From assembly GCA_025769875.1 (NCBI GenBank), contig JAGFNK010000138.1, forward strand, positions 50,620 through 114,619: a DNA stretch of 64,000 nt, written 5' to 3'. The stretch's first letter is position 1; every line of letters begins with the position of its first letter. The stretch comes from Russula earlei. Its lineage: Eukaryota; Basidiomycota; Agaricomycetes; Russulales; Russulaceae. The notes beneath the pieces are model-generated. The model had not been told where the DNA came from. It searched no databases and saw only the letters and a list, made by a program, of their open reading frames with translations. Made by a program: the position numbers and the translations under genes. Shown here piece after piece: positions 1 through 64,000 of the stretch.

Positions 1-172
1 TAGCAAAAGTATCTTGACAATGGATGAAACACAATAAGTGAAACACAATAGGTGAAACACAATAAGTGACCATCAGCATCAAGGGATGAAATGATAACCA
101 AGGGGACGAGGGTGACAAGAGAACAATAACAAAGGAATTATGAACGAACTGACAAGGGGGTAGATCATAACA
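1..172 (-). repeat. LTR family A, cut off by the window edge
   Basis: On the minus strand this begins TGTTATGATCTACCCCCTTG, the same start as the LTRs at 4397-5016 (minus), 52012-52602 (plus) and 53550 (plus). Only the first 172 bases of the LTR are inside the window. It abuts a decayed gypsy pol at 173, so it probably inserted into that older element. Inference: part of another LTR element that continues to the left of the window. Confidence 0.75.
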
Positions 173-3172
173 TAACCTGAAACAAGTGCAACAAATCATG
201 GGCACCCTCAATTACCAACGACCATTTATCCAAGACTTTGCTAAAATAGCTCGCCCCATTTTCTCTACAATCAAGAAAGGAACCCCCTTTTTCTGGACCC
301 CAGAAGCAACCACAGCCCTGGAAACCTTGATATTGGCAATCTGCGACGACCCTGAACTCTACAACGCCAACCCTGACCTCCCATATGAACTAGAAACGGA
401 CGCCTCACAATTTGCCACTGGAGTGATCCTATTTCAGAAGGACCCAAGAGGAAAAAGAAAAATGATTGGCAACATGTCACATGCATTCAACGAAGCAGAA
501 AGGAACTACCCAGTTTGGGATAGGGAGTTCCTAGCCTTGATTCTTGCACTCCAACACTGGCGATACCTATTAGTCAGAACAAAACACCCCATCAAGATCT
601 TTACCGATCATGCTAACCTTGCCCACTACTGACTCCCTCATAAAATTAATTGAAGGATTGCAGGTTACATTTCCACACTGGCAGATTATCATTTTGAAAT
701 CCACCACAAACCCGGGACTTCTAATCATGCAGATGCTCTCTCACGACGACCTGACCACAATGATGGGTCAGGAGATAACCAAAACATCATGGCACTCCCC
801 AATAAACTTTTCATTCACACGCTCCACACCGAGGACCTCTACGCCCAAGTCCTAACTGAACAAAGAAACTGAAAATCGGATCTCCTCATGTGGAAGGTCA
901 AACATGGTCTTCAGGAAGAAGAAGGCGCACTATTCAAAGACAGGAAATTAGTGGCACCATATCAAGAACCCCTCTTACAAAAGATCTTACATACCTACCA
1001 TGACAGTATTCTTGGCGGACATACAGGAAACGCCCGAACCTTGTATTCAATCCAAGAATCCTTCTGGTGGCCAAAAATGGCCTACTTCATCCAAGACTAC
1101 ATTCGAGGCTGTGCCACCTGTCAAGCCAACAAGTCTTCCACACACCCAACTCACCCCCCAATTTACCCCATTCCCCCAGAATTTCAAAAACCTTCCAAAC
1201 TATCACCATTGACTGGATTGTTGACCTCCCACCATCAGAAGGAAACAACACCATCATGACCATTACTGACCATGACTCCACTAAAGCAGCCATATTCATA
1301 CCTTGCCATAAAGACATGGGAACCCTGCAAATGGCTAAACTATTTTTACAATACACCTTCCCATGGACTGGAGTTCCCTCCAAGATTATCTCTGACCGCG
1401 ACTCCCGCTTTACCTCCAACCTATTTCAAGAAGTTTCCCGAATCCTCGGAATCAATCAAAACCTAAGCACTGCCTATCACCCCCAAACCAATGGACAATC
1501 AGAAAGAACCAACCAAACCTTGGAAATGTACCTACGCATCTACACAGGAGAAAAACAAGAAGAGTGGATGCATTGGCTCCCCATAGCCCAATACCATTTT
1601 AACACTCACAAATCTACCACTACCAAAAAAACCCCATACAAACTCCTCATAGGCTTCAACCCACAAGGACTTGGAACCCAACTCAAATCCAAATTCCCCG
1701 GAATTCAAGAACGACTTCAAGTGTTAAAAGACATCAGGGAGTCGGCACAAGAAACAATGAGAAAGGCACAAAACAATTGGATCAAGGAAACTAAGTTCAA
1801 GGGTTTCAAAGAAGGACAAAAGGTTTGGTTAGAAGGTACTAAACTAAAAACTCCTCATCAGTTTCAGAAATTCTGCCCCAAACGGTTTGGCCCCTTCACC
1901 ATCACCAAAAAAATCTCTCATGTTGTCTACCAACTCCAACTTCCCCCCCAATGGAGCATTCATAACATGTTTCACACTTCCCTCCTATCTCTGGTTACAG
2001 AAACAACCAAACACGGACCAAACTTCCCCAAACCGCCACCTGACCTCCTCTTGGGAGAATACGAAGTCAAAAAGATCACCGCCCAATGTACCCATAGAAA
2101 CCGGCTCCAGTACAGAGTTTGGTGGAAAGGATACTCTGCAGCAGAAGATACGTGGGAGCCCCTCTTGAATCTTAAAAATGCTCAAGATGTCATCACCATG
2201 TTTCATCTACAACAACCCACCAAACTCCGCATTATGTCTACCACTAACTCTGACCCCACAGAATCCCACCACTCAGACAAAAGTCTAGACAACCTGGAAC
2301 ATCAGTTTCAAGGACTTACAATACAACAATGTACTTTACTCCCCTGAATCAATTCACATAACCCCCCTTCCTATTCAGTCAATGATCCCACTATCCCCGA
2401 CTGCAGACATACTATTTTTAACATAGCCGCCAGGGAACAACTTTTTTCTGGGATTCTCTCCCCTGGTGACTTCTGCAGATTTCAGTTACTTATGATGGAC
2501 CCTGGTTTCTCCAAGTTTCATTTATCTATCTGGAGAGCAGTACTTACAGATTTGGTATGGAACCATGTCATATGATCAGCCTCCATAAATACCCCCACTC
2601 CTTCAGAATGGTCAGCCTGGCACCATGAACATGCTACTTCTGCCTACAATACTCCCATGTCATCTCCTGCTCCCACTTTGTCACCGCTACCAATCCTTAC
2701 CCCCTCTCCCACCATTAAACAAGAACCCCTCTCACCTGAAGTCATACAGCACATAATTGATCAACGTACCTTCATTGTCCCTGATGAGGCCAAACTACAA
2801 GACCTCTCAGCCACCCTCAACCCACTTGCCATCTGTGAGGGAACACCCTCACCTACCCTGACTGAAGCAGACCCCACTCACCCTGGCCCTCCCTGGTTTG
2901 TTTACAAACCATACATGCACATACCCCCTTTCTATATTAACATTAATGGACAGAAGCATCTACTACCTTACTTACGCATCACCTTATGGAAAAATGAACC
3001 CATGCTTCTAGGAACTATGGGTCGAGGAGAACCCGCCTATGGAGAAAAACTCATTGCCCGACCCATCATCTCTGCCCCTCACCCCTCTGCTATGGCCTCT
3101 GACCTCCACCTCTTAGTTGAGGATCACCCCTTCCACTTTGATGTTGCTCAGGTGCTCAAGAACCTCCACGAC
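173..3172 (+). mobile_element. Decayed Ty3/gypsy retrotransposon, 5' half missing
   Basis: This is the remains of a chromodomain-type Ty3/gypsy element read on the plus strand. It has the end of reverse transcriptase, RNase H, integrase, a chromodomain and a separate downstream ORF. Gag, protease and most of RT are absent, because a family A LTR joins the coding sequence at 172/173. The right side runs directly into a family B LTR at 3173, the likely 3' LTR, although no polypurine tract is obvious before it and no target duplication can be tested with the 5' end gone. Frameshifts in pol show that it is dead. Confidence 0.8.
174..2347 (+). pseudogene. Ty3/gypsy pol fragment: RNase H, integrase, chromodomain
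   Basis: Three consecutive open segments together give one broken pol. Bases 186-632 encode the RT thumb and RNase H, with the patterns ELETDASQFATG and FTDHANLAHY. A frameshift near 632 and an in-frame TGA near 655 follow. The remnant continues through a RNase H tail (HADALSRRP). Bases 888-1190 carry the integrase zinc-binding region (GGHTGNARTL, then CATCQ). A second frameshift near 1190 leads to 1067-2347, which holds the integrase core. Its acidic triad lies in TIDWIVDLP, ISDRDSRFTS and QTNGQSERTNQ. A C-terminal chromodomain follows (EYEVKKI, then YRVWWKGYSAAEDTWEP). The triad and chromodomain are intact as sequence, but the frame breaks exclude a functional polyprotein. The acting chromodomain of such elements is known to direct integration to heterochromatin. 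Confidence 0.85.
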
Positions 3173-3319
3173 TGTTACACCATTTTCCTTCTACGATTAC
3201 TTCTTACCTTTCTCTATGGACTGCTTGCTTTCGTACGTCCCTTTACTTACTGGTCTTGTGATCTCTTACGTCTTGTGATCCCTTCTGTGTTATCATGTGA
3301 TCCATACACATCCAGGTAA
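2657..3319 (+). CDS. Post-pol ORF of the decayed gypsy element
   Basis: This is a 220-codon open frame that starts 310 bp after the pol stop. The first 172 codons lie in the element. The last 49 codons (3173-3319, including the stop) run into the family B LTR and are probably not native. The N-terminus is rich in Pro, Ser and Thr (residues 1-25), followed by a more ordered stretch with the pattern WFVYKPYMHIPPFYI and LLGTMGRGEPAYG. No known catalytic domain is recognised. A second, unrelated-looking post-pol ORF exists in the gypsy element at 6519-7775, so extra 3' ORFs seem to be a habit of these elements. What it does is unknown. Confidence 0.5.
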   Translation: MSSPAPTLSPLPILTPSPTIKQEPLSPEVIQHIIDQRTFIVPDEAKLQDLSATLNPLAICEGTPSPTLTEADPTHPGPPWFVYKPYMHIPPFYININGQKHLLPYLRITLWKNEPMLLGTMGRGEPAYGEKLIARPIISAPHPSAMASDLHLLVEDHPFHFDVAQVLKNLHDCYTIFLLRLLLTFLYGLLAFVRPFTYWSCDLLRLVIPSVLSCDPYTSR

Positions 3320-4054
3320 CACTGGATTGCTGTTACTTTCCCTTTGTTTGGTTCTCTTTCCATTTATATTCACTTCTTAGTTTCAACTGTGCAATGCTGT
3401 GCACTTACTGTGCAGCGCAGTTACTTGGTTCTGACTCATTCGTGGCCTCATTTCTATGACTCCTACTTATTATGACTCCTACTATACTAGTAGCACAGTC
3501 AAAGCGCAGCTATTGCTGTGCTTCTCCTGTATATATAAGCTCAGTACTTTGTGACCAAAGCCCTAAGCTTGGTCTCTTGTAGAATCCAACCTACTCTTGT
3601 CCAACATATTCGCCTGCAACCCACTTCACTCCTAATCCTCAAACCACATCCACATCTCCATCTCACCAACTCTTCACACACACCAACTACCATCTACTCT
3701 ACCCATCCCTTCCTTCCCTAAGAGTCTCTCTTCACTCTACTAAGAAGAGCTCTCCTCCTTTAAGACCTACCTTCCTCTACTCTCTCTGCGTTGTTCAAGG
3801 TCTCTGACAGACTTGAACGCATATAGCTAGTGGAACCAGCCCTAGTCTATCCCATTACAAACTTACCCTAGCTTCTCAACGGACCAAGTTGTACTAGGAA
3901 GGGTCCATTGGCCATAACCTGTTTAGCATAAAACACTTCGACCGCTGCAGGGATCCTTACTCTCTATACATGGGAACCAGCCCATTTCTTGAACACATCT
4001 CTACTATCAACTCATCTTCACACTTGAGAACTGACATGGCTTGTTACCGTGACA
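3173..4054 (+). repeat. LTR family B
   Basis: About 882 bp running from TGTTACACC to GTTACCGTGACA. It aligns along its length to the solo LTR at 50785-51778. The core promoter is visible: CTGTATATATAAGC near 3529, then CTCAGTACTTTGTGACC, both shared with the other copy. The flanks (ACGAC before, GCCTC after) are not a target duplication, so this is either the 3' LTR of the gypsy remnant on its left or a rearranged copy. It lacks the 111-bp insertion found in the other copy and so serves as the empty-site reference. Confidence 0.8.
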
Positions 4055-4396
4055 GCCTCTGCTCTTCGCCTCTGCCTCCTGCAACACATACCAGTCCCCA
4101 TCTGGTACATTCTAGTCATTTGGCTTGTCCTCCTGTTCAACACCACCTACGCCGCGTACCATCTGTTCCGACCCTTGCCCACCTGCTCCTGAGTCCTTAG
4201 TGATCAGCAGTACATGTCTTGACAACCAGTAGTTCTTTGTTGTTTTCAGTGGTGACGTAGCAGAGGAAGGTGTGGAAGCTGTCCCAAGTGGCAGTTCCTA
4301 CAACATGTTGTGGGAGGATCTAGGTTGGACACGGATCCAGCAGTTCGATGGTAATTCAAGGTTGATCTCCAGAATGGAGTAAGAAAGCTTAGCTTG
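4055..4396. other. Spacer between two LTRs, probably element interior
   Basis: This stretch holds no supported gene. It lies between the end of the family B LTR and the inner end of the minus-strand family A LTR, so its right part is probably the 5' untranslated or early gag region of a family A element that reads leftwards. No primer-binding site could be assigned with confidence. Confidence 0.4.
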
Positions 4397-5016
4397 TGTT
4401 ACGGTGTCGTGGCCATAAGAGCATTAGCTCAGGTTCAGTGGGGCCAAGTCCCTGTGACTTGGTTCAGGGGTTCAATGGGGCCGGCTCTGAGAGACCGGAT
4501 CAAAGGTTTAGCATCTCAAGGCTGAGTCAGACAATGACTCAGTCCGCAGACAGAGTTGATCTCCTGGTTTCACAGAAGAGGAGGACGATGAGAGAGAGGC
4601 AGAGGAGGAAGAGGAACACAAGGGTTCCTTGAGGTGTGCTTAGGTCAAGCAGAATATAGGCCAGCACAAGCAAGTTGTGATTGAGAGAGTATACAGGGCA
4701 AGGGATGCGACAGGAAATGGGACAAAGCTAAGCTTGGGGCATTCCCCAGCTTCTACAGGTGCTTAAATTCTGTATCTAGCGAGGCTGTACAGTACCATAT
4801 GCAGAACAATAGATAACACTAAGCCAGTAGCAAAAGGGGCTTGAACAATAGATGAAACAATAGATGAAACACGAGAGGCGAAACAATAAGAGACCATCAG
4901 TATCAAGGGGTAGGATGGTAGGTAAGGAAACAAGGGTGACAGGAGAGAACAATAGTAGAAGTAAAACAATAACAGAAGGGGTTAGAGATGAACTGACAAG
5001 GGGGTAATTCATGACA
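4397..5016 (-). repeat. LTR family A, full length
   Basis: About 620 bp on the minus strand, from TGTCATGAATTACCCCCTTG at 5016 to CACCGTAACA at 4397. It matches the plus-strand copy at 52012-52602, including the AAGCTTGGGGCATTCC block and the Ser/Arg-rich reading of 4396-4632 that is mirrored at 52366-52710. The flanks (GCTTG and AAGAT) are not a target duplication, so this is one LTR of a damaged element rather than a clean solo LTR. Confidence 0.8.
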
Positions 5017-5135
5017 AAGATCCCCAAATCTCATGAGAACTCATCGTCTCACTCAACTCTGCTGCACTTGTCTCACATGTGAATGGATTTGTCAGCAACA
5101 CCACCCCCAGTTGGTGACAAGTTTTCTGAATTGTA

Positions 5136-5691
5136 AGGCCCCTTTTACCAACCAAGAATTCTTGAATCTTGAACTTGAACTTGGATTTCAGGATTTTCCA
5201 GAAGTGATGGGAATGACAGGTGTGATGTAAGTGACATAATAAACTAATATGAGTCTATTTCAAATATGAGTTATTTTTCGGTGTGATTTGCTGGGTTTAT
5301 ATGTGATATGTAAAATATTTTTTCTAACCCTTCCTTCCACTCCTTCCAAGTGGGGTATTGCAAGCATGTCATTTAGGCAGAATATGTGTCACCAATGTGT
5401 GGGTGCACATCTTTGTGCAAATTTTGTATGTGCAGCTCTGGTGAAAATGGGGCTGCAAGCACCCAGATGTTGAGCTCAAGTTGGACTGCTCAACTCTGAG
5501 TTTGATGCTGACACATCATGTGTAACCCCATATATGCAAATATGCAAATGACAACAGAAAAAAATGCATATTAATTTATTATATACATTATATCACTTAC
5601 ATCACTCCTGTCACTCCTGTCACTCCCGGAAAATCCCAAAATCCAAGTTCAAGTTCAAGATTCAAGAATTCTTGGTTGGTAAAAGGGGCCT
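5136..5691. repeat. Inverted-repeat (MITE-like) element, about 556 bp
   Basis: The left end reads AGGCCCCTTTTACCAACCAA and the right end is its reverse complement. The match continues inwards for about 110 bp with small differences (AAGAATTCTTGAATCTTGAA, then the GACAGGTGTGATGTAAGTGA region). The interior is AT-rich and has no coding potential. The flanking dinucleotides (TA left, AA right) do not give an unambiguous target duplication. Inference: a non-autonomous DNA transposon or foldback MITE. Confidence 0.6.
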
Positions 5692-5774
5692 AAAGATGTT
5701 CAAACACCACTCTGCTGACAAAGTCCAATAGCCCAGATTTGGGATGTCACATCATGCAAAATTCCAATGACTTT

Positions 5775-5875
5775 CATCACACCTGTGACTCCTGTCACCC
5801 CTGGCTAATCCCAAAATTCAAGTTCCAAGTTCAAGTTTCAAGAAATCTTGGTTGCTGTAAGGGGCCTTACTCATC
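5775..5875. repeat. Single terminal repeat related to the 5136-5691 element
   Basis: The right-hand terminus of the preceding inverted-repeat element recurs here in diverged form (CACACCTGTGACTCCTGTCA through CTTGGTTGCTGTAAGGGGCC). No partner terminus was found nearby, so it is a truncated relic of a second family member. Confidence 0.5.
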
Positions 5876-6005
5876 ATCTAGGGCCTCCTTACTCAGCAGC
5901 TTACTGAGCATGACTGAGCATGCTCACTAAGCATTCCACAATGCCTTACTCATCACCTATTGTGTTTGATAACAAGGTTATGACTTGTTCTCTATTTAGT
6001 AGTTC

Positions 6006-6500
6006 TGTCACCGACTGGGGGCGGTGTCGCTGACAAATCGGTTCACGTGCGAGATGAGCGCAGCGAGTCGAGCGAGACACTAAGTCCTCGCAAGTTTCGG
6101 GGATCTCGGAGACGATATTGCCAAGGCAAATATGTTCCGCGGAGAAGGGAAACTACGAATAAGTCTTCGCGTTGAGAAGACTTATGAGTAGTAGGAATTT
6201 CAGACGAGATGCTTGATGTCTTGCAAGCCTACAAGTCCTGAAGCAAGAAAACCAGTGATATTTCACAGGAGAACAAGCTTAGGGCTTGTCCTCGTCAATC
6301 AGCAGTCTTATATACATGTTAGATACTATATCAAATAGTATTCATGAGGTAGAGGCGAGGCGATCGAACTGGAACACGCGGGAAACGTCTGGTATGTGCG
6401 AGGCTTATAAAAGAGTCATGAAACACGAGAGAAACTTGAGGCACGTCCGGGTAGGCTTGTCCGGTTGCCGGTCCGGTCCGATGTACCAGTTCTTGTGACA
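6006..6500 (-). repeat. 3' LTR of the gypsy element
   Basis: 495 bp from TGTCACCGACTGG to TTCTTGTGACA, with terminal TG/CA. Read on the minus strand it contains a TATA-like TTTTATAAG (complement of 6406-6415). It is about 98% identical to the LTR at 12919-13413. The nine differences are listed as a separate finding. Confidence 0.95.
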
Positions 6501-6514
6501 TTACCCCCTTGTTA
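6501..6514 (-). promoter_or_regulatory. Polypurine tract of the gypsy element
   Basis: On the minus strand the bases directly inside the 3' LTR read AACAAGGGGGTAA, a purine run in the position where plus-strand DNA synthesis is primed in LTR elements. This fixes the orientation of the element independently of its genes. Confidence 0.7.
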
Positions 6515-6518
6515 AGGT

Positions 6519-7775
6519 CTATCCTGTATAGGGGTAAACGTTCGAGACGCAGCGATGGGTGTGATAGTGGAGTTGGTCTCTTGGAACTCGACATATTTTG
6601 TGTACTTTGCAGCGTCGATGAGGAGTTCTGCAGAGGTCTGCCTTGTGTCCATGGCGGTTGCAGAGAACGCAGGTAGTGATTTTGGGGCAATCGACGGTGT
6701 CATGTCCCCCGTCGAGACACCAAGAGCATTTGTCAGAAATATGGGGGGAGAATTGGTACCAAGGGTCCATGATCGCCTCTTTGGCATCCTTATGCTCCTG
6801 TTCGGTTAGTTGTGGCATAGATTGGAACAGGATTCTAGGTTCAAGTCGGGTCTTGGCGTTGGCTCTGGCCAATTTGACCTCACTGTCTCAGATTTCCCAC
6901 AGCATGTCGTGGTAGCGTCCTCTAGCCGTTACAAGTTGATTAGCCATTTGTCGTGCTTTTTTGATGGCGAATCGATATCGAAGAACTTCGGCTTCAAGGG
7001 ATAAATCCTGTTCGAAAGTGAGGGCTTCATTGACGGCCTTAGTATGTCTAAGCCCTTCTTGGAATAGGAAGGCGTCTTTTGTGGTAAGGAGGGGACGAGG
7101 GTAGGGGTCGGCACGAGCTCGGATCGAGATTCGATGAGTAGGACATCCAGGTCCGTACGTAGCAGTGACGGATGGGAAACCATTGGGCAGATCTGGTAGA
7201 ATGAATCATGGGGGAATCGTATCGTCCTCATTACCAGGGTCGGGGATCAGTATGTCAAGTCCCAAGGTTCCCTCCATCCAGTTGTCACCTAGTTCGCGTA
7301 GTTCAGCCGTAGTATCTGTTCCTGGAGCCACGGGTATTGTATAGGCTGGTGGGGGGGTGTCGTTATTTCGTGGGGGTATGGGAACAAAGTTTTCATTGAG
7401 GAGTACCAAGTTAATTGGTTGTTGAGGGATGGGTGTGTCGAGCCGAGGAGGGATGGAGATAGGGTCAGGAGAGGGGGAGCGAACGTGATAGGACGGGCTG
7501 TGGGCAACTGGGGAGTCAGTTCCTCTAGTGGGGGAGCGGTTGCCGAAGGCTCGCAGTATGGTGGGTAGAGTCTCTTCGTGCCAAAGTTCTTGGGCTTGTG
7601 CTATCATTGCTGCGTGTCGTGCTGCACGTTGTATTAGGAGTCGAGCATTGATAGTCACGGCTGTAGATGGAGATGGTTCTCTAGAAATTGGTAGAGGAAC
7701 AAGAGCTGGAGAGTGTGGGGGAGTAGGGACGAGGGTAGCGGAAGAGGTAGTGGGTGAGTTGACGTTGGAGGACAT
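6519..7775 (-). pseudogene. Third ORF of the gypsy element, with twin CCHC zinc knuckles
   Basis: This begins with ATG at 7775, 54 nt after the TAA that ends pol and in the same frame. It stays open to 6519 except for two TGA codons, one after residue 189 and one in the WEI/DSEV junction near 6875. The product would be about 418 residues. The N-terminal half is rich in Pro, Ser and Thr. The middle (about residues 240-300) is charged and may be helical. The C-terminus has two perfect CX2CX4HX4C knuckles in tandem, CSWCLDGGHDTVDC and CVLCNRHGHKADLC. The element's Gag already has its own knuckle, so a second nucleic-acid-binding protein is unusual. Inference: a nucleocapsid-like accessory protein. 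Expression route is unclear because nothing visible drives a separate message. Confidence 0.7.
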
Positions 7776-7829
7776 GTTGGAATGAGGGGAATGGAGTAGT
7801 GAAGAGTGTTGATGGGGATTGGTGGTCTT

Positions 7830-10800
7830 TTATGTGTTGGGTCGTCCAGCCGTAGCGGAGTAGAATTCTTTGAGGAGTCTGGGGGCGTTGAGGTCGTGAT
7901 GGTCGACCCAAGAGTCATCTGATGATGGGTAGCCTTTCCAGTGTACGAGGTATTGGAGTTTACGTGTTCGCCCAAACCTTCTGGCATCTAGAATGGCCTC
8001 AATCTCATATTCTTCTTCGTTATCGATGATCGGGGGAGGTCGTGTGAATGGTGTGCCATATTCTTCTGTTTCTATATATGGTAGGAGTAGATTGACATGG
8101 AAGACATCGTGTATTTTCATGGATGACGGAAGTTGGAGTTGGTAGGCGACTTTGGAAATCTTTTTTATGATGGGAAAGGGTCCGTAATGTTTTGGGGTTA
8201 GCTTGCGGTTTCCTCATGTTTTGAGGTTCTTGCTTTCTAGCCATATGAGGGTCCCTTCTTTCATTTCCGGGTTATCAGGTCTGGAGGGTTGTTGTTTATG
8301 TTCCAAAAGTTGTTGTGCGTTGCATCTAGATTGTTCTAGTTCTCTGAGTCGATCGGTTGAGGCGGGAACGTTGTTGTCCTCGAGGTTTATGTTAATTTGG
8401 GGTTTGAATCCCATGAGGAGTTTGTGTGGTGATCGTCGTGATGTTTCATGTTTCCACGAGTTATGTGCATATTCTGCGATAGGAAGTAATTTTGCCCAGG
8501 AGTGTGGATGGGTTGCGGTCCAGGGTCTCAAGTATTGTTCTAGCCAGGCGTTCATTCTTTCGGTTTGTCCGTCGGTTTGAGGGTGAAATGCAGTGGACAT
8601 GTTTTGTTTGATGTCTAGGCTTTTGCATAATGCTTTGGAGAAGTTTGATGCGAATCGGGGGTCTCTATCAGATATGATTCTTTTAGGGACACCAAACCAA
8701 GGCACGAGGTGTTTCAGATATTCGTGCGCGACACCTGTTCCATCGATCGTTTTGTTACATGGGATAAATTTGGTCACTTTAGAACATCCTTGATCGACAA
8801 TGGTGAGGATGCTATCGAATCCCTCTGATCTTGGCAAATCAGTGATGAGGTCCATCGATACGTATTGGAAGGGGCCTTGTTCGACATGTGTGTCGAGTGG
8901 GAAGGCTGTTGCTTTCTTTCTTGGTAAATTAGTTTTGGATTCTTGGCATTTGGCGCAGCCTTTTACATATTGCTCTACAAATTGTCGTAGTTTGGGTCCT
9001 TCATAGTGTTGTTTGACCAGGTCCCATGTGTTGGCGATTCCGGGGTGTCCTGCAGGTGGGGCATCGTGAAATTGTCGTAGGATTTCTCGTCGTTTGTCTA
9101 GTTTGTCAGGTAAGTAGATTTTTCGTGTGAATATTTCAGGTGGTAGGAGGGTGGTTTTTTGTTCTTCTACCCCCTTGTTAAGGTCTTTGCGACGAGAAAG
9201 TGTGTCGGCAATTGTATTGGTATGTCCCGGGATGTGTTCCATAATTAAGTTAAAGTCTTGCATATATTGCATCCATCTTGCTTGCCGTCCCGTTAGTTTC
9301 TGTGGTTCTTTAAAGTATGTAAGATTTTTGTGGTCTGTCCTTATTCGGACGGGTTTCTCTGCGCCTAAGAAGAATGGTCGGCCACTTTTGAGGCCAAAGA
9401 TGACGGCAGCTAGTTCTTTGTCGTGCGCGTCGTAATTTCTTTCTGCGTCCAGTAGTGTTCTTGAATAGAATGCTATGGGATGCAGTCCATCTTCATATTC
9501 TTGGGAAATAACTGCTCCTATAGCAAATCCTGATGCATCAGTGTCAAGGATAAATTGTTTGGTCCAATCTGGAGTTCGGAGAACTGGGTAGGATATGCAT
9601 GTATCTTTTAGTGATTGGAATGCTTGTTGTTCTTTGGGTGTCCATTCCCATTGTTTATTCTTTTTTGTCAGGTCATTGAGTGGTCTGGCTTTAATCGAGA
9701 AATTTGGGATGAAGTTGTGGTAGAAGTTGCAGAATCCGAGGAAGCTTCGAACTTCTTTTAATGTTTTTGGTGTGGGCCAGTCTCCGATTCCTTTGACTTT
9801 TACTGGGTCCATAGTAATTTTTCCTTCGCCAATGATTACTCCCAAGTATTCGACTTTTCTTCTGTGGAATTGACATTTTTCTGGTTTAAGATATAGGTCG
9901 TGTTGTTTCAATTTTGATAGAATGTGGTTAACTTTAGATTTATGTTTCTCTTCGTCATTTTCTGTGGCGATAATGATGTCGTCCATATAAATCTTCAGCC
10001 ATCCCTGAGCAAGTTCTTCTTGAAAAATGTCGTCCATCATTGTCTGGAAGGTTGCTGGGGAGTTGGTTAGTCCGAAAAACATTACCGTTGGTTCAAATAA
10101 TCCATCGCTAGTTTTGAAGGCTGCCTTCCATTCGTCTCCTTCCTTAATCCTAATGTTGTTGTAGCCCCATCTGATATCGAATTTAGTAAAGAGTTCTTTG
10201 CCTGCTAGAGCATGTATCAATTCTGGGATTAAAGGAAGTGGGTAGACATTGGGTATGGTCCATTTATTCAGGTTTCTGTAGTCTTGTACTGGTCGGAATT
10301 TGCCATCCTTCTTTTTAATCAAGAAGAAACCACTTGCGTATGGTGAGTTAGATCTTCTGATTCGCTTTAATCATAGGTTTTGTTCAAGAAATTTTCCTTG
10401 TTCTTCTTTTTCTTTGGGTGAAAGGGGGTATACTCTGCAGTTGATCATCGTAGGGGCGTCAGGTTTAAGATCGATAGCATGATCCCATTTTCTTGGTCTG
10501 GGGAACCTTTCTGATTTTTGTTCTTCGAAGACTTGGCCGTAAGCATGATATTGGAGAGGGACTATTTGTTGCCAGGTCAGTTGTTTTGACTGCCCTTGGG
10601 CTTCTGCTAATTGTTGGGCGATTGTAGTTTTTCGCAATTGCGTTTGTATCCAGAGTTCGTCACCTTCTTCCCATTGTGCAATGTTCTTTATCCACTCTGG
10701 TGTTTCTTCGTCTCCGGATAAGGTTATCTTTCCTAATAATGTTCCATTGGTCCAATTGATCTTGGGGTTCGTTGATTTGAGGAAGGGGTATCCCAAAATC

Positions 10801-11078
10801 AGATCGTCTTGTCCGATGTCTGCTATAAGGAACTGTTGCTTGCTTTTTTGTCCCAATAGTTTTAACTCCAAGTCCACCGCCTGAGTGATCTTTCCCAGGC
10901 GATTAGAAGTGTTATCGACATTCTTTACCACTCTAGGCGTCAACAGTTTCCGCATTTTTAGTTGAAGTTGTTTGGTCAACTTGGGGGATATGAAGCATTC
11001 AGTTGCTCCGCTGTCGATTAACGCGGTTTTCTTTTCGGCTTTTGAGGTTCCAATGTATATAGTCAAATTGACCTGCAT
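7830..11078 (-). pseudogene. Ty3/gypsy pol: protease, RT, RNase H, integrase, chromodomain
   Basis: One frame runs from about 11140 to the TAA before 7830, broken only by TGA at 10371 (before RT) and TGA at 8214 (before the chromodomain). Domains in order are: aspartic protease with ALIDSGATECF; reverse transcriptase with KFDIRWGYNN and the catalytic YMDD; RNase H with LDTDASGFAIGAV and IRTDHKNLTYF; integrase zinc region ending CAKCQ; integrase core with triad segments SMDLITDLP, ISDRDPRFAS and QTDGQTERM; and a chromodomain with YEIEAILDARR and YLVHWKGYPSSDDSW. The frame is -1 relative to gag. The two stops are both compatible with CGA-to-TGA change. All catalytic residues are retained, so this was an active element until these mutations. 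Confidence 0.9.
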
Positions 11079-11140
11079 TGACTTTCTTTTTGTAGTTTTA
11101 TGTACATTGGTACCTAAGGCCCGAGCGATCGCTGATATGC

Positions 11141-12883
11141 TCAGGCATCCGAAAAATCCTTTCCCTCGTCGTCGTCGGTTTCTCCATTCAACATCCTGAT
11201 AAATTCCTCCCTTTCCTCTTTAGAGAGGGCTTTGGCAGCCTTCGCGACTTTGGCCGTTGCACTTTCTTCAATGATTTCGACAACAGAGGATTCGGATGTG
11301 GTGGTGGTCACTTCCGCCATGCGTGCGCGTGTCGGTTCGCGTTTGGGTTTCATGGGGCAATCTCTGGCAAGGTGTCCCTGTTTTGAGCAATGAAAACATC
11401 TGCCTTCGGCGCGATGTTTCTCCTTGTCAGCCTCAGTGATCGCTTTGCATGCTGCGCCTGCGCTGGTGTCCATTGCATTTGGGTCACGTGGTGGAAGGCG
11501 TGCGCGTGGTGCGGTAGCGTTGTTGGTGGTGTTGCCGCGCGCACCCCAATTCGAAAGGCGGGCCCAGGGGCGGTTGGTGTTTGAATTGGTGTTCCTGTTG
11601 TGAGTGTTGGCGTGATCGGTGAGGACTGCGCGTTTACGCATCCAGATGCGATGTTGTTTTTGAGCACCGGTCATCCATTCTAAGAAGGTGGTTGGGTCTT
11701 CCTGACTGATGATTGCTTCGACCAATGGTTTGGGAAGGCCACACGCAAACAGGCGCATAACCATGGGATCGTCCGTGTGCAAGGATCCTCGTCGAGCTAA
11801 CAATTCAAAATTAGCTATATATTCATCAAGATTATTTTCTTTCATCTTGAGTTCACGGAGTTGGTCTTGTGCGCGTTCGCGTTCAGCGTAGTCGGTGAAT
11901 GCTCGTTTGAATTGCTGCTCCATGGCTTGCCAGGCAGTGAGGCCAAAGGGGATCTCATCTGGATCGAGCATGACTTTCTCAAGCCACTCGTCCATAGCTT
12001 CGACCCAACTGTCGACGCGGGGTCCTTCCATCAGTGATAAGAAGTAAGCACACTTCTTAATGGGGTTCTGAGCAATTTTGCTGTCAAAGTTCATCCTCAT
12101 GAAACGTCGAAATGCGGTGAGGAATGCGTGAGTGCGTGCGCGATCGCCGTTGAAGGCTTTGGGTGGAATGCCTTCGAGTTTGCCATTATCCGAGGGGCGT
12201 GCGTCGCGGTCGTACGTGGCGTATGCGTCGTAGTCGTCAGGGTCTGGGCTGGGAGGTCGTCTATCACGTCCTCTGAATCCTTGAAACAATGATGGGCGTG
12301 GGTACGCCTGCGCCATTCCGGACGACGCTAACTGCTGGGGTATTTGTGCGGGTGGTTCTTCTGGTTCGTCAGCTGCAACGAAGAGTTGCGTCGTGGTCTG
12401 GGGTTCTTGTTCCATGGGTTCGGCAGGCGCGGGTCTGGGAGTTGGTGCGTGGGACGGGTTCTTTGAGTTTGGAACTGGTTCTCCTGATTTAGTGAGCTGT
12501 TCCATATCAAGACCCTTGAGAGGGTCAGAAATTAGTCCGAGGGCCGGGCGCGCGACACGGTAGGCCTCGAAGTAGTCTTCGCGGCGTCGGATTTCGAACC
12601 ACACGCCGTAGAGTGTTCCAAGGCCTACTTTGGCCTTTCTGTAGTAAGCATAGTACCCGGTCCAGGGTACACTGTCTATTCCCACTCTGAGGAAGTAAGC
12701 ATTTTCTCTGAAGGCCTCAGGGACAAATGCGTCGTCGAGGTCCGGGTTCAACTTGAAGGGACATTTGAGTTTCTTCAGTCCTTCTTCTGTGGGTTTTCCT
12801 TGTCCTTTGAACCTCCAGTCTCTGGCCATGGAAGTCATTTTCTCAAAATCGTTGTATTCGGGGGTGGATGCGTGTATACGCAT
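11141..12883 (-). CDS. Gypsy Gag polyprotein
   Basis: An intact 580-residue frame, first in the element. The N-terminal 120 residues are unfamiliar. A Pro/Gln-rich linker follows. A retrotransposon capsid region lies at about residues 220-400, with the typical pattern FNGDRARTHAFLTAFRRF and LDEYIANFELLARRG. A CX2CX4HX4C zinc knuckle, CFHCSKQGHLARDC, lies near residue 500, followed by an acidic tail. The stop overlaps the start of the pol frame, which is offset by -1. A run of five T (GATTTTTC) seven codons before the end is a plausible slip site for -1 frameshifting. Gag, unlike pol, has no nonsense codon. It would assemble the virus-like particle in the cytoplasm. Confidence 0.9.
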   Translation of the reverse strand: MRIHASTPEYNDFEKMTSMARDWRFKGQGKPTEEGLKKLKCPFKLNPDLDDAFVPEAFRENAYFLRVGIDSVPWTGYYAYYRKAKVGLGTLYGVWFEIRRREDYFEAYRVARPALGLISDPLKGLDMEQLTKSGEPVPNSKNPSHAPTPRPAPAEPMEQEPQTTTQLFVAADEPEEPPAQIPQQLASSGMAQAYPRPSLFQGFRGRDRRPPSPDPDDYDAYATYDRDARPSDNGKLEGIPPKAFNGDRARTHAFLTAFRRFMRMNFDSKIAQNPIKKCAYFLSLMEGPRVDSWVEAMDEWLEKVMLDPDEIPFGLTAWQAMEQQFKRAFTDYAERERAQDQLRELKMKENNLDEYIANFELLARRGSLHTDDPMVMRLFACGLPKPLVEAIISQEDPTTFLEWMTGAQKQHRIWMRKRAVLTDHANTHNRNTNSNTNRPWARLSNWGARGNTTNNATAPRARLPPRDPNAMDTSAGAACKAITEADKEKHRAEGRCFHCSKQGHLARDCPMKPKREPTRARMAEVTTTTSESSVVEIIEESATAKVAKAAKALSKEEREEFIRMLNGETDDDEGKDFSDA

Positions 12884-12918
12884 TCGGGGTCAAGGGTTCG
12901 AAGGTAAGCTTGTTCTAA

Positions 12919-13413
12919 TGTCACCGACTGGGGGCGGTGTCGCTGACAAATCGGTTCATGCGCGAGATGAGCGCAGCGAGTTGAGCGAGACACTAAGTCC
13001 TCGCGAGTTTCGGGGATCTCGGAGACGATATTGCCAAGGCAAATATGTTCCACAGAGAAGGGAAACTACGAATAAGTCTTCGCGTTGAGAAGACTTATGA
13101 GTAGTAGGAATTTCAGACGAGATGCTTGATGTCTTGCAAGCCTACAAGTCCTGAAGCAAGAAAACCAGTGATATTTCACAGGAGAACAAGCTTAGGGCTT
13201 GTCCTCGTCAATCAGCAGTCTTATATACATGTTAGATACTATATCAAATAGTATTCATGAGGTAGAGGCGAGGCGATCGAACTGGAACACGCAGGAAACG
13301 TCTGGTATGTGCGAGGCTTATAAAAGAGTCATGAAACACGAGAGAAACTTGAGGCACGTCCGGGTAGGCTTGTCCGGTTGCCGGTCCGGTCCGATGTACT
13401 GGTTCTTGTGACA
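12919..13413 (-). repeat. 5' LTR of the gypsy element
   Basis: 495 bp, from TGTCACCGACTGG to TTCTTGTGACA, followed by the target copy AGTTC at 13414-13418. Read on the minus strand it is upstream of gag and should hold the promoter. The bases just inside it (TTAGAACAAGCTTACC on the minus strand) are where a primer-binding site belongs, but I could not match them to a tRNA from memory. Confidence 0.95.
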
Positions 13414-13418
13414 AGTTC

Positions 13419-14131
13419 CCTTGTAGTATATAAGTGCTCAATAAAGTAGTGGACAGTCTTCAGACTGTCCATTTGATTTGCAGCACTCTTATACCAAGGG
13501 TATCCCTTTGGGATGGCCCTGTCTAGTATTCTGGTGCTCTCCTTCCATGACCACCTCTCACAACTGGTACCAGTACCCTTCTGGTGTTATTGTGATTTAT
13601 TACTGATGCACTATAGATATCACTCTGGGGCGTCATCACAATGCTCCAGATAGTAGTTCCATTATTTGGATCAATTTATGGCTTAGTCAGGTCAATATTA
13701 CAGGCAGAGGAGCAGTAGTATACCTTAGTCTCAATTGCTCCTCCACAGGTGTGTAGTAGTTTGACTCCTCATAACAATTCAGGTCTCAATTGCTCCTCTG
13801 CAGTTCCCTTTGAGTCCTGTGGACATAAGGGTGCTAATAGGTTGCTTATTTAACATCTGGTACAGTACTTGTTACTCATCTGGACTATACTCTTGGCCAA
13901 CTTTGTTCCAGAACTTAGATGACTCATCTCCAAGCTCCTCTCTCACTCTTGAACTGGATTGTTCAACAGTGAGTTGTGACAATACCATGGTGTCAATACA
14001 CCATGGTCTTGAATAATACTTTTGGGTAAAACCTGTACCTGCAGTTATGGTGTGTGCACAGGTACAGTGTCATAGGTTACAGGTGTGGTAATATTTTGTG
14101 TGACCCACAGTGTGACCTGTGCTACACCCTA
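13419..14131. other. Gene-free DNA between gypsy element and palindrome
   Basis: No coding region or structural RNA is supported. Short near-repeats occur (GTCTCAATTGCTCCTC at about 13728 and 13784; CAGTACC/GGTACC motifs). The composition is similar to other repeat-derived parts of the window. Confidence 0.4.
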
Positions 14132-17100
14132 ACACTGGTTGGGAAATCAACTTATGTGAATGACAAAACTGTAACATTTTGAAAAACAAAATTTATTATT
14201 TTCATACAAATTTGTAGCAAACAATTTGTGAAAATTAATTTTATATTTTGTTACAATAAATTCCTGTTACAAAATGATGAAATAAGTAAATAGTATTCAC
14301 AAAGTTTTAGGACATACATTATATTAAAAACATTTTCAAATTTTGGGTGGAACAAAATTGTGAAAAAATCAAAAATGCAAAATTTGGGTTTATGAAAAAG
14401 TGGAATAAAAATTGTGAAATTTTTGAAATTTTTGAAAAAGTTTTGTCACTTGAATAAAGATGTTAGGGAGATAAATTTTTGTTATAATCATTGATGAGAA
14501 CAAACTCTAGCCATATAGAAAACATAATATTATCATTTTTAATGAAGAAATGTTTGAATGCATTCACAATTTTGTTAAATGAAAAATTTTGACAAAACAG
14601 AATATGAAATCCTAAAGTTGTTTCATCATTTTGTCATTGGAATAAAGATGTCAGGGAGATAAAGTTTTGTTATAATCATTCATGACAACAAAATCTAGCA
14701 TTTTAGAAAACATAATGTTAACATTTCTCCTGCAGAACATTTTTGAATACATTCACAATTTTGTCAAAGGAAAAATTATCACAAAACTGAATATGAAATC
14801 CTAAAGATGTTTCATCATTTTGTTTATAACATTTAGATATATTATGGTCAATTCTGAATGATGCTGGACATCTATACACCACAAAAAGAGGCCATAAAGT
14901 TGTGTCACTTGTGCTGTCATGGCTCAGCTCAGTCTGGTTCAGCTCAGCAATGGCTTGGCCAGAGTGGGTGAGCTGGTCTGAGCCAAGTCATGGCCTGTTG
15001 CTTGAGCTGGTTCAAGTTGTCCCATTTTGGCCATTTCTACATTTGGATCTACTTTCAATTTTGAGAATGCTCTTGTAGGCCATCAATGTGATGTTATTAC
15101 CAATGAATGCTATGGTCATTCTCAGTGATGCCATGCAATGTCAAGATAATGCCATGTGGTTTAGCATGATCATGGACATTGCCAGGACAGTGGTGGACAC
15201 TGGTTACACAATACAGGTGATGCTATGCAATGTCAAGATAATGACATGTGATTCAGTGTGATCCTAGACATTGCCAGGACATTGGTGGAGAATTCTAGAA
15301 CAATGCTAAGTAATGCCATGCTCATTCTGAGTGATGCAAAACAATGCAAGCATAATGCAATTTGGTTCAGAGTAATCCTAGACAATTCTAGCACAATGCC
15401 AAGTAATGCCTTGGTTGCTCTGAGTGATGCCACAAAATGTCAAGATAATGCCATATTGTTCAGCATGATGGTAGAAATTTCCAGGACAGTGGTGAACACT
15501 GCTCACATAATGCAAAATGATGCCATGGCCATTCTAAGTGATTCCAAGCAATGACAAGATAATGCCATGTGGTTCAGAGTGATCCTAGACATTGCCAGGA
15601 TGTTGGTGGACACCACTAACACAATGCAAAGAATGCCATGGTCATTCTGAGTAATACCACACAATGTCAAGATAATGCCAAGTTGTTCAGCATGATTGTA
15701 GACATTGCTAGTACTGTGATGGACATGGCTGAGACACTGCCATGTGATGACATGGTCATTCTGAGTGATGCCACACAATGTCAAGATAATGCCATGGGGT
15801 TCAGAGTGATACTAGACATTGTCAGGACATTGTTGGACAATTCTATCACAATGTCAAGTGGCATTGTGTTAGCAGTGTCCACCAATGTCCTGGAAATGTC
15901 TAGGATCACTCTGGTCCATATGGCATTATCTTAAAATTGTGTGGCATTGCATAGCAGTGTCTCAGCCATGTCCACCACTGTTCTGGCAATGTCTAGGATC
16001 ACTTTAAACCACATGGCAGTAGCTTGACATTGTTTTGCATCACTCAGAATGAGCATGGCATTACTTAGCATTGTTCTAGAATTCTCCACCAATGTCCTGG
16101 CAATGTCTAGGATCACACTGAATCACATGTCATTATCTTGACATTGCATAGCATCACCTGGTATTGTGTAACCAGTGTCCACCACTGTCCTGGCAATGTC
16201 CATGATCATGCTAAACCACATGGCATTATCTTGACATTGCATGGCATCACTGAGAATGACCATAGCATTCATTGGTAATAACATCACATTGATGGCCTAC
16301 AAGAGCATTCTCAAAATTGAAAGTAGATCCAAATGTAGAAATGGCCAAAATGGGACAACTTGAACCAGCTCAAGCAACAGGCCATGACTTGGCTCAGACC
16401 AGCTCACCCACTCTGGCCAAGCCATTGCTGAGCTGAACCAGACTGAGCTGAGCCATGACAGCACAAGTGACACAACTTTATGGCCTCTTTTTGTGGTGTA
16501 TAGATGTCCAGCATCATTCAGAATTGACCATAATATATCTAAATGTTATAAACAAAATGATGAAACATCTTTAGGATTTCATATTCAGTTTTGTGATAAT
16601 TTTTCCTTTGACAAAATTGTGAATGTATTCAAAAATGTTCTGCAGGAGAAATGTTAACATTATGTTTTCTAAAATGCTAGATTTTGTTGTCATGAATGAT
16701 TATAACAAAACTTTATCTCCCTGACATCTTTATTCCAATGACAAAATGATGAAACAACTTTAGGATTTCATACTCTGTTTTGTCAAAAATTTTCCTTTAA
16801 CAAAATTGTGAATGTATTCAAAGATTTTCTTCATTAAAAATGATAACATTATGTTTTCTATATGGCTAGATTTTGTTCTCATCAATGATTATAACAAAAC
16901 TTTATCTCCCTGACATCTTTATTCAAGTGACAAAACTTTTTCAAAAGTTTCAAAATTTCACAATTTTTATTCCACCTTTTTCATAAACCCAAATTTTGCA
17001 TTTTTGATTTTTTCACAATTTTGTTTCACCCAAAATTTTAAAATAAGTTAAAATGTTTTTAATGTAATGTATGTCCTAAAATTTTGTCAATACTATTTAC

Positions 17101-17254
17101 TTATTTTGTCATTTTGTAACAGGAATTTATTGTAACAAAATATAAAATTAATTTTCACAAATTGTTTGCTACAAATTTGTATGGAAATAATAAATTTTGT
17201 TTTTCAAAATGTTACAGTTTTCTCATTCACATAAGTTGATTTCCCAACCAGTGT
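14132..17254. mobile_element. 3.1-kb palindromic foldback-like element
   Basis: The ends are ACACTGGTTGGGAAATCAAC at 14132 and its exact reverse complement ending at 17254. The arms match over about 1.2 kb (14132-15345 against 16040-17254) with only scattered differences. The outer arms are very AT-rich. The inner arms include a GC-richer block near 14920-15010, repeated inverted at 16380-16470. Between the arms lies a tandem-repeat core. No transposase or other protein is encoded. Every reading frame in it is a by-product of the repeats. The flanks show no clear target duplication. This architecture resembles foldback elements (long inverted repeats made partly of subrepeats). A hairpin formed by large-scale inverted duplication is the alternative. 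Confidence 0.8.
15080..16280. repeat. Tandem 114/93-bp repeats in the palindrome core
   Basis: The motif CAATGTCAAGATAATGCC recurs at about 15136, 15228, 15342, 15435, 15549, 15662 and 15776. The spacings are 92, 114, 93, 114, 113 and 114 bp, so the unit is 114 bp with a 93-bp variant lacking about 21 bp. Each unit carries GATCCTAGACATTGCCAGGA and a CATTCTGAGTGATGCC box. Near 15856 the units switch orientation and continue inverted to about 16280, which creates the centre of the palindrome. Confidence 0.85.
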
Positions 17255-17900
17255 AACTGTGACAATCAATCCACACTGAAACTGGCAACAAATGACAATT
17301 ACATGCACACACCAAGCATATTGATATCCAATATCACTTCATCCAACATGTTGTAGCAAACCAAGAGATTAAATTGGTCTACTGTCTGAGAGGACATGAC
17401 CACAGATATCTCTCTTAACCAAAGTCCTTCCCAAGTGGAAGGTGCTTTTTATATCTCCTCCCTGGGATTGCTCCAAGTTGAGCTTGAGGGGGAAGTGGTG
17501 GATTTTTGCTCCACCAAAGGCCAAGACATGCAAAGCACCTTCATGGTGTGATGTGCTATGCCTCTGGGTCCACAAGAAACTGAGACAAAATTTCTGGAAA
17601 ACCCCCCCTTTGCAGGGGACATTGCTCAATCAATAAATGGTCTCAATCCTGTAGTAAACTCACAAGCCACAGATCACTCATAGTAAAAACACTAAAAACA
17701 CTAAACTGCCTCAGATGCAGGCCACAATAAAGATGTCTCAAGGACATCATGGATGCAAGCTCAACACTGTGGCCAAAGGCCACAAAGGCAAGATTATTTA
17801 CATGACTACCAAACTTGCTTCAATATTATCCCAGAAAAACATGATACATATTAACAAATATCATACATAGGGAAGTGTACCTAAAGGGGCTCAAAATCAG
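17255..17900. repeat. Dispersed repeat, shared with 53130-53340
   Basis: The block at about 17690-17895 (CACTGTGGCCAAAGGCCACA, then TATTATCCCAGAAAA) recurs in the same orientation and order at about 53145-53340. An open frame of 86 codons at 17369-17629 (minus) has no recognisable features and lies partly in this repeat, so I do not call a gene. Confidence 0.6.
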
Positions 17901-20900
17901 CCAACTACACATTCATCCTCGGAGTTCCTCCTGTGTGCCACCCCCGACCCATTGCTCCCGCATGCTGTCACATAACTCCGGAAAAAATCCGATGTTCAGA
18001 TTTTATAAGATTTTTATTTTTGCGTCAAAATTTCGTTGCCGAATGGGGCCTAAAATCTTTGCAAATTTGCTGATGTTCGTCCCGCCTCCAAGTCTCTGCT
18101 CCCCGCGTTCCACTCCGTCACTGCGGCACGTCGTCGCTCATCGAGCCGCCTTGCTTGCGTCCTGTCTAGTCGCTTCTCGAATCCTCAAAATCGGCTTCGC
18201 TCGCGCGTTCCTTCGCTGTCGAGCCGAGCGTTCGACTGCTTCCATCGGGCTCATCCTCCCCCACTGCATCCGAGTCTCCGCTCTTGTACATCATGCTGCC
18301 CGCATCTCAGCTTCTCAGTGAAACCCACGAGTCCACTTCGTCGCGCGGCATAGATTTCAGCCAACGGCAGCCCCCGCCTTCAATTTTAAGTTGATTGAAA
18401 ATGTGCAAGTGGTGTGAGTGCGAAGGACAATGTATCACTCGTCCACCTCTTCTCTCCAAAGACAGCAAATTGTGATATAAATCGCATGCGCCACATCGAT
18501 TTTGCTTGTTGGCGACCCCCTATGGGAAGTTACGGTAGCCTTGAATGGGGACATTCTGAACGGTCGCTCTCCTCGCATTCCTTTGAAGCGATGGTCAGCC
18601 CGGCCGATTTTGAGTAAATGGCACCCAAATGAGTCCCATTCACAGGATGGCAGCATAAAAATGGCATTAACCATATGTGACAGTACATCTGGCCCTCGAG
18701 ACGTGAGACAGTTCACCAAACGAGTCACGTCCTTCGCCCCGAATAACGTTCGACGTCTGTTTGGGGAAATTATGTATTGACGAGGTGAGGTCACAACACA
18801 GAACTACGAATATCAATATCGACGCGACCTAGGCTCGAAAGGACGACTAAACTAACGCCGCGGGACGCATCTCGCGAGGAATACTGATCCCGAGGATCAC
18901 AGAGCGCTGATTCGTAAGAGGTCATGATTATGTATGTCGGTCTCTACCCTGCCAGCACGAAAAAACCCTTGAGATTGCTGTCAGGCTCGTCTCACGTGGC
19001 GGCGCACGCGCGCTCTCGGTTATCATGACAGGGAGTCAGCTCCGTTGAAAAGCGGTAGCGCCGCAGCGTCCGGGAGTTGTTTCAGCTGTGGTAAAAGAAG
19101 ATGCCAACGGCATCGTCTCAGACACGGTGGAGCAAATTGGCATCCGTTCGACCTTGACTCGACCGCAAACGGCAACGACTATCCTCTCGATACGTATGGC
19201 ATCTCTACGGTTGCGTCGTAACAATCACGGAAATCTGACAGACCCCCCCGCAGATTAGTCTTTGACACCGGTGTCTCTCCCGCAGGCAAGCGCCACTTGC
19301 GTGGGGCGCAGCGAGCGGGATGATAGATCAATGAAACACACCCCATTCCCTGTTTCTGATATTCTGAGTCACCGTGCCAAAGAAAAAAGAAAAATCGACC
19401 GGGGGGGGGGGCACCGTTTTACAGTGACAGGTCTGAGCCCAGTGCATGTTCCGCGCCAACGCGGGCAGATGGAAGCGTGGTGGCCAAGTTCTAGCGTCGA
19501 AGAGGTGGGGAAAAAAATGAATGAATGACCGCCGGAGCGTGCACGTACGATGTACGTACTCGGCGTGATGGCGAGCCAGCGAGCAGCACGGTGGGTCCCA
19601 AGCAACGATATGCGAACTGGTGCAGGGATTCCCCCTTTGCCGTCTCTTTGCAGCGCGCCATGATCCGTACAGCTCTCCCCCGCATCGGGTCGAATCGTCT
19701 GACCCCACTCTGGAGGTCGTTCCGCGGTCGAGCGGCGGAGTTTGCGCACCCGGCGCTTCCTCCGTCCGAGTCTGCGTCGCGGTGGGTGCTGTTCCACGTC
19801 GTCCTCTTAGCGGCTCCACATGGCGAACGCGAAGATATAGGGAGGGGAATGCATCACCAACGGGAGGGGGCCGTATCGCTGAACGATTTCCGCCAAGCGA
19901 TGGACGGGCACCAGCCAAGCCTGGACGGACCTAACTGCAGCATCCACGTCCAGTCAGCACCCGTCAGCAAGCATAATTTTCGAGTGGAGGCTGTGACAGG
20001 GGCCGGAGCCTGAGTCGAGACCCTAAGAGAATAGCTCCCAGGCCTGCCATTGCAAGTACGACGCCCGACAGCAATCGCCGCTCGGGTGCCAAGCCAAGTC
20101 CGGAGATTTGCAAGACATACGCCCGAGGGCGAACAAATCCGGAGGAGAGAGAACCGAGTTCCCATCCTGTCCTGTTTGAATTCGAAATGAAACGAAAAAT
20201 GAAAGTTTAATCACCGTCAGAAAGGAAAGGGAAAATGATACGTCTGTCAAAACCCTATCAAAGAAAAAAAAAAAAAAAAGGCTGTGATTGGCCGGAGATA
20301 GAGTACAAAGTGAGTAAGGTGGGGCGTTGGCCATGCAGACTGTATCTCAGCCAGCGTCTCCACTCTCGAGACGAGACAAAGAGAGAATAGGTCAAGGCAG
20401 AGGAGAACTTCCATGACAAGGCGTGTCGGGCCTGCGTTCCGAGTAAGACTGGGATTCTAGCTTGCTTGTAGCGCACTGGACCCTTTTGGATCGCGATCAC
20501 TTTTGTTTTTTGTTTTCGTCGCGGGCGGACGAGCGGTGAAGTGGCATCTCATGGGCGGCGCTGCCCCAGCCGAGGTATCCCGAAATGGGTGTGGTGGTGG
20601 TCCTCGACCTGGGCGGCGCTGACTCACACCGGCGGATGCAGAGGACAGACGCCATGGGGAAAAGACAAAAAAAAAAAAAATGATAGCACAGCAGCACATA
20701 AACATTGACACAAGCATCCCGCCAAGGCGTCGGGCGCGAAACGTATCTCGCATGCGTTCCCGAGGCAGGCTTTTGGAAAGCATTCGATAATTCTCACCAC
20801 CACCTCTCAACGCACAGTCTTCGTTGGTCGACAAGGGAACCCGCAGTCCTGCCACTGCTCCGAATGCGCCGGCTCAGCCTTTGATTCGGTCATGATATGA

Positions 20901-21430
20901 TATCATCTAGAAATGACGTTTTGTAACGCAGAGCATACCATGTGCACACCAATTTTTTTTTTTTTTTTTTTTTTTGGTTCGTCGAAACTGGATAGACCAG
21001 CAAGCCCTAAGCCCTCAACCATCACACGTACAGTTCACTCGTCAGCATCCAAACCCAAATCCGAATCCGAATCCCCTTCCGCCAGTCGCGCTAACAACGA
21101 CCCATCAAGTGCGCCTATACCCGCAGCAAAATTAAATTAAACTCGGGTCTGCCCCGGAAACTCCAAATGACAAAGTGACGTACGTCCGGTAGGCGCCCGC
21201 CGCCCACGGTACGCCGCGAGGGGCAAGCTGGCTTGAGCAGGAGAAGGAGAAGACGGGAGCGAGCCCGTGGACGAGCCCAGGGAAAGGTCATGCAAAGGTG
21301 AGTCGAACGCGAGTGCATAAGAGCGCGCAAGGCCACGCGGGTCGGATGCGCTGCCTGCGCTCGCACTGGCACCACCAATGCTGCCGCCGCCTGCGGAGGT
21401 GGAGAAGGCGAGTTGACGCTGGGGCGTCGT
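17901..21430. other. No supported gene; homopolymer-rich spacer
   Basis: GC content rises sharply near 18050, which marks the end of the repeat zone. Several overlapping open frames of 60-196 codons occur between 18400 and 20900 on both strands, but none has a recognisable domain, consistent intron sites or a preferred frame. The stretch contains poly-A/T runs (20263, 20669, 20954) and a poly-G run at 19401. Confidence 0.5.
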
Positions 21431-21986
21431 CTATTTTAATGCGCACACGGTAGAGAAGCACGCGTGGGGACGTGTGAGAGCGTTGGGATTCGGTTGGGGA
21501 GGGTGTTGACGCACGTTAGGGGATAGACCGCTTCCAGCCGACTTGGTCCGCCATGACGGGGGCGTCGCTCGGTGCTCGTGTTGTCCTTTTGAGTGGTGCG
21601 CCGGCGAGGGCCGCTTTGACGGCGACGGGAGAGGCGGGTAGGGCGTGGGGGGAGAGCGGATTGCGAAGGCTGACTGGAGGATGTTGACGAGGAGGAGGCA
21701 GAAAAGGGACAGCTCTGGACGGAATCGATCGAGGGTGGTACAGGTTAGTGTGAGAGTATACGGGAAGATGTGACTATCGCACCTGCAAGAGCGACACCCC
21801 TTTCCCATGGTGATTGGAAATGAGTCGCGGTAAACTTTCCATGCAGAAGGCGTGCGGGGTTGGGAGAGGAAGGAGGTGCGTGGCGGTGACAAGGGCAATG
21901 AGAGCAAGGGTGGAATTTTTCAGACGAAAGACAGCTTCATGATATCGTGGCTTGAGAAGGCCGAACTGGGCAGGGTTTGAAGACAT
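21431..21986 (-). CDS. Possible small two-exon gene, product unknown
   Basis: Two segments splice into an uninterrupted 148-residue frame: exon 1 at 21783-21986 (starting MSSNPAQFGLLKPRYHEAVF) and exon 2 at 21431-21673, joined by a GT-AG intron of 109 nt with both phases zero. The first 35 residues look like real protein, with a hydrophobic stretch near residues 30-40. The rest is Pro/Ser-rich and could be chance. It lies 88 bp downstream of the GLTP-like gene on the same strand, so it might also be 3' untranslated sequence. I do not recognise it. Confidence 0.3.
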
Positions 21987-22074
21987 TATGGCGGTGTGCA
22001 AGGGAAAGCGAACGCGTTGTCGTGGATCACAACGTGGTGGCCTTTGTGTACACGTGATGTAAATAGTTTTAACT

Positions 22075-22999
22075 CTAAACACGACCGTAATTCCCATCTA
22101 TAAGAAACGCAGAAAGCCTGATGATGATCGCGTCAAGCGCGACAAGCCACTTTGCGAGCTCAACGTCCAGCTTCTCGGGGGAACCGCCTTGGGCAATACA
22201 CGTGAAAAAGTAGTTGCGACGGGGCACCGCGTGTATGGCGACCTACACGTGGGAGTGAGCCAAGAGTAGGACGAGAGGGACCATGTGGTTCGCTTACCGA
22301 AACAACGGACCGAATGACGAAGGAGTGGTGGTGGCGGAGCACGAGATCGTAAGCACGCTTGAAGCAGACCTTGAGTTCGGCCTCGCGGTCCTCCTGTGCA
22401 TTCTGCAACGCACGACACGTGAACAGGAGACCACTAAAATGCAATGTAAAGGGTGATTTTCGAATGATTTGTTTTTGTTTTTTTTGAAAACAAAGTTGGT
22501 CGGCGAATAGGCAAAAATGTGTAACATCAGAAAATGCTGTGCCCACCGGGTCAAACGGACCAAGCATGCAGTGCCATGTACCCCGCCCTCCAGCGCCTCA
22601 GCCCGAACGAGGTTCTCAATTGTTTCTGACACGGATTCAGAAGCCTTATACCGAGCGCGGACCCCCTGGATGCAGTGCGTTGAGAAAACGGGGGCGGAGC
22701 GGGTGAGGCCGCACCGACCGTGATGTTATTTCGAAGGTCTGTTTGGACAAATGCAAAGACGGGACCACCCAAGAGATCTGATGAAATGACGAGTTGAGCG
22801 AGAGGGCCGGGTGCTGTGAAGAAGCGATGAACTCGCCGAACAAGTCCATGAGGCCGTCTGCCGCTTCAAGGAAAGAGATTGTTTCAACACCATCAGCGGT
22901 TATGGGCACGTTTGCAAATGACTGTTGTGATTGATTCAAGACAGGAACGAAGGGGTTTGAGAGATGACGGACCTTTACTGTCTCAAACTGGGGGGCCAT
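22075..22999 (-). CDS. Glycolipid transfer protein (GLTP) family protein
   Basis: Six exons give 197 residues, normal for the family: 22973-22999, 22837-22921, 22719-22777, 22547-22665, 22298-22433 and 22075-22242. All phases agree. GLTP proteins move glycosphingolipids between membranes in the cytosol. Visible signatures are FLEAADGLMDLFDLLGG (from about residue 25), the headgroup-site segment TDLRNNIT (D51, N55), RGLLFTC and RHHHSF (the expected His region). Two headgroup residues are unusual by alignment from memory: the Lys three residues after Asn is Gly58, and the stacking Trp before RGL is Arg. Intron 2 starts GCGAGT, a GC-AG intron. It is divergent from the finger-protein gene at 23479, with 479 bp between starts. 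Family assignment is strong; substrate is open. Confidence 0.85.
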
Positions 23000-23478
23000 G
23001 AGGATGAGGAGCAAAAGGGAGGGTGGTGCATGCGAGGACACGCCTCGAAGCGAGTTGATAACCACGTGGTTACGAAAGATCTAATCAAAGGAACCAGTTT
23101 TATTTTATTTTATTTCGAAAAAGCGAAAACGGGGAGGGTACAGGGATTGATGTGATGGTTCGAGTGATGATGCTGATGTTGTCGTTGTTCGAAAGAGAGA
23201 GAAAAGAAGATGAGAAGCGGTGCAGGCGAGGAGGTCCTCTCACAGCTGTTGATCCGATTTCCATCATGACTTTTGACTTATTCCATTTCCTTCCTTTTAT
23301 TTTATCTTATTTTTTTCCCTCTATTTCAACCCCCCTTCTCTCCTCCCCTCCTCCTCCCTCCAATGTCTCCTTCCGAGTGAGTAAAAAACATCCTTTATCT
23401 CCCCTCCCCCTCTCTCTCACCCACTCTAGCCATTCCCCTCCTTCCCCAGCTCCCACTCCCTCCTCTTCTCCTCCCCCG
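23000..23478. promoter_or_regulatory. Shared divergent promoter, GLTP-like and finger-protein genes
   Basis: These 479 bp lie between two opposite start codons. A long pyrimidine-rich tract (about 23275-23470, CT-rich on the plus strand) runs up to the plus-strand gene, as is common in fungal promoters. No specific operator is claimed. Confidence 0.5.
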
Positions 23479-25399
23479 ATGTCCGCTCCTTCCACTCCCC
23501 CCCCTGCCCCCCCCGCTCCTCCCTCTAGGCTCTCCGTGAAACGCAAGGCGTCAGAGGAGCCCGATGTCCCACCCGATGGCATCCCAACCTCGTCCAAAGA
23601 CTTTGAGGCCGGTCGCGTAACTTGCGAGGCTTGTGGCGACTCGGTTTCTTACCGCGACGAACGCACTGGCGCTTTCACCACAAAGCATTGGGACGCTCAC
23701 AAGCTCGGATGGTTCGCCCACTCTTCCTCTCTGCCATCTCATCTCTCATCTCCCCTTCTCGTCCAGCCCTGCCCCCTCCTCCACTACTCCCCCCGACAGG
23801 GAGACTTCCGAATCACTTCCGCAGCCATCTGCGCCTTCTGCAGAACCCCACTCCGCTGGGCCACCTTCCAAGCGCCGTCGGGCCAAACGTTCCGAAGAGG
23901 AACGTATCCAGTACCTTCGTTCCGACCCTTATGTGGCCAAGTTTGAGGCCTACCGTGTCCTCTGCGCGTCTTGCGACAAGTGGATCCGCCTTCGCCCAAA
24001 CTCTACTTACTGTTCTATCCCTTGGGACGCCCATCGCAAAAGCTGCCTTGCCCGAAAGGGGTGAGTCATTTCACTGTATCACCTTTCACAAACATACTGA
24101 AACCACCGCGCTGACTCGCTCCCTCATAGCGCCAAAGATTCCGCGCCACCCTTTTTCGTCGCAGACCCTGGCGCCCGAAAGTATGACGGCGAACGCGTCC
24201 TCTGTAAGGCCTGCAACAGTTGGATTTTCGTTGGCCAAGAGAGCCAGGCTGCGCAAGCGTGGTCACAGCACCGTGCTCAGTGCCGCCCCGCGTCCCCCTC
24301 GGCTCCTTCGGCTTCTTCGTCTGCAATCCCGAGGTCTGCATTCCCAACACACTCTATTGCCAAATATCCCTTACTTATCAATTACCCAAATCCGTCGTCC
24401 TTAGTGTCCCACCGCCCCCACAACACCAGCTCGCGTTGGTTTCGTCGGTGCTCCCACCTCCAACGTCACGGACCATCAAGGAAAAGGATCATCCACCGAG
24501 CCCCCTTGCGTCATCCTCCCCTCAACCGCCGTCGGCGCCACGACTTTCAGACCCACCTTTGTCTGCATCCGCTCCCGGTACTGGCAGCGAATCCCGCAGA
24601 CGAAACGCAGAGCAACGCGCCACCCAGCTCCGTGCCGACCCACTCCTAGCCCAGGTCGAACCACACCGCGTATTTTGCGCCCTCTGTCGCAAGTGGGTTC
24701 AACTACGGCAGGACAGCACGTTCTGCGCGTACCCATGGCAGCAGCACCGGAGCAAGTGTGTCATTCGACAGTCAGTCTCTTCCATTTTCCTTCTTGCCCC
24801 CTCCCCCTCACTTTTTTTCCTCGTTTTATAGCGAGAAAAAGATCAAGACGAAGGCTGTGGAAAGCGTGCCTCACAGCGGACGTGCCACATCTGCATCTTG
24901 CGACGAATCCACTGATTATTGTGAACATGAACTCGGTGCCGAAGGCGATGAAATGGACACCACAGCAGAAGACCCCGATGCGGTTCCGGACGCCGGCGCG
25001 ACCGACAAACGGGCCCCACGATATGGTGACTTGGATTCCCCCGCGGACAGGTACGTCGGTCTCTCTGACTCCATTCTTCTTTGCGTGACGACCGGGCCTT
25101 CGCTAATCCATATCTCGTCACATCGTGCTGCTTTTGGGCAACGATCGCCTTCGGGGTTGCTCTCATTCTGTGCTTGTAGGCTGGATTTCACACGCCACTC
25201 GATCGCATACCTCTTCCGCACGACCTACACCCCCGCGGACGCACTGACTATCGCAGCTCTCGTCGCTTACCTGAATGCTGCGCTCCCACCAGACAAGCAC
25301 GAGGAGTTTGACACGGCGGAGGTCACCCGTGCCGCCAAGATGCTGCACGACCGCGGAAGTGTGACCTTTGAGGGCGACATGCTCAAACTCTTGCGCTGA
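23479..25399 (+). CDS. Protein with four CX2C...WX2HX3C zinc fingers
   Basis: Six exons (23479-23711, 23767-24060, 24130-24333, 24405-24770, 24832-25050, 25180-25399) give 511 residues with consistent phases. Four fingers share one plan, CX2C, about 14-20 residues, W-X2-H-X3-C: CEACGDSV...HWDAHKLGC, CASCDKWI...PWDAHRKSC, CKACNSWI...AWSQHRAQC and CALCRKWV...PWQQHRSKC. The last Cys of finger 1 is made only by splicing exon 1 to exon 2 (TG plus C), which supports the model. Fingers 2 and 4 are preceded by a helix-like Arg/Glu-rich segment (RRAKRSEEERIQYL; RRRNAEQRATQLR). A conserved-looking C-terminus of about 75 residues follows. Linkers are Pro/Ser-rich. It is not one of the classical C2H2, BED or GATA types; a nucleic-acid role is inference. 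Confidence 0.8.
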
Positions 25400-26254
25400 A
25401 GAGGCTCCCCCCCTCTTTGGTTATTTGCTTTCTTGCTCTCGTGACCCATCCTCAGTCAGTTGGTCGCACGTTTGCTTTTTGGGTTTTCGATTTTTTGAAC
25501 CCCCCCCCCCCCCCCCCCCCCCCACCCCCGCAACGTTGCTCTCTCCTTCCTATTATACTCGTAATATCTTCGCATCGCACCGTTCACTCTCTTATCTCAC
25601 TCGGTGGACCTTGACCGATGGACAGATGGCTTTTGCTAGGGCCTCTTTGACCTGTTTTCCCTCTTTCGCTCGGTTTTCTCTGCGCCGTTGTGCCAGCCTG
25701 TTATCGTAGAGATGTGCATCGTTCGGATTGGACTCCGCGTATCCGTAATAGTACCGTTAGTGTTGCGCCCGACTGCTGAATTATTGTCTATTTTGCTGCT
25801 CTCTTTATTTTTTATTCACCGTCCCACCCTCGCGTGGTTATATCTATTCAATATGTACCGTCGCTTCTCTTTTATATTTCTTGCGCTAGGAGTAGCGGAA
25901 ATACTGTATGCACTGCGGACATCTCCTTTTCTTAAAGTATATATTACTCTGACTAGTACACTTTCCTTGGACGCTTAAGTACCTAAGGACTTGAAACCAG
26001 CGATTACACACGAAAGAGGCGAGACGCGATTAAAAAGAAAGAAAGAAAACAAAGAAGCGGGGAGATATGAGAGAGCATATGGATACGAGTCCGTCCGGTC
26101 GTGCAATTAAAAGAGTAAGTACTGGATAAAGAGAGAGCGAGAACTCGACGAAACGAAACGTGACGAAACGATACGAAACGAAACGAAACGAAACGGCACC
26201 CCGATAGAAAAGGGAAAACAGCTGGAGCAGGGAAGCGAGATGGATGAATGCGTT
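25400..26254. other. Convergent spacer between two genes
   Basis: This holds the 3' ends of the finger-protein gene (plus) and the Zn2Cys6 regulator (minus). A run of about 22 C interrupted by one A lies at 25500-25525, and a GAAAC/GAAAT pentamer-like array (ACGAAACGAAACG) at about 26145-26195. No gene is visible. Confidence 0.5.
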
Positions 26255-29200
26255 TCACATATGTCGGGTGCCACCGCCACCGCCACCGCCGTCGAGCATG
26301 CCCGAATGTTGGTGCACGAACGACATCCACGTCTCGTTCACCCGCGACCCGTTCGCCACAAGACCAAGCTGCGACAGCTCCGTCTGCGGTGCCAGCGCCG
26401 CCGCCGCATAGCTCCTCCGCAGCTCGCCATCGCCCATCATGTCCTCCGAGTGCTGTTGATGATGCGGTGGGTGTCCATGTGGATGATGGAGAGGGCCGTG
26501 TGAGGCAAGCGGCCCGTTCGGCCCGAGGCGACCCAGTGTCCCGGCTGATGCCGGTGTCGAAGCTGCGGACGGAGGCTGCGACGATGGTGGCGGCGGGTGT
26601 AGAGGCCCGGTGTGAGAATGGTGCTGTGGCGGCGGCTGCGGAGGCGGCGCGTAGGGGAACGGTGCGTTCATGTACTGAGGCAGAGTCGGCACGGGCTCGA
26701 ACGTGTAGTGGGCCTGTTCGGAGGTCCCGAAGCCGAATTGCTGATGGTGGTGCTGTTGCGGTCCTGGAGGGGGAGGGGGCTCGATCGGCGCGACGTAGTG
26801 CGGGTCGTAGCCGACGAATTGTTCTTGTCGCGCGAGCCACTCGCCCAGCATCGACTGTCCCGCCCCTTGCCCCTGCACGGGCTGCACATGCGCCTGGCCG
26901 GCTTGCACTTCGTCTGGCGGTAGCCCCGTCATGCCGCTATGCGCCGGTGGGGCCACCGACGTTGATGTCCCGCCCGGACGAAATACCTTCGTGCGGCCAG
27001 CAAAGACCGTAAACTCGTCGTCGATCTCTTCTTGCTTGACGCCCCACATGCGAGTGTCAGTTTGTGTGTGGGAGGGGGAGCTTCGTGCTGCCGTTATCGC
27101 ACGGCGGGCCTTCTCCCTCATCCGTTTCAGAATAACCTTTCAGGGGAGAAGGCAGAGCATCAAAAGGCAAATCATGACACTTTCGAACAAGAGGGCGTAC
27201 GAGGGCCTTAGCAGCGCGGCGATTATCTTTGGCAGCTTCCCCTATCAAGGCGCATCCTCTGTCAAGTTCTATCATGGCTTCGTTTGCAAGGGAGGAACGC
27301 GGACCGCGTGTTGCAATAAAGGCGAAGACAACCTAAGAAATGATGAGATGATATCGCACATCTTGTGCACTCCATATGACCATACCGCCGACGTGAAGGT
27401 GTACGTCCATATGGTCCAGAAACGACAGACGATGACACGCTGGATCTGGAGCTGATCCTGTACGGATTGTAAGATATTCTTGGATGCCCGGACGGTCGCC
27501 AAGAATGACGGAGCGTATTGGCTTCTTATTGGGTCGTCGGGTTCTTCGATGAGGGCCTGGACAAAGAAGTTACGATGGAGTGACAAGAGTACTAGACATT
27601 TTTCTCGGTCAGTTTCAATATTCGTTGGACAGGAAAGGAACATTGATTTACTGATGTCCTGTATGTTCGAAAGTTGGAACAACAACATGGAGGCAGAAAG
27701 GGGGAGAGATCGAGGATCGACGCCAGGTCCGCCACGTAATGCGTCCAGTGCTTGGGCAGGGGGAGCGAACTCGCGGATCCTGCGGTCCAGGTCCTTGATG
27801 GTGGAATAGCGAGGCGGAACTGCGGTCAGTGTGCGTGCGATGATTTCTGCTACGCCTTCGAACGAGAAGCGAAATACCCAAACGTGTACTGTCCCAGGCA
27901 TCAGTGCAAGTAAAACAAAACAAAGCAAAACGATGCTATACATGATCCGCTGTCGCCAGGGTCAAGGGTTGTAGGCACATCGACCGCCTGCGGGAACCTG
28001 CAGTCTATAAAGTCCCGATTAAACGCAGGAGGTCTGCCGGTAGAGAGTGACTATGAGGATGTTACTAGTGCGCGGAGAGGACGGGGATTATCGCCAGGTT
28101 GGAACGTACATGCCACGAATCTGCGATGACAAGGTCCCAGAAGACCATCCTGCGCCTTTGGACAATCTTTGGATTCGTCTCCCATTGGGCCGGATCACGG
28201 TCTAAGGGTTCGGTGAGTACTTGCATTGTGCAACGGATACGCCTCGAGCTTACGTAGTCCGATCTACAAGGGGATGAACGGCGTCCTTGACTGAGGCATG
28301 ATCAAGGTAGCTCACCGTCTGGGCCAGGTGGGCCGCCAGATTGACAAGTGACCACGTAAATTCCATGCTCGATTCCCCGCCACTGACGTCGTTTCCGAGC
28401 ATTGCGTTGTAGATGCTTGCTATATGCAGTGTCTGAATGGTCACCAGTGACGGCTTCTCAAGCACCGGTTGCAGGCAGAGAGCGGCCAGGGCGAGCTGAT
28501 TGTAGTGCTCGCCTTCAGCCTCCGCGGTACCCGTTGGCAAGCTAACGTCAAGGACGCTGCCCAGGGCGAAGATGCTGAACAAAAGCGCCAGGTCGTGAGG
28601 TCCGCTGTAATCATCCGGGGCATACGCCAGCTGCTTTCCATAAATTGCAGGGAGCATCTCGTTAACAAGCTGATGCCGAGTTACGCTACGAAAGACCCAG
28701 GTAGCCGTTTCTAGATAGGACTCGGCCATTGTCACGGCCTGCTCCCATGGAGGCAAATAGGTCCGGATGAGGGCCATCGTGTCCTTGATGGGCCCCATGG
28801 GTGTGAAAGGGAAAGCGTAGGAAAAGCGCTGAAGTTGAGGGGGTAGGTGGGATCCCTTTGAGCTGTCACTCGTTTCCGTTTTCTGACTAGGGGAGCCCGC
28901 CGCTTCATCGTTGTCAAGCTGAACTAACGTTCAGCAATTTGGAAGGACAAGAGAAGAACCGATCGAGAGCACGACATACAAGGAGGAGGTCAGATCCACC
29001 GGTAGACCCAAAAAAACGGGAAAAGCCGTGATCAGATACCGAAAGGGTGCCAAGGGCCCTCGTAACCTCGCCCGCGCCCTCGTCTTCGCTCTCATGAAGC
29101 TTGTCATCAGCAGTTTCGCTATCTACGTTTATGACGGCCTTTTCGCAGAGCAGCGGGTGAGGTTCTTTGGAAGTGGTCGCATAGAGTAGAGCCAAGGCAT

Positions 29201-29867
29201 CTTCCAGCTGGCGAATACGATCACTCATGCGGGCGATCCGACGGTGCAAGTGCTCGGTAGCGGCAATGACAAACCTTTTTGAGAGAAAAGCGGTATCATG
29301 AGACGTTACCAGTCAGCTGGAGATCCTCCCAGGTTGCGCAGGAGTAAAAGGATGAGTCGCACCGGGTTCCCTGCCCAGTGGCAAGACTGCCTGATTACCG
29401 AGGACAAGTTTGAACGAGACGTTGAGACGGAACGAAAGGGAAGAGAGCACGAACCGTTTGGACACAAAGAGGCGCATCCTCTCCGCTTCGGGGTCGAAGG
29501 AGGGACAAAAGCGGTTAGGAAAGGCGATATGAGAGGACGTTGCGTGGCGCATACCTGGCATGACTGACAGGGGATTTGCTTGTCACACTTAATTTTAAGT
29601 CTGTGAGTTGTAGAGAAAGAATGAGAAAAAAAGGATGACGTTTAGGACAAGGACAGGCCCCGCGCAAGGATGTAGAGAGGCAGGGCGGGTGGGCCGATCA
29701 CGCACGCACAGACGCACGCACCTCCGACATTCCGCACAGGAGATCTCTCCGCGGTTCCTTTTCATCTCAATCTCCCGAGAATACATGCCGTCCTGTCGGA
29801 CGCCTGCGGCGGCATCACGGTTTACTCTGCGACGGTCTGGATGGGCTTTGGAAAGGTCAACGGGCAT
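26255..29867 (-). CDS. Zn2Cys6 transcription factor with fungal-specific TF domain
   Basis: Thirteen exons on the minus strand give 938 residues: 29722-29867, 29555-29600, 29455-29485, 29363-29390, 28980-29274, 28316-28918, 28254-28263, 28110-28201, 27942-28050, 27652-27888, 27386-27591, 27201-27332 and 26255-27136. The binuclear zinc cluster (C44, C47, C54, C60, C63, C72) is assembled from three exons: CAECRR, LKIKCDKQIPCQSCQ and RRGCASLC. A short coiled segment follows (RIARMSDRIRQLEDALALL). The middle-homology region has FTPMG, LPPWEQA, IGLHRDPAQWETNP and STGRPPAFNRDFIDCRFP. The last 230 residues are Pro/His/Gln-rich and likely activating. Exon 7 is only 10 nt. It should act in the nucleus on CGG-type sites. 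Targets are unknown, and no neighbouring pathway genes suggest one. The donor for exon 12 (GTACGC) is the least certain site. Confidence 0.9.
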
Positions 29868-32800
29868 GTCGCTGGCAGCGAGAGGAGGTTCATTGGTTGG
29901 AAGGAAGGAACCTATTTGAAGGATTAAGCTCCAGGTGGAGGGACTCGAGCCGTGGGAATATCATCTGCTAACCTAATTACATTGTCACGCCTACCATACC
30001 CGTTTCGGAAGGAACAGAAGGGAAATCTCTCCCCTGAGCTGAGTTTACCGGCCGGCCGGCGCCAGACCCCTCCACTCCAACCCAACGTCTGGTTGCCCTG
30101 CCCTCGTTCTCGTTTCTGTTCTGTTCTGGATCTCCTTCCCTGATCCCGCAGCAGGTCCTTCAAACAGGATATCCTCGTTATGGCCCCCGTGCTCGCCGGA
30201 TCACTCGGCGTTTTATTCATTATCAGAATGACTTTATACACACAGCCCATCCGAGTCACCCCCTCACCGGCCACATCTTCGATTCCAACAGGTATCGCAT
30301 CGCGCATCGCAGGGCCTCCAGCGGTGTCTCTGTCTTGGCAGGCGGACCGAGAAAACTGCTCCCGCGTCCAGCGGTCTTTGCGTGGCGTAACGATACTCAG
30401 ATGAAACACTTTCCGTATTTTATGTCTTGTGTTTTGCAGCAATTGAATTCAAAATGCCACCGCACATCATCATATTCATTCATGCAAAGGATCGGTAAGC
30501 TTTCAGCAGTACTCAGGAACGACGGGGATCAAGCCCTTCAATAATCCCATTCCAAAATTTCGAAATCGTGTCCCCCCCCCCCTGTCGCCAATTTTGGCTC
30601 AGGCGCTCGGTCGTCACATCCGTCACGTTTCGTCAGGTCCGTTCGTCCCGCTGGACTTGGCCACCGAAGCCACGTTCTGGTTTCGAAACCGTCTCATGCA
30701 CATGCACCATCCCGAGCCGGGACAGTCCGTCCGGGTCCGGAGGTGTGTTTCCATGGATGGTGGCCGGGAAATGATGACATCGGAGGAACGGAACAGCGTG
30801 ACAATGGGGCGTTGTAGTTGTACCCCGTGATCTCGAAGGATCGACGGATCTTTGTTCTCAACCAAAAAAAACATTCGGGACTTGCCATCAAAGGCGCGTA
30901 AAACGTTTATGCCCGGACCCGGTTTCCTCCTCGGTCGCACAGGGCGGCCGCCCACATTCAGTTGTGGTTGTGAGCCGTTCCCTGAGCTGTAATGTAATGA
31001 CGGGGCCCGGGGAAGAGGGCGCAGTGGGTATCCAGCTTGCGTCAACCCACGGCCGAAACAATAGAGCGATAGAACTGGGCATGGCAGCAGTAGTTGCTTG
31101 AGAAGCATCACCGACCATGTGGGACAGTGCGCTTCGTGATTGGAACGCTGATCCACAGCTTTCCAACGTGGTGGTTACTGGAGATGATGTCTTCTTTGCG
31201 TCGCACCCGAGATGGGTTGGCCAATTGTCGCTTGACCGCCGAAACAGGCGAATCTGTCATTGGTCCGCGGATCCTGGGCACTTGGCCCGCCTTCGCGAAT
31301 TCCTCGGCGCTGGGACCGAGTTCTTCTCTTCCATACTAGTATCCTCCTGCTCCTCCTACTCGGGGGTAGGGTACCCACAGTCGGAATGGCCTGTTATCGT
31401 TTTGGCTGATCACGCTGGTAATCAAATCGTCTCTCGTCCAGTATTCCGCGTGACCCACAGGAGGTAGGTAGGCATACGCGTGCAACATCAAAACTCGAAC
31501 TCGACTCGTCGAGAACGGTGCAGTAACACGTGGTGCGGTGACGCTTCTGTCTGGATGGGCTCTCGGCCGATCCAGATCCAACTCGCGACGACCACATCCC
31601 ATCCATTATTACTAAAGCGTTGAGTAATGGACACCGGACCAGAAACTATCCCGCGCCTGTGCATACGATACGCGGTCATTCAGTCCCAGGTCGCCGGCAG
31701 AGGCTGGTCGCCGTTCACTTACGCTTTGCACCTTAGTCATTCCGTTGCCTTGGTCGGGGTTCAGGGACGAATGCTGGGCCCCACCCACCCCGTCCGTGTT
31801 CCCCCCGTTTGGACCGGTGCTCATCACTCACACCACTCGGTCACACCTCGGAGCTATATGGGTTACGAGAGCGTATGAAAGCAGGTCGTCATCATATGAT
31901 TCTACTATATATGAATGCACCCGGGCGTCATCAGCAGTGAACTTCTGAGGCCAAAACGGTCTCAGGCTCGTGTGCAACTGGCTATTCAAGTGTCGATGCA
32001 GTGGTCGAGATCTTGCGTTGCCATATCAAAGTGTTATGGCGCCAGTGAGGGTCAATGCCTGCCTGCCTTGACTGTCCTTGGACGATGCAGAGGTTTTTTC
32101 CTGGGGGGCATCGAGAGACTTTCCAGCCATCCTTTTTTTTTTTTTTTTCGAGCCCGTAGCAGGTTCTTTGGGCCACTTGGGCAAGCAATTTATGCCTAAA
32201 TGCCTAAAGTAGAGCACTTTTTTTTTTTTTTGGTTTTTGCTGCAGCAGCAAACCATGGTTCATGGGGCATGAGGTTAACGGTACCGCGAGATCCACAGTC
32301 GTCGGGAACACAAGGGTTGTCAACTGTCAACGGTACAAGTACGTACGGTATCAGCGCAGCAGAGTCAGCTGGTTGCCATACAGCCACGCTGAGGAGAGAG
32401 AGACGGTCTTTGCAGAGTTGGTTCGCGCGGGCGCTTCCTTATAGAGAACAAGAGGCTCGATCCAAATGATGATCCGGGCCTAACCCGGGCCTTTCGCATT
32501 TTGCGCGCAATCCGGTTTTTTTTTTCTTAACTCCCGCAATTCGTCACCTCGACCTTGCTTTGAGAGACCTTTACGTTCTTTCACCTCCGGATACCAGGAT
32601 TGCCGGTGTCCCACTGTGAAATACGGGCTGTCCAGACGGTGGGGCAGTTAGGGAAATCAGAAAAAAAAAAAAACATGTTTATCTCTCCGTCCGTGGTCCG
32701 AGGCGCAAGCGCAAGTACCATATGGCATGGCTAGGGTTGGATACGGAGTGCTATGGTGATTACAGACACCGAACGCAGCGCCATCAGTGTACCAAGGCAA

Positions 32801-33153
32801 ACCTCACGCGCTGACCATCCCATCGGGTCGCGACCTCCCCTCGCCTCTCCTCAACGTGTGTGCCTGCCGAGGGCGGCACACGGCACGCCTCTTTACGGGG
32901 CGCGTCGCGTTGTAGCAAGTATGTAACATTCTAACGACATCAAGTAATAGAGGGAGAGGAACGGCCGTGTTGTCGATGGCAGCCAGAAAAGGTATCGGAG
33001 CACACGCCATTCTCTCGTACCAGAGGACGGACCGACTCTGAATCAGAGGAGAAAAAGAGGGGTACGAGAGCAAACCGCGGCGGCCTCACGTACAGTACAC
33101 TCATACACACGCACCCCCAATATCACCCGGGGAAGGATGCGTGCCATATGCTA
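29868..33153. other. Long intergenic stretch upstream of the Zn2Cys6 gene
   Basis: It holds the promoter of the regulator and the 3' side of the MADS-box gene. Open frames up to 177 codons (30623-31156, minus) have no recognisable features and no splice partners. Poly-T runs occur at about 32133 and 32218 and poly-A at 32660. I see no gene; a noncoding transcript cannot be excluded from sequence. Confidence 0.5.
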
Positions 33154-34818
33154 TCAGTTCCCACCAGCGGGGTTATGTGTTACTTCTTCGCCAGCACCCC
33201 CTGAGGCATCTCCGCGGGATCTCTTACCAGGCCGAGGGCTACGTGGAGCGTCTGGCGCTGCGCCCGACAGGAAGTCGAGCCAGGATGTCGAGCTCGAGTC
33301 GCCCGTCGAGTGCGCCTGCTGTCCGTTGCTGCCGGCCGCCTGCGTCGTTGGCGCGAACTGCGGCCATTCGAACGTCAGCGGTGGCGCAAGCAAGTCTAAC
33401 TCCAGATCGAGACCTACCCCGCTGCCACCCGCGGGTCCAAACACGTTTGCGAAAAGCTCATCGGGGCTCGGCCCGAAATGGGGCTGTGTGATCCGTGGCG
33501 GATGTCGAGGTGATCCATAGGATGGTAATAAGTGTAGAGGAGGGACACCCAGGCTACCTCCGGCCGCGGACGGCGGCGGAAAGGATGCGGGCGTTTGTAA
33601 GCCGCCGCTGCCACTGCCGTTACCGGGCGGTGCTGTCGGCGAAACGTGCGAACCGTAGCTCGGGAAAAACCCTGGTTGATATGGGGGTGGTGGAAGAGGA
33701 GGGGGCGGCTGTTGCGCACGCGAATGGAGGGCACGCGTGGAAAGTGAGGGATCAGAATCTGATCGAGGTGTGAACGTGCCCGAGACGGGTGACGTCACCG
33801 TGTTCGGATGGTCGTCGACCTTGACCCGCTTTCGGGGAATTGGGGATGGCGCGGTGTAGTGTGACGAGGGAGCGACAAGACGGCTACCTGACGGGCGGGG
33901 TTTGGTGTGACGATCAGCAGATACAGGGAGAGCGGGGGATGACGAGGGCAGTGATCCCGGGAGGCGGAGGTGTGGACGGTAGTCGATCTGTAAGGGTGAG
34001 CGGGTAAATGGGTGGGTGGGAGACGAGTATCGAACGCACTTCAGGTGCTTCGTGCTTTGGTCCGGCGACCTGGCTGCTTTCGGATTCATTTTTACCCTTC
34101 ATATGATCGTGACGCAAATATTGCGACGTGGTCGGCGAGTCGTCACCATCACCGTCGTCGTCGTCATCGCCCATGTCGTCCATGCGGGAGACAGTCGCAC
34201 CCCCGCTGAAGTCTTGCGGAGTGCGGAGATCACGCTCACCGTCGAACTGTGAGGAATTGAGGGATGAAGAGAGGTCAAGGTGGAGGGGACCCACCCTGAC
34301 TTGGCGCTGGACAAGGGCATTGATGTCGGTGGAGCAGTATTGGAAAAGCTTGTCTGGATGGCCAGGTTTGCGCTCTGGTGGGTAGGGCGCATTGAGGACG
34401 AAAAAAAAAAAAAAAAAGGATTATGGCAAAGGAAGAAAAGGCGGACCGAATATGATGACGGCAACGTCGACGGAACATAAGACACCAAGTTCGTACGCTT
34501 TTTTGAATAGGCCGGTTTTGCGCTGAGAGTGCAATGGCAAAGGGACGGGCGGGTCGAGGCGAGGGATGGCGTAAATTACATACGCAGAGAAATAAAGAGA
34601 ACGTGAGGACCTATTTTTGACGCAGACTTCTTTGACACAGGCACTTGCCTTTAGAAATGTGACGGACCGTGTTCGGTCATTCTGGGAAACGGGTCAGACA
34701 GCCATGGAGTCGAGCGAGGAGATGGACGACGGGGCAGAGAAGAGGAGAGAGAAATCAAGTTATCGGGCTGGTTACTACGGACCGTGATGGGCTGTATGGC
34801 AATCTTCCGTCTCCCCAT
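33154..34818 (-). CDS. MADS-box transcription factor, Rlm1/Smp1 type
   Basis: Six exons (34783-34818, 34649-34681, 34447-34522, 34295-34374, 34040-34246, 33154-33987) give 421 residues, all in phase. The MADS domain is spread over four exons: [41 protein letters not shown] (then DVAVIIF), and [17 protein letters not shown]. This start and the [19 protein letters not shown] extension are characteristic of fungal MEF2-like factors (Rlm1/Smp1), known in yeast as targets of the cell-wall-integrity MAP kinase Slt2. An acidic run ([10 protein letters not shown]) and a Pro/Ser-rich tail follow, with several SP/TP sites. Intron 2 begins GCAAGT after AAG, a canonical GC-AG intron. The protein should be nuclear and bind CTA-rich-TAG elements as a dimer. 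Confidence 0.93.
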
Positions 34819-37800
34819 GTCCGAGTGCGAACTCTGAATCAACAACGAGGGTCGGATTGAATGGCTTGCATATGCAAACACAGTGGTAGTGGGAGTAAAA
34901 GAGGGGAGTGTGGTGCGAGGGGAAGCGAGAGGCAGGTAGGGCACCCCGCCGGCTTGGCTTGGCCTGCTTGAGGGGGAGACTCGGACTTGCACTCGGCAGC
35001 TGACCGTGAACCACCGCGGGCACGACTCGACCCCCCTCTGGCCCTCCTCCGTTGCTCTCTATCACCCACCCCCCGACCGTCGTATGTCCTCTGTCCGCCA
35101 AGACGATCCCCGATCCTGCTGGTCATCCCTCCCTTCTCTGTTCTAACTTGCCCCCGTGGTCCACATCGCGTTTTCTATCCACCGGGGATTCTCATGAGGT
35201 CTCTCTTAGCCTTCTAGAGGAGGACCCCGCGGTTGATCTCTCTTCCATTCTGATCCCGGTAATGTACTTCTTAGGAATTTCTCCGCTCATGCCGAGTGCT
35301 CTCGACTGCGGACAGCGTACCTCCATGGCGGCCTGTTCTAGTCTATCACACGAAATCCGGTCGAGCTGATTGTTCTTTAACTTGGTTTGCTTCAGTACCA
35401 CTATCAATTTTTTTTTAAAACCTGCCAGTCTTCGGTCCTCGCCGTCTCTGGACGTATTGTCCCCTTGGTACCCTAATGTAAGCCGTGCTCTGCTCAGCCT
35501 CGTCCTTCTGGCGCTCTGCCACTCAGAAACTTCCCAGGGCTGCTCCTCCCTGTTTCGCCAGGCGCCTGGTTAAGACCCACGAGAAGTTCAGTCGGATATC
35601 AAGTGATCCCGCCACATGATATGGAAGCGACTGGCCCCATTATATGGTCAGGTCAAAAGGAGGGATGGTGTCCGCTATTTTCATTTTCACGTCCCCATGT
35701 GTTATCCTCGTTTCTTCTTCTGCACGGAGCCTGATAGAAGACAGACCGACGAAACAGGTGTATGGCCTCCCCCATTCATCGCCAACCTATGCACGGACAG
35801 CACTAGCAACCGTATTTTCGCCCCTTACGGATCGCCATTCATTTCACAGCCCCCTAGAGGGGCTTGGTGAATCCGTCACGCATACAACAACGATTTGCAG
35901 AAACATCCCTGATGTGGTCGGAAGGCAGGTCATTGTAACCCTAAATCGTTAATCATCAAGCCCTCGTCTACCTGCGTATTTTTGCTCGCGTGTCTGTTGC
36001 GTGTCTGCAGCGTGTCAAACATTTCACTTACTTATTGAGTGAGTCATTCAAGTTGGCCACCGTGTTCTCTTGACCCTTAATGCTATCCGCCCAAAGAGAG
36101 CGCCAACTGAGTAATAGCAAAGGCGCACACGCAAGCCACTGGCTTTAGCTCACCCTGGCCACTGTCAAACTTCTCATTGTACTTCGACACGCGTTCGTAT
36201 GGTGATGTGGCAACACATGTGTACGTTTGGCGCCCGTGCATTTTCTCCTCCCGCTGTGCTCTTCTCAATTTTCCCCCGAACTCGCCATTATCTTCCGCTT
36301 GGTCACTATCATTCTGTGCTCCTGGTCCGTAAGATGGGAACACCCCTTAATTGCGATTGTACCCTCTCCTCGAAAGTCCGTGACAGCCGAGCCACACGTC
36401 ACCACGCACGACCCAAGGTCTTAGTGACAGACCTTAGATCTTCCCTCCGCCTCAAGGACAACGTCAAGGGAACGTGTGTACATCAGTAATTGGTCGGACA
36501 TGTGGCCGGATCCGCCGATGCAGAATATGGGATATGAATGCTGGCTGTGATCGGGACTGGGATTGACTTGTTCTGGTCGTGTTGGCTTTCCCCCTTGCAG
36601 CAGCGTGCTGAGGTTTTCATGTGGGACGCGACCGACCTAGGCAGTCATACTTGATCAATAATGCATGAACCGATTTGGCTGACGACCTGCTCCAACGCGT
36701 AACTAGGAGGATCTCCGATGATAGTCTCGATCGTGGGAAGTCCCTTCCTGCTCTTTGAACCCCCAAAGCTGAGTCATTTCCCGTTCTATGTCTTTCAACT
36801 AGGACCCTGTAACACCGGTCTGGCGTGTATCGACCCCGTATCTCCCTGACGGGCCCAGTATCAGACTAGTACAACCCCGTCACATCCTGAGCCACTGTAA
36901 TGGGCCTTCGCATCCGAAGAAAGGAATTGACGGCAATGGTCTGGGAAAGCAGCTTCTGAACATCTCCGTGGCCTACCTAACTTCGTAAACGACACTACAA
37001 ACGTTCCTGTAGGAAGGTGTTTTACCCAGCATGCAACTGCGAGGGGATATCGTCTTTGTTACTTCTGCGTGGTTTCCCCTCCGCACTTATGAATAAATGT
37101 CTCGTGCGCAGCCGATAGAAAAGAGAACTCTGCTAACGAGCACAGAATACAGTATTGAACGAGGGCCCCTTGTCTCAACACACTCGGCGCAATGCTGATG
37201 ATTTCAGCCATCAGCACGAGTCACAAGCCCAGTGTGACTCACCCCTTCATGTCAACTTGGACATCGAGTTTGTCCAAAGTTTGGGTTCAGATCTGGCTCC
37301 CACTCCCAATCGTCTTTCGTCAACTTGCTTGTGCATGTGCATATGGGGGAGTTTGCTTGGCTTCCTCACACCTTCATCGTGACGTGACCAAAACCTTTGA
37401 ACGAGTCTACGATAGCTCGCGCAGTTCTGCGGCGGTAGTACTCACCCACATCGCTCCCAGGCTCGGCCTCACCTCAGTACGCTGTTGCCCGCACCTGCCC
37501 TCTGTGCTTTTCTGGCTCCTCCAGGATATTCAAACCTGTGGGCCCAACCTGCCCCCCATTTTCAATTTTGCCTGTCAATTTCGTATTTAATCTTCACACG
37601 TGCTTTAGCCGTAGCCGCTGTCGTCGCCGCGATCGACGATTCAATCAGGTTGTCAGCAGAGCTTAGCCGACGCCCACTCGGAACGTGCCCAGCGCTTTGG
37701 CCTTCTCATCTCATCTCGGTGGGAGGAAATGATCCTGCCGGCTGGCAAAGATGATAAATCAGGTCATAATCGATGCATGCTAGACTCATCTCCCCTCCGT

Positions 37801-38474
37801 TTCTCCCCACACTTGCCGTACCCATGTACAGGCTGCAGACGCATCATCAACCACCTGGTATGCATGGCAGAGGAGAAGATGTGGCCCTCGACCGATTGAC
37901 GTTCGGTGCTGTTGATAAATGGTGAGCGCTTGCGGTTGAGCAGCTCGGTGGGCTGAGTGCCGCGGAGTATAAGGACTCTAGGCTTCTGCCACGCCGATGC
38001 CGGTGTGTTACGCTCTAGCAGCATCACATCCGTCCGCGTCCCTCGCACAGATATTGTCACCGATTTACCCACGACTCACACTATCCACATAAATGATGGG
38101 GTGTTGGCAGGCGCAACTTGAAAAGGGTGGTTTCCCAAGACAAGACTCGCTGATGGAAGGGCTAACGGCTTCTTGTCGCATGCCCCACTGGCAGCTTCCT
38201 CGGCTCCGAATCCACCAAATCTCAATAATTTCCGCCGTCATTTGACCAAAGCCGCAGGCTGCTGCGCCCTGAAAGAGCGAAAAAATCGGACTGCGAGTGC
38301 GATTGGAACGTACTTTTTTTCTGGAACGTGACAAACGCACGCCAGGGACTTGCCTTTCTCGAAAAAAAGGAGCCACGCTCTGGTCTGACGACTTCGGCTT
38401 GCACTTGGTAAATACGCGCTGTATGTCGCCTTTACCCCGTCAGTACTTCTTTTCCCCTTCCCACCTCGCTCATC
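34819..38474. other. Gene-free 3.6 kb between divergent MADS-box and monooxygenase genes
   Basis: Numerous open frames of 60-132 codons occur on both strands without domains or coherent splicing. The region is large for this genome's spacing (compare 99-166 bp at 55000-62000), so it may carry extended regulatory sequence for the MADS-box gene. No motif is claimed. Confidence 0.5.
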
Positions 38475-40292
38475 ATGTCTGAACCTCCTAGCAAGTTCCA
38501 CGTTGCTATCTGGTTGGTTTTTCTGCAGTTTCCTTGCCTCTTTCTTCTGAATCCTAGGATGTTGGTGATGCATTTCAGCGGGGGCGGTGTTGGCGGATTG
38601 ACACTTGCCTTTGCCCTGTCCAAATCACCAAATATTCGTGTCGATGTCTACGAGGCAGCATCCAAGTTTTCTGAAATCGGTGCTGGAATTGGTGTATGGT
38701 GGCGTACCAGACAAGTCCTCAAGTCGCTTGGCCTGGAGGAGGATGTCATCCGCCTCTTGTCCTTTCGACCCGGCCAAGACCGAGGTGGGTTAGTATTCGT
38801 AATTATCATGCACGGCTTTTTCCAATCCTTTGCAGTGCCAACCATACAGTACCGTAAGGCCGATCAGCTCCAGGGCCGTGCCATGGGGCCGATGTACTCT
38901 CGAGGTATGTTTCGTTGTCCCCCCGCCCCCCCCCCCAACTTTTCCTTATATTGTCCAGGGGGAGTAATGGGACTTCATCGCGCTGAATTTCACGAGGCTC
39001 TACTGAATCGCTTGTCCTCGCGTTGTCGAACATTCACGTCCAAGCGTCTCAAGAGTTATCACCAGCGGCCGGGTACCGCAATCCTGTTGCGCTTCCACGA
39101 CGGGTCAACCGCGACATGTGACATTCTCATCGGGGCGGATGGTCTCAAGTCCGTCGTTCGCAAGAAGATGTTCCATGAAGCCGCACTCTGGGCCGAGTCT
39201 CAACGCCGGAACGCCGACGCTGCCGAGTTGCGGAGCCTGAGCGAACTTCGCTTCAGCGGGGCCTTGTCCTACAGGACGCTCATCCCCGCGGCGAGGCTGT
39301 CAAGTGTTTCTCCTCAACATAGGGTGTTCTCCTCTGCCGTGCAGGTGTGTACATGCAGCTCATTCCACGGACTCTGGGTACTGAGTTTACCGTATGCAGT
39401 ACCTAGGCAAGAACATGGTGAACCCTCATGTCCCAGAGGCCATCCCTCACCATTCCTGACGCAACCTTTTGTCGCTTAGCACGTGATGGCTTATCCCGTT
39501 TCGCGCGGCCGCTTCATTAATTTTGTCGTTTTCGAGATCCGTCCACACGAGGAGGGGACACAGTTCAGTGGCCCCTGGGTTGCGGATGTCGATCCCTCAT
39601 ACATCGTCAGCCTGTTTCATGGTTGGGAGAGAGAAGTCCGGGAGCTAATCCAAGTGCGTACATGTCACAATTGGAAAAGAGTATCGTGGTCCAAACGCTC
39701 ACAGAGCGATTTCAGTGCTTGGGCGGTTTGAAGATCACTCGCTGGGCTGTTAACATCCTGCCTGCCCTTCCATTCTTCGCTTTTGGGAATGTAGCAATCA
39801 TGGGGGACGCTGTCAGCATCCTTCCTCTCTCTGAGGCGTATCCGACATCTGACCACGAGTTAACGCAGGCCCACGCAATGGCACCTTTTCAGGGAGCTGG
39901 TGCAGGTCAGGCTATCGAGGTTCGTCGTCCCAAATCCTCTCATGTGTGCAGCCGCATCGGGTCCCAAACCGTTCTTCCTTCTGTCTATTTATCAGGACGC
40001 CTCGATGCTCGCTTCGCTGCTATCGCATGAGCTAACAACGGGGACGACGGCTGCTCACGTACTGGGCATCTATTCACGCGTCCGCCAGCCCCTCTCAGCG
40101 GAAGTCGCGAGGCGATCGCGCCTGAACGGGGATTACTTCGCGCTGCGAGGACTCGGGCCCGATGTCGACGGGGCGCGTCTGCAGGGAATCTTGAAGCAAA
40201 TCCAGGACAACTTTGAGTGGGTCTCGGAGACGGAAGCAAGCTCGGACTTGGAGCGGGCCATCGAGCTGTTGCAGGCTGAACTAGCCGCGTGA
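38475..40292 (+). CDS. FAD-dependent monooxygenase, salicylate hydroxylase-like
   Basis: Nine exons (38475-38512, 38579-38784, 38836-38904, 38959-39344, 39400-39417, 39480-39653, 39716-39811, 39869-39919, 39996-40292) give 444 residues with all phases matching. These enzymes hydroxylate (often decarboxylating) aromatic rings with NAD(P)H and O2. Three flavin motifs are visible: the dinucleotide fold AICGGGVGGLTLAFAL near residue 11, the DG motif ILIGADGLKSVVR, and the GD motif IMGDAAHAMAPFQGAGAG, which appears only when the 39812-39868 intron is removed. Exon 5 is an 18-nt microexon encoding YLGKNM. No signal peptide is seen, so it should be cytosolic. Substrate cannot be told from sequence, and no catabolic neighbours are present. 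Confidence 0.92.
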
Positions 40293-40708
40293 TCCAGTTA
40301 CGTTTTCTGCATTGGCGAATGTTTGGAAGACGACGTATGCCACGGCCATATTCAGAAAATGAGTTCGTTTGTGAAGCCGGAGGTGAGTCATTGGAACGGT
40401 TTATATTCTGTGAGACCAAGAGAGGAGCCTGAGCTGAGCTTATCAAAGTCATGAGGAGGACCGTAGAATCGGGGACAATAGACCACATTGAGCACTTTCT
40501 AAATGTATGAAATACAGTAGGTATGTGATAAAGATACGTCGAAAGGGGGGAAATAGACAGGGTTTAGATGCATTCGGCTTCTAGCACTTTTTTCATGAGG
40601 CTGTCAGAAAAAATACATACAGTCGTGAGTAAGTTTTGACTTACACATACACATGCCTGTGCGAAGCATCAAGAACTGAATAAATTAGCATCAGCCCAAT
40701 AGGCTAAA
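40293..40708. other. Convergent spacer with possible extra 3' exon
   Basis: This lies between the stops of the monooxygenase and the AlkB-like gene. On the minus strand about 40625-40675 reads FLMLRTGMCMC, reminiscent of the end of AlkB-type domains (R-x-G-M-C-I). It could be a final exon of the neighbouring gene, but no donor in the right phase was found. Confidence 0.35.
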
Positions 40709-43700
40709 TTACAGGGGGTGACTTTTCCTTGCCTCGATATGGCTACCGCTCAATACGACGATGTCTCCGTGAACCATCGTCACGCGTAGGGTCTCCTTCC
40801 CCTTGGAAACCTGCCTCGTGCGAGGTGAGTTCGTGTCCGGGGACATTGATAGCAGTGAGATGTCGGCGCCCAGACAGAGGAGGACAAGGTATTTGAATCG
40901 CGAGCGGAAGGTCTGGCGGTGCTGCAGGAAGCGCGTGGGAATCTTCAATTAGCCATCCAAAACAACAAGCGAGCGGCCTCGTCAACGTTGAGTGCGTCAC
41001 GCACCTTGCCGTCCGAGGTCCACGCATGGATGCGTAGCGAATGCACCCTAAGAGTCCCGAGGTCACCACAATAATTTCTCAGCACGTTCTCAATGGTTTC
41101 CGCCTGTAGATCCCACATGCCGCGCCCACTGGGGCCGAGCACAGGGTCGTCACCAGATTCGAAGAGCGGAGTGGAAAACCCCGTCGAACCTATCCTGCGT
41201 TCAATTCGTACGTCACGCTGTAAGGTCTCGAAGAGCGCCGAGGCGCCAGCTTGTAACGACGCTCTATTACCGTTGAATATATGGCGCACGGAGACCGGAC
41301 ACGCGTCAACGGTGGCACAGCCATCTGAAGAGGGCACCGGTGCGCCGGCGCCTGAAATACCCGACGACGTTGGAGAAGCCAAGTGATAGCGAAAAAGGCG
41401 GGTCCCATCGTCAAATCCAACAGCCGGTTTGGCGGTCGTGGGTGCAGCCCATTTGTCGTCCGGGGAAATCGTCGCAGAGTTGACTTTACGATCACGAGTT
41501 GAGGATGCGCCGATTACCCAGCCAATCTCTCTTCTGAGATCTATCTTGGCGGTACAAGCAGCGCTCTCACAGCTTCGATGTCGAAGGAAGCGTTGCACAT
41601 TGACGCGGCCACACATAGCGCAGAAATAGCCAGCTGGAAAATGACCAGTTGCAGTAGAGTTCTCTGTAAATGGGGCGAGAAGAGGAAGCGGAAGTAACAG
41701 ACGGGAGCTTTCAAATGAAACAAGTTGGTCTGGCGTGGCGTCATACGGTTCCCACCATGGTCGCATAATGCGGGCGAACCATTCGCGGTGGTCATGCTGC
41801 TCGTCATCCAGAAGTAAATCTTCGCCACCAGGCACCCAGTCTAAAGCAAAGCGCCAGGCACGTTGGACTGTAAGTGTATTTGAGGTATTTCGCCCTGGTT
41901 GCGTTTCAACCTGGCGAAAAGACAGATCCGCAAACGGTGTGAGATTAGTTACCTGACAGTAGCGGATATGAATCACCTTGACTTCGGATATCCTGAACAA
42001 CCCTAACCAAAAGAATCCAATCTCTGACGGGAGCTCCCAAGGAACCAATGGGGAGTTGCGGGCTAACACAGGGGACACAACATCGCTGGAGGACTGGATT
42101 GCAAGCAAGGCGGTGACTTCGGGAGGAGGCTGGGAATCAGACAGGCGATAAGGGCTGTCGCTTCCATGAGGAAGTAAAGAGGGGTAGCCGGAAACCATAT
42201 CAGGGAGATCTGGTGTCATTACGGACTCGTGGAGAGGCAAAGTTAAGTTTGATCGAACTAACTGCGAGGAATCGAAACGGATTTCAGACGACAATTGACA
42301 GGTGTCAACCTGCTCTGTGCGAGCCATGGAAGACTTCTGTATCGGCGATGACACAGAACAAGAGGACTGGTGATTAGCGCGGCCGCGCTCAGGGGAAGGC
42401 ATCGAGCCATTTTCAGACTGGCCCGCATGCGTATCAACAAGGAGAGATTGGCCGGCTAAGGACGCATTTCCAGCTGCACAGGTCGATTCCATGGCTGGTT
42501 TGACGCCGAGAGGATGGCCATCGGGCTGCCCGTCGAGGTTAGCATCGGTGAAAGGTGACTCGGCGATAATTTCACAATGTCGGTTGTCTGCTTCACAAGT
42601 TATCAACGACATGGGCCTGCTAACGTCAATATCGCAGTCACATTGAGGATCCAACTTAGGAAATGAAGATGGTGGGTCCATTTCGCCTTGGGGCAGTCCC
42701 ATGGGCCGAGAGGCTATGTTTGCAAGGTCTCCTAAACTAGCTCGTGAGGGACCAGCGTCAGGCAAACCGGACGATGAACTATTGGCCTCGTTATCGTAAT
42801 TAGCATAGCACGGGGCTGCAGGTAACTCTCCATTGCAAGCAAGTTTCTGTGAGGGCAGGTAAGGTGCAGTTTCTGGCAATGGCGGTGTGTCCACCATCAT
42901 GTGCTCTGCGCTACACCGTAAATCATCTGTAGCCGATACAGAATGGCATATGGGAGGGTGGAGAGGAACATCAATTTCACGGACGCTGTGAAAAAGTTGC
43001 TGGTGAGTACGAAAGTGTTTTCTTTTTTTTGGACCCCGAAGGCTAGCGTTTTGAGGAAAAGTACTCACATTGAGAAGATAATCCTGCGTCCGTCCCAAGC
43101 ATCGTCCTCCCACCACCCAAGGCCAGGCTCACACTTCCGTTCAGAAAAAATGAGCGTAGGATATAAACTCTCCAAAGCGACACCACCATGGTTCTTCGCC
43201 AGGGCAGGAAGCGCAGCAAACAGCTCGTCTTTTTCCTATGGCGCAACGAATCAATAGTCGGATATTAGCGCCGGGGAGAGGAGAGGTCTGCCTTACACCG
43301 GCCCACACTCGTGGGCGCAAGTCCGTGGGAGGACTGCTCTTAGTAGGATGCGCCGCACTTTTGACCGGTGGCTCCACGACACGCCAAGTGGATTTGGCAC
43401 GCTGCCGTGGACGCACCGGGCGAACTAGGCCATAGCGGTGGGATGTGTGGACGGGACCTGGAGATGGAGTACTTACCTGGGATGGCAAGATCGTCGTCTG
43501 GAACTTCGTAATCGGACGTGTCTGAACTCTTTGCCCCAGCGACTTTCCGTGATGTCCTTGGGGACTCCTGAGCATCAGAGTTATATGTAGTTGCCTTGGC
43601 TTTGATACTTTCACCGTTGGAATGGGGTGACTGATTACTTGGGATTTCTGTTGTAGCCGTTACGATTGCACGACTAGGCGATCTAAGCCGTTCTGCGGTA

Positions 43701-45094
43701 TCTTAAAATGGAATGAATAAAATCAGGAATGCCCGCAAGACTCCTGTTCTGAAAGTGTAACCAACCCAACGAAGCGTTGACAACGGAGGTGTCCACGACT
43801 GCGGACTTAGCGCTGGCCTTGTTCTTCGCCTTCTTCGCGCTTTGTGGTCCCTCTTCTGACAAGGTTCGCTTTCTTGTACCGTCCCAAAAGGGAAGCAGCA
43901 AGGCTAATGGCGTGTCAGAGTCCGATATGTCATCTAGGAGGGACCAAGGGGTCAGAGATGCGTTGGGGAATGCAACGTTGATCTCTGCGTACCGCCGGAG
44001 TCAAAATTATGCTGGCGATCAAGGTCTGGAGGAGCAAGACCAGGCTCGTCTGGAGGCACCGCATTCAACGATGTGATGTCAAGTGTCATAGACATGGTTT
44101 CTGCCACGTGTTCACTTGAATGAGCCTCCTGTTCTGCTAACGGCATGCTGGAGCATCGAATCTTTTTGGTAAATTTGATCAAAGGTAGTCCTGTTACCCA
44201 ACCCAAACCTTGTTGCGCTCTCTCACGCCCACGTGGAGGTACGTCTGATGAGGGCAATGAAATCTCACTTATTCCCAAGGTAGAGCCGGAGGCCGCCGGA
44301 AGAGCTGTAATATCTCGTTCCTGTATTCCGATGCCAATCTGGCGATTGGCATCGCCGCTCTTTGGCTTTTTGGGCGGCCATGGGTGCACAACCCGCGGAG
44401 GCATACTCCTTGTTTTCAACCTCCACGAAAGGCGTGTGTCTGTGCCTGGCACTCGGTATTCATGAGCGCTGCATACAGAGGGAAAGGAGGATGGGAATTC
44501 ACCGTCATCGGAGTTTGCAGTAGTCCTTGCACGCCCGCCCGATGAGATCACGCGCCGTGTCAGATTCTTCACCGCTTCCGCCTCCGCCCTGATCCGAGTC
44601 CCTTCGTCCTCGCTCATCCAAACCACTCCTCGACTTGCGTTTCCGGCGATGCCATGCAGGCGCCATTCCTGCTGTGCTTCATCCCCCAGTGCCATCGCAG
44701 GCATGTTAAGCTTCGCAGCGTTGGTAATGGGTGGGTAGCTCGGAAGCACGGGAGACACCGCGGAGATCATGCGATGAGTGGTGGAGGGCAGCGGCGCGGA
44801 TTTTCGTGGCAGAGCGCTCGGACGGTGCTGGGACTGCGTGGGATCGTGACCTGTAAATGGCTTCGGCCGCTGTGCGGTGACAGCCAGCCGCGCTGGATCA
44901 CGATGACCGGGTCGGCTCTCTCGGTTGAAAGGTCGAAGCCATTTTGGCATGTCAGTGGAAGACGTAGCGCGCCTGCTGCGGTTTGCCATAGTTGCGTCTG
45001 CGGTGGTGGACAGTTGTAAATGCGCTGGCGTCACGGTCACTGCTGCTTGCAAGGATCGTTCAGGTTCGGTTGAGACGACTCCATTGGATGCCAT
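40709..45094 (-). CDS. Large AlkB-like (2OG-Fe(II) oxygenase-related) protein
   Basis: Seven exons (43993-45094, 43766-43933, 43477-43701, 43297-43424, 43069-43235, 41005-42985, 40709-40942) give 1334 residues, all in phase. The first 480 residues look disordered (Ser/Pro/basic). A short ordered module follows, RPRVWAGEKDELFAAL to DGRRIIFS. A long Ser-rich linker comes next. The C-terminal third has CAMCGRVNVQRFLRHRSC (a possible Zn site), HIFNGNRASLQAGASALFET, LQAETIENVLRNYC and a double-stranded beta-helix-like end with LVLLCLGADISLL and MVHGDIVVLSG. The last motif resembles the distal iron-His strand of AlkB proteins. I cannot find a clear HxD partner, so activity is uncertain. AlkB enzymes demethylate nucleic acids or proteins. 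The exact 3' end is unsure. Confidence 0.6.
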
Positions 45095-45960
45095 CAAGAG
45101 GGCGCGCCACGGTGACCTAGCTTTCCTTTGTCACAGACACAGCGGGTTTGTTGTGAAAGGTGAGTGAGTGAGTTGGATATGCCGTTACCGGCTGTGCCTG
45201 CGTCAGACTGTAATAAGGCTGCTACGCAGCTGGTGTGGCATCAGAGCATTGTTGTTTGTGGCAGATGGAAAGAATGTGGCGTCAATGGTATTTGCACAGT
45301 CAAGGTCCACTTCACGTTGAAACTATAGAGTTATAACTCAGTCTTGTGTATAAAAGACTGTTATTGGTTAGTAAACTAACCTATAGAGTTATACTGAAGT
45401 AAGTATTTGAGTCTGAGCTATCCAACCATCCAAAGCAGCTGACAGCAAACTAACCCATCGGAATAGAGGAGGATTGCTGGGCACCCATGATGAAGATGGT
45501 GAAGCACTTGGCCCTACAGACTGCCTGCATTTGCTGCTGAGACATGAATGTCCAGTGTGACCAATGGTGCTTGTGATGGATGAACAACCACAAAATATGG
45601 TGATACCTGAAGAAATTTGGGCAGTACAATTGTCCTTCATGCCAGGATCAACCAATATAGTCAACTGAAGCAAACTGGACTCACCCATGAAAATGACATA
45701 GGTGGATGCATAGAATGCAATGAGAGGAAGACCTATAGCTAGATCATTCATGTTCGAGACATTGTCAATGGTGCAGGGGAACTGCTTGAGTAGAAGAATG
45801 CCAATGATAAAGGGTGAAGAAAAGAGTGATAAATTCATGAATGCCCACTGTGCAAAGATGTTGGCAATTGCAGAAGGTGATGTAGGCAAGAGTGAGCCTC
45901 TCTGATGAGATGGCACTTGGCCAGAAGCCACTATAGATAACTTGTTCATTGTGTGTGAAT
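45095..45960. other. Spacer and repeat-like DNA before the copia element
   Basis: Bases 45095-45300 probably contain the promoter of the minus-strand AlkB-like gene. From about 45400 the composition becomes AT-richer and CpG-poor like the other repeats. A 186-codon minus-strand frame (45389-45949) ends 12 bp from the copia LTR and has no recognisable domain. The motif ACTATAGAGTTATA recurs twice (about 45318 and 45380). The target site TGAAT of the copia element is at 45956-45960. Confidence 0.4.
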
Positions 45961-46397
45961 TGTTGAATCGCGCAGTGATGAGGTAGATTAGATCGTAATA
46001 GATCTAATAAAAATGATATTCAGTTTCTGTGAGAAGAAACTGTTGTGTCATATTTACCTAATAAAAATGATACTACAACGCGTAATCAGCTACTGATAAG
46101 ATCGTGAGATAGTAAGTACTTACTTCAGTTTCTGTGAGAAGAAACTGAAGTATCTACTGTATGTACGACGCTCTTAAGTATCTGAGAGCGTCCCTAATTA
46201 TTTTGTCTATAGTAACTATCAAATTGTTTTCACGATCACTATGTGCTAGCTACCGATTGTCTTAGATCATACTATCAATTTTGTTATCGTATGCGTTTCA
46301 GCAACTGATCTGAAACGCTTATGTGGTCCGGGCCTGTGGGCCGCCCGGGCAGTTTGGGCCGACGCGTCAAACGCTTCGGCTACTCTTTATCTCAACA
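45961..46397 (-). repeat. 3' LTR of the copia element
   Basis: 437 bp from TGTTGAATCG to CTTTATCTCAACA. It contains two copies of a hairpin-like TTCAGTTTCTGTGAGAAGAA segment (about 46020 and 46131) and an inverted CGTTTCAG/CTGAAACG pair near 46290-46317. Confidence 0.95.
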
Positions 46398-46503
46398 TCC
46401 CCCCGTGATCTAGACAGTCAGTAGATTGGATCAGATGAGACCTAACCCAGTGACGAAGGAGTGCATTCGCGCGTGGCGTGCGTGCATCTTGGTAGACCAT
46501 CAA

Positions 46504-46612
46504 GTGGGTGAGTCGGTAAGACTGTGAGTCGAGAGACTCCAAAAGGAAAGGTGAACGAGTGGGTGAGTCGATAAGACTGTGAGTCGAGAGACTCCAAAAG
46601 GAAAGGTGAACG
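46504..46612. repeat. 55-bp tandem duplication inside the copia element
   Basis: The unit beginning GTGGGTGAGTCGGTAAGACT at 46504 is repeated from 46559 with single-base changes. It lies in the 3' untranslated side of the copia interior, near the polypurine tract. Confidence 0.85.
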
Positions 46613-47140
46613 CGTGTGGACGCAGAGTCGATAGACTATCTATAGAGTGTTCAGATCTGCACATAGGGGAGGCTGCTGTTAAAACATTAATATATTGCCT
46701 AGTCGCCATAGGCGTTGCTTCTCCGGAGTGCTTGATCAAACGGATTTCCGCGTCGGAACGGAGCGGAATACGGAAGCGGAACGGAAGTCCGCCATCCCAA
46801 GGTGAGACCTCCGAGATTACAGAAGCGGAGTGGAATCCGCCATCCCGAAGAAATCCGAGATGTGCCTTGATTGATCGATGTCTGTGTTAGCCGAGCGATC
46901 GCGTGTAACGCGGATCCCGAGGTATGACGCGATCTTGGCTAGATCTGTCAACTCGTAGCGCGTAGACAAAGATAAATATTGCGCCCGTAGATGTGAGCGC
47001 TGCCCGTAGATGTGAGCGTCGAGACCGCGAGGGTCGCCTAAGATAATGATGTCATCGGCAGAGAGGATGTGAAGCAAAATGATAGTGGAGCAAAATGATA
47101 ATGATAGTGGATCCCCCCGCGTCTTGGGCGATGACATATG

Positions 47141-47312
47141 TCCGCATGAGAATGCGTGAGCGCGAAGCCGAGATAAGTGCCCGCATGGGAATGCGTGCGC
47201 GTGAAACCGATGCCCGCATGAGAATGCGTGCGTATGACTTGTGAAGCCCGCATGAGAATGCGTGCGTGCTAAGTCGATGCCCGCATGAGAATGCGTGCAT
47301 GTAAACGCGAGT
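47141..47312. repeat. Five-unit 33-38-bp minisatellite inside the copia element
   Basis: The motif CCCGCATGAGAATGCGTGCG, itself nearly palindromic, starts at about 47142, 47180, 47213, 47247 and 47280. It interrupts the RT region and is not part of any copia protein. Confidence 0.8.
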
Positions 47313-50178
47313 CACTAAGGACTCCATGAGAACGTAAGTCCCATGTACGATAGGCCTGTGTAAGACCAAAAAGCGTTTTCGGTGTGATGAAACCTTGCGA
47401 TTGCTCCAAATAATTCTAATCTTCTTCACCCAGTGAGCCGATGACAAACGTCGACAAGACGTCCTCGGATCTCCCGATCCATATGCTAGCGTGGCCAACG
47501 CTGAACAAGAGTCGCTAAGACTCGGACCTGGCTACTGGTGAGAAGGTTTCATCGATGTCAATGCCTTGTAAATTGGGTGAACCCCTGTGCAGCTGAAACG
47601 CGCGCGAAATCTCCAAGATTTGCGTGCTGCACACCCATTCCGATAAGATCGACAAGATCCCAGGGACCATTTTTCGCAAGCGCGCCGATCACGTATGGAT
47701 ACGCGACTTGCCACTCATCGGCAAAATCCGATAAAGTGCCTTCCATATGTAGCCCACTGATCGTTTCCGCGTGGCCGAGCCGTATGTGATAAGCGCCCTC
47801 TCGCATCTGTGTGTGCAGTCCCTCCGAGACATTCGGAACGTGGACGCGAGCAAGACCCAAGATGTGTAACTGAGAGCGGATGCGGTGGACCAATGAATTG
47901 TCCCAATAATGCTGAGTGAGGATGGCGTAAACGGTATGGCGGAACGCGTGTAATTGGCTGTATAGGCGGGGTAAGGTATAGTGAGTGTGGTGTGAGGGAA
48001 TCTAATGGGGTTTCCGGAGGCGCGGAACGAAGTGCCGACGATCCGGTTCATGTGAAATTAAGGCAGAGAATGTCACCGGTCCTGTAGGGACCAAGAGTTG
48101 TGCAGGCGGAGCAGTGTCTGTAACATGTCCCCTGGCTATGCAGTATGCGCTTGTCGTGCGATAAGATCGCGATGGTCAGGCGTGTAGACATACGCCCTAC
48201 ATCTAAAGAAGGCGGAATTGTGAGACGACCGGAGTCAGTCCGTCCGTTCACAGTGTATGAAGTGTGCGTGCACAGAGAATGCGTGATGGAGTCCGATCAT
48301 TAGTATGGACGGCAGCGTTAGTACTAAGCTCCAGAACCCGAGAGTGAGACCAGCGCCGTGTAACTTTTGAACGCGTGTTGTCTTCAAGGGTCCGATTCCA
48401 TCTATCCGGCACTCTATTCTCCTGTGGTAAATCTGGCATTGTTAATCTATGTATGATCCCTCATTGAACTGATAAGTATGTGAGCGCGCGTTGCCTCAAT
48501 AGCTAGCGCCTCGTATTGGTCTCGCATGCAGCAGATCGGCTAAGGTGCTGTAGATAATTTTGTAGCCGAGGATCCGATCGCTAAGGGGAAACCCAGAAAA
48601 GAAGCGTTCGGTTGCCGAGTGTATACTCCGGACAGGATAACTGATCGCGATCCGTGAAGCCAAGCGAGATCCGGGTACCGGAATCACAGTAATAGATTAA
48701 CGCGCGTGTGGACATATGCCTCATGCGCTGATGCTGGATGTGGAATGATAGGACACTTCTTTGCACTTGTAGAGCTGGAGTTATGAAGTTAATACACAAT
48801 AGATTGTTCTCCAGCCAGCTGTGCGCGATCTTCCGATCTTTGATGTGTAAATTTGAACACCCCTCTTGAGTGTATGTGATGCATCCCTCGTTCCGAAGTA
48901 GCGCGCGTACTGTGTAGTCGCATGCATCGGCCTTCGGTACATGTAGAATGTCTATGAGAGTTAATAAGGATATCTCCAAGGCCTTCCGGCCAGCAGGACG
49001 GACGCAGATCCAGTCCCAATCTGTCTGATGACTGTATAACCTCCCAGAGTAATGGATTTGGAGGCCGGAGCGCAAATAACGAAGTCGGGGGTCCGGAACG
49101 GACTAATATGATGAGGAGCTCCGTAGTCGATCAAGATCTAGTTGCTGCGTAAAAGGGAAACCAGAATCTCATATTCATCGGACGTCCGATACCTCGGTGA
49201 TAGGAGCAGTATTGCCCACTATGTACGCTCTGATGTTTCTGTCAGTGCCTGTCACTTTTGTATTCGTCGCCTTCTCCTTCCGGTAGTCCAGACTGCGTGC
49301 CCAAGTTTATTGCAATAGCAGCATTGTATCTCGGACGTAGCGTTGTGTGTCTTTAGCGGAAGACTATATTTTGTGAGGCGGAGAGGCCGGCCCGACAACC
49401 ATCTTCATTTGATCCGTACCTGGATCGTGTGGGGAAAGGTTCATCGGAGCGCCGGAGGCTAGAATTTGTCGACGCGACAGCCGAGTAAGCGTCGGGTAAC
49501 GTGAAATGAAGATTCGATATGAATAAATGGTTATATTGGAGAGTGATCCATGCATCGTTTGTTGCAATCGCGGGAACGTCTGATGTGTGTCGTTTAACGT
49601 CTAGGAAGGTGCGTGTAAGGGATGCCCATGTGTAGAACGCTTGACATTGATCTGACGCCGCCGTATGCGCGTTTGAGTTCCTCCCACTTGAGCTTGCAAG
49701 TATACAATTTAGTGTCATTTTTGTTACTGCCGATGTGACCATCTGGATGTATATTTCAGAAGCGCGTGCGTCTAAAAGAGTTCTCCCTCAGCGTCCTAAG
49801 AAGTGTTGCTGGAGGGGCTATCATCTGTAACTGTAATGCGACGCGCGATGGGGTAATGGCCAGTAAGCGAGATGACCAAGCGAGTGATCAAGATCGAGGA
49901 GGGAACGTAAACATTAGGCGAGGTGCCGTGTGATTCGATTAGGTAAATGGGGTGATAAAGCCAATCTGGGCAAGTGGAGCAAATACGCGTGCCAGATGTT
50001 AGAAATCCGATCAGTACCCCTGACGCGTGGGTCAAAACTTCGATCCAAGTACCAAAAGTGTGGGGTGTCGTTCTGATGAACAGTGGCTCGTGAAGGAGAG
50101 AGAATGTGTCGATAGACTGTGTGAGCTTGTGTGTGGATTTCTGTCTTGGGAATTTAGTATTGGGCAGGGCCCATAACC

Positions 50179-50615
50179 TGTTGAATCGCGCAGTGATGAG
50201 GTAGATTAGATCGTAATAGATCTAATAAAAATGATATTCAGTTTCTGTGAGAAGAAACTGTTGTGTCATATTTACCTAATAAAAATGATACTACAACGCG
50301 TAATCAGCTACTGATAAGATCGTGAGATAGTAAGTACTTACTTCAGTTTCTGTGAGAAGAAACTGAAGTATCTACTGTATGTACGACGCTCTTAAGTATC
50401 TGAGAGCGTCCCTAATTATTTTGTCTATAGTAACTATCAAATTGTTTTCACGATCACTATGTGCTAGCTACCGATTGTCTTAGATCATACTATCAATTTT
50501 GTTATCGTACGCGTTTCAGCAACTGATCTGAAACGCTTATGTGGTCCGGGCCTGTGGGCCGCCCGGGCAGTTTGGGCCGACGCGTCAAACGCTTCGGCTA
50601 CTCTTTATCTCAACA
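50179..50615 (-). repeat. 5' LTR of the copia element
   Basis: 437 bp, identical to 45961-46397 except for one transition. Followed by the second target copy TGAAT. On the minus strand the bases next to it, GGTTATGGGCCCTGC (complement of 50164-50178), are the expected primer-binding position. Confidence 0.95.
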
Positions 50616-50784
50616 TGAATGGGGTGAAAATGAGCACAGTGTGGAGGTTTTCAAAGCACCAAAAAAAATTCTGTTGAGTACATCCCCAAACACAAAATCA
50701 GCTCACAAAAAGATTATGAATGTGGCAAAGGACCCACCTAATTCTGCATGCTGCACTAAAAGAACATCATTGTACAATGATCAC
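50616..50784. other. Short segment between copia element and solo LTR
   Basis: It contains the TGAAT target copy of the copia element at its left end and the ATCAC target copy of the solo LTR at its right end (50780-50784). An open frame crosses it on the plus strand (ENEHSVEVFKAPKKI) but has no recognisable family. Confidence 0.5.
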
Positions 50785-51778
50785 TGTTACAACATTTTCC
50801 TCTTACACTTACTTCTCACCTTTGCTATGGACTGCTTCCTTTGTATGTCCCTTTACTTACTGGTCTTGTGATCTCTTATGTCTTGTGATGTCTTCTGTGT
50901 TATCATGTGATCCATACATGTCCAGGTAACACTGGATTGCTGTTACTTTCCCTTTGTTTGGTTCTCTTTCCTTTTAGACTTACTTCTCAGTTTTGACTGT
51001 GCAATGCTGTGCATGTCGGAAAATTGGGAGGGCAATTATAATGAATTTTATTGCATTATATTGTGATTATATTTAAATATAATGCTATAAAATCCAATAT
51101 AATTGCCCTCCCAATTTTCCAACACACCTACTGTGCAGCACAGCCACTTGGTTCTGACTCATTTGTGGCCTTATTTCTATGACTCCTACTTGGTATGACT
51201 CCTACTATACTAGTAGCACAGTCAAAGCGCAGCTGCTGCTGCACTTCTCCTGTATATATAAGCTCAGTACTTTGTGACCAAAGCCCTAAGCTTGGTCTCT
51301 TGTAGAATCCAACCTACTCTTGTCCAAACATATTCACCTGCAACCCACTCCACTCCTAATCCTCAAACCACATCCACCTCTCCATTTCATCAACTCTTCA
51401 CACACACACATCATCTACCATCTACTCTTTGCCTTTCCCTTCCTCCCCTAAGAGTCTCTCTTCAGTCTACTGAGAAGAGCTCTTGTCCTTCAAGACATAC
51501 CTTTCTCTCTCTGTGTGTTCAAGGTCTATGACAGACTTGAATGCATATAGCTAGTGGAACCAGCCCTAGTCTATCCCATTACAAACTTACCCTAGCTTCT
51601 CAATGGACCAAGTCATACTAGGAAGGGTCTATTGGCCATAACCTGTTTAGCATAAAACACTTTGACTGCTGCAGAGATCTTTACTCTTTACAATGGGAAC
51701 CAGCCTGTTCATCAGAACACACTTCTACTATCAACTTGACTTCAGGCTTGAGAACTGACATGGCTTGTTACTGTGACA
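50785..51778 (+). repeat. Solo LTR, family B
   Basis: 994 bp from TGTTACAACATT to GTTACTGTGACA, flanked on both sides by ATCAC (50780-50784, 51779-51783). With a perfect 5-bp target duplication and no interior, it is a solo LTR left by recombination between two LTRs. It has the same TATA block (CTGTATATATAAGC near 51250) as the copy at 3173-4054 and carries a nested palindrome at 51014-51124. Confidence 0.93.
51014..51124. mobile_element. Nested 111-bp palindromic MITE
   Basis: The left terminus TGTCGGAAAATTGGGAGGGC and the right terminus are inverted repeats with one mismatch, and nearly the whole 111 bp is one imperfect palindrome (…TATATTTAAATATA… at the centre). It is flanked by CA on both sides (51012-51013, 51125-51126). 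The homologous LTR at 3173-4054 has the uninterrupted site GCTGTGCACTTACTG. This proves insertion. No coding capacity. The transposase family is unknown. Confidence 0.92.
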
Positions 51779-52011
51779 ATCACCCCTTCCCAGCATTGCA
51801 ATGGATTGAATTTTGGCACCTGAGTATCCAGCAATGATCAGTCCAGCCTAAAAACTCAGGAGAAAACTGTTAAAATTCATGAAACTACACAACTAAGAGA
51901 GAGAAGCATACTGTACCAATTAAATCAATTTGTCAGTCACAGGTCACAGGCAGTTGACATCTTTTCACAAAAAGTGTCACGCTCCAGAAAAGGCAAGCAC
52001 CCCACCAACTT

Positions 52012-52602
52012 TGTTATGATCTACCCCCTTGTTGGTTCATCACTAACCACTTCTGTTATTGTTCTCTTCTGTCACCTCATCCCTCTGGTTCTGTTTCATT
52101 TCTTGATGTTGATTGACAGCTGTTGCTTCACCTTCTTGTGTTTCACCTGTTGTTGATCCCCTTTTGCCATTGGCTCACCTTTTATCTATTGTTCTGCATA
52201 TAGTACTGTACAGCCTTGCTACATACAGTATTTAAGCACCTGTAGAAGCTGGGGAATGCCCCAAGCTTAGCTTTGTCCCATTTACTGTCGCATCCATTGC
52301 CCTGTATCCTCTCTCAATCACAACTTGCTTGTGCTGGCCTACACTCTGCTTGACCTGAGCACACCTCAAGGAACTCTTGTATTCCTCTTCCTCCTCTGCC
52401 TCTCTCTCATTGTCCTCCTCTTCTGTGAAACCAGAAGATTGACTCTGTCTGCAGGCTGAGTCATTGTCTGACTTGGTCTTGAGATGCTAAACCCTTGATC
52501 CGGTCTCTTTGAGCTGGCCCCACTGAACCCTTGAATCAAGTCACAGGGACTTGGCCCCACTGAATCCTGAGCTAATGCTCCAATGGCTGCAACGCTATAA
52601 CA
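52012..52602 (+). repeat. LTR family A, plus orientation
   Basis: 591 bp from TGTTATGATCTACCCCC to AACGCTATAACA, matching the minus-strand LTR at 4397-5016. A TATA-like ACAGTATTTAAGCACC lies near 52230. Flanks (AACTT and ATGAC) are not a target duplication. Confidence 0.8.
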
Positions 52603-53549
52603 ATGACTTGATACCTTGCGTTGTCCAGCTTCAGTCCTCTTCTTATGTCTAGATTTCCTTTCATATGCCTGTCTTTTGTGCTTTTCCTGTCCCTTAGCCT
52701 TAGTTCCCACCTGTATATGCTACCATCTTGAATAAAGTTGCCCTGTTGTCCTCTTATCATCTGTGTGAACCTGAGTGCAGTTGAATGAACAAACACATTC
52801 TTGCATTCCTACTAGGTGCTCCTCCCAATCAAAAACACTATGGGGCTGCCTCAAGACAGCCCATGGGTACAACATGAGGGCAAAATAATAGATATTGACC
52901 ATGATTTTGAGTTGTAATTCATCTAATACACATGTGGAGGTGGCTTGAGTCCAGCTCCACCAATTTTCACTCAAATCTCATGAAAACAATGGGGCTGCCT
53001 AGCCCTCATTCAGGCGATTCAGGGACAATAGGTTTCATATGAAGTGAAGGTGTTTTGAGGGAGATATTCATCCTGCATGTTTGAGGGGGTTTTCTGCACC
53101 AATTTGGGTTGAATTCAAGCTCCACCAAGTGCGCTGAAAATGGCAATAACCTCAGATGCAAATTACAATGAAGACATCTCAAGGACATTGTAGAGCTTGT
53201 GAGACACAAGCTTGACACTGTGGCCAAAGGCCACAAAGGTGAGACTACTTACATGACTATGGATATTGCCTTGATATTATCCCAGAAAATCCTACATACA
53301 GAAAGTGTATTTGAAGAGACTCAAAAGGAGCAAACAACATAGTGCAACATTGTGCATTGTTGTCCCAAAACTCCTCCTATGTGCCTTCTCCAATCCACAC
53401 TCCCATGTGCTGATTGCTGTGTGCTCAGGCTTTCTTCTCAAATCTTCACCACATGTTGTCTGGACCCTATCAAGAAGTGTCCAGGTTGTGTGTTCTGCAA
53501 TGTCAGTGGGTTTGGCCCCTTCTTGTAATCAGAGGGTCTTTGGGCATTT
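52603..53549. repeat. Repeat-derived spacer with the dispersed block of 17690
   Basis: The left part may be interior sequence of the family A element. Bases about 53145-53340 repeat the block at 17690-17895. No gene is supported. The open frames here are short and unfeatured. Confidence 0.5.
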
Positions 53550-53765
53550 TGTTATGATCTGTCCCTCATTGGTTCATCACTAACCCCCTGTTTGATCTTA
53601 CTATTTTTACATTTCACCCTTGTCCCCTTGGTTATGTTTCATCTCTTGATCTTGATCTTGATCTTCTATTGATTCATGTTTCACTTTGATCTCCCTAACT
53701 ATGTTTCAGCTATTGTTCTGATCCCTTTTTGCCACTGGTTTTGCCCTATCTATTGGTCTGGACAA
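53550..53765 (+). repeat. LTR family A, 3'-truncated
   Basis: Starts TGTTATGATCTGTCCCTC and follows the other family A LTRs for about 215 bp, ending near TATCTATTGGTCTGG. The right boundary is approximate. A short TTGATC microsatellite (GATCTTGATCTTGATCTT) sits at about 53650. Confidence 0.65.
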
Positions 53766-54052
53766 GGCCTCAGAGTAAGGACAATAACTTCATTGTTCCA
53801 ACAGGGGTAGAGGTAATTGTCATATGACATCATGCTGGTAATGCATTAAGGGAGGCAAGGAGCAGTTCATAAAAGTGCCTCTTGTGCATCACATCAGTAA
53901 AATAAAAAATCAATCACATGCTGAGGAGAGCCATGACTTCTAGTAAGTGTACATTTTACAACATATAATGAGATTGTAGGAATATATTGTGAATGCCAGA
54001 GAATTACCTCACTACAATCATGAGGTTGTTGCTCGTCTTCATCGATAACACA

Positions 54053-55747
54053 CTAGCTCAATAATCGCGGCCCACCCCTTCTCCGCCGGCTCTTAACTGC
54101 CTCCCGATGCCTCCGCTTCCAATCGTGCGTGAGTTCTCCACGCGAAGCCTCCCAGCGCGATCTAATCTGGGCTTCTTCCTCCGTCCGCGCAAACTTGACT
54201 TTGGGCTGGTGGCCCTTTGAGTTTGACTTTTGTGGGAAGAAAAAGGGCAATGTCGCCTCCATCGATTTTGATATTGGTATGGGTGTGGGTGTTGTGTATG
54301 GGTGGGTGACAACAGCAGACCCGAGGGAGGTTCGCGCGGGTGCGCTGTTGGCGAAGGCGGGCCTGTCCAAGTCGAGGTCGAGATCCATGTCGAGACTGAG
54401 ATGGCCAATCAACGAGAAGCCTGGTCGTTGGACTGATGAATGGTCATGACGCCAGGCAGCACGAACCGGAACGCACCTTCCTCTTCGCGAGGCGCAAACA
54501 AATCCTTGAGTTTTGTTGCTGACGGCACGCGGTCGGTGTTTCGCGACGTAGTTGTGCTCTGCGTTGGGTGACCGGCAGGACTGCTTTCTTTCTTTCGAGC
54601 ACTAGGAACGACCTCAAAGTCGGTCGCGTCACGCAGCCTTGGAGAGGTGGAGGGCACTGCATTCGTATAAGGCGCAGCGGCGACCTGCTCCTTTTCTGAA
54701 TCAACACTCTCCGCTCCGCCCCGGTCTTCGTTCGCCTCACCGAAAATGGAGCTCAGAAGGTGCAGCGCCCTCGCCTTCTCTGCTTCCAAGTCAGTGCTCG
54801 CTGGGTCAAAGGGGACACGCGGCGACACGTCACGCGGTGCAGATGGCTCGGCACGCAGGGCTACATCCAAGTTATCGTCTGCCGGACTCTGTGTGGCGTC
54901 GAGGATCTCTTCCACCTCCTCGACCTCCGTAGTTTCACCGTTCCCGTCGCCGCTAGCTTCTCCGCCGGGAAGCAAAGCAGGGGAGAACGCCGTCTGTTCA
55001 CCACCCAAAAATATGCCACTGAGATGCATACTACCCCATCGCAGTGGGTCGATCGTCCGCACGCGCGCACGCGCAGGTGGCATAGCGGAAGCCCACTTCC
55101 TCCTCGCTTTGCCTTGCCCTTTGGAGATATCTTGTGATTTGATCACGTCAAGAGGTGGTCCGAGTGGGCGCGCGGGGCGCATACGCATGGGGCGAATAAG
55201 CCGCCCGAGCGGGGTGACTCGCCATTGGGGGCGTTGGGGGACGTTTTCGAGAGTGACAAGGGACATGTCCTGGGCGTGTCTGCCGTGTAAACCACGAACA
55301 AGTCGCCTTCGTGTCCGCGGACGGGTCTCCTCCGCCTGCATAGACGCGTTCTCATGCAAAATGCTTTACACATGCGGAAAATAAGGATTGGCAAATGGAA
55401 CCAGGGTTCGTTGAGGCTTACCGCTCACGAAAGTCAGGCTTTGCTTCTCCAATGCGCAGTTTTGCGCCTTTCCACGTTGAACCACTAAGTAGGTTCATGC
55501 CTGGTAGGAATAAGCAAGAAGGAAAGTCGGTCGGCAAGGGAAACGTACATCTCGATAGCTGCGTCTTGGTCGTCTCCAAAGTGATATAGGCGAAATTGCG
55601 TGGCTGGCCGAGTGCATCCAGTTTACCGAGGCCGTCCAGTGCAGATACTGAACCAAAGGAAGCAAGACGACGGGAAAGGTCATCAGAGGTAATTGCTGGT
55701 GTCAGACCAGAGATATGAAGTCTTTTTGTAATTTGGTCTCCCGTCAT
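54053..55747 (-). CDS. NOP8: NOP8/NOL8-like nucleolar RNA-binding protein
   Basis: Four exons (55549-55747, 55422-55500, 54477-55363, 54053-54420) give 510 residues in consistent phase. The RRM occupies residues 1-95: KRLHISGLTPAITSDDL, RNFAYITLETT and the family-typical end LLSGSTWKGAKLRIGEAKPD. A long acidic, low-complexity middle follows. The C-terminus has GFSLIGHLSLDMDLDLD and a basic KRRHREAVKSRRRRGG tail. GFSLIGHL appears only when the 54-nt intron 54421-54476 is removed. Yeast Nop8 acts in the nucleolus in 60S ribosomal subunit assembly. It starts 99 bp from the divergent HUA1-like gene. Confidence 0.8.
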
Positions 55748-55846
55748 TGTTGTCGATAAGAGTAAGCTGAGCCAATGTGTCAGCTCGGTCGTCAAGAAAC
55801 GTCCCCCCCCCTTTCTTTACCACTCCATTGACCTTCGTACGACACA
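55748..55846. promoter_or_regulatory. 99-bp divergent promoter
   Basis: Only 99 bp separate the start codons of the NOP8-like (minus) and HUA1-like (plus) genes, so both untranslated leaders and core promoters must share or overlap this space. A C8 run lies at 55804. Confidence 0.6.
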
Positions 55847-57273
55847 ATGAGCAGCAAACAATTCCAGCCATCTCATAATCCCTTTCGCACTCCCACTGGG
55901 ACCCCGGCTTCGTCAGGCCTACCCCAATATAGCCCTCAGGCGTCTGTAACCGCATCCCCACCGAGCCATTCCAAGGGACGACAGAGAGACCCTCCTTCCG
56001 ATGACGAAGGATCACCAGAATCTCTCCCTGGCCTTACGCCAAGGATTTCCTCCGCAAGTCCTTCCTACACCACCCGACCTTCCACCGATCCCCCTCCGTC
56101 CCTTCCTCGTTCACAGTACGCACAACCTCCAACTGCACCACCGTCTCTCCCTCCGCGACCGTCTCTCCCTCCGCGCCCGTCTTCCGACGTATCCGCCCCC
56201 TCTCAGCCATCTAGTACATTGCCGATAGACGACTTTTCTCCTGATGACATCCCGGACACTGCCCCTCCCGCTTACTCAGTGACAGCGGACGTCGGCGGGG
56301 GTGAACTTGTCGTCGCGCAGGGTCCTCGAAGACCTTTCCAGAGGGCACCTGGGCCATTCTTGCAGTCCCCAGCAGCACCCGTCCCGCCGCGGGAGCAGCG
56401 ACGGCAACAGCAACCGCTGCAGGTCGAGCCCCCCCGGTTCGCACCACCATCTGGCCTTCCACCGGGTTCTTTCCCTGGGCGTCCACAGTCCCAGATCTCG
56501 AATTTCACCCAGGACCGCCACAATATGGACACTGCTTCCCTGAGCCCTGACACGCAACCGCAGCAGCCACATCAAGCTCTGTACGACCCACCACCTGGTG
56601 CACCACCCCCTCCACGTCGTCCTCGCGCTGCGTCGACTTCAAGCGGAGCAGGATCTACAGCACCGCCTGCGAGCGATGGGCGGCCAACAACCACCCCCAC
56701 GCCGGGCCATCCCCTGCTGTACAAAGGCAAGACTCTCCTCTACCCTGCAACTTATACGTGTCCAAAATGTACGCTCTCCCTTCTCGCACTCTCCCGCAAA
56801 AATTCACTTACGCTCTATTCCCGATGTATAAAGGTCAGAATACAGGCTACAAGAACTTCGACCCGTCGCACCCGTGCCGCAAATGCTGGGACCGCTTTGG
56901 CACACCGTTTACGTCTATACTTGACTCGAGCCCATGGGGAAGCCAGGACAGTGGGAGCACGAGCCAGAGTCAGCAAGGCCGCTCATTCCAGCGCCCGCTG
57001 CCCGCATTCAAGCCTCCCCAAGCGCGCCCGCTGCCGCCATCGATGCCCGGTGCGTATCCTATCCCACCCGGAATGGGACAAGGTAATGGCCGCCCTGTGC
57101 AAATCCAGTTCGGTGCTATGGCCCCGCCAGGTGCAACTGTCGTAATGCCAGGCGATCCACGCATTGGCGGGCGGCTCTGCTGGCGGTGTGGTGGTCGCGG
57201 CACGACTCCATTCCTGATCTTTGACGAGTTGCCATGTGAGACTTGTGGAGGTATTGGGAGATTGCTGAATTAA
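55847..57273 (+). CDS. HUA1: HUA1-like zinc-ribbon protein
   Basis: Two exons (55847-56768, 56834-57273) give 453 residues. Residues 1-290 are Pro/Ser/Gln-rich and contain PPAYSV near 145, a PPxY-type site for WW-domain (Rsp5-class) ligases. The ordered part starts at LLYKGKTLLYPATYTCPKC, continues across the splice with QNTGYKNFDPSHPCRKCW, and closes with paired CxxC motifs CWRCGGRG and CETCGGIGR, as in yeast Hua1. The first Cys pair is completed at the exon junction (T plus GT), which supports the intron. Yeast Hua1 is cytoplasmic and linked to actin-patch assembly and Rsp5-dependent ubiquitination. That is consistent with PPxY but unproven here. Confidence 0.85.
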
Positions 57274-57428
57274 AACGGTTTCCTGTTCGGCATGCGAATA
57301 ATAACGTGTGTGTATGGTATGGATTGGGGTCAATTAAGAAGTGCTGCGACTATGCATGACCTGCGTGACTTGAGGCGATAAGTATCAGTTCCCGCCTCTT
57401 CATACGGGTGGCATACCAGCGCGATATA

Positions 57429-57662
57429 CTATCGTCCCTCCCCTGCAGACTTTCGTCTCTTCTGCGACTCATCGAGCAGGGCTTGGTTGAGCTTTTGTAA
57501 TTGGACCGTGACGGTTTTGTCGCCACCTTTCAGGGTCGAGTTGCGATTCTCGAAATCGTCGAGAAAAGCCTGAATACGTGTCTGGGCACGCTTCGCTGAT
57601 AGCTTCTTGCTGGTGATTGTGGTAATGCGAGCAGGCGGGTCTGAGACGTTGATGTTGTCCAT
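57429..57662 (-). CDS. Small conserved-looking protein, function unknown
   Basis: A single 77-residue frame starting MDNINVSDPPARITTITSKK. It has no signal peptide or membrane span. The middle (about residues 20-66) is predicted by composition to be helical and polar (RAQTRIQAFLDDF, VTVQLQKLNQALLDE), and the tail is basic. It converges on the HUA1-like gene (155 bp between stops) and diverges from coronin (117 bp between starts), so the compact spacing itself argues for a real gene. I do not recognise the family. Confidence 0.55.
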   Translation of the reverse strand: MDNINVSDPPARITTITSKKLSAKRAQTRIQAFLDDFENRNSTLKGGDKTVTVQLQKLNQALLDESQKRRKSAGEGR

Positions 57663-57779
57663 GATCAAGTCGAAACGAGCGGGTTTTGCCGACGAGCTCC
57701 CCTCCCCTTCCACACAACGCTTGACGACTGCTACGAGCAGCCAGCACACCCCTTCCGAACAGAATCAAAGTCAAGGGAG

Positions 57780-59779
57780 ATGTCTCGCTTTGTGCGCGCG
57801 TCGAAATATCGGTGAGATTCGCTGTTGTCTGCCCATGATCGCCCCTTGATCCCTCCTGGCAGACATGTCTTTGGCCAGCCAGCCAAGAAAGAGCACGGGA
57901 TCGACAACCTCAAGGTGACCAGCAGTGCTTGGGATACGAACGTCATCTCTGCCTCTGGAGTGCGTGCCCCTCCGATCTCGCAACAGAGTTCATCCTCATC
58001 CCGTGCAGAAATACATCAGCGTGAACTGGAATGCCTCGGGCGGCGGCGCGTTCGCCATCCTCCCAGCGCCGTCCCCCTTCTCCGGTGCACCGGGCATCCC
58101 CTACAAGCTCCCCGACGTCGTCCCATTAGCGCGGAGCCACACGGCGCCGGTGCTGGACACCGACTGGTCCCCGCACTCCGACACGATCGTCGCGTCCGGC
58201 GGCGAGGACGGCAACGTGCTCATCTGGCAGGTCGACCCCGCCGTGTTCGAAGGCTGGAGCGCGGACGGCTGGGTGCCGGTGGACTTTTCGCCCGTGCTGC
58301 GCATCGGCGCGTCGCAGCGCAAGGTCGGCCAGGTGCTCTGGCACCCGGCCGCGCAACACGTCCTCGCGAGCGCCGTCGGCGACCACACGGTGAAGCTGTG
58401 GGACCTCGGCGCGCCCGAGTCCCCCCGCGCCGTGCTCGCGGGCCACGCGGACACCATCCAGAGCCTCGCGTTCAACCCGACCGGCCAGCTCCTCGCCACG
58501 ACGTGCCGAGATCGCAAGCTGCGCGTGTTCGACCCCCGCACCGGCGGCGAACCCGTTCGCGTCGGCGAGGGCCACGGCGGCATCAAGGGCGCGCGCGTGG
58601 TCTGGATGGGCGACCGCGACCGCATCGCTACGACCGGGTTCAGCCGGATGAGCGATCGACAGGTCGGCGTGTGGGAGACCGGCGCGCTGAAGAACCTCAA
58701 GACGCTCATGCTGGATCAGTCCGCCGGCGTCGTGATGCCATTCTGGAGCGACAATAATATCCTCTTCCTCGGTGAGCCCTCCGATACGTTCCCCACCCCA
58801 CCCCCGCCCTTCTTCGCTTCGACGAGTACTGCTTCTAAGCGTGCCTCCTCCCACACGTTCTCTCGACAGCTGGAAAGGGCGATGGAAATATCCGGTACTA
58901 TGAATACGAAAGCGATAACCTGTACGGGTTGGACGAACACAAGTCCAGTGACCCGCAGCGCGGGATATGTTTCATCCCGCGACGCGCCGTCAACCCGTCG
59001 GAATGCGAGATCGCACGCGCGTACAAGCTCACCACGAATGCCATCGAGCCCATCGCATTCATCGTCCCGCGCAAGGTATGAGTCCCTTCCCCCCCCCCCC
59101 CCCCCATCCAATATAATCCCGAGATCACCGACAGCATCGACTGACCCACGCATCGCACCAGTCCGACTCGTTCCAATCCGACATCTTCCCACCTGCTCCC
59201 TCAATCGAGCCCTCGCTCACCTCGGGCGAGTTTTTCTCTGGCAAAGAGGTATCTCTCAAGTTCGTCTCCCTCGAAACGGGCGCGGTCTCCACCTCCGCCC
59301 CCTCTTCGGCCACGGTGCCCACACGCTCCGCGACGGCGCCCGAGCCCCAACCCGCCCAGGCACCGTCTTTATCACCCGTGGTGGCTCCACCGATCACCAA
59401 AGTCGCGAGCGAGCCGCCGCTGCCCATCTCCACCTCCGCCTCGGCGCCTCCATCGGCCTACGCGCCAACGCCCGTATCGCCAGCCGACGTGCAGATTCCG
59501 CCCTCGCGCTCGGCATCCACTTATGTCCCAGACGTGCGTGTCCCTTCTTCCCCTGTCGTGCCTTCGTCGATATCGACTGGGAACTGAATCGAAAAACCGG
59601 GCACAACATGGCCCACATAGGACGGCAAAGCTTCCGCCGCCGTCGCTTTGCAGGAGGAAAATAACCATCTCGCCGCCGAGCTGCGGGAAGCGCAAGCGAA
59701 GATTAGACACCTCGAACTGCAGGTGGAGAGTCTCAAGGCAAATGCGCGCAAGGCGGCCAAGGCGCTCCTCGACAATTAG
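57780..59779 (+). CDS. crn1: Coronin, actin-binding WD40 protein
   Basis: Six exons (57780-57811, 57863-57959, 58009-58771, 58870-59075, 59162-59533, 59621-59779) give 542 residues in phase. The N-terminal signature SRFVRASKYRHVFGQPAKK and DNLKVTSSAWDTNVI is diagnostic of coronins. WD repeats follow (HTAPVLDTDWSPH, VGQVLWHPAAQHVLASA, TIQSLAFNPTGQLLAT, GDGNIRYYEYE). The coronin-specific extension IPRRAVNPSECEIARAYKL is present. A Pro/Ser-rich linker (about 400-490) leads to a C-terminal coiled coil (LQEENNHLAAELREAQ). Coronin bundles actin filaments and regulates Arp2/3 at cortical patches. The coding part of exon 3 is very GC-rich at third positions compared with neighbours, which produces long open frames on both strands. 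Confidence 0.95.
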
Positions 59780-60248
59780 TAGTTAGACACCTCCCTTCAT
59801 CTTGCATGGAAGGGGAGGAAATGGTGAGGTGATGGCGGTCGTTAGTGTATCAAGGAGGGAAGGAAGGAGGAATACTTTTCATGTTTTTTTTTTTTGTCCG
59901 AGGGTCAGCGAGATACTAATCCATTCATTTTCTTTCGGTCTACTGCCGGCTCGAAACATAAACTGGCCTTAGTGAGATGCTTTGTCACCAGAAGCTGGCA
60001 CGGTTTCTGAGAGTCGATGAAAGACCGCCGGGGGATGAAAAGGTCACAAGTCGGAGGCTTGCCACGGTAGTCGTCTCCATCCTGAGATTCTCAAGGCATT
60101 CCATTGAGATATGGCAGCGCGCTGAAAACAATGGCATTGGTCGCTTGTAACCACAACGATACATGCTCAGACATTCTTTCTCTTCTCGGACGTACTCCAC
60201 AACAACACGTAACTTTTAACAGACTCGGTTCTGTCAGTTCACACTTCG
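59780..60248. other. Convergent 3' spacer, coronin and aldo-keto reductase
   Basis: The 3' untranslated regions of both genes must lie here. A T11 run at about 59885 is the only simple sequence. No further gene is seen. Confidence 0.5.
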
Positions 60249-61716
60249 CTATTTCTCTGGAGTGATCGGTTGCTGAAGGGGCACACGATCAGGATGCCCA
60301 TTTAATTTCAGCATCTGGTTATCGTATGAGCCGTCACCCTAGTTGACGTCAATGGGCGCGACAAAAAAGAAAGTACATCAGAAGGGCACTCACGATCAAC
60401 CTGTTCGGGAAGCCCGGCTGGAACGGCGCTGCATTCTCGATACGCTGCACCTGTTCGGCGGTCAGAGAGATATCTAGCGCCTTGATATTTTCATGAAGCT
60501 GTTCGGGTTTCCGGCCGCCGATGATGGGGAACACGTAAGGAAGTTTGTGTAGATGATACGCAATAGCAACTATGCGGCGTTCAGCTAGCTCTGCTACTGA
60601 AATCGTGACATGTACATACCTGCCGTGATCCCCTCGCTACCGACCTCCTTTGCGATCTCCTCGAGAACATCGCACACCTTTTTCTGTTCAGGTGTGCGCT
60701 CCCAGTCTGGACTGAAGACTGTGCGCCCCTTCTCACCAGACTCCTTGCGGCGGGCCTCCTCGGCATTGGAACGGATCTTCCCGCCCGCAAGGACACCCCA
60801 AGGGGCAAGCGCGAGACCCTCTGAACGCGCCATCGGGATAATATCCCGCTCGAATGAGCGCTCGAAGATAGACCATTCACCCTGGTAGACACTGAACGGT
60901 GTTTTTCCGTGGTCTTTGGCATACTGATTTGCCTTGGAAACAACCCACGCAGGAGTATCCGATATGCCCTGGAAGGAAAAGGTTGGACAATGAAGAAGCG
61001 AGGGACTAAACGACGCACGAGATAGAGGACTTTTCCTTGAATGACGAGGGTGTGCAATGAATCCACGACCTCCTCGACTGAAGTGGCATAGTCCCACCAG
61101 TGCAGGTAAAGGATGTCAATATAAGAAGTGCGCAGCTTTTTGAGGGAGGCTTCGACGGAGACACGAAGAGATTTGGAGTTGTTCCCGGCATAGTTAATCT
61201 TGTGAGCGATTTGGTCTTGACCTCGTTTGAAGCCGGTGGTATACTGAGACAGGGGTCAGAGAGGTGGCCAAGTAGAATGGAAAAGGCAAGCAGCACCTTT
61301 GTTGCGATGATGATCTGGTCGCGTATGCCACGGGTTTCAGCCCACTCGCCGATAAAGGCCTCGGAAGTTTCATCCTGGCTGGTTGTGTGGCGATCAGGTG
61401 ATTTGAGGGGACACAGAAGTAGGGCATGAACCTCACTAATTGTTCGCAGTGTCGATGATATTTCCCTGGAGGAAGGATCAGAAGAAACTACGCCCAAAAT
61501 AAAAGGAGAACGTACGCCGGCGTCAAAATAGGCGTCGAGGAGCTTGAATGAGCTTTCCTTATCCATCGACCCCATTCCGAGGTCTTGCCACTTATCGCCG
61601 ATGCTCATGGCACCGAGCTGTATGGGGGATACACGGACACCAGCGAGGGGTGAGAGCACACGATAGCGCCCAAGCCTTGTAGGGGGGAGAGGAGGGGCAT
61701 CCCATATGGAAGGCAT
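60249..61716 (-). CDS. Aldo-keto reductase, aryl-alcohol dehydrogenase type
   Basis: Seven exons (61516-61716, 61437-61465, 61297-61378, 61019-61243, 60620-60968, 60394-60569, 60249-60338) give 383 residues, the usual length for the fungal AAD group. The catalytic tetrad is visible: Asp and Tyr in IIDTANNYQ, Lys in IIIATKYTTG, His in DILYLHWWDY. The cofactor-binding end has VFPIIGGRKPEQLHENI. The Asp/Tyr pair comes together only through the 29-nt exon 2. Enzymes of this group reduce aromatic aldehydes with NADPH and are common in wood- and litter-decay fungi. It diverges from the ankyrin/RCC1 gene with 166 bp between starts. Confidence 0.93.
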
Positions 61717-61882
61717 CTGAAGAGGGGAGTGGGGTGAGTGGGAAACCAAGTTGTGGTTGTGTTCTCATTTATAACACGGAGACTCACGGACGGAGATGAG
61801 AGTGGGTGCATATATGCTGCTTCTATCACATGCCCAGTGAGATCATAACCAACAACAGTCAGCAGCTTTCGGTCCCTCCTTT

Positions 61883-64000
61883 ATGACCTCGCTCCATGCG
61901 TTTTTCCACAACCGCGACCAGGCTGCATTTCAGCGGCACCTGCAAACAGCCCTTCCGATACATGTCAACGCTCGGGATTTCTTGGGTCGCACCGTGCTCC
62001 ATCTCGCCTCCACTTCCACTGCTCGCGCCGCAACAGAGTATGTGCGCCTCCTTCTCGCTCACCCCGCCGTCAACGTCAACTTGCAAGACACGGAAAGCCA
62101 CTGGACGGCCCTCCATCGTGCTCTGTATCATGGAAATATCACTGCTGCGTATGCCATTCATTCCGTCATCTTCCCGTGCGAAAATTCCAGCTGACGACTT
62201 CCCCAGCATCCTTCTCTTGAAGAGAAGCGAGATTGATACATCTTTGAAGGACTTTGAGGGGTATCGTGCCTTTGATGTCTACAACACCACCGTGGAGGAC
62301 ACCATGCCAAACAAGCGTGCATCTCGCCGTGGCCTCGAACTCTATACTTGGGGAACGAATAGGTCCGTGTAGCTTCGCTTTCCCCTTCTCAAACTCACCA
62401 TTCATCCTAGGAATGCGTCCCTTGGCCATGGTGACACCAATGACCGATCCAACCCCGAACAAGTTGTCTTGATGCATCGTGACGTTTCTCAAGATGACCG
62501 AAGGGCTCAAGAAAATATATACTTCAAGCTCCAACCTGCCCGAGTTCGGGATGCTCAGATGTCAAGGCTACATACCGGTATGAGAATTCTTCCCCACCCT
62601 AGGAGACTCCAGCCATAACCTCTGCTATCACTATCCTTCTCATTAATTTTTCCAACAGTGGTACTTACTGATGAGTTGCATGGCAACATCCGTGCATGTG
62701 GCTTTGCTAGCTCTGGACGGCACGTCTCCCTTCGTACTCTGCTTTACTGGTGATTATATCCACTGTTCGCATAGACTTGGTTCTGGCGGAGGACAACACA
62801 CGCAACCCTCATTCTTACCGACGATCAATTCTGAGAGCTTATTTACCGCCATCGCTCTGGGCCAGGATCACACGCTTGCCCTTACATCTGACGGCACCGT
62901 TTTCTCGTGGGGTCTTGTCAATTCTTCCAGCTGGGGTACGAGGTACCCCACCACCTCATGTACAATCCTCCCCGCGTGCCATCGCCGGGCCATTAAGGCG
63001 CGAGCGAGTCAGGGGTATAGCTGCGTGTAAGAGTGCAAGCGCATGTTGGACGGATACTGAGTATACACCTGGGGAAAGAATAACGGACAGCTTGGACATG
63101 ACAAGAGTGCAATTCCGATTCAACCCGTCCCAAGGATAGTCACTAAAATTACGAAACCAATCATCTTTGTTGTTCTCAACGTGCGTTTGCATGCCGCGTA
63201 AAATGTCACTTTAACCCCCCGGTTCAGGATACGGCTATGGCTTGTCTCCTTGCCACGCATGATGTCATTCTTCTCTTTAACGACATGCAGTCTCGTATAA
63301 TTTTTCCCACCACAGCACGTCTTTCTTCAGAATTTTGGCCTATCGACCACTCCAATCGGCCCGAGCCACTACTACTGTACAGATCGCATGCAACGAGAGC
63401 GCCTTTGCTGCTGTCTCTTCCGATGGCGAGGTTTCTATTTTCAATACCCCCACTCCCACCCTTCCCGGAGAACGCCCCCGTCCCATACACCACAGCGCAT
63501 TTGGGTTCTCCGAAAGCAGTGGAGTGCCGTACGCGTGCGGCTCCGATCCTGCATTCTTCTCCTAAACGCTGAGGAATTATTCATAGGATGCAGCCCTTGG
63601 AAGTGACGGCTCGCTTATCATATGCACCCAGTCGGGGCATGTTTTTGTGCGCTCACGCAGTGGTAGTTCCAAGGCACCGCGCTTCGTACGTGTCACTGGA
63701 TTGCAACGTGTTATCGCCGTGCGCACCAGCGACACAGGGGCTCTGGCTGCCCTGCGGGAACCTTATCTGCCGCTAGATATCACGCCAGTCGGGAATAACC
63801 TTGCAGAGGACGTGTCCCGTCTGCGGCCCTACTTCTCCTTCACACGCCCGGAGCACGATGGCATACGCATTGAGCCAAAGTTGGGTTGTTCGCTACCTGC
63901 CGGAGCCAACATACTGCCCGGGTCACCGCGGTGAGGAAGAAGAAGACTTTGAGGAGGGATTCGTCGCACGTGATGCGCAGGAAGTTCTGCGTCTCTTTGA
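61883..64000 (+). CDS. Ankyrin/RCC1-repeat protein, 3' end outside the window
   Basis: Exons recognised: 61883-62148, 62207-62362, 62411-62577, 62659-62719, 62775 onwards. They encode ankyrin repeats (RDFLGRTVLHLAS, DTESHWTALHRALYHGN, KDFEGYRAFDVYN) and then RCC1-type blades (LELYTWGTNRNASLGHGD, IALGQDHTLALTSDGTVFSWG, YTWGKNNGQLGHD). This order suits the BTB-containing ankyrin/RCC1 proteins related to IBtk, but a BTB domain would lie beyond 64000. From about 62920 the frame breaks repeatedly by single bases (near 62930, 62990, 63060, 63345 and 63470), while the protein similarity continues across each break. Exon 4 ends in a GC donor (GCACGT). Either a decaying gene or local sequencing errors. 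The family call is solid; function is inferred. Confidence 0.7.

Follow-up and report, generated by a model that had tools for sequence, protein, structure and literature searches.

The Foldback (FB) elements of Drosophila are palindromic and have repeated arms, in which they resemble the elements described here; they differ from them in host kingdom, termini and duplication length. Galileo, a foldback-like member of the P superfamily in Drosophila, is described as having many two-arm copies without transposase, arms that are 98-100% alike within one copy, arms extended into neighbouring sequence, some copies with transposase sequence, and 7-bp target duplications (PMC3573991). Tetris/DAIBAM, a foldback element of Drosophila virilis, is reported with tandem repeats of about 220 bp in its arms that build longer arrays elsewhere as well, and its 8-10-bp duplications accompany a placement in Mutator by its authors (PMC4079207). 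For CACTA elements generally, a 3-bp duplication and closely spaced subterminal repeats are given as traits (PMC8978399), and fungal EnSpm elements are described with CAC..GTG ends and 3-bp duplications (PMC12730594).

We present here an analysis of a palindrome in a 64,000-nucleotide stretch of the Russula earlei genome (the window; positions 50620-114619 of contig C138, within an assembly of 66.6 Mb in 1374 contigs). The palindrome is a real transposable element. It probably represents an old insertion from a family of non-autonomous, foldback-like DNA transposons that is moved by a CACTA/EnSpm-type transposase and whose arms are copied arm-to-arm. The family resembles Galileo in its two-arm copies, in the likeness of the arms within a copy and in an arm that runs into other sequence, and it has a counterpart to the Tetris repeats in a 188-bp arm pair and a 92/114-bp core array, the latter recurring in longer arrays. 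Its duplications are 3 bp long, in contrast to the 7 bp of Galileo and the 8-10 bp of the Mutator group, although the long palindromic arms with internal tandem repeats of Mutator-group foldback elements are present. It shares the termini and duplication length of fungal EnSpm/CACTA elements but, unlike them, has no EnSpm transposase tied to it among the matches listed; nor, in contrast to Galileo, were copies with transposase sequence found among those matches. The kind of element is known and the family is apparently new: no description of it was found among titles and abstract openings, which does not prove absence.

The window element and its copies

The element spans 14133-17253 (3121 bp), as defined by its termini, CACTGG..CCAGTG, and by matching 3-bp flanks; strands are given below for arms and repeats only. 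The first-pass annotation had rightly recognized a palindrome but had set it at 14132-17254, one base too long at each end. It had also reported no target duplication, which is wrong because TAA flanks both sides (14130-14132 and 17254-17256, identified from the sequence and from comparison with other copies). The left arm (14133-15398, plus strand) and right arm (15976-17253, minus strand) were delimited from inverted-repeat pairs, in pieces of 667 nt (99%), 229 nt (92%), 219 nt (92%) and 185 nt (91%). The inverted run covers 14108-15398 and 15976-17278, so that its outermost 25 bp on each side lie outside the element. TRF detected a 188-bp tandem pair within the left arm (14441-14823, plus strand) and a 189-bp pair within the right arm (16552-16935, minus strand). 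The core, found by inverted-repeat search and TRF (periods of 92/93, 114, 207 and 227 bp), is the 92/114-bp tandem array, with a forward side at 15107-15860 (plus strand) and an inverted side of fewer units at 15861-16269 (minus strand). A switch in array orientation had been noticed near 15856 and was located at 15857/15858, between inverted arms 15768-15856 and 15859-15947; the excess of repeat units in the left array places it away from the element midpoint (15693). The element contains no ORF of at least 180 aa, the minimum set, in agreement with the earlier remark that it lacks coding content, and neither Rfam (gathering threshold) nor a tRNA scan gave a match anywhere in the window. The foldback-like architecture that had been suggested is borne out by long arms, internal tandem repeats, the lack of a long ORF and many copies.

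Searching with 569 bases of the left arm gave at least 137 matches (40 of 174 candidates scored), which were grouped into 37 loci and fetched. Both ends were seen in 30 loci, picked by a terminus search with up to 4 edits. The other seven (L022, L028, L030, L032, L037, L042 and L044) lack two ends by the script criteria, being rearranged or truncated where a contig or stretch stops; the right ends of L022 and L042 are altered. The left end is CACTGG in 28 of the 30 two-ended records (GACTGG in L020 and CACCGG in L039), and the right end is CCAGTG in all 30. Identical 3-bp flanks occur in 22 of these records. Removal of L015, L027 and L043, which are second records of counted insertions, left 27 distinct insertions, 20 with an exact 3-bp duplication (random pairing mean, 2.13; maximum, 8 in 5000) and seven with unequal flanks. 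Three further elements, on C517 (TGG), C709 (TGT) and C16 (CTA), have 3-bp duplications by reading. The first-pass annotation had proposed searching the genome for other copies of the terminus; this found 208 places at up to 2 mismatches, versus 0 for a reversed-pattern control. The precise ends, the 3-bp target duplication and the many dispersed copies indicate that the element moved as a unit. With any base but A after it, CACTGGTTGGG was found at 12 places, versus 10 for its control, and therefore no such sister family shows.

Element sizes range overall from about 0.54 to 4.7 kb. Most of the two-ended copies (21 of 30) are 1.56-1.61 kb long, a distribution that rests on a query from the window's own arm, and a smaller class of about 0.54-0.94 kb appears with other queries. 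The longest of the 30 are the window copy and a 3112-bp copy on C656, which are not the same form because the C656 length includes two stretches unmatched to the window element. The 114-bp core array is also present in other family loci and is absent from two typical 1.59-kb copies aligned to the window element (L017 and L018). One family end is present on each of C650 and C282, with a long 114-bp repeat array about 3.6 kb inward of it (70-77% identity in the longer matches); both are candidates for longer or full-length relatives. Beyond the window on the same contig, C138, another family end (37435-37455) lies with matches to the core array within 34008-37455, about 27-31 kb to the left of the window element.

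Arm similarity and the C912 palindrome

The arms were compared over their outer 560 bp in 28 records of 25 insertions (56 arms); L025 and L035 were excluded because insertions break their arm alignment. Arms that mutated independently after an ancient palindrome arose would differ within an element about as much as between elements. The median divergence was 0.71% within elements and 3.57% between elements, and the own partner was nearest or tied for 33 of the 56 arms. Relative to the per-column majority across the 25 elements, 191 changes were two-sided, 158 were one-sided and 1 differed in both arms, whereas random pairing gave 28.3 ± 9.5 two-sided changes (maximum, 70 in 1000). A FastTree phylogeny placed the two arms as sisters in 23 of 25 elements (random mean, 0.93; maximum, 6 in 2000), failing for L009 and L011, with support among the 23 from 0.385 to 1.0 (low values of 0.385 and 0.405; one value not given). 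The low divergence between own arms and their sister placement indicate that the arms are homogenised, and since changes absent from other copies are found in both arms of a given copy, the arms have repeatedly been made alike. A short-read assembly could falsely equalise arms. Three insertions are each represented on two contigs, and all 27 of their arm changes after the split are one-sided (2, 5 and 20). L043 contributes 20 of these and may be error-rich, because over 1367 aligned bases its left flank shows 65 mismatches and 66 gap columns against its partner's; without it, 7 of 7 changes are one-sided. These seven usable changes say only that conversion in place is not constant.

The arms of the window copy differ by 3.65% over the outer 560 bp, the third highest value of the 28 records. 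They had been described as near-perfect reverse complements; the inverted arms were confirmed, but their likeness is uneven, with 23 differences in the outer 470 bp, a single one over the following 743 bp (element positions 471-1213) and many thereafter, the tandem core diverging beyond position 1213. This homogenised tract corresponds to 14603-15345 on the left, recognized by its one arm difference and by two-sided changes, and to the mirror segment 16029-16772 on the right, taken from the arm-difference map. The longest clean run has p = 0.0002 and the binomial test p = 5e-9, and p-values for the tract, here and below, are somewhat flattering, its edges having been set after the data were seen. 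In the part shared with short copies, all one-sided changes of the window copy fall at or before alignment position 482, and 8 of its 12 two-sided changes fall beyond it. Inside the tract, the outer arm would predict 2.58 two-sided changes and 8 are seen (P = 0.005); dropping the last two, which border the loop of the short copies, leaves 6 against 2.45 (P = 0.04). Such an excess is expected if arm-to-arm copying spread mutations to both arms. The clean stretch, about 0.74 kb long, has the appearance of a conversion tract. With decayed outer arms beside it, the window copy is not young, and of the two origins offered earlier for the high arm identity, recent origin or ongoing conversion, the outer-arm divergence counts against the former and towards the latter. 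The clean-run test was extended to other copies with L009, L025 and L035 left out. Among 16 records with at least 8 arm differences, eight showed no clustering (p above 0.05), and of the eight with an uncorrected p below 0.05, five (L016, L033, L034, L036 and L039) look affected by core sequence that was aligned past the end of the true arm. Besides the window copy, L014 and L041 may contain conversion tracts.

A copy on C912 carries arms that extend beyond the family sequence. Its family ends are at C912:11125 and 15836. Locus L044, which stops at C912:15000, contains an inverted repeat that is 99.65% identical over 1152 bp or more (L044:2362-3513 versus 4250-5401), and the match to the window element in L044 is limited to L044:1526-2429. 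About 1.08 kb of arm and a 736-bp spacer are without match to the family, and the right-hand outer arm end is covered by a search match (C912:15565-15836). The midpoint of the termini coincides with that of the inverted repeat (both at L044 3881.5), and therefore the foreign piece belongs to the C912 palindrome. L044 2362-5401 is an inverted duplicate of GC-rich, gene-like sequence. The captured sequence gave no Pfam family in three frames, and its sole protein match covers 12% of the query and lies on an 18,577-base contig, C912's own size. In Galileo, a terminal repeat is described as being repaired from its partner, with copying past the edge (PMC3573991), and the C912 extension may have arisen likewise, by repair past the repeat edge.

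Superfamily placement and alternative accounts

To our knowledge, the palindromic form is not usual for CACTA elements. The CACTGG ends and 3-bp duplication fit CACTA/EnSpm rather than the Mutator or P groups, and the family is placed as CACTA/EnSpm-like because of these ends, not because of a transposase. The CACTGG ends differ from those of Plavaka, whose termini are given as TGT..ACA or CATCA..TGATG (PMC12730594). As to the subterminal repeats typical of CACTA elements, subterminal k-mers (8, 10 and 12) were not above the 99% level of shuffles; the 188-bp tandem pair is present. Genome searches gave 33 matches to PF02992 (all 33 candidates scored), at least 139 to PF18759 (Plavaka; 123 of 219 candidates scored) and at least 150 to PF13359 (150 of 362 candidates scored). 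Among the matches listed and the 100 of 208 termini listed, none of the family elements proved to carry a transposase of its own. On contigs bearing an exact terminus among those 100, PF02992 matches occur only on C63 and C220, in both cases more than 15 kb away.

Several elements around such matches were inspected. The element around one PF02992 match exceeds the 6 kb that was read (L068; C120:106500-112500). It is an EnSpm/tnp2 element of more than 6 kb and was probably active recently, because several copies are about 100% identical; these match through both query ends. Copies of this element on C612, C525 and C200 are interrupted by segments of about 830 bp. Three long candidates for an autonomous partner, inspected partly or in full, hold inserted sequence and were set aside. 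The element on C709 (L066), of about 0.92 kb, holds a nested element with DDE_1 and HTH_Tnp_Tc5 matches; the latter (L066 ~556-4330) is Pogo-like, with an apparent TA duplication and, by eye, CAGTCAACTCTCTCATAACCC ends. The PF13359 match inside the C517 element (L028 and L067) appears to belong to a nested Harbinger with another terminus, which starts (A)GGCCCATGATACC (by eye, from one of its ends). On C16 (L069), further inverted family sequence accompanies an insert that includes a putative hAT-transposase-like frame, also by eye. Candidate PF13359 matches lie 4.5 kb (C492) and 7.9 kb (C54) inward of family termini.

We consider it improbable that the mobiliser is instead a PIF/Harbinger transposase and the family a Tourist-like element with very long arms. 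PIF/Harbinger elements also make 3-bp duplications, mostly TWA, TTA or TAA accounts for 8 of the 20 exact duplications, and the genome has at least 150 PF13359 matches; the other 12 of 20, however, leave the family below a strict TWA habit, and the Harbinger-like element on C517 has a different terminus. Across ten PF13359 loci (L046-L055), whose elements may have left ends outside the loci, one CACTGGTTGG match (up to 1 mismatch) recurs in the transposase region of all ten, and three others occur in L049, L053 and L054; none of these matches extends as a family terminus. An immobile one-off inverted duplication or an assembly inversion artefact, an origin that the first-pass annotation had also entertained, can be set aside almost entirely. 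A search with the joined flanks of the window insertion gave the window itself and 13 places holding diverged relatives of either flank, but no clear empty site; this account is nevertheless already refuted by the many two-armed copies that sit in different flanks with precise ends and 3-bp duplications. Very unlikely, too, is retention of the locus because a hairpin transcript from it supplies RNA interference directed at the family or at neighbouring sequence. The long arms would give double-stranded RNA if transcribed, which the first-pass annotation had suggested as a Dicer substrate, and 16 Piwi-domain matches, spread over six contigs of which C178 and C1075 show long open frames, make a double-stranded-RNA route possible, but the copies vary in size and decay as ordinary transposons do.

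A further alternative concerns when the arms are made alike: the palindrome may be rebuilt at each transposition, by fold-back copying during repair of the excision gap, rather than converted in a sitting copy. This is a possible but somewhat unlikely reading. It would suit the one-arm changes that follow insertion in the same-insertion pairs and the changes common to both arms that different insertions show, but the same-insertion sample comprises seven usable changes, and the decayed outer arms of the window copy beside its clean inner tract suggest conversion after insertion. Under the preferred account, of a CACTA/EnSpm-moved family with arm-to-arm copying, a CACTA/EnSpm-type transposase would cut at the CACTGG ends and mobilise the family in trans. 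Copying between arms, by gene conversion or by fold-back repair synthesis after a break, would keep them alike and would sometimes lengthen them; the apparent ~0.74-kb tract of the window copy and the C912 arm carried past the family boundary would be its traces. More tentatively, a CACTA-type transposon may have gained the foldback form independently, with a self-maintaining palindrome in which arm templates arm and arms grow as in C912; if so, C912-type copies could turn captured sequence into hairpin RNA. The family is a multi-copy fungal system in which palindrome maintenance is measurable, making the persistence and growth of near-perfect palindromes testable, and, should the CACTA assignment prove right, it suggests that foldback architecture is not confined to the Mutator and P groups.

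Neighbouring repeats in the window

A short repeat at 13414-13985 of the window also occurs in L009, L014, L015, L016, L018, L020, L023, L026, L035 and L037, as well as in L057, and is perhaps a shared target repeat. A Ty3/gypsy-like LTR retrotransposon occupies 6087-13413 on the minus strand, with LTRs at 6087-6500 and 13000-13413 that are 98.6% identical and with matches to gag, aspartyl protease, RT, RNase H and integrase, the integrase core being below the cut-off. An integrase fragment with SH3_Tf2-1 and chromodomain matches at 1067-2347 is the remnant of a second retrotransposon.
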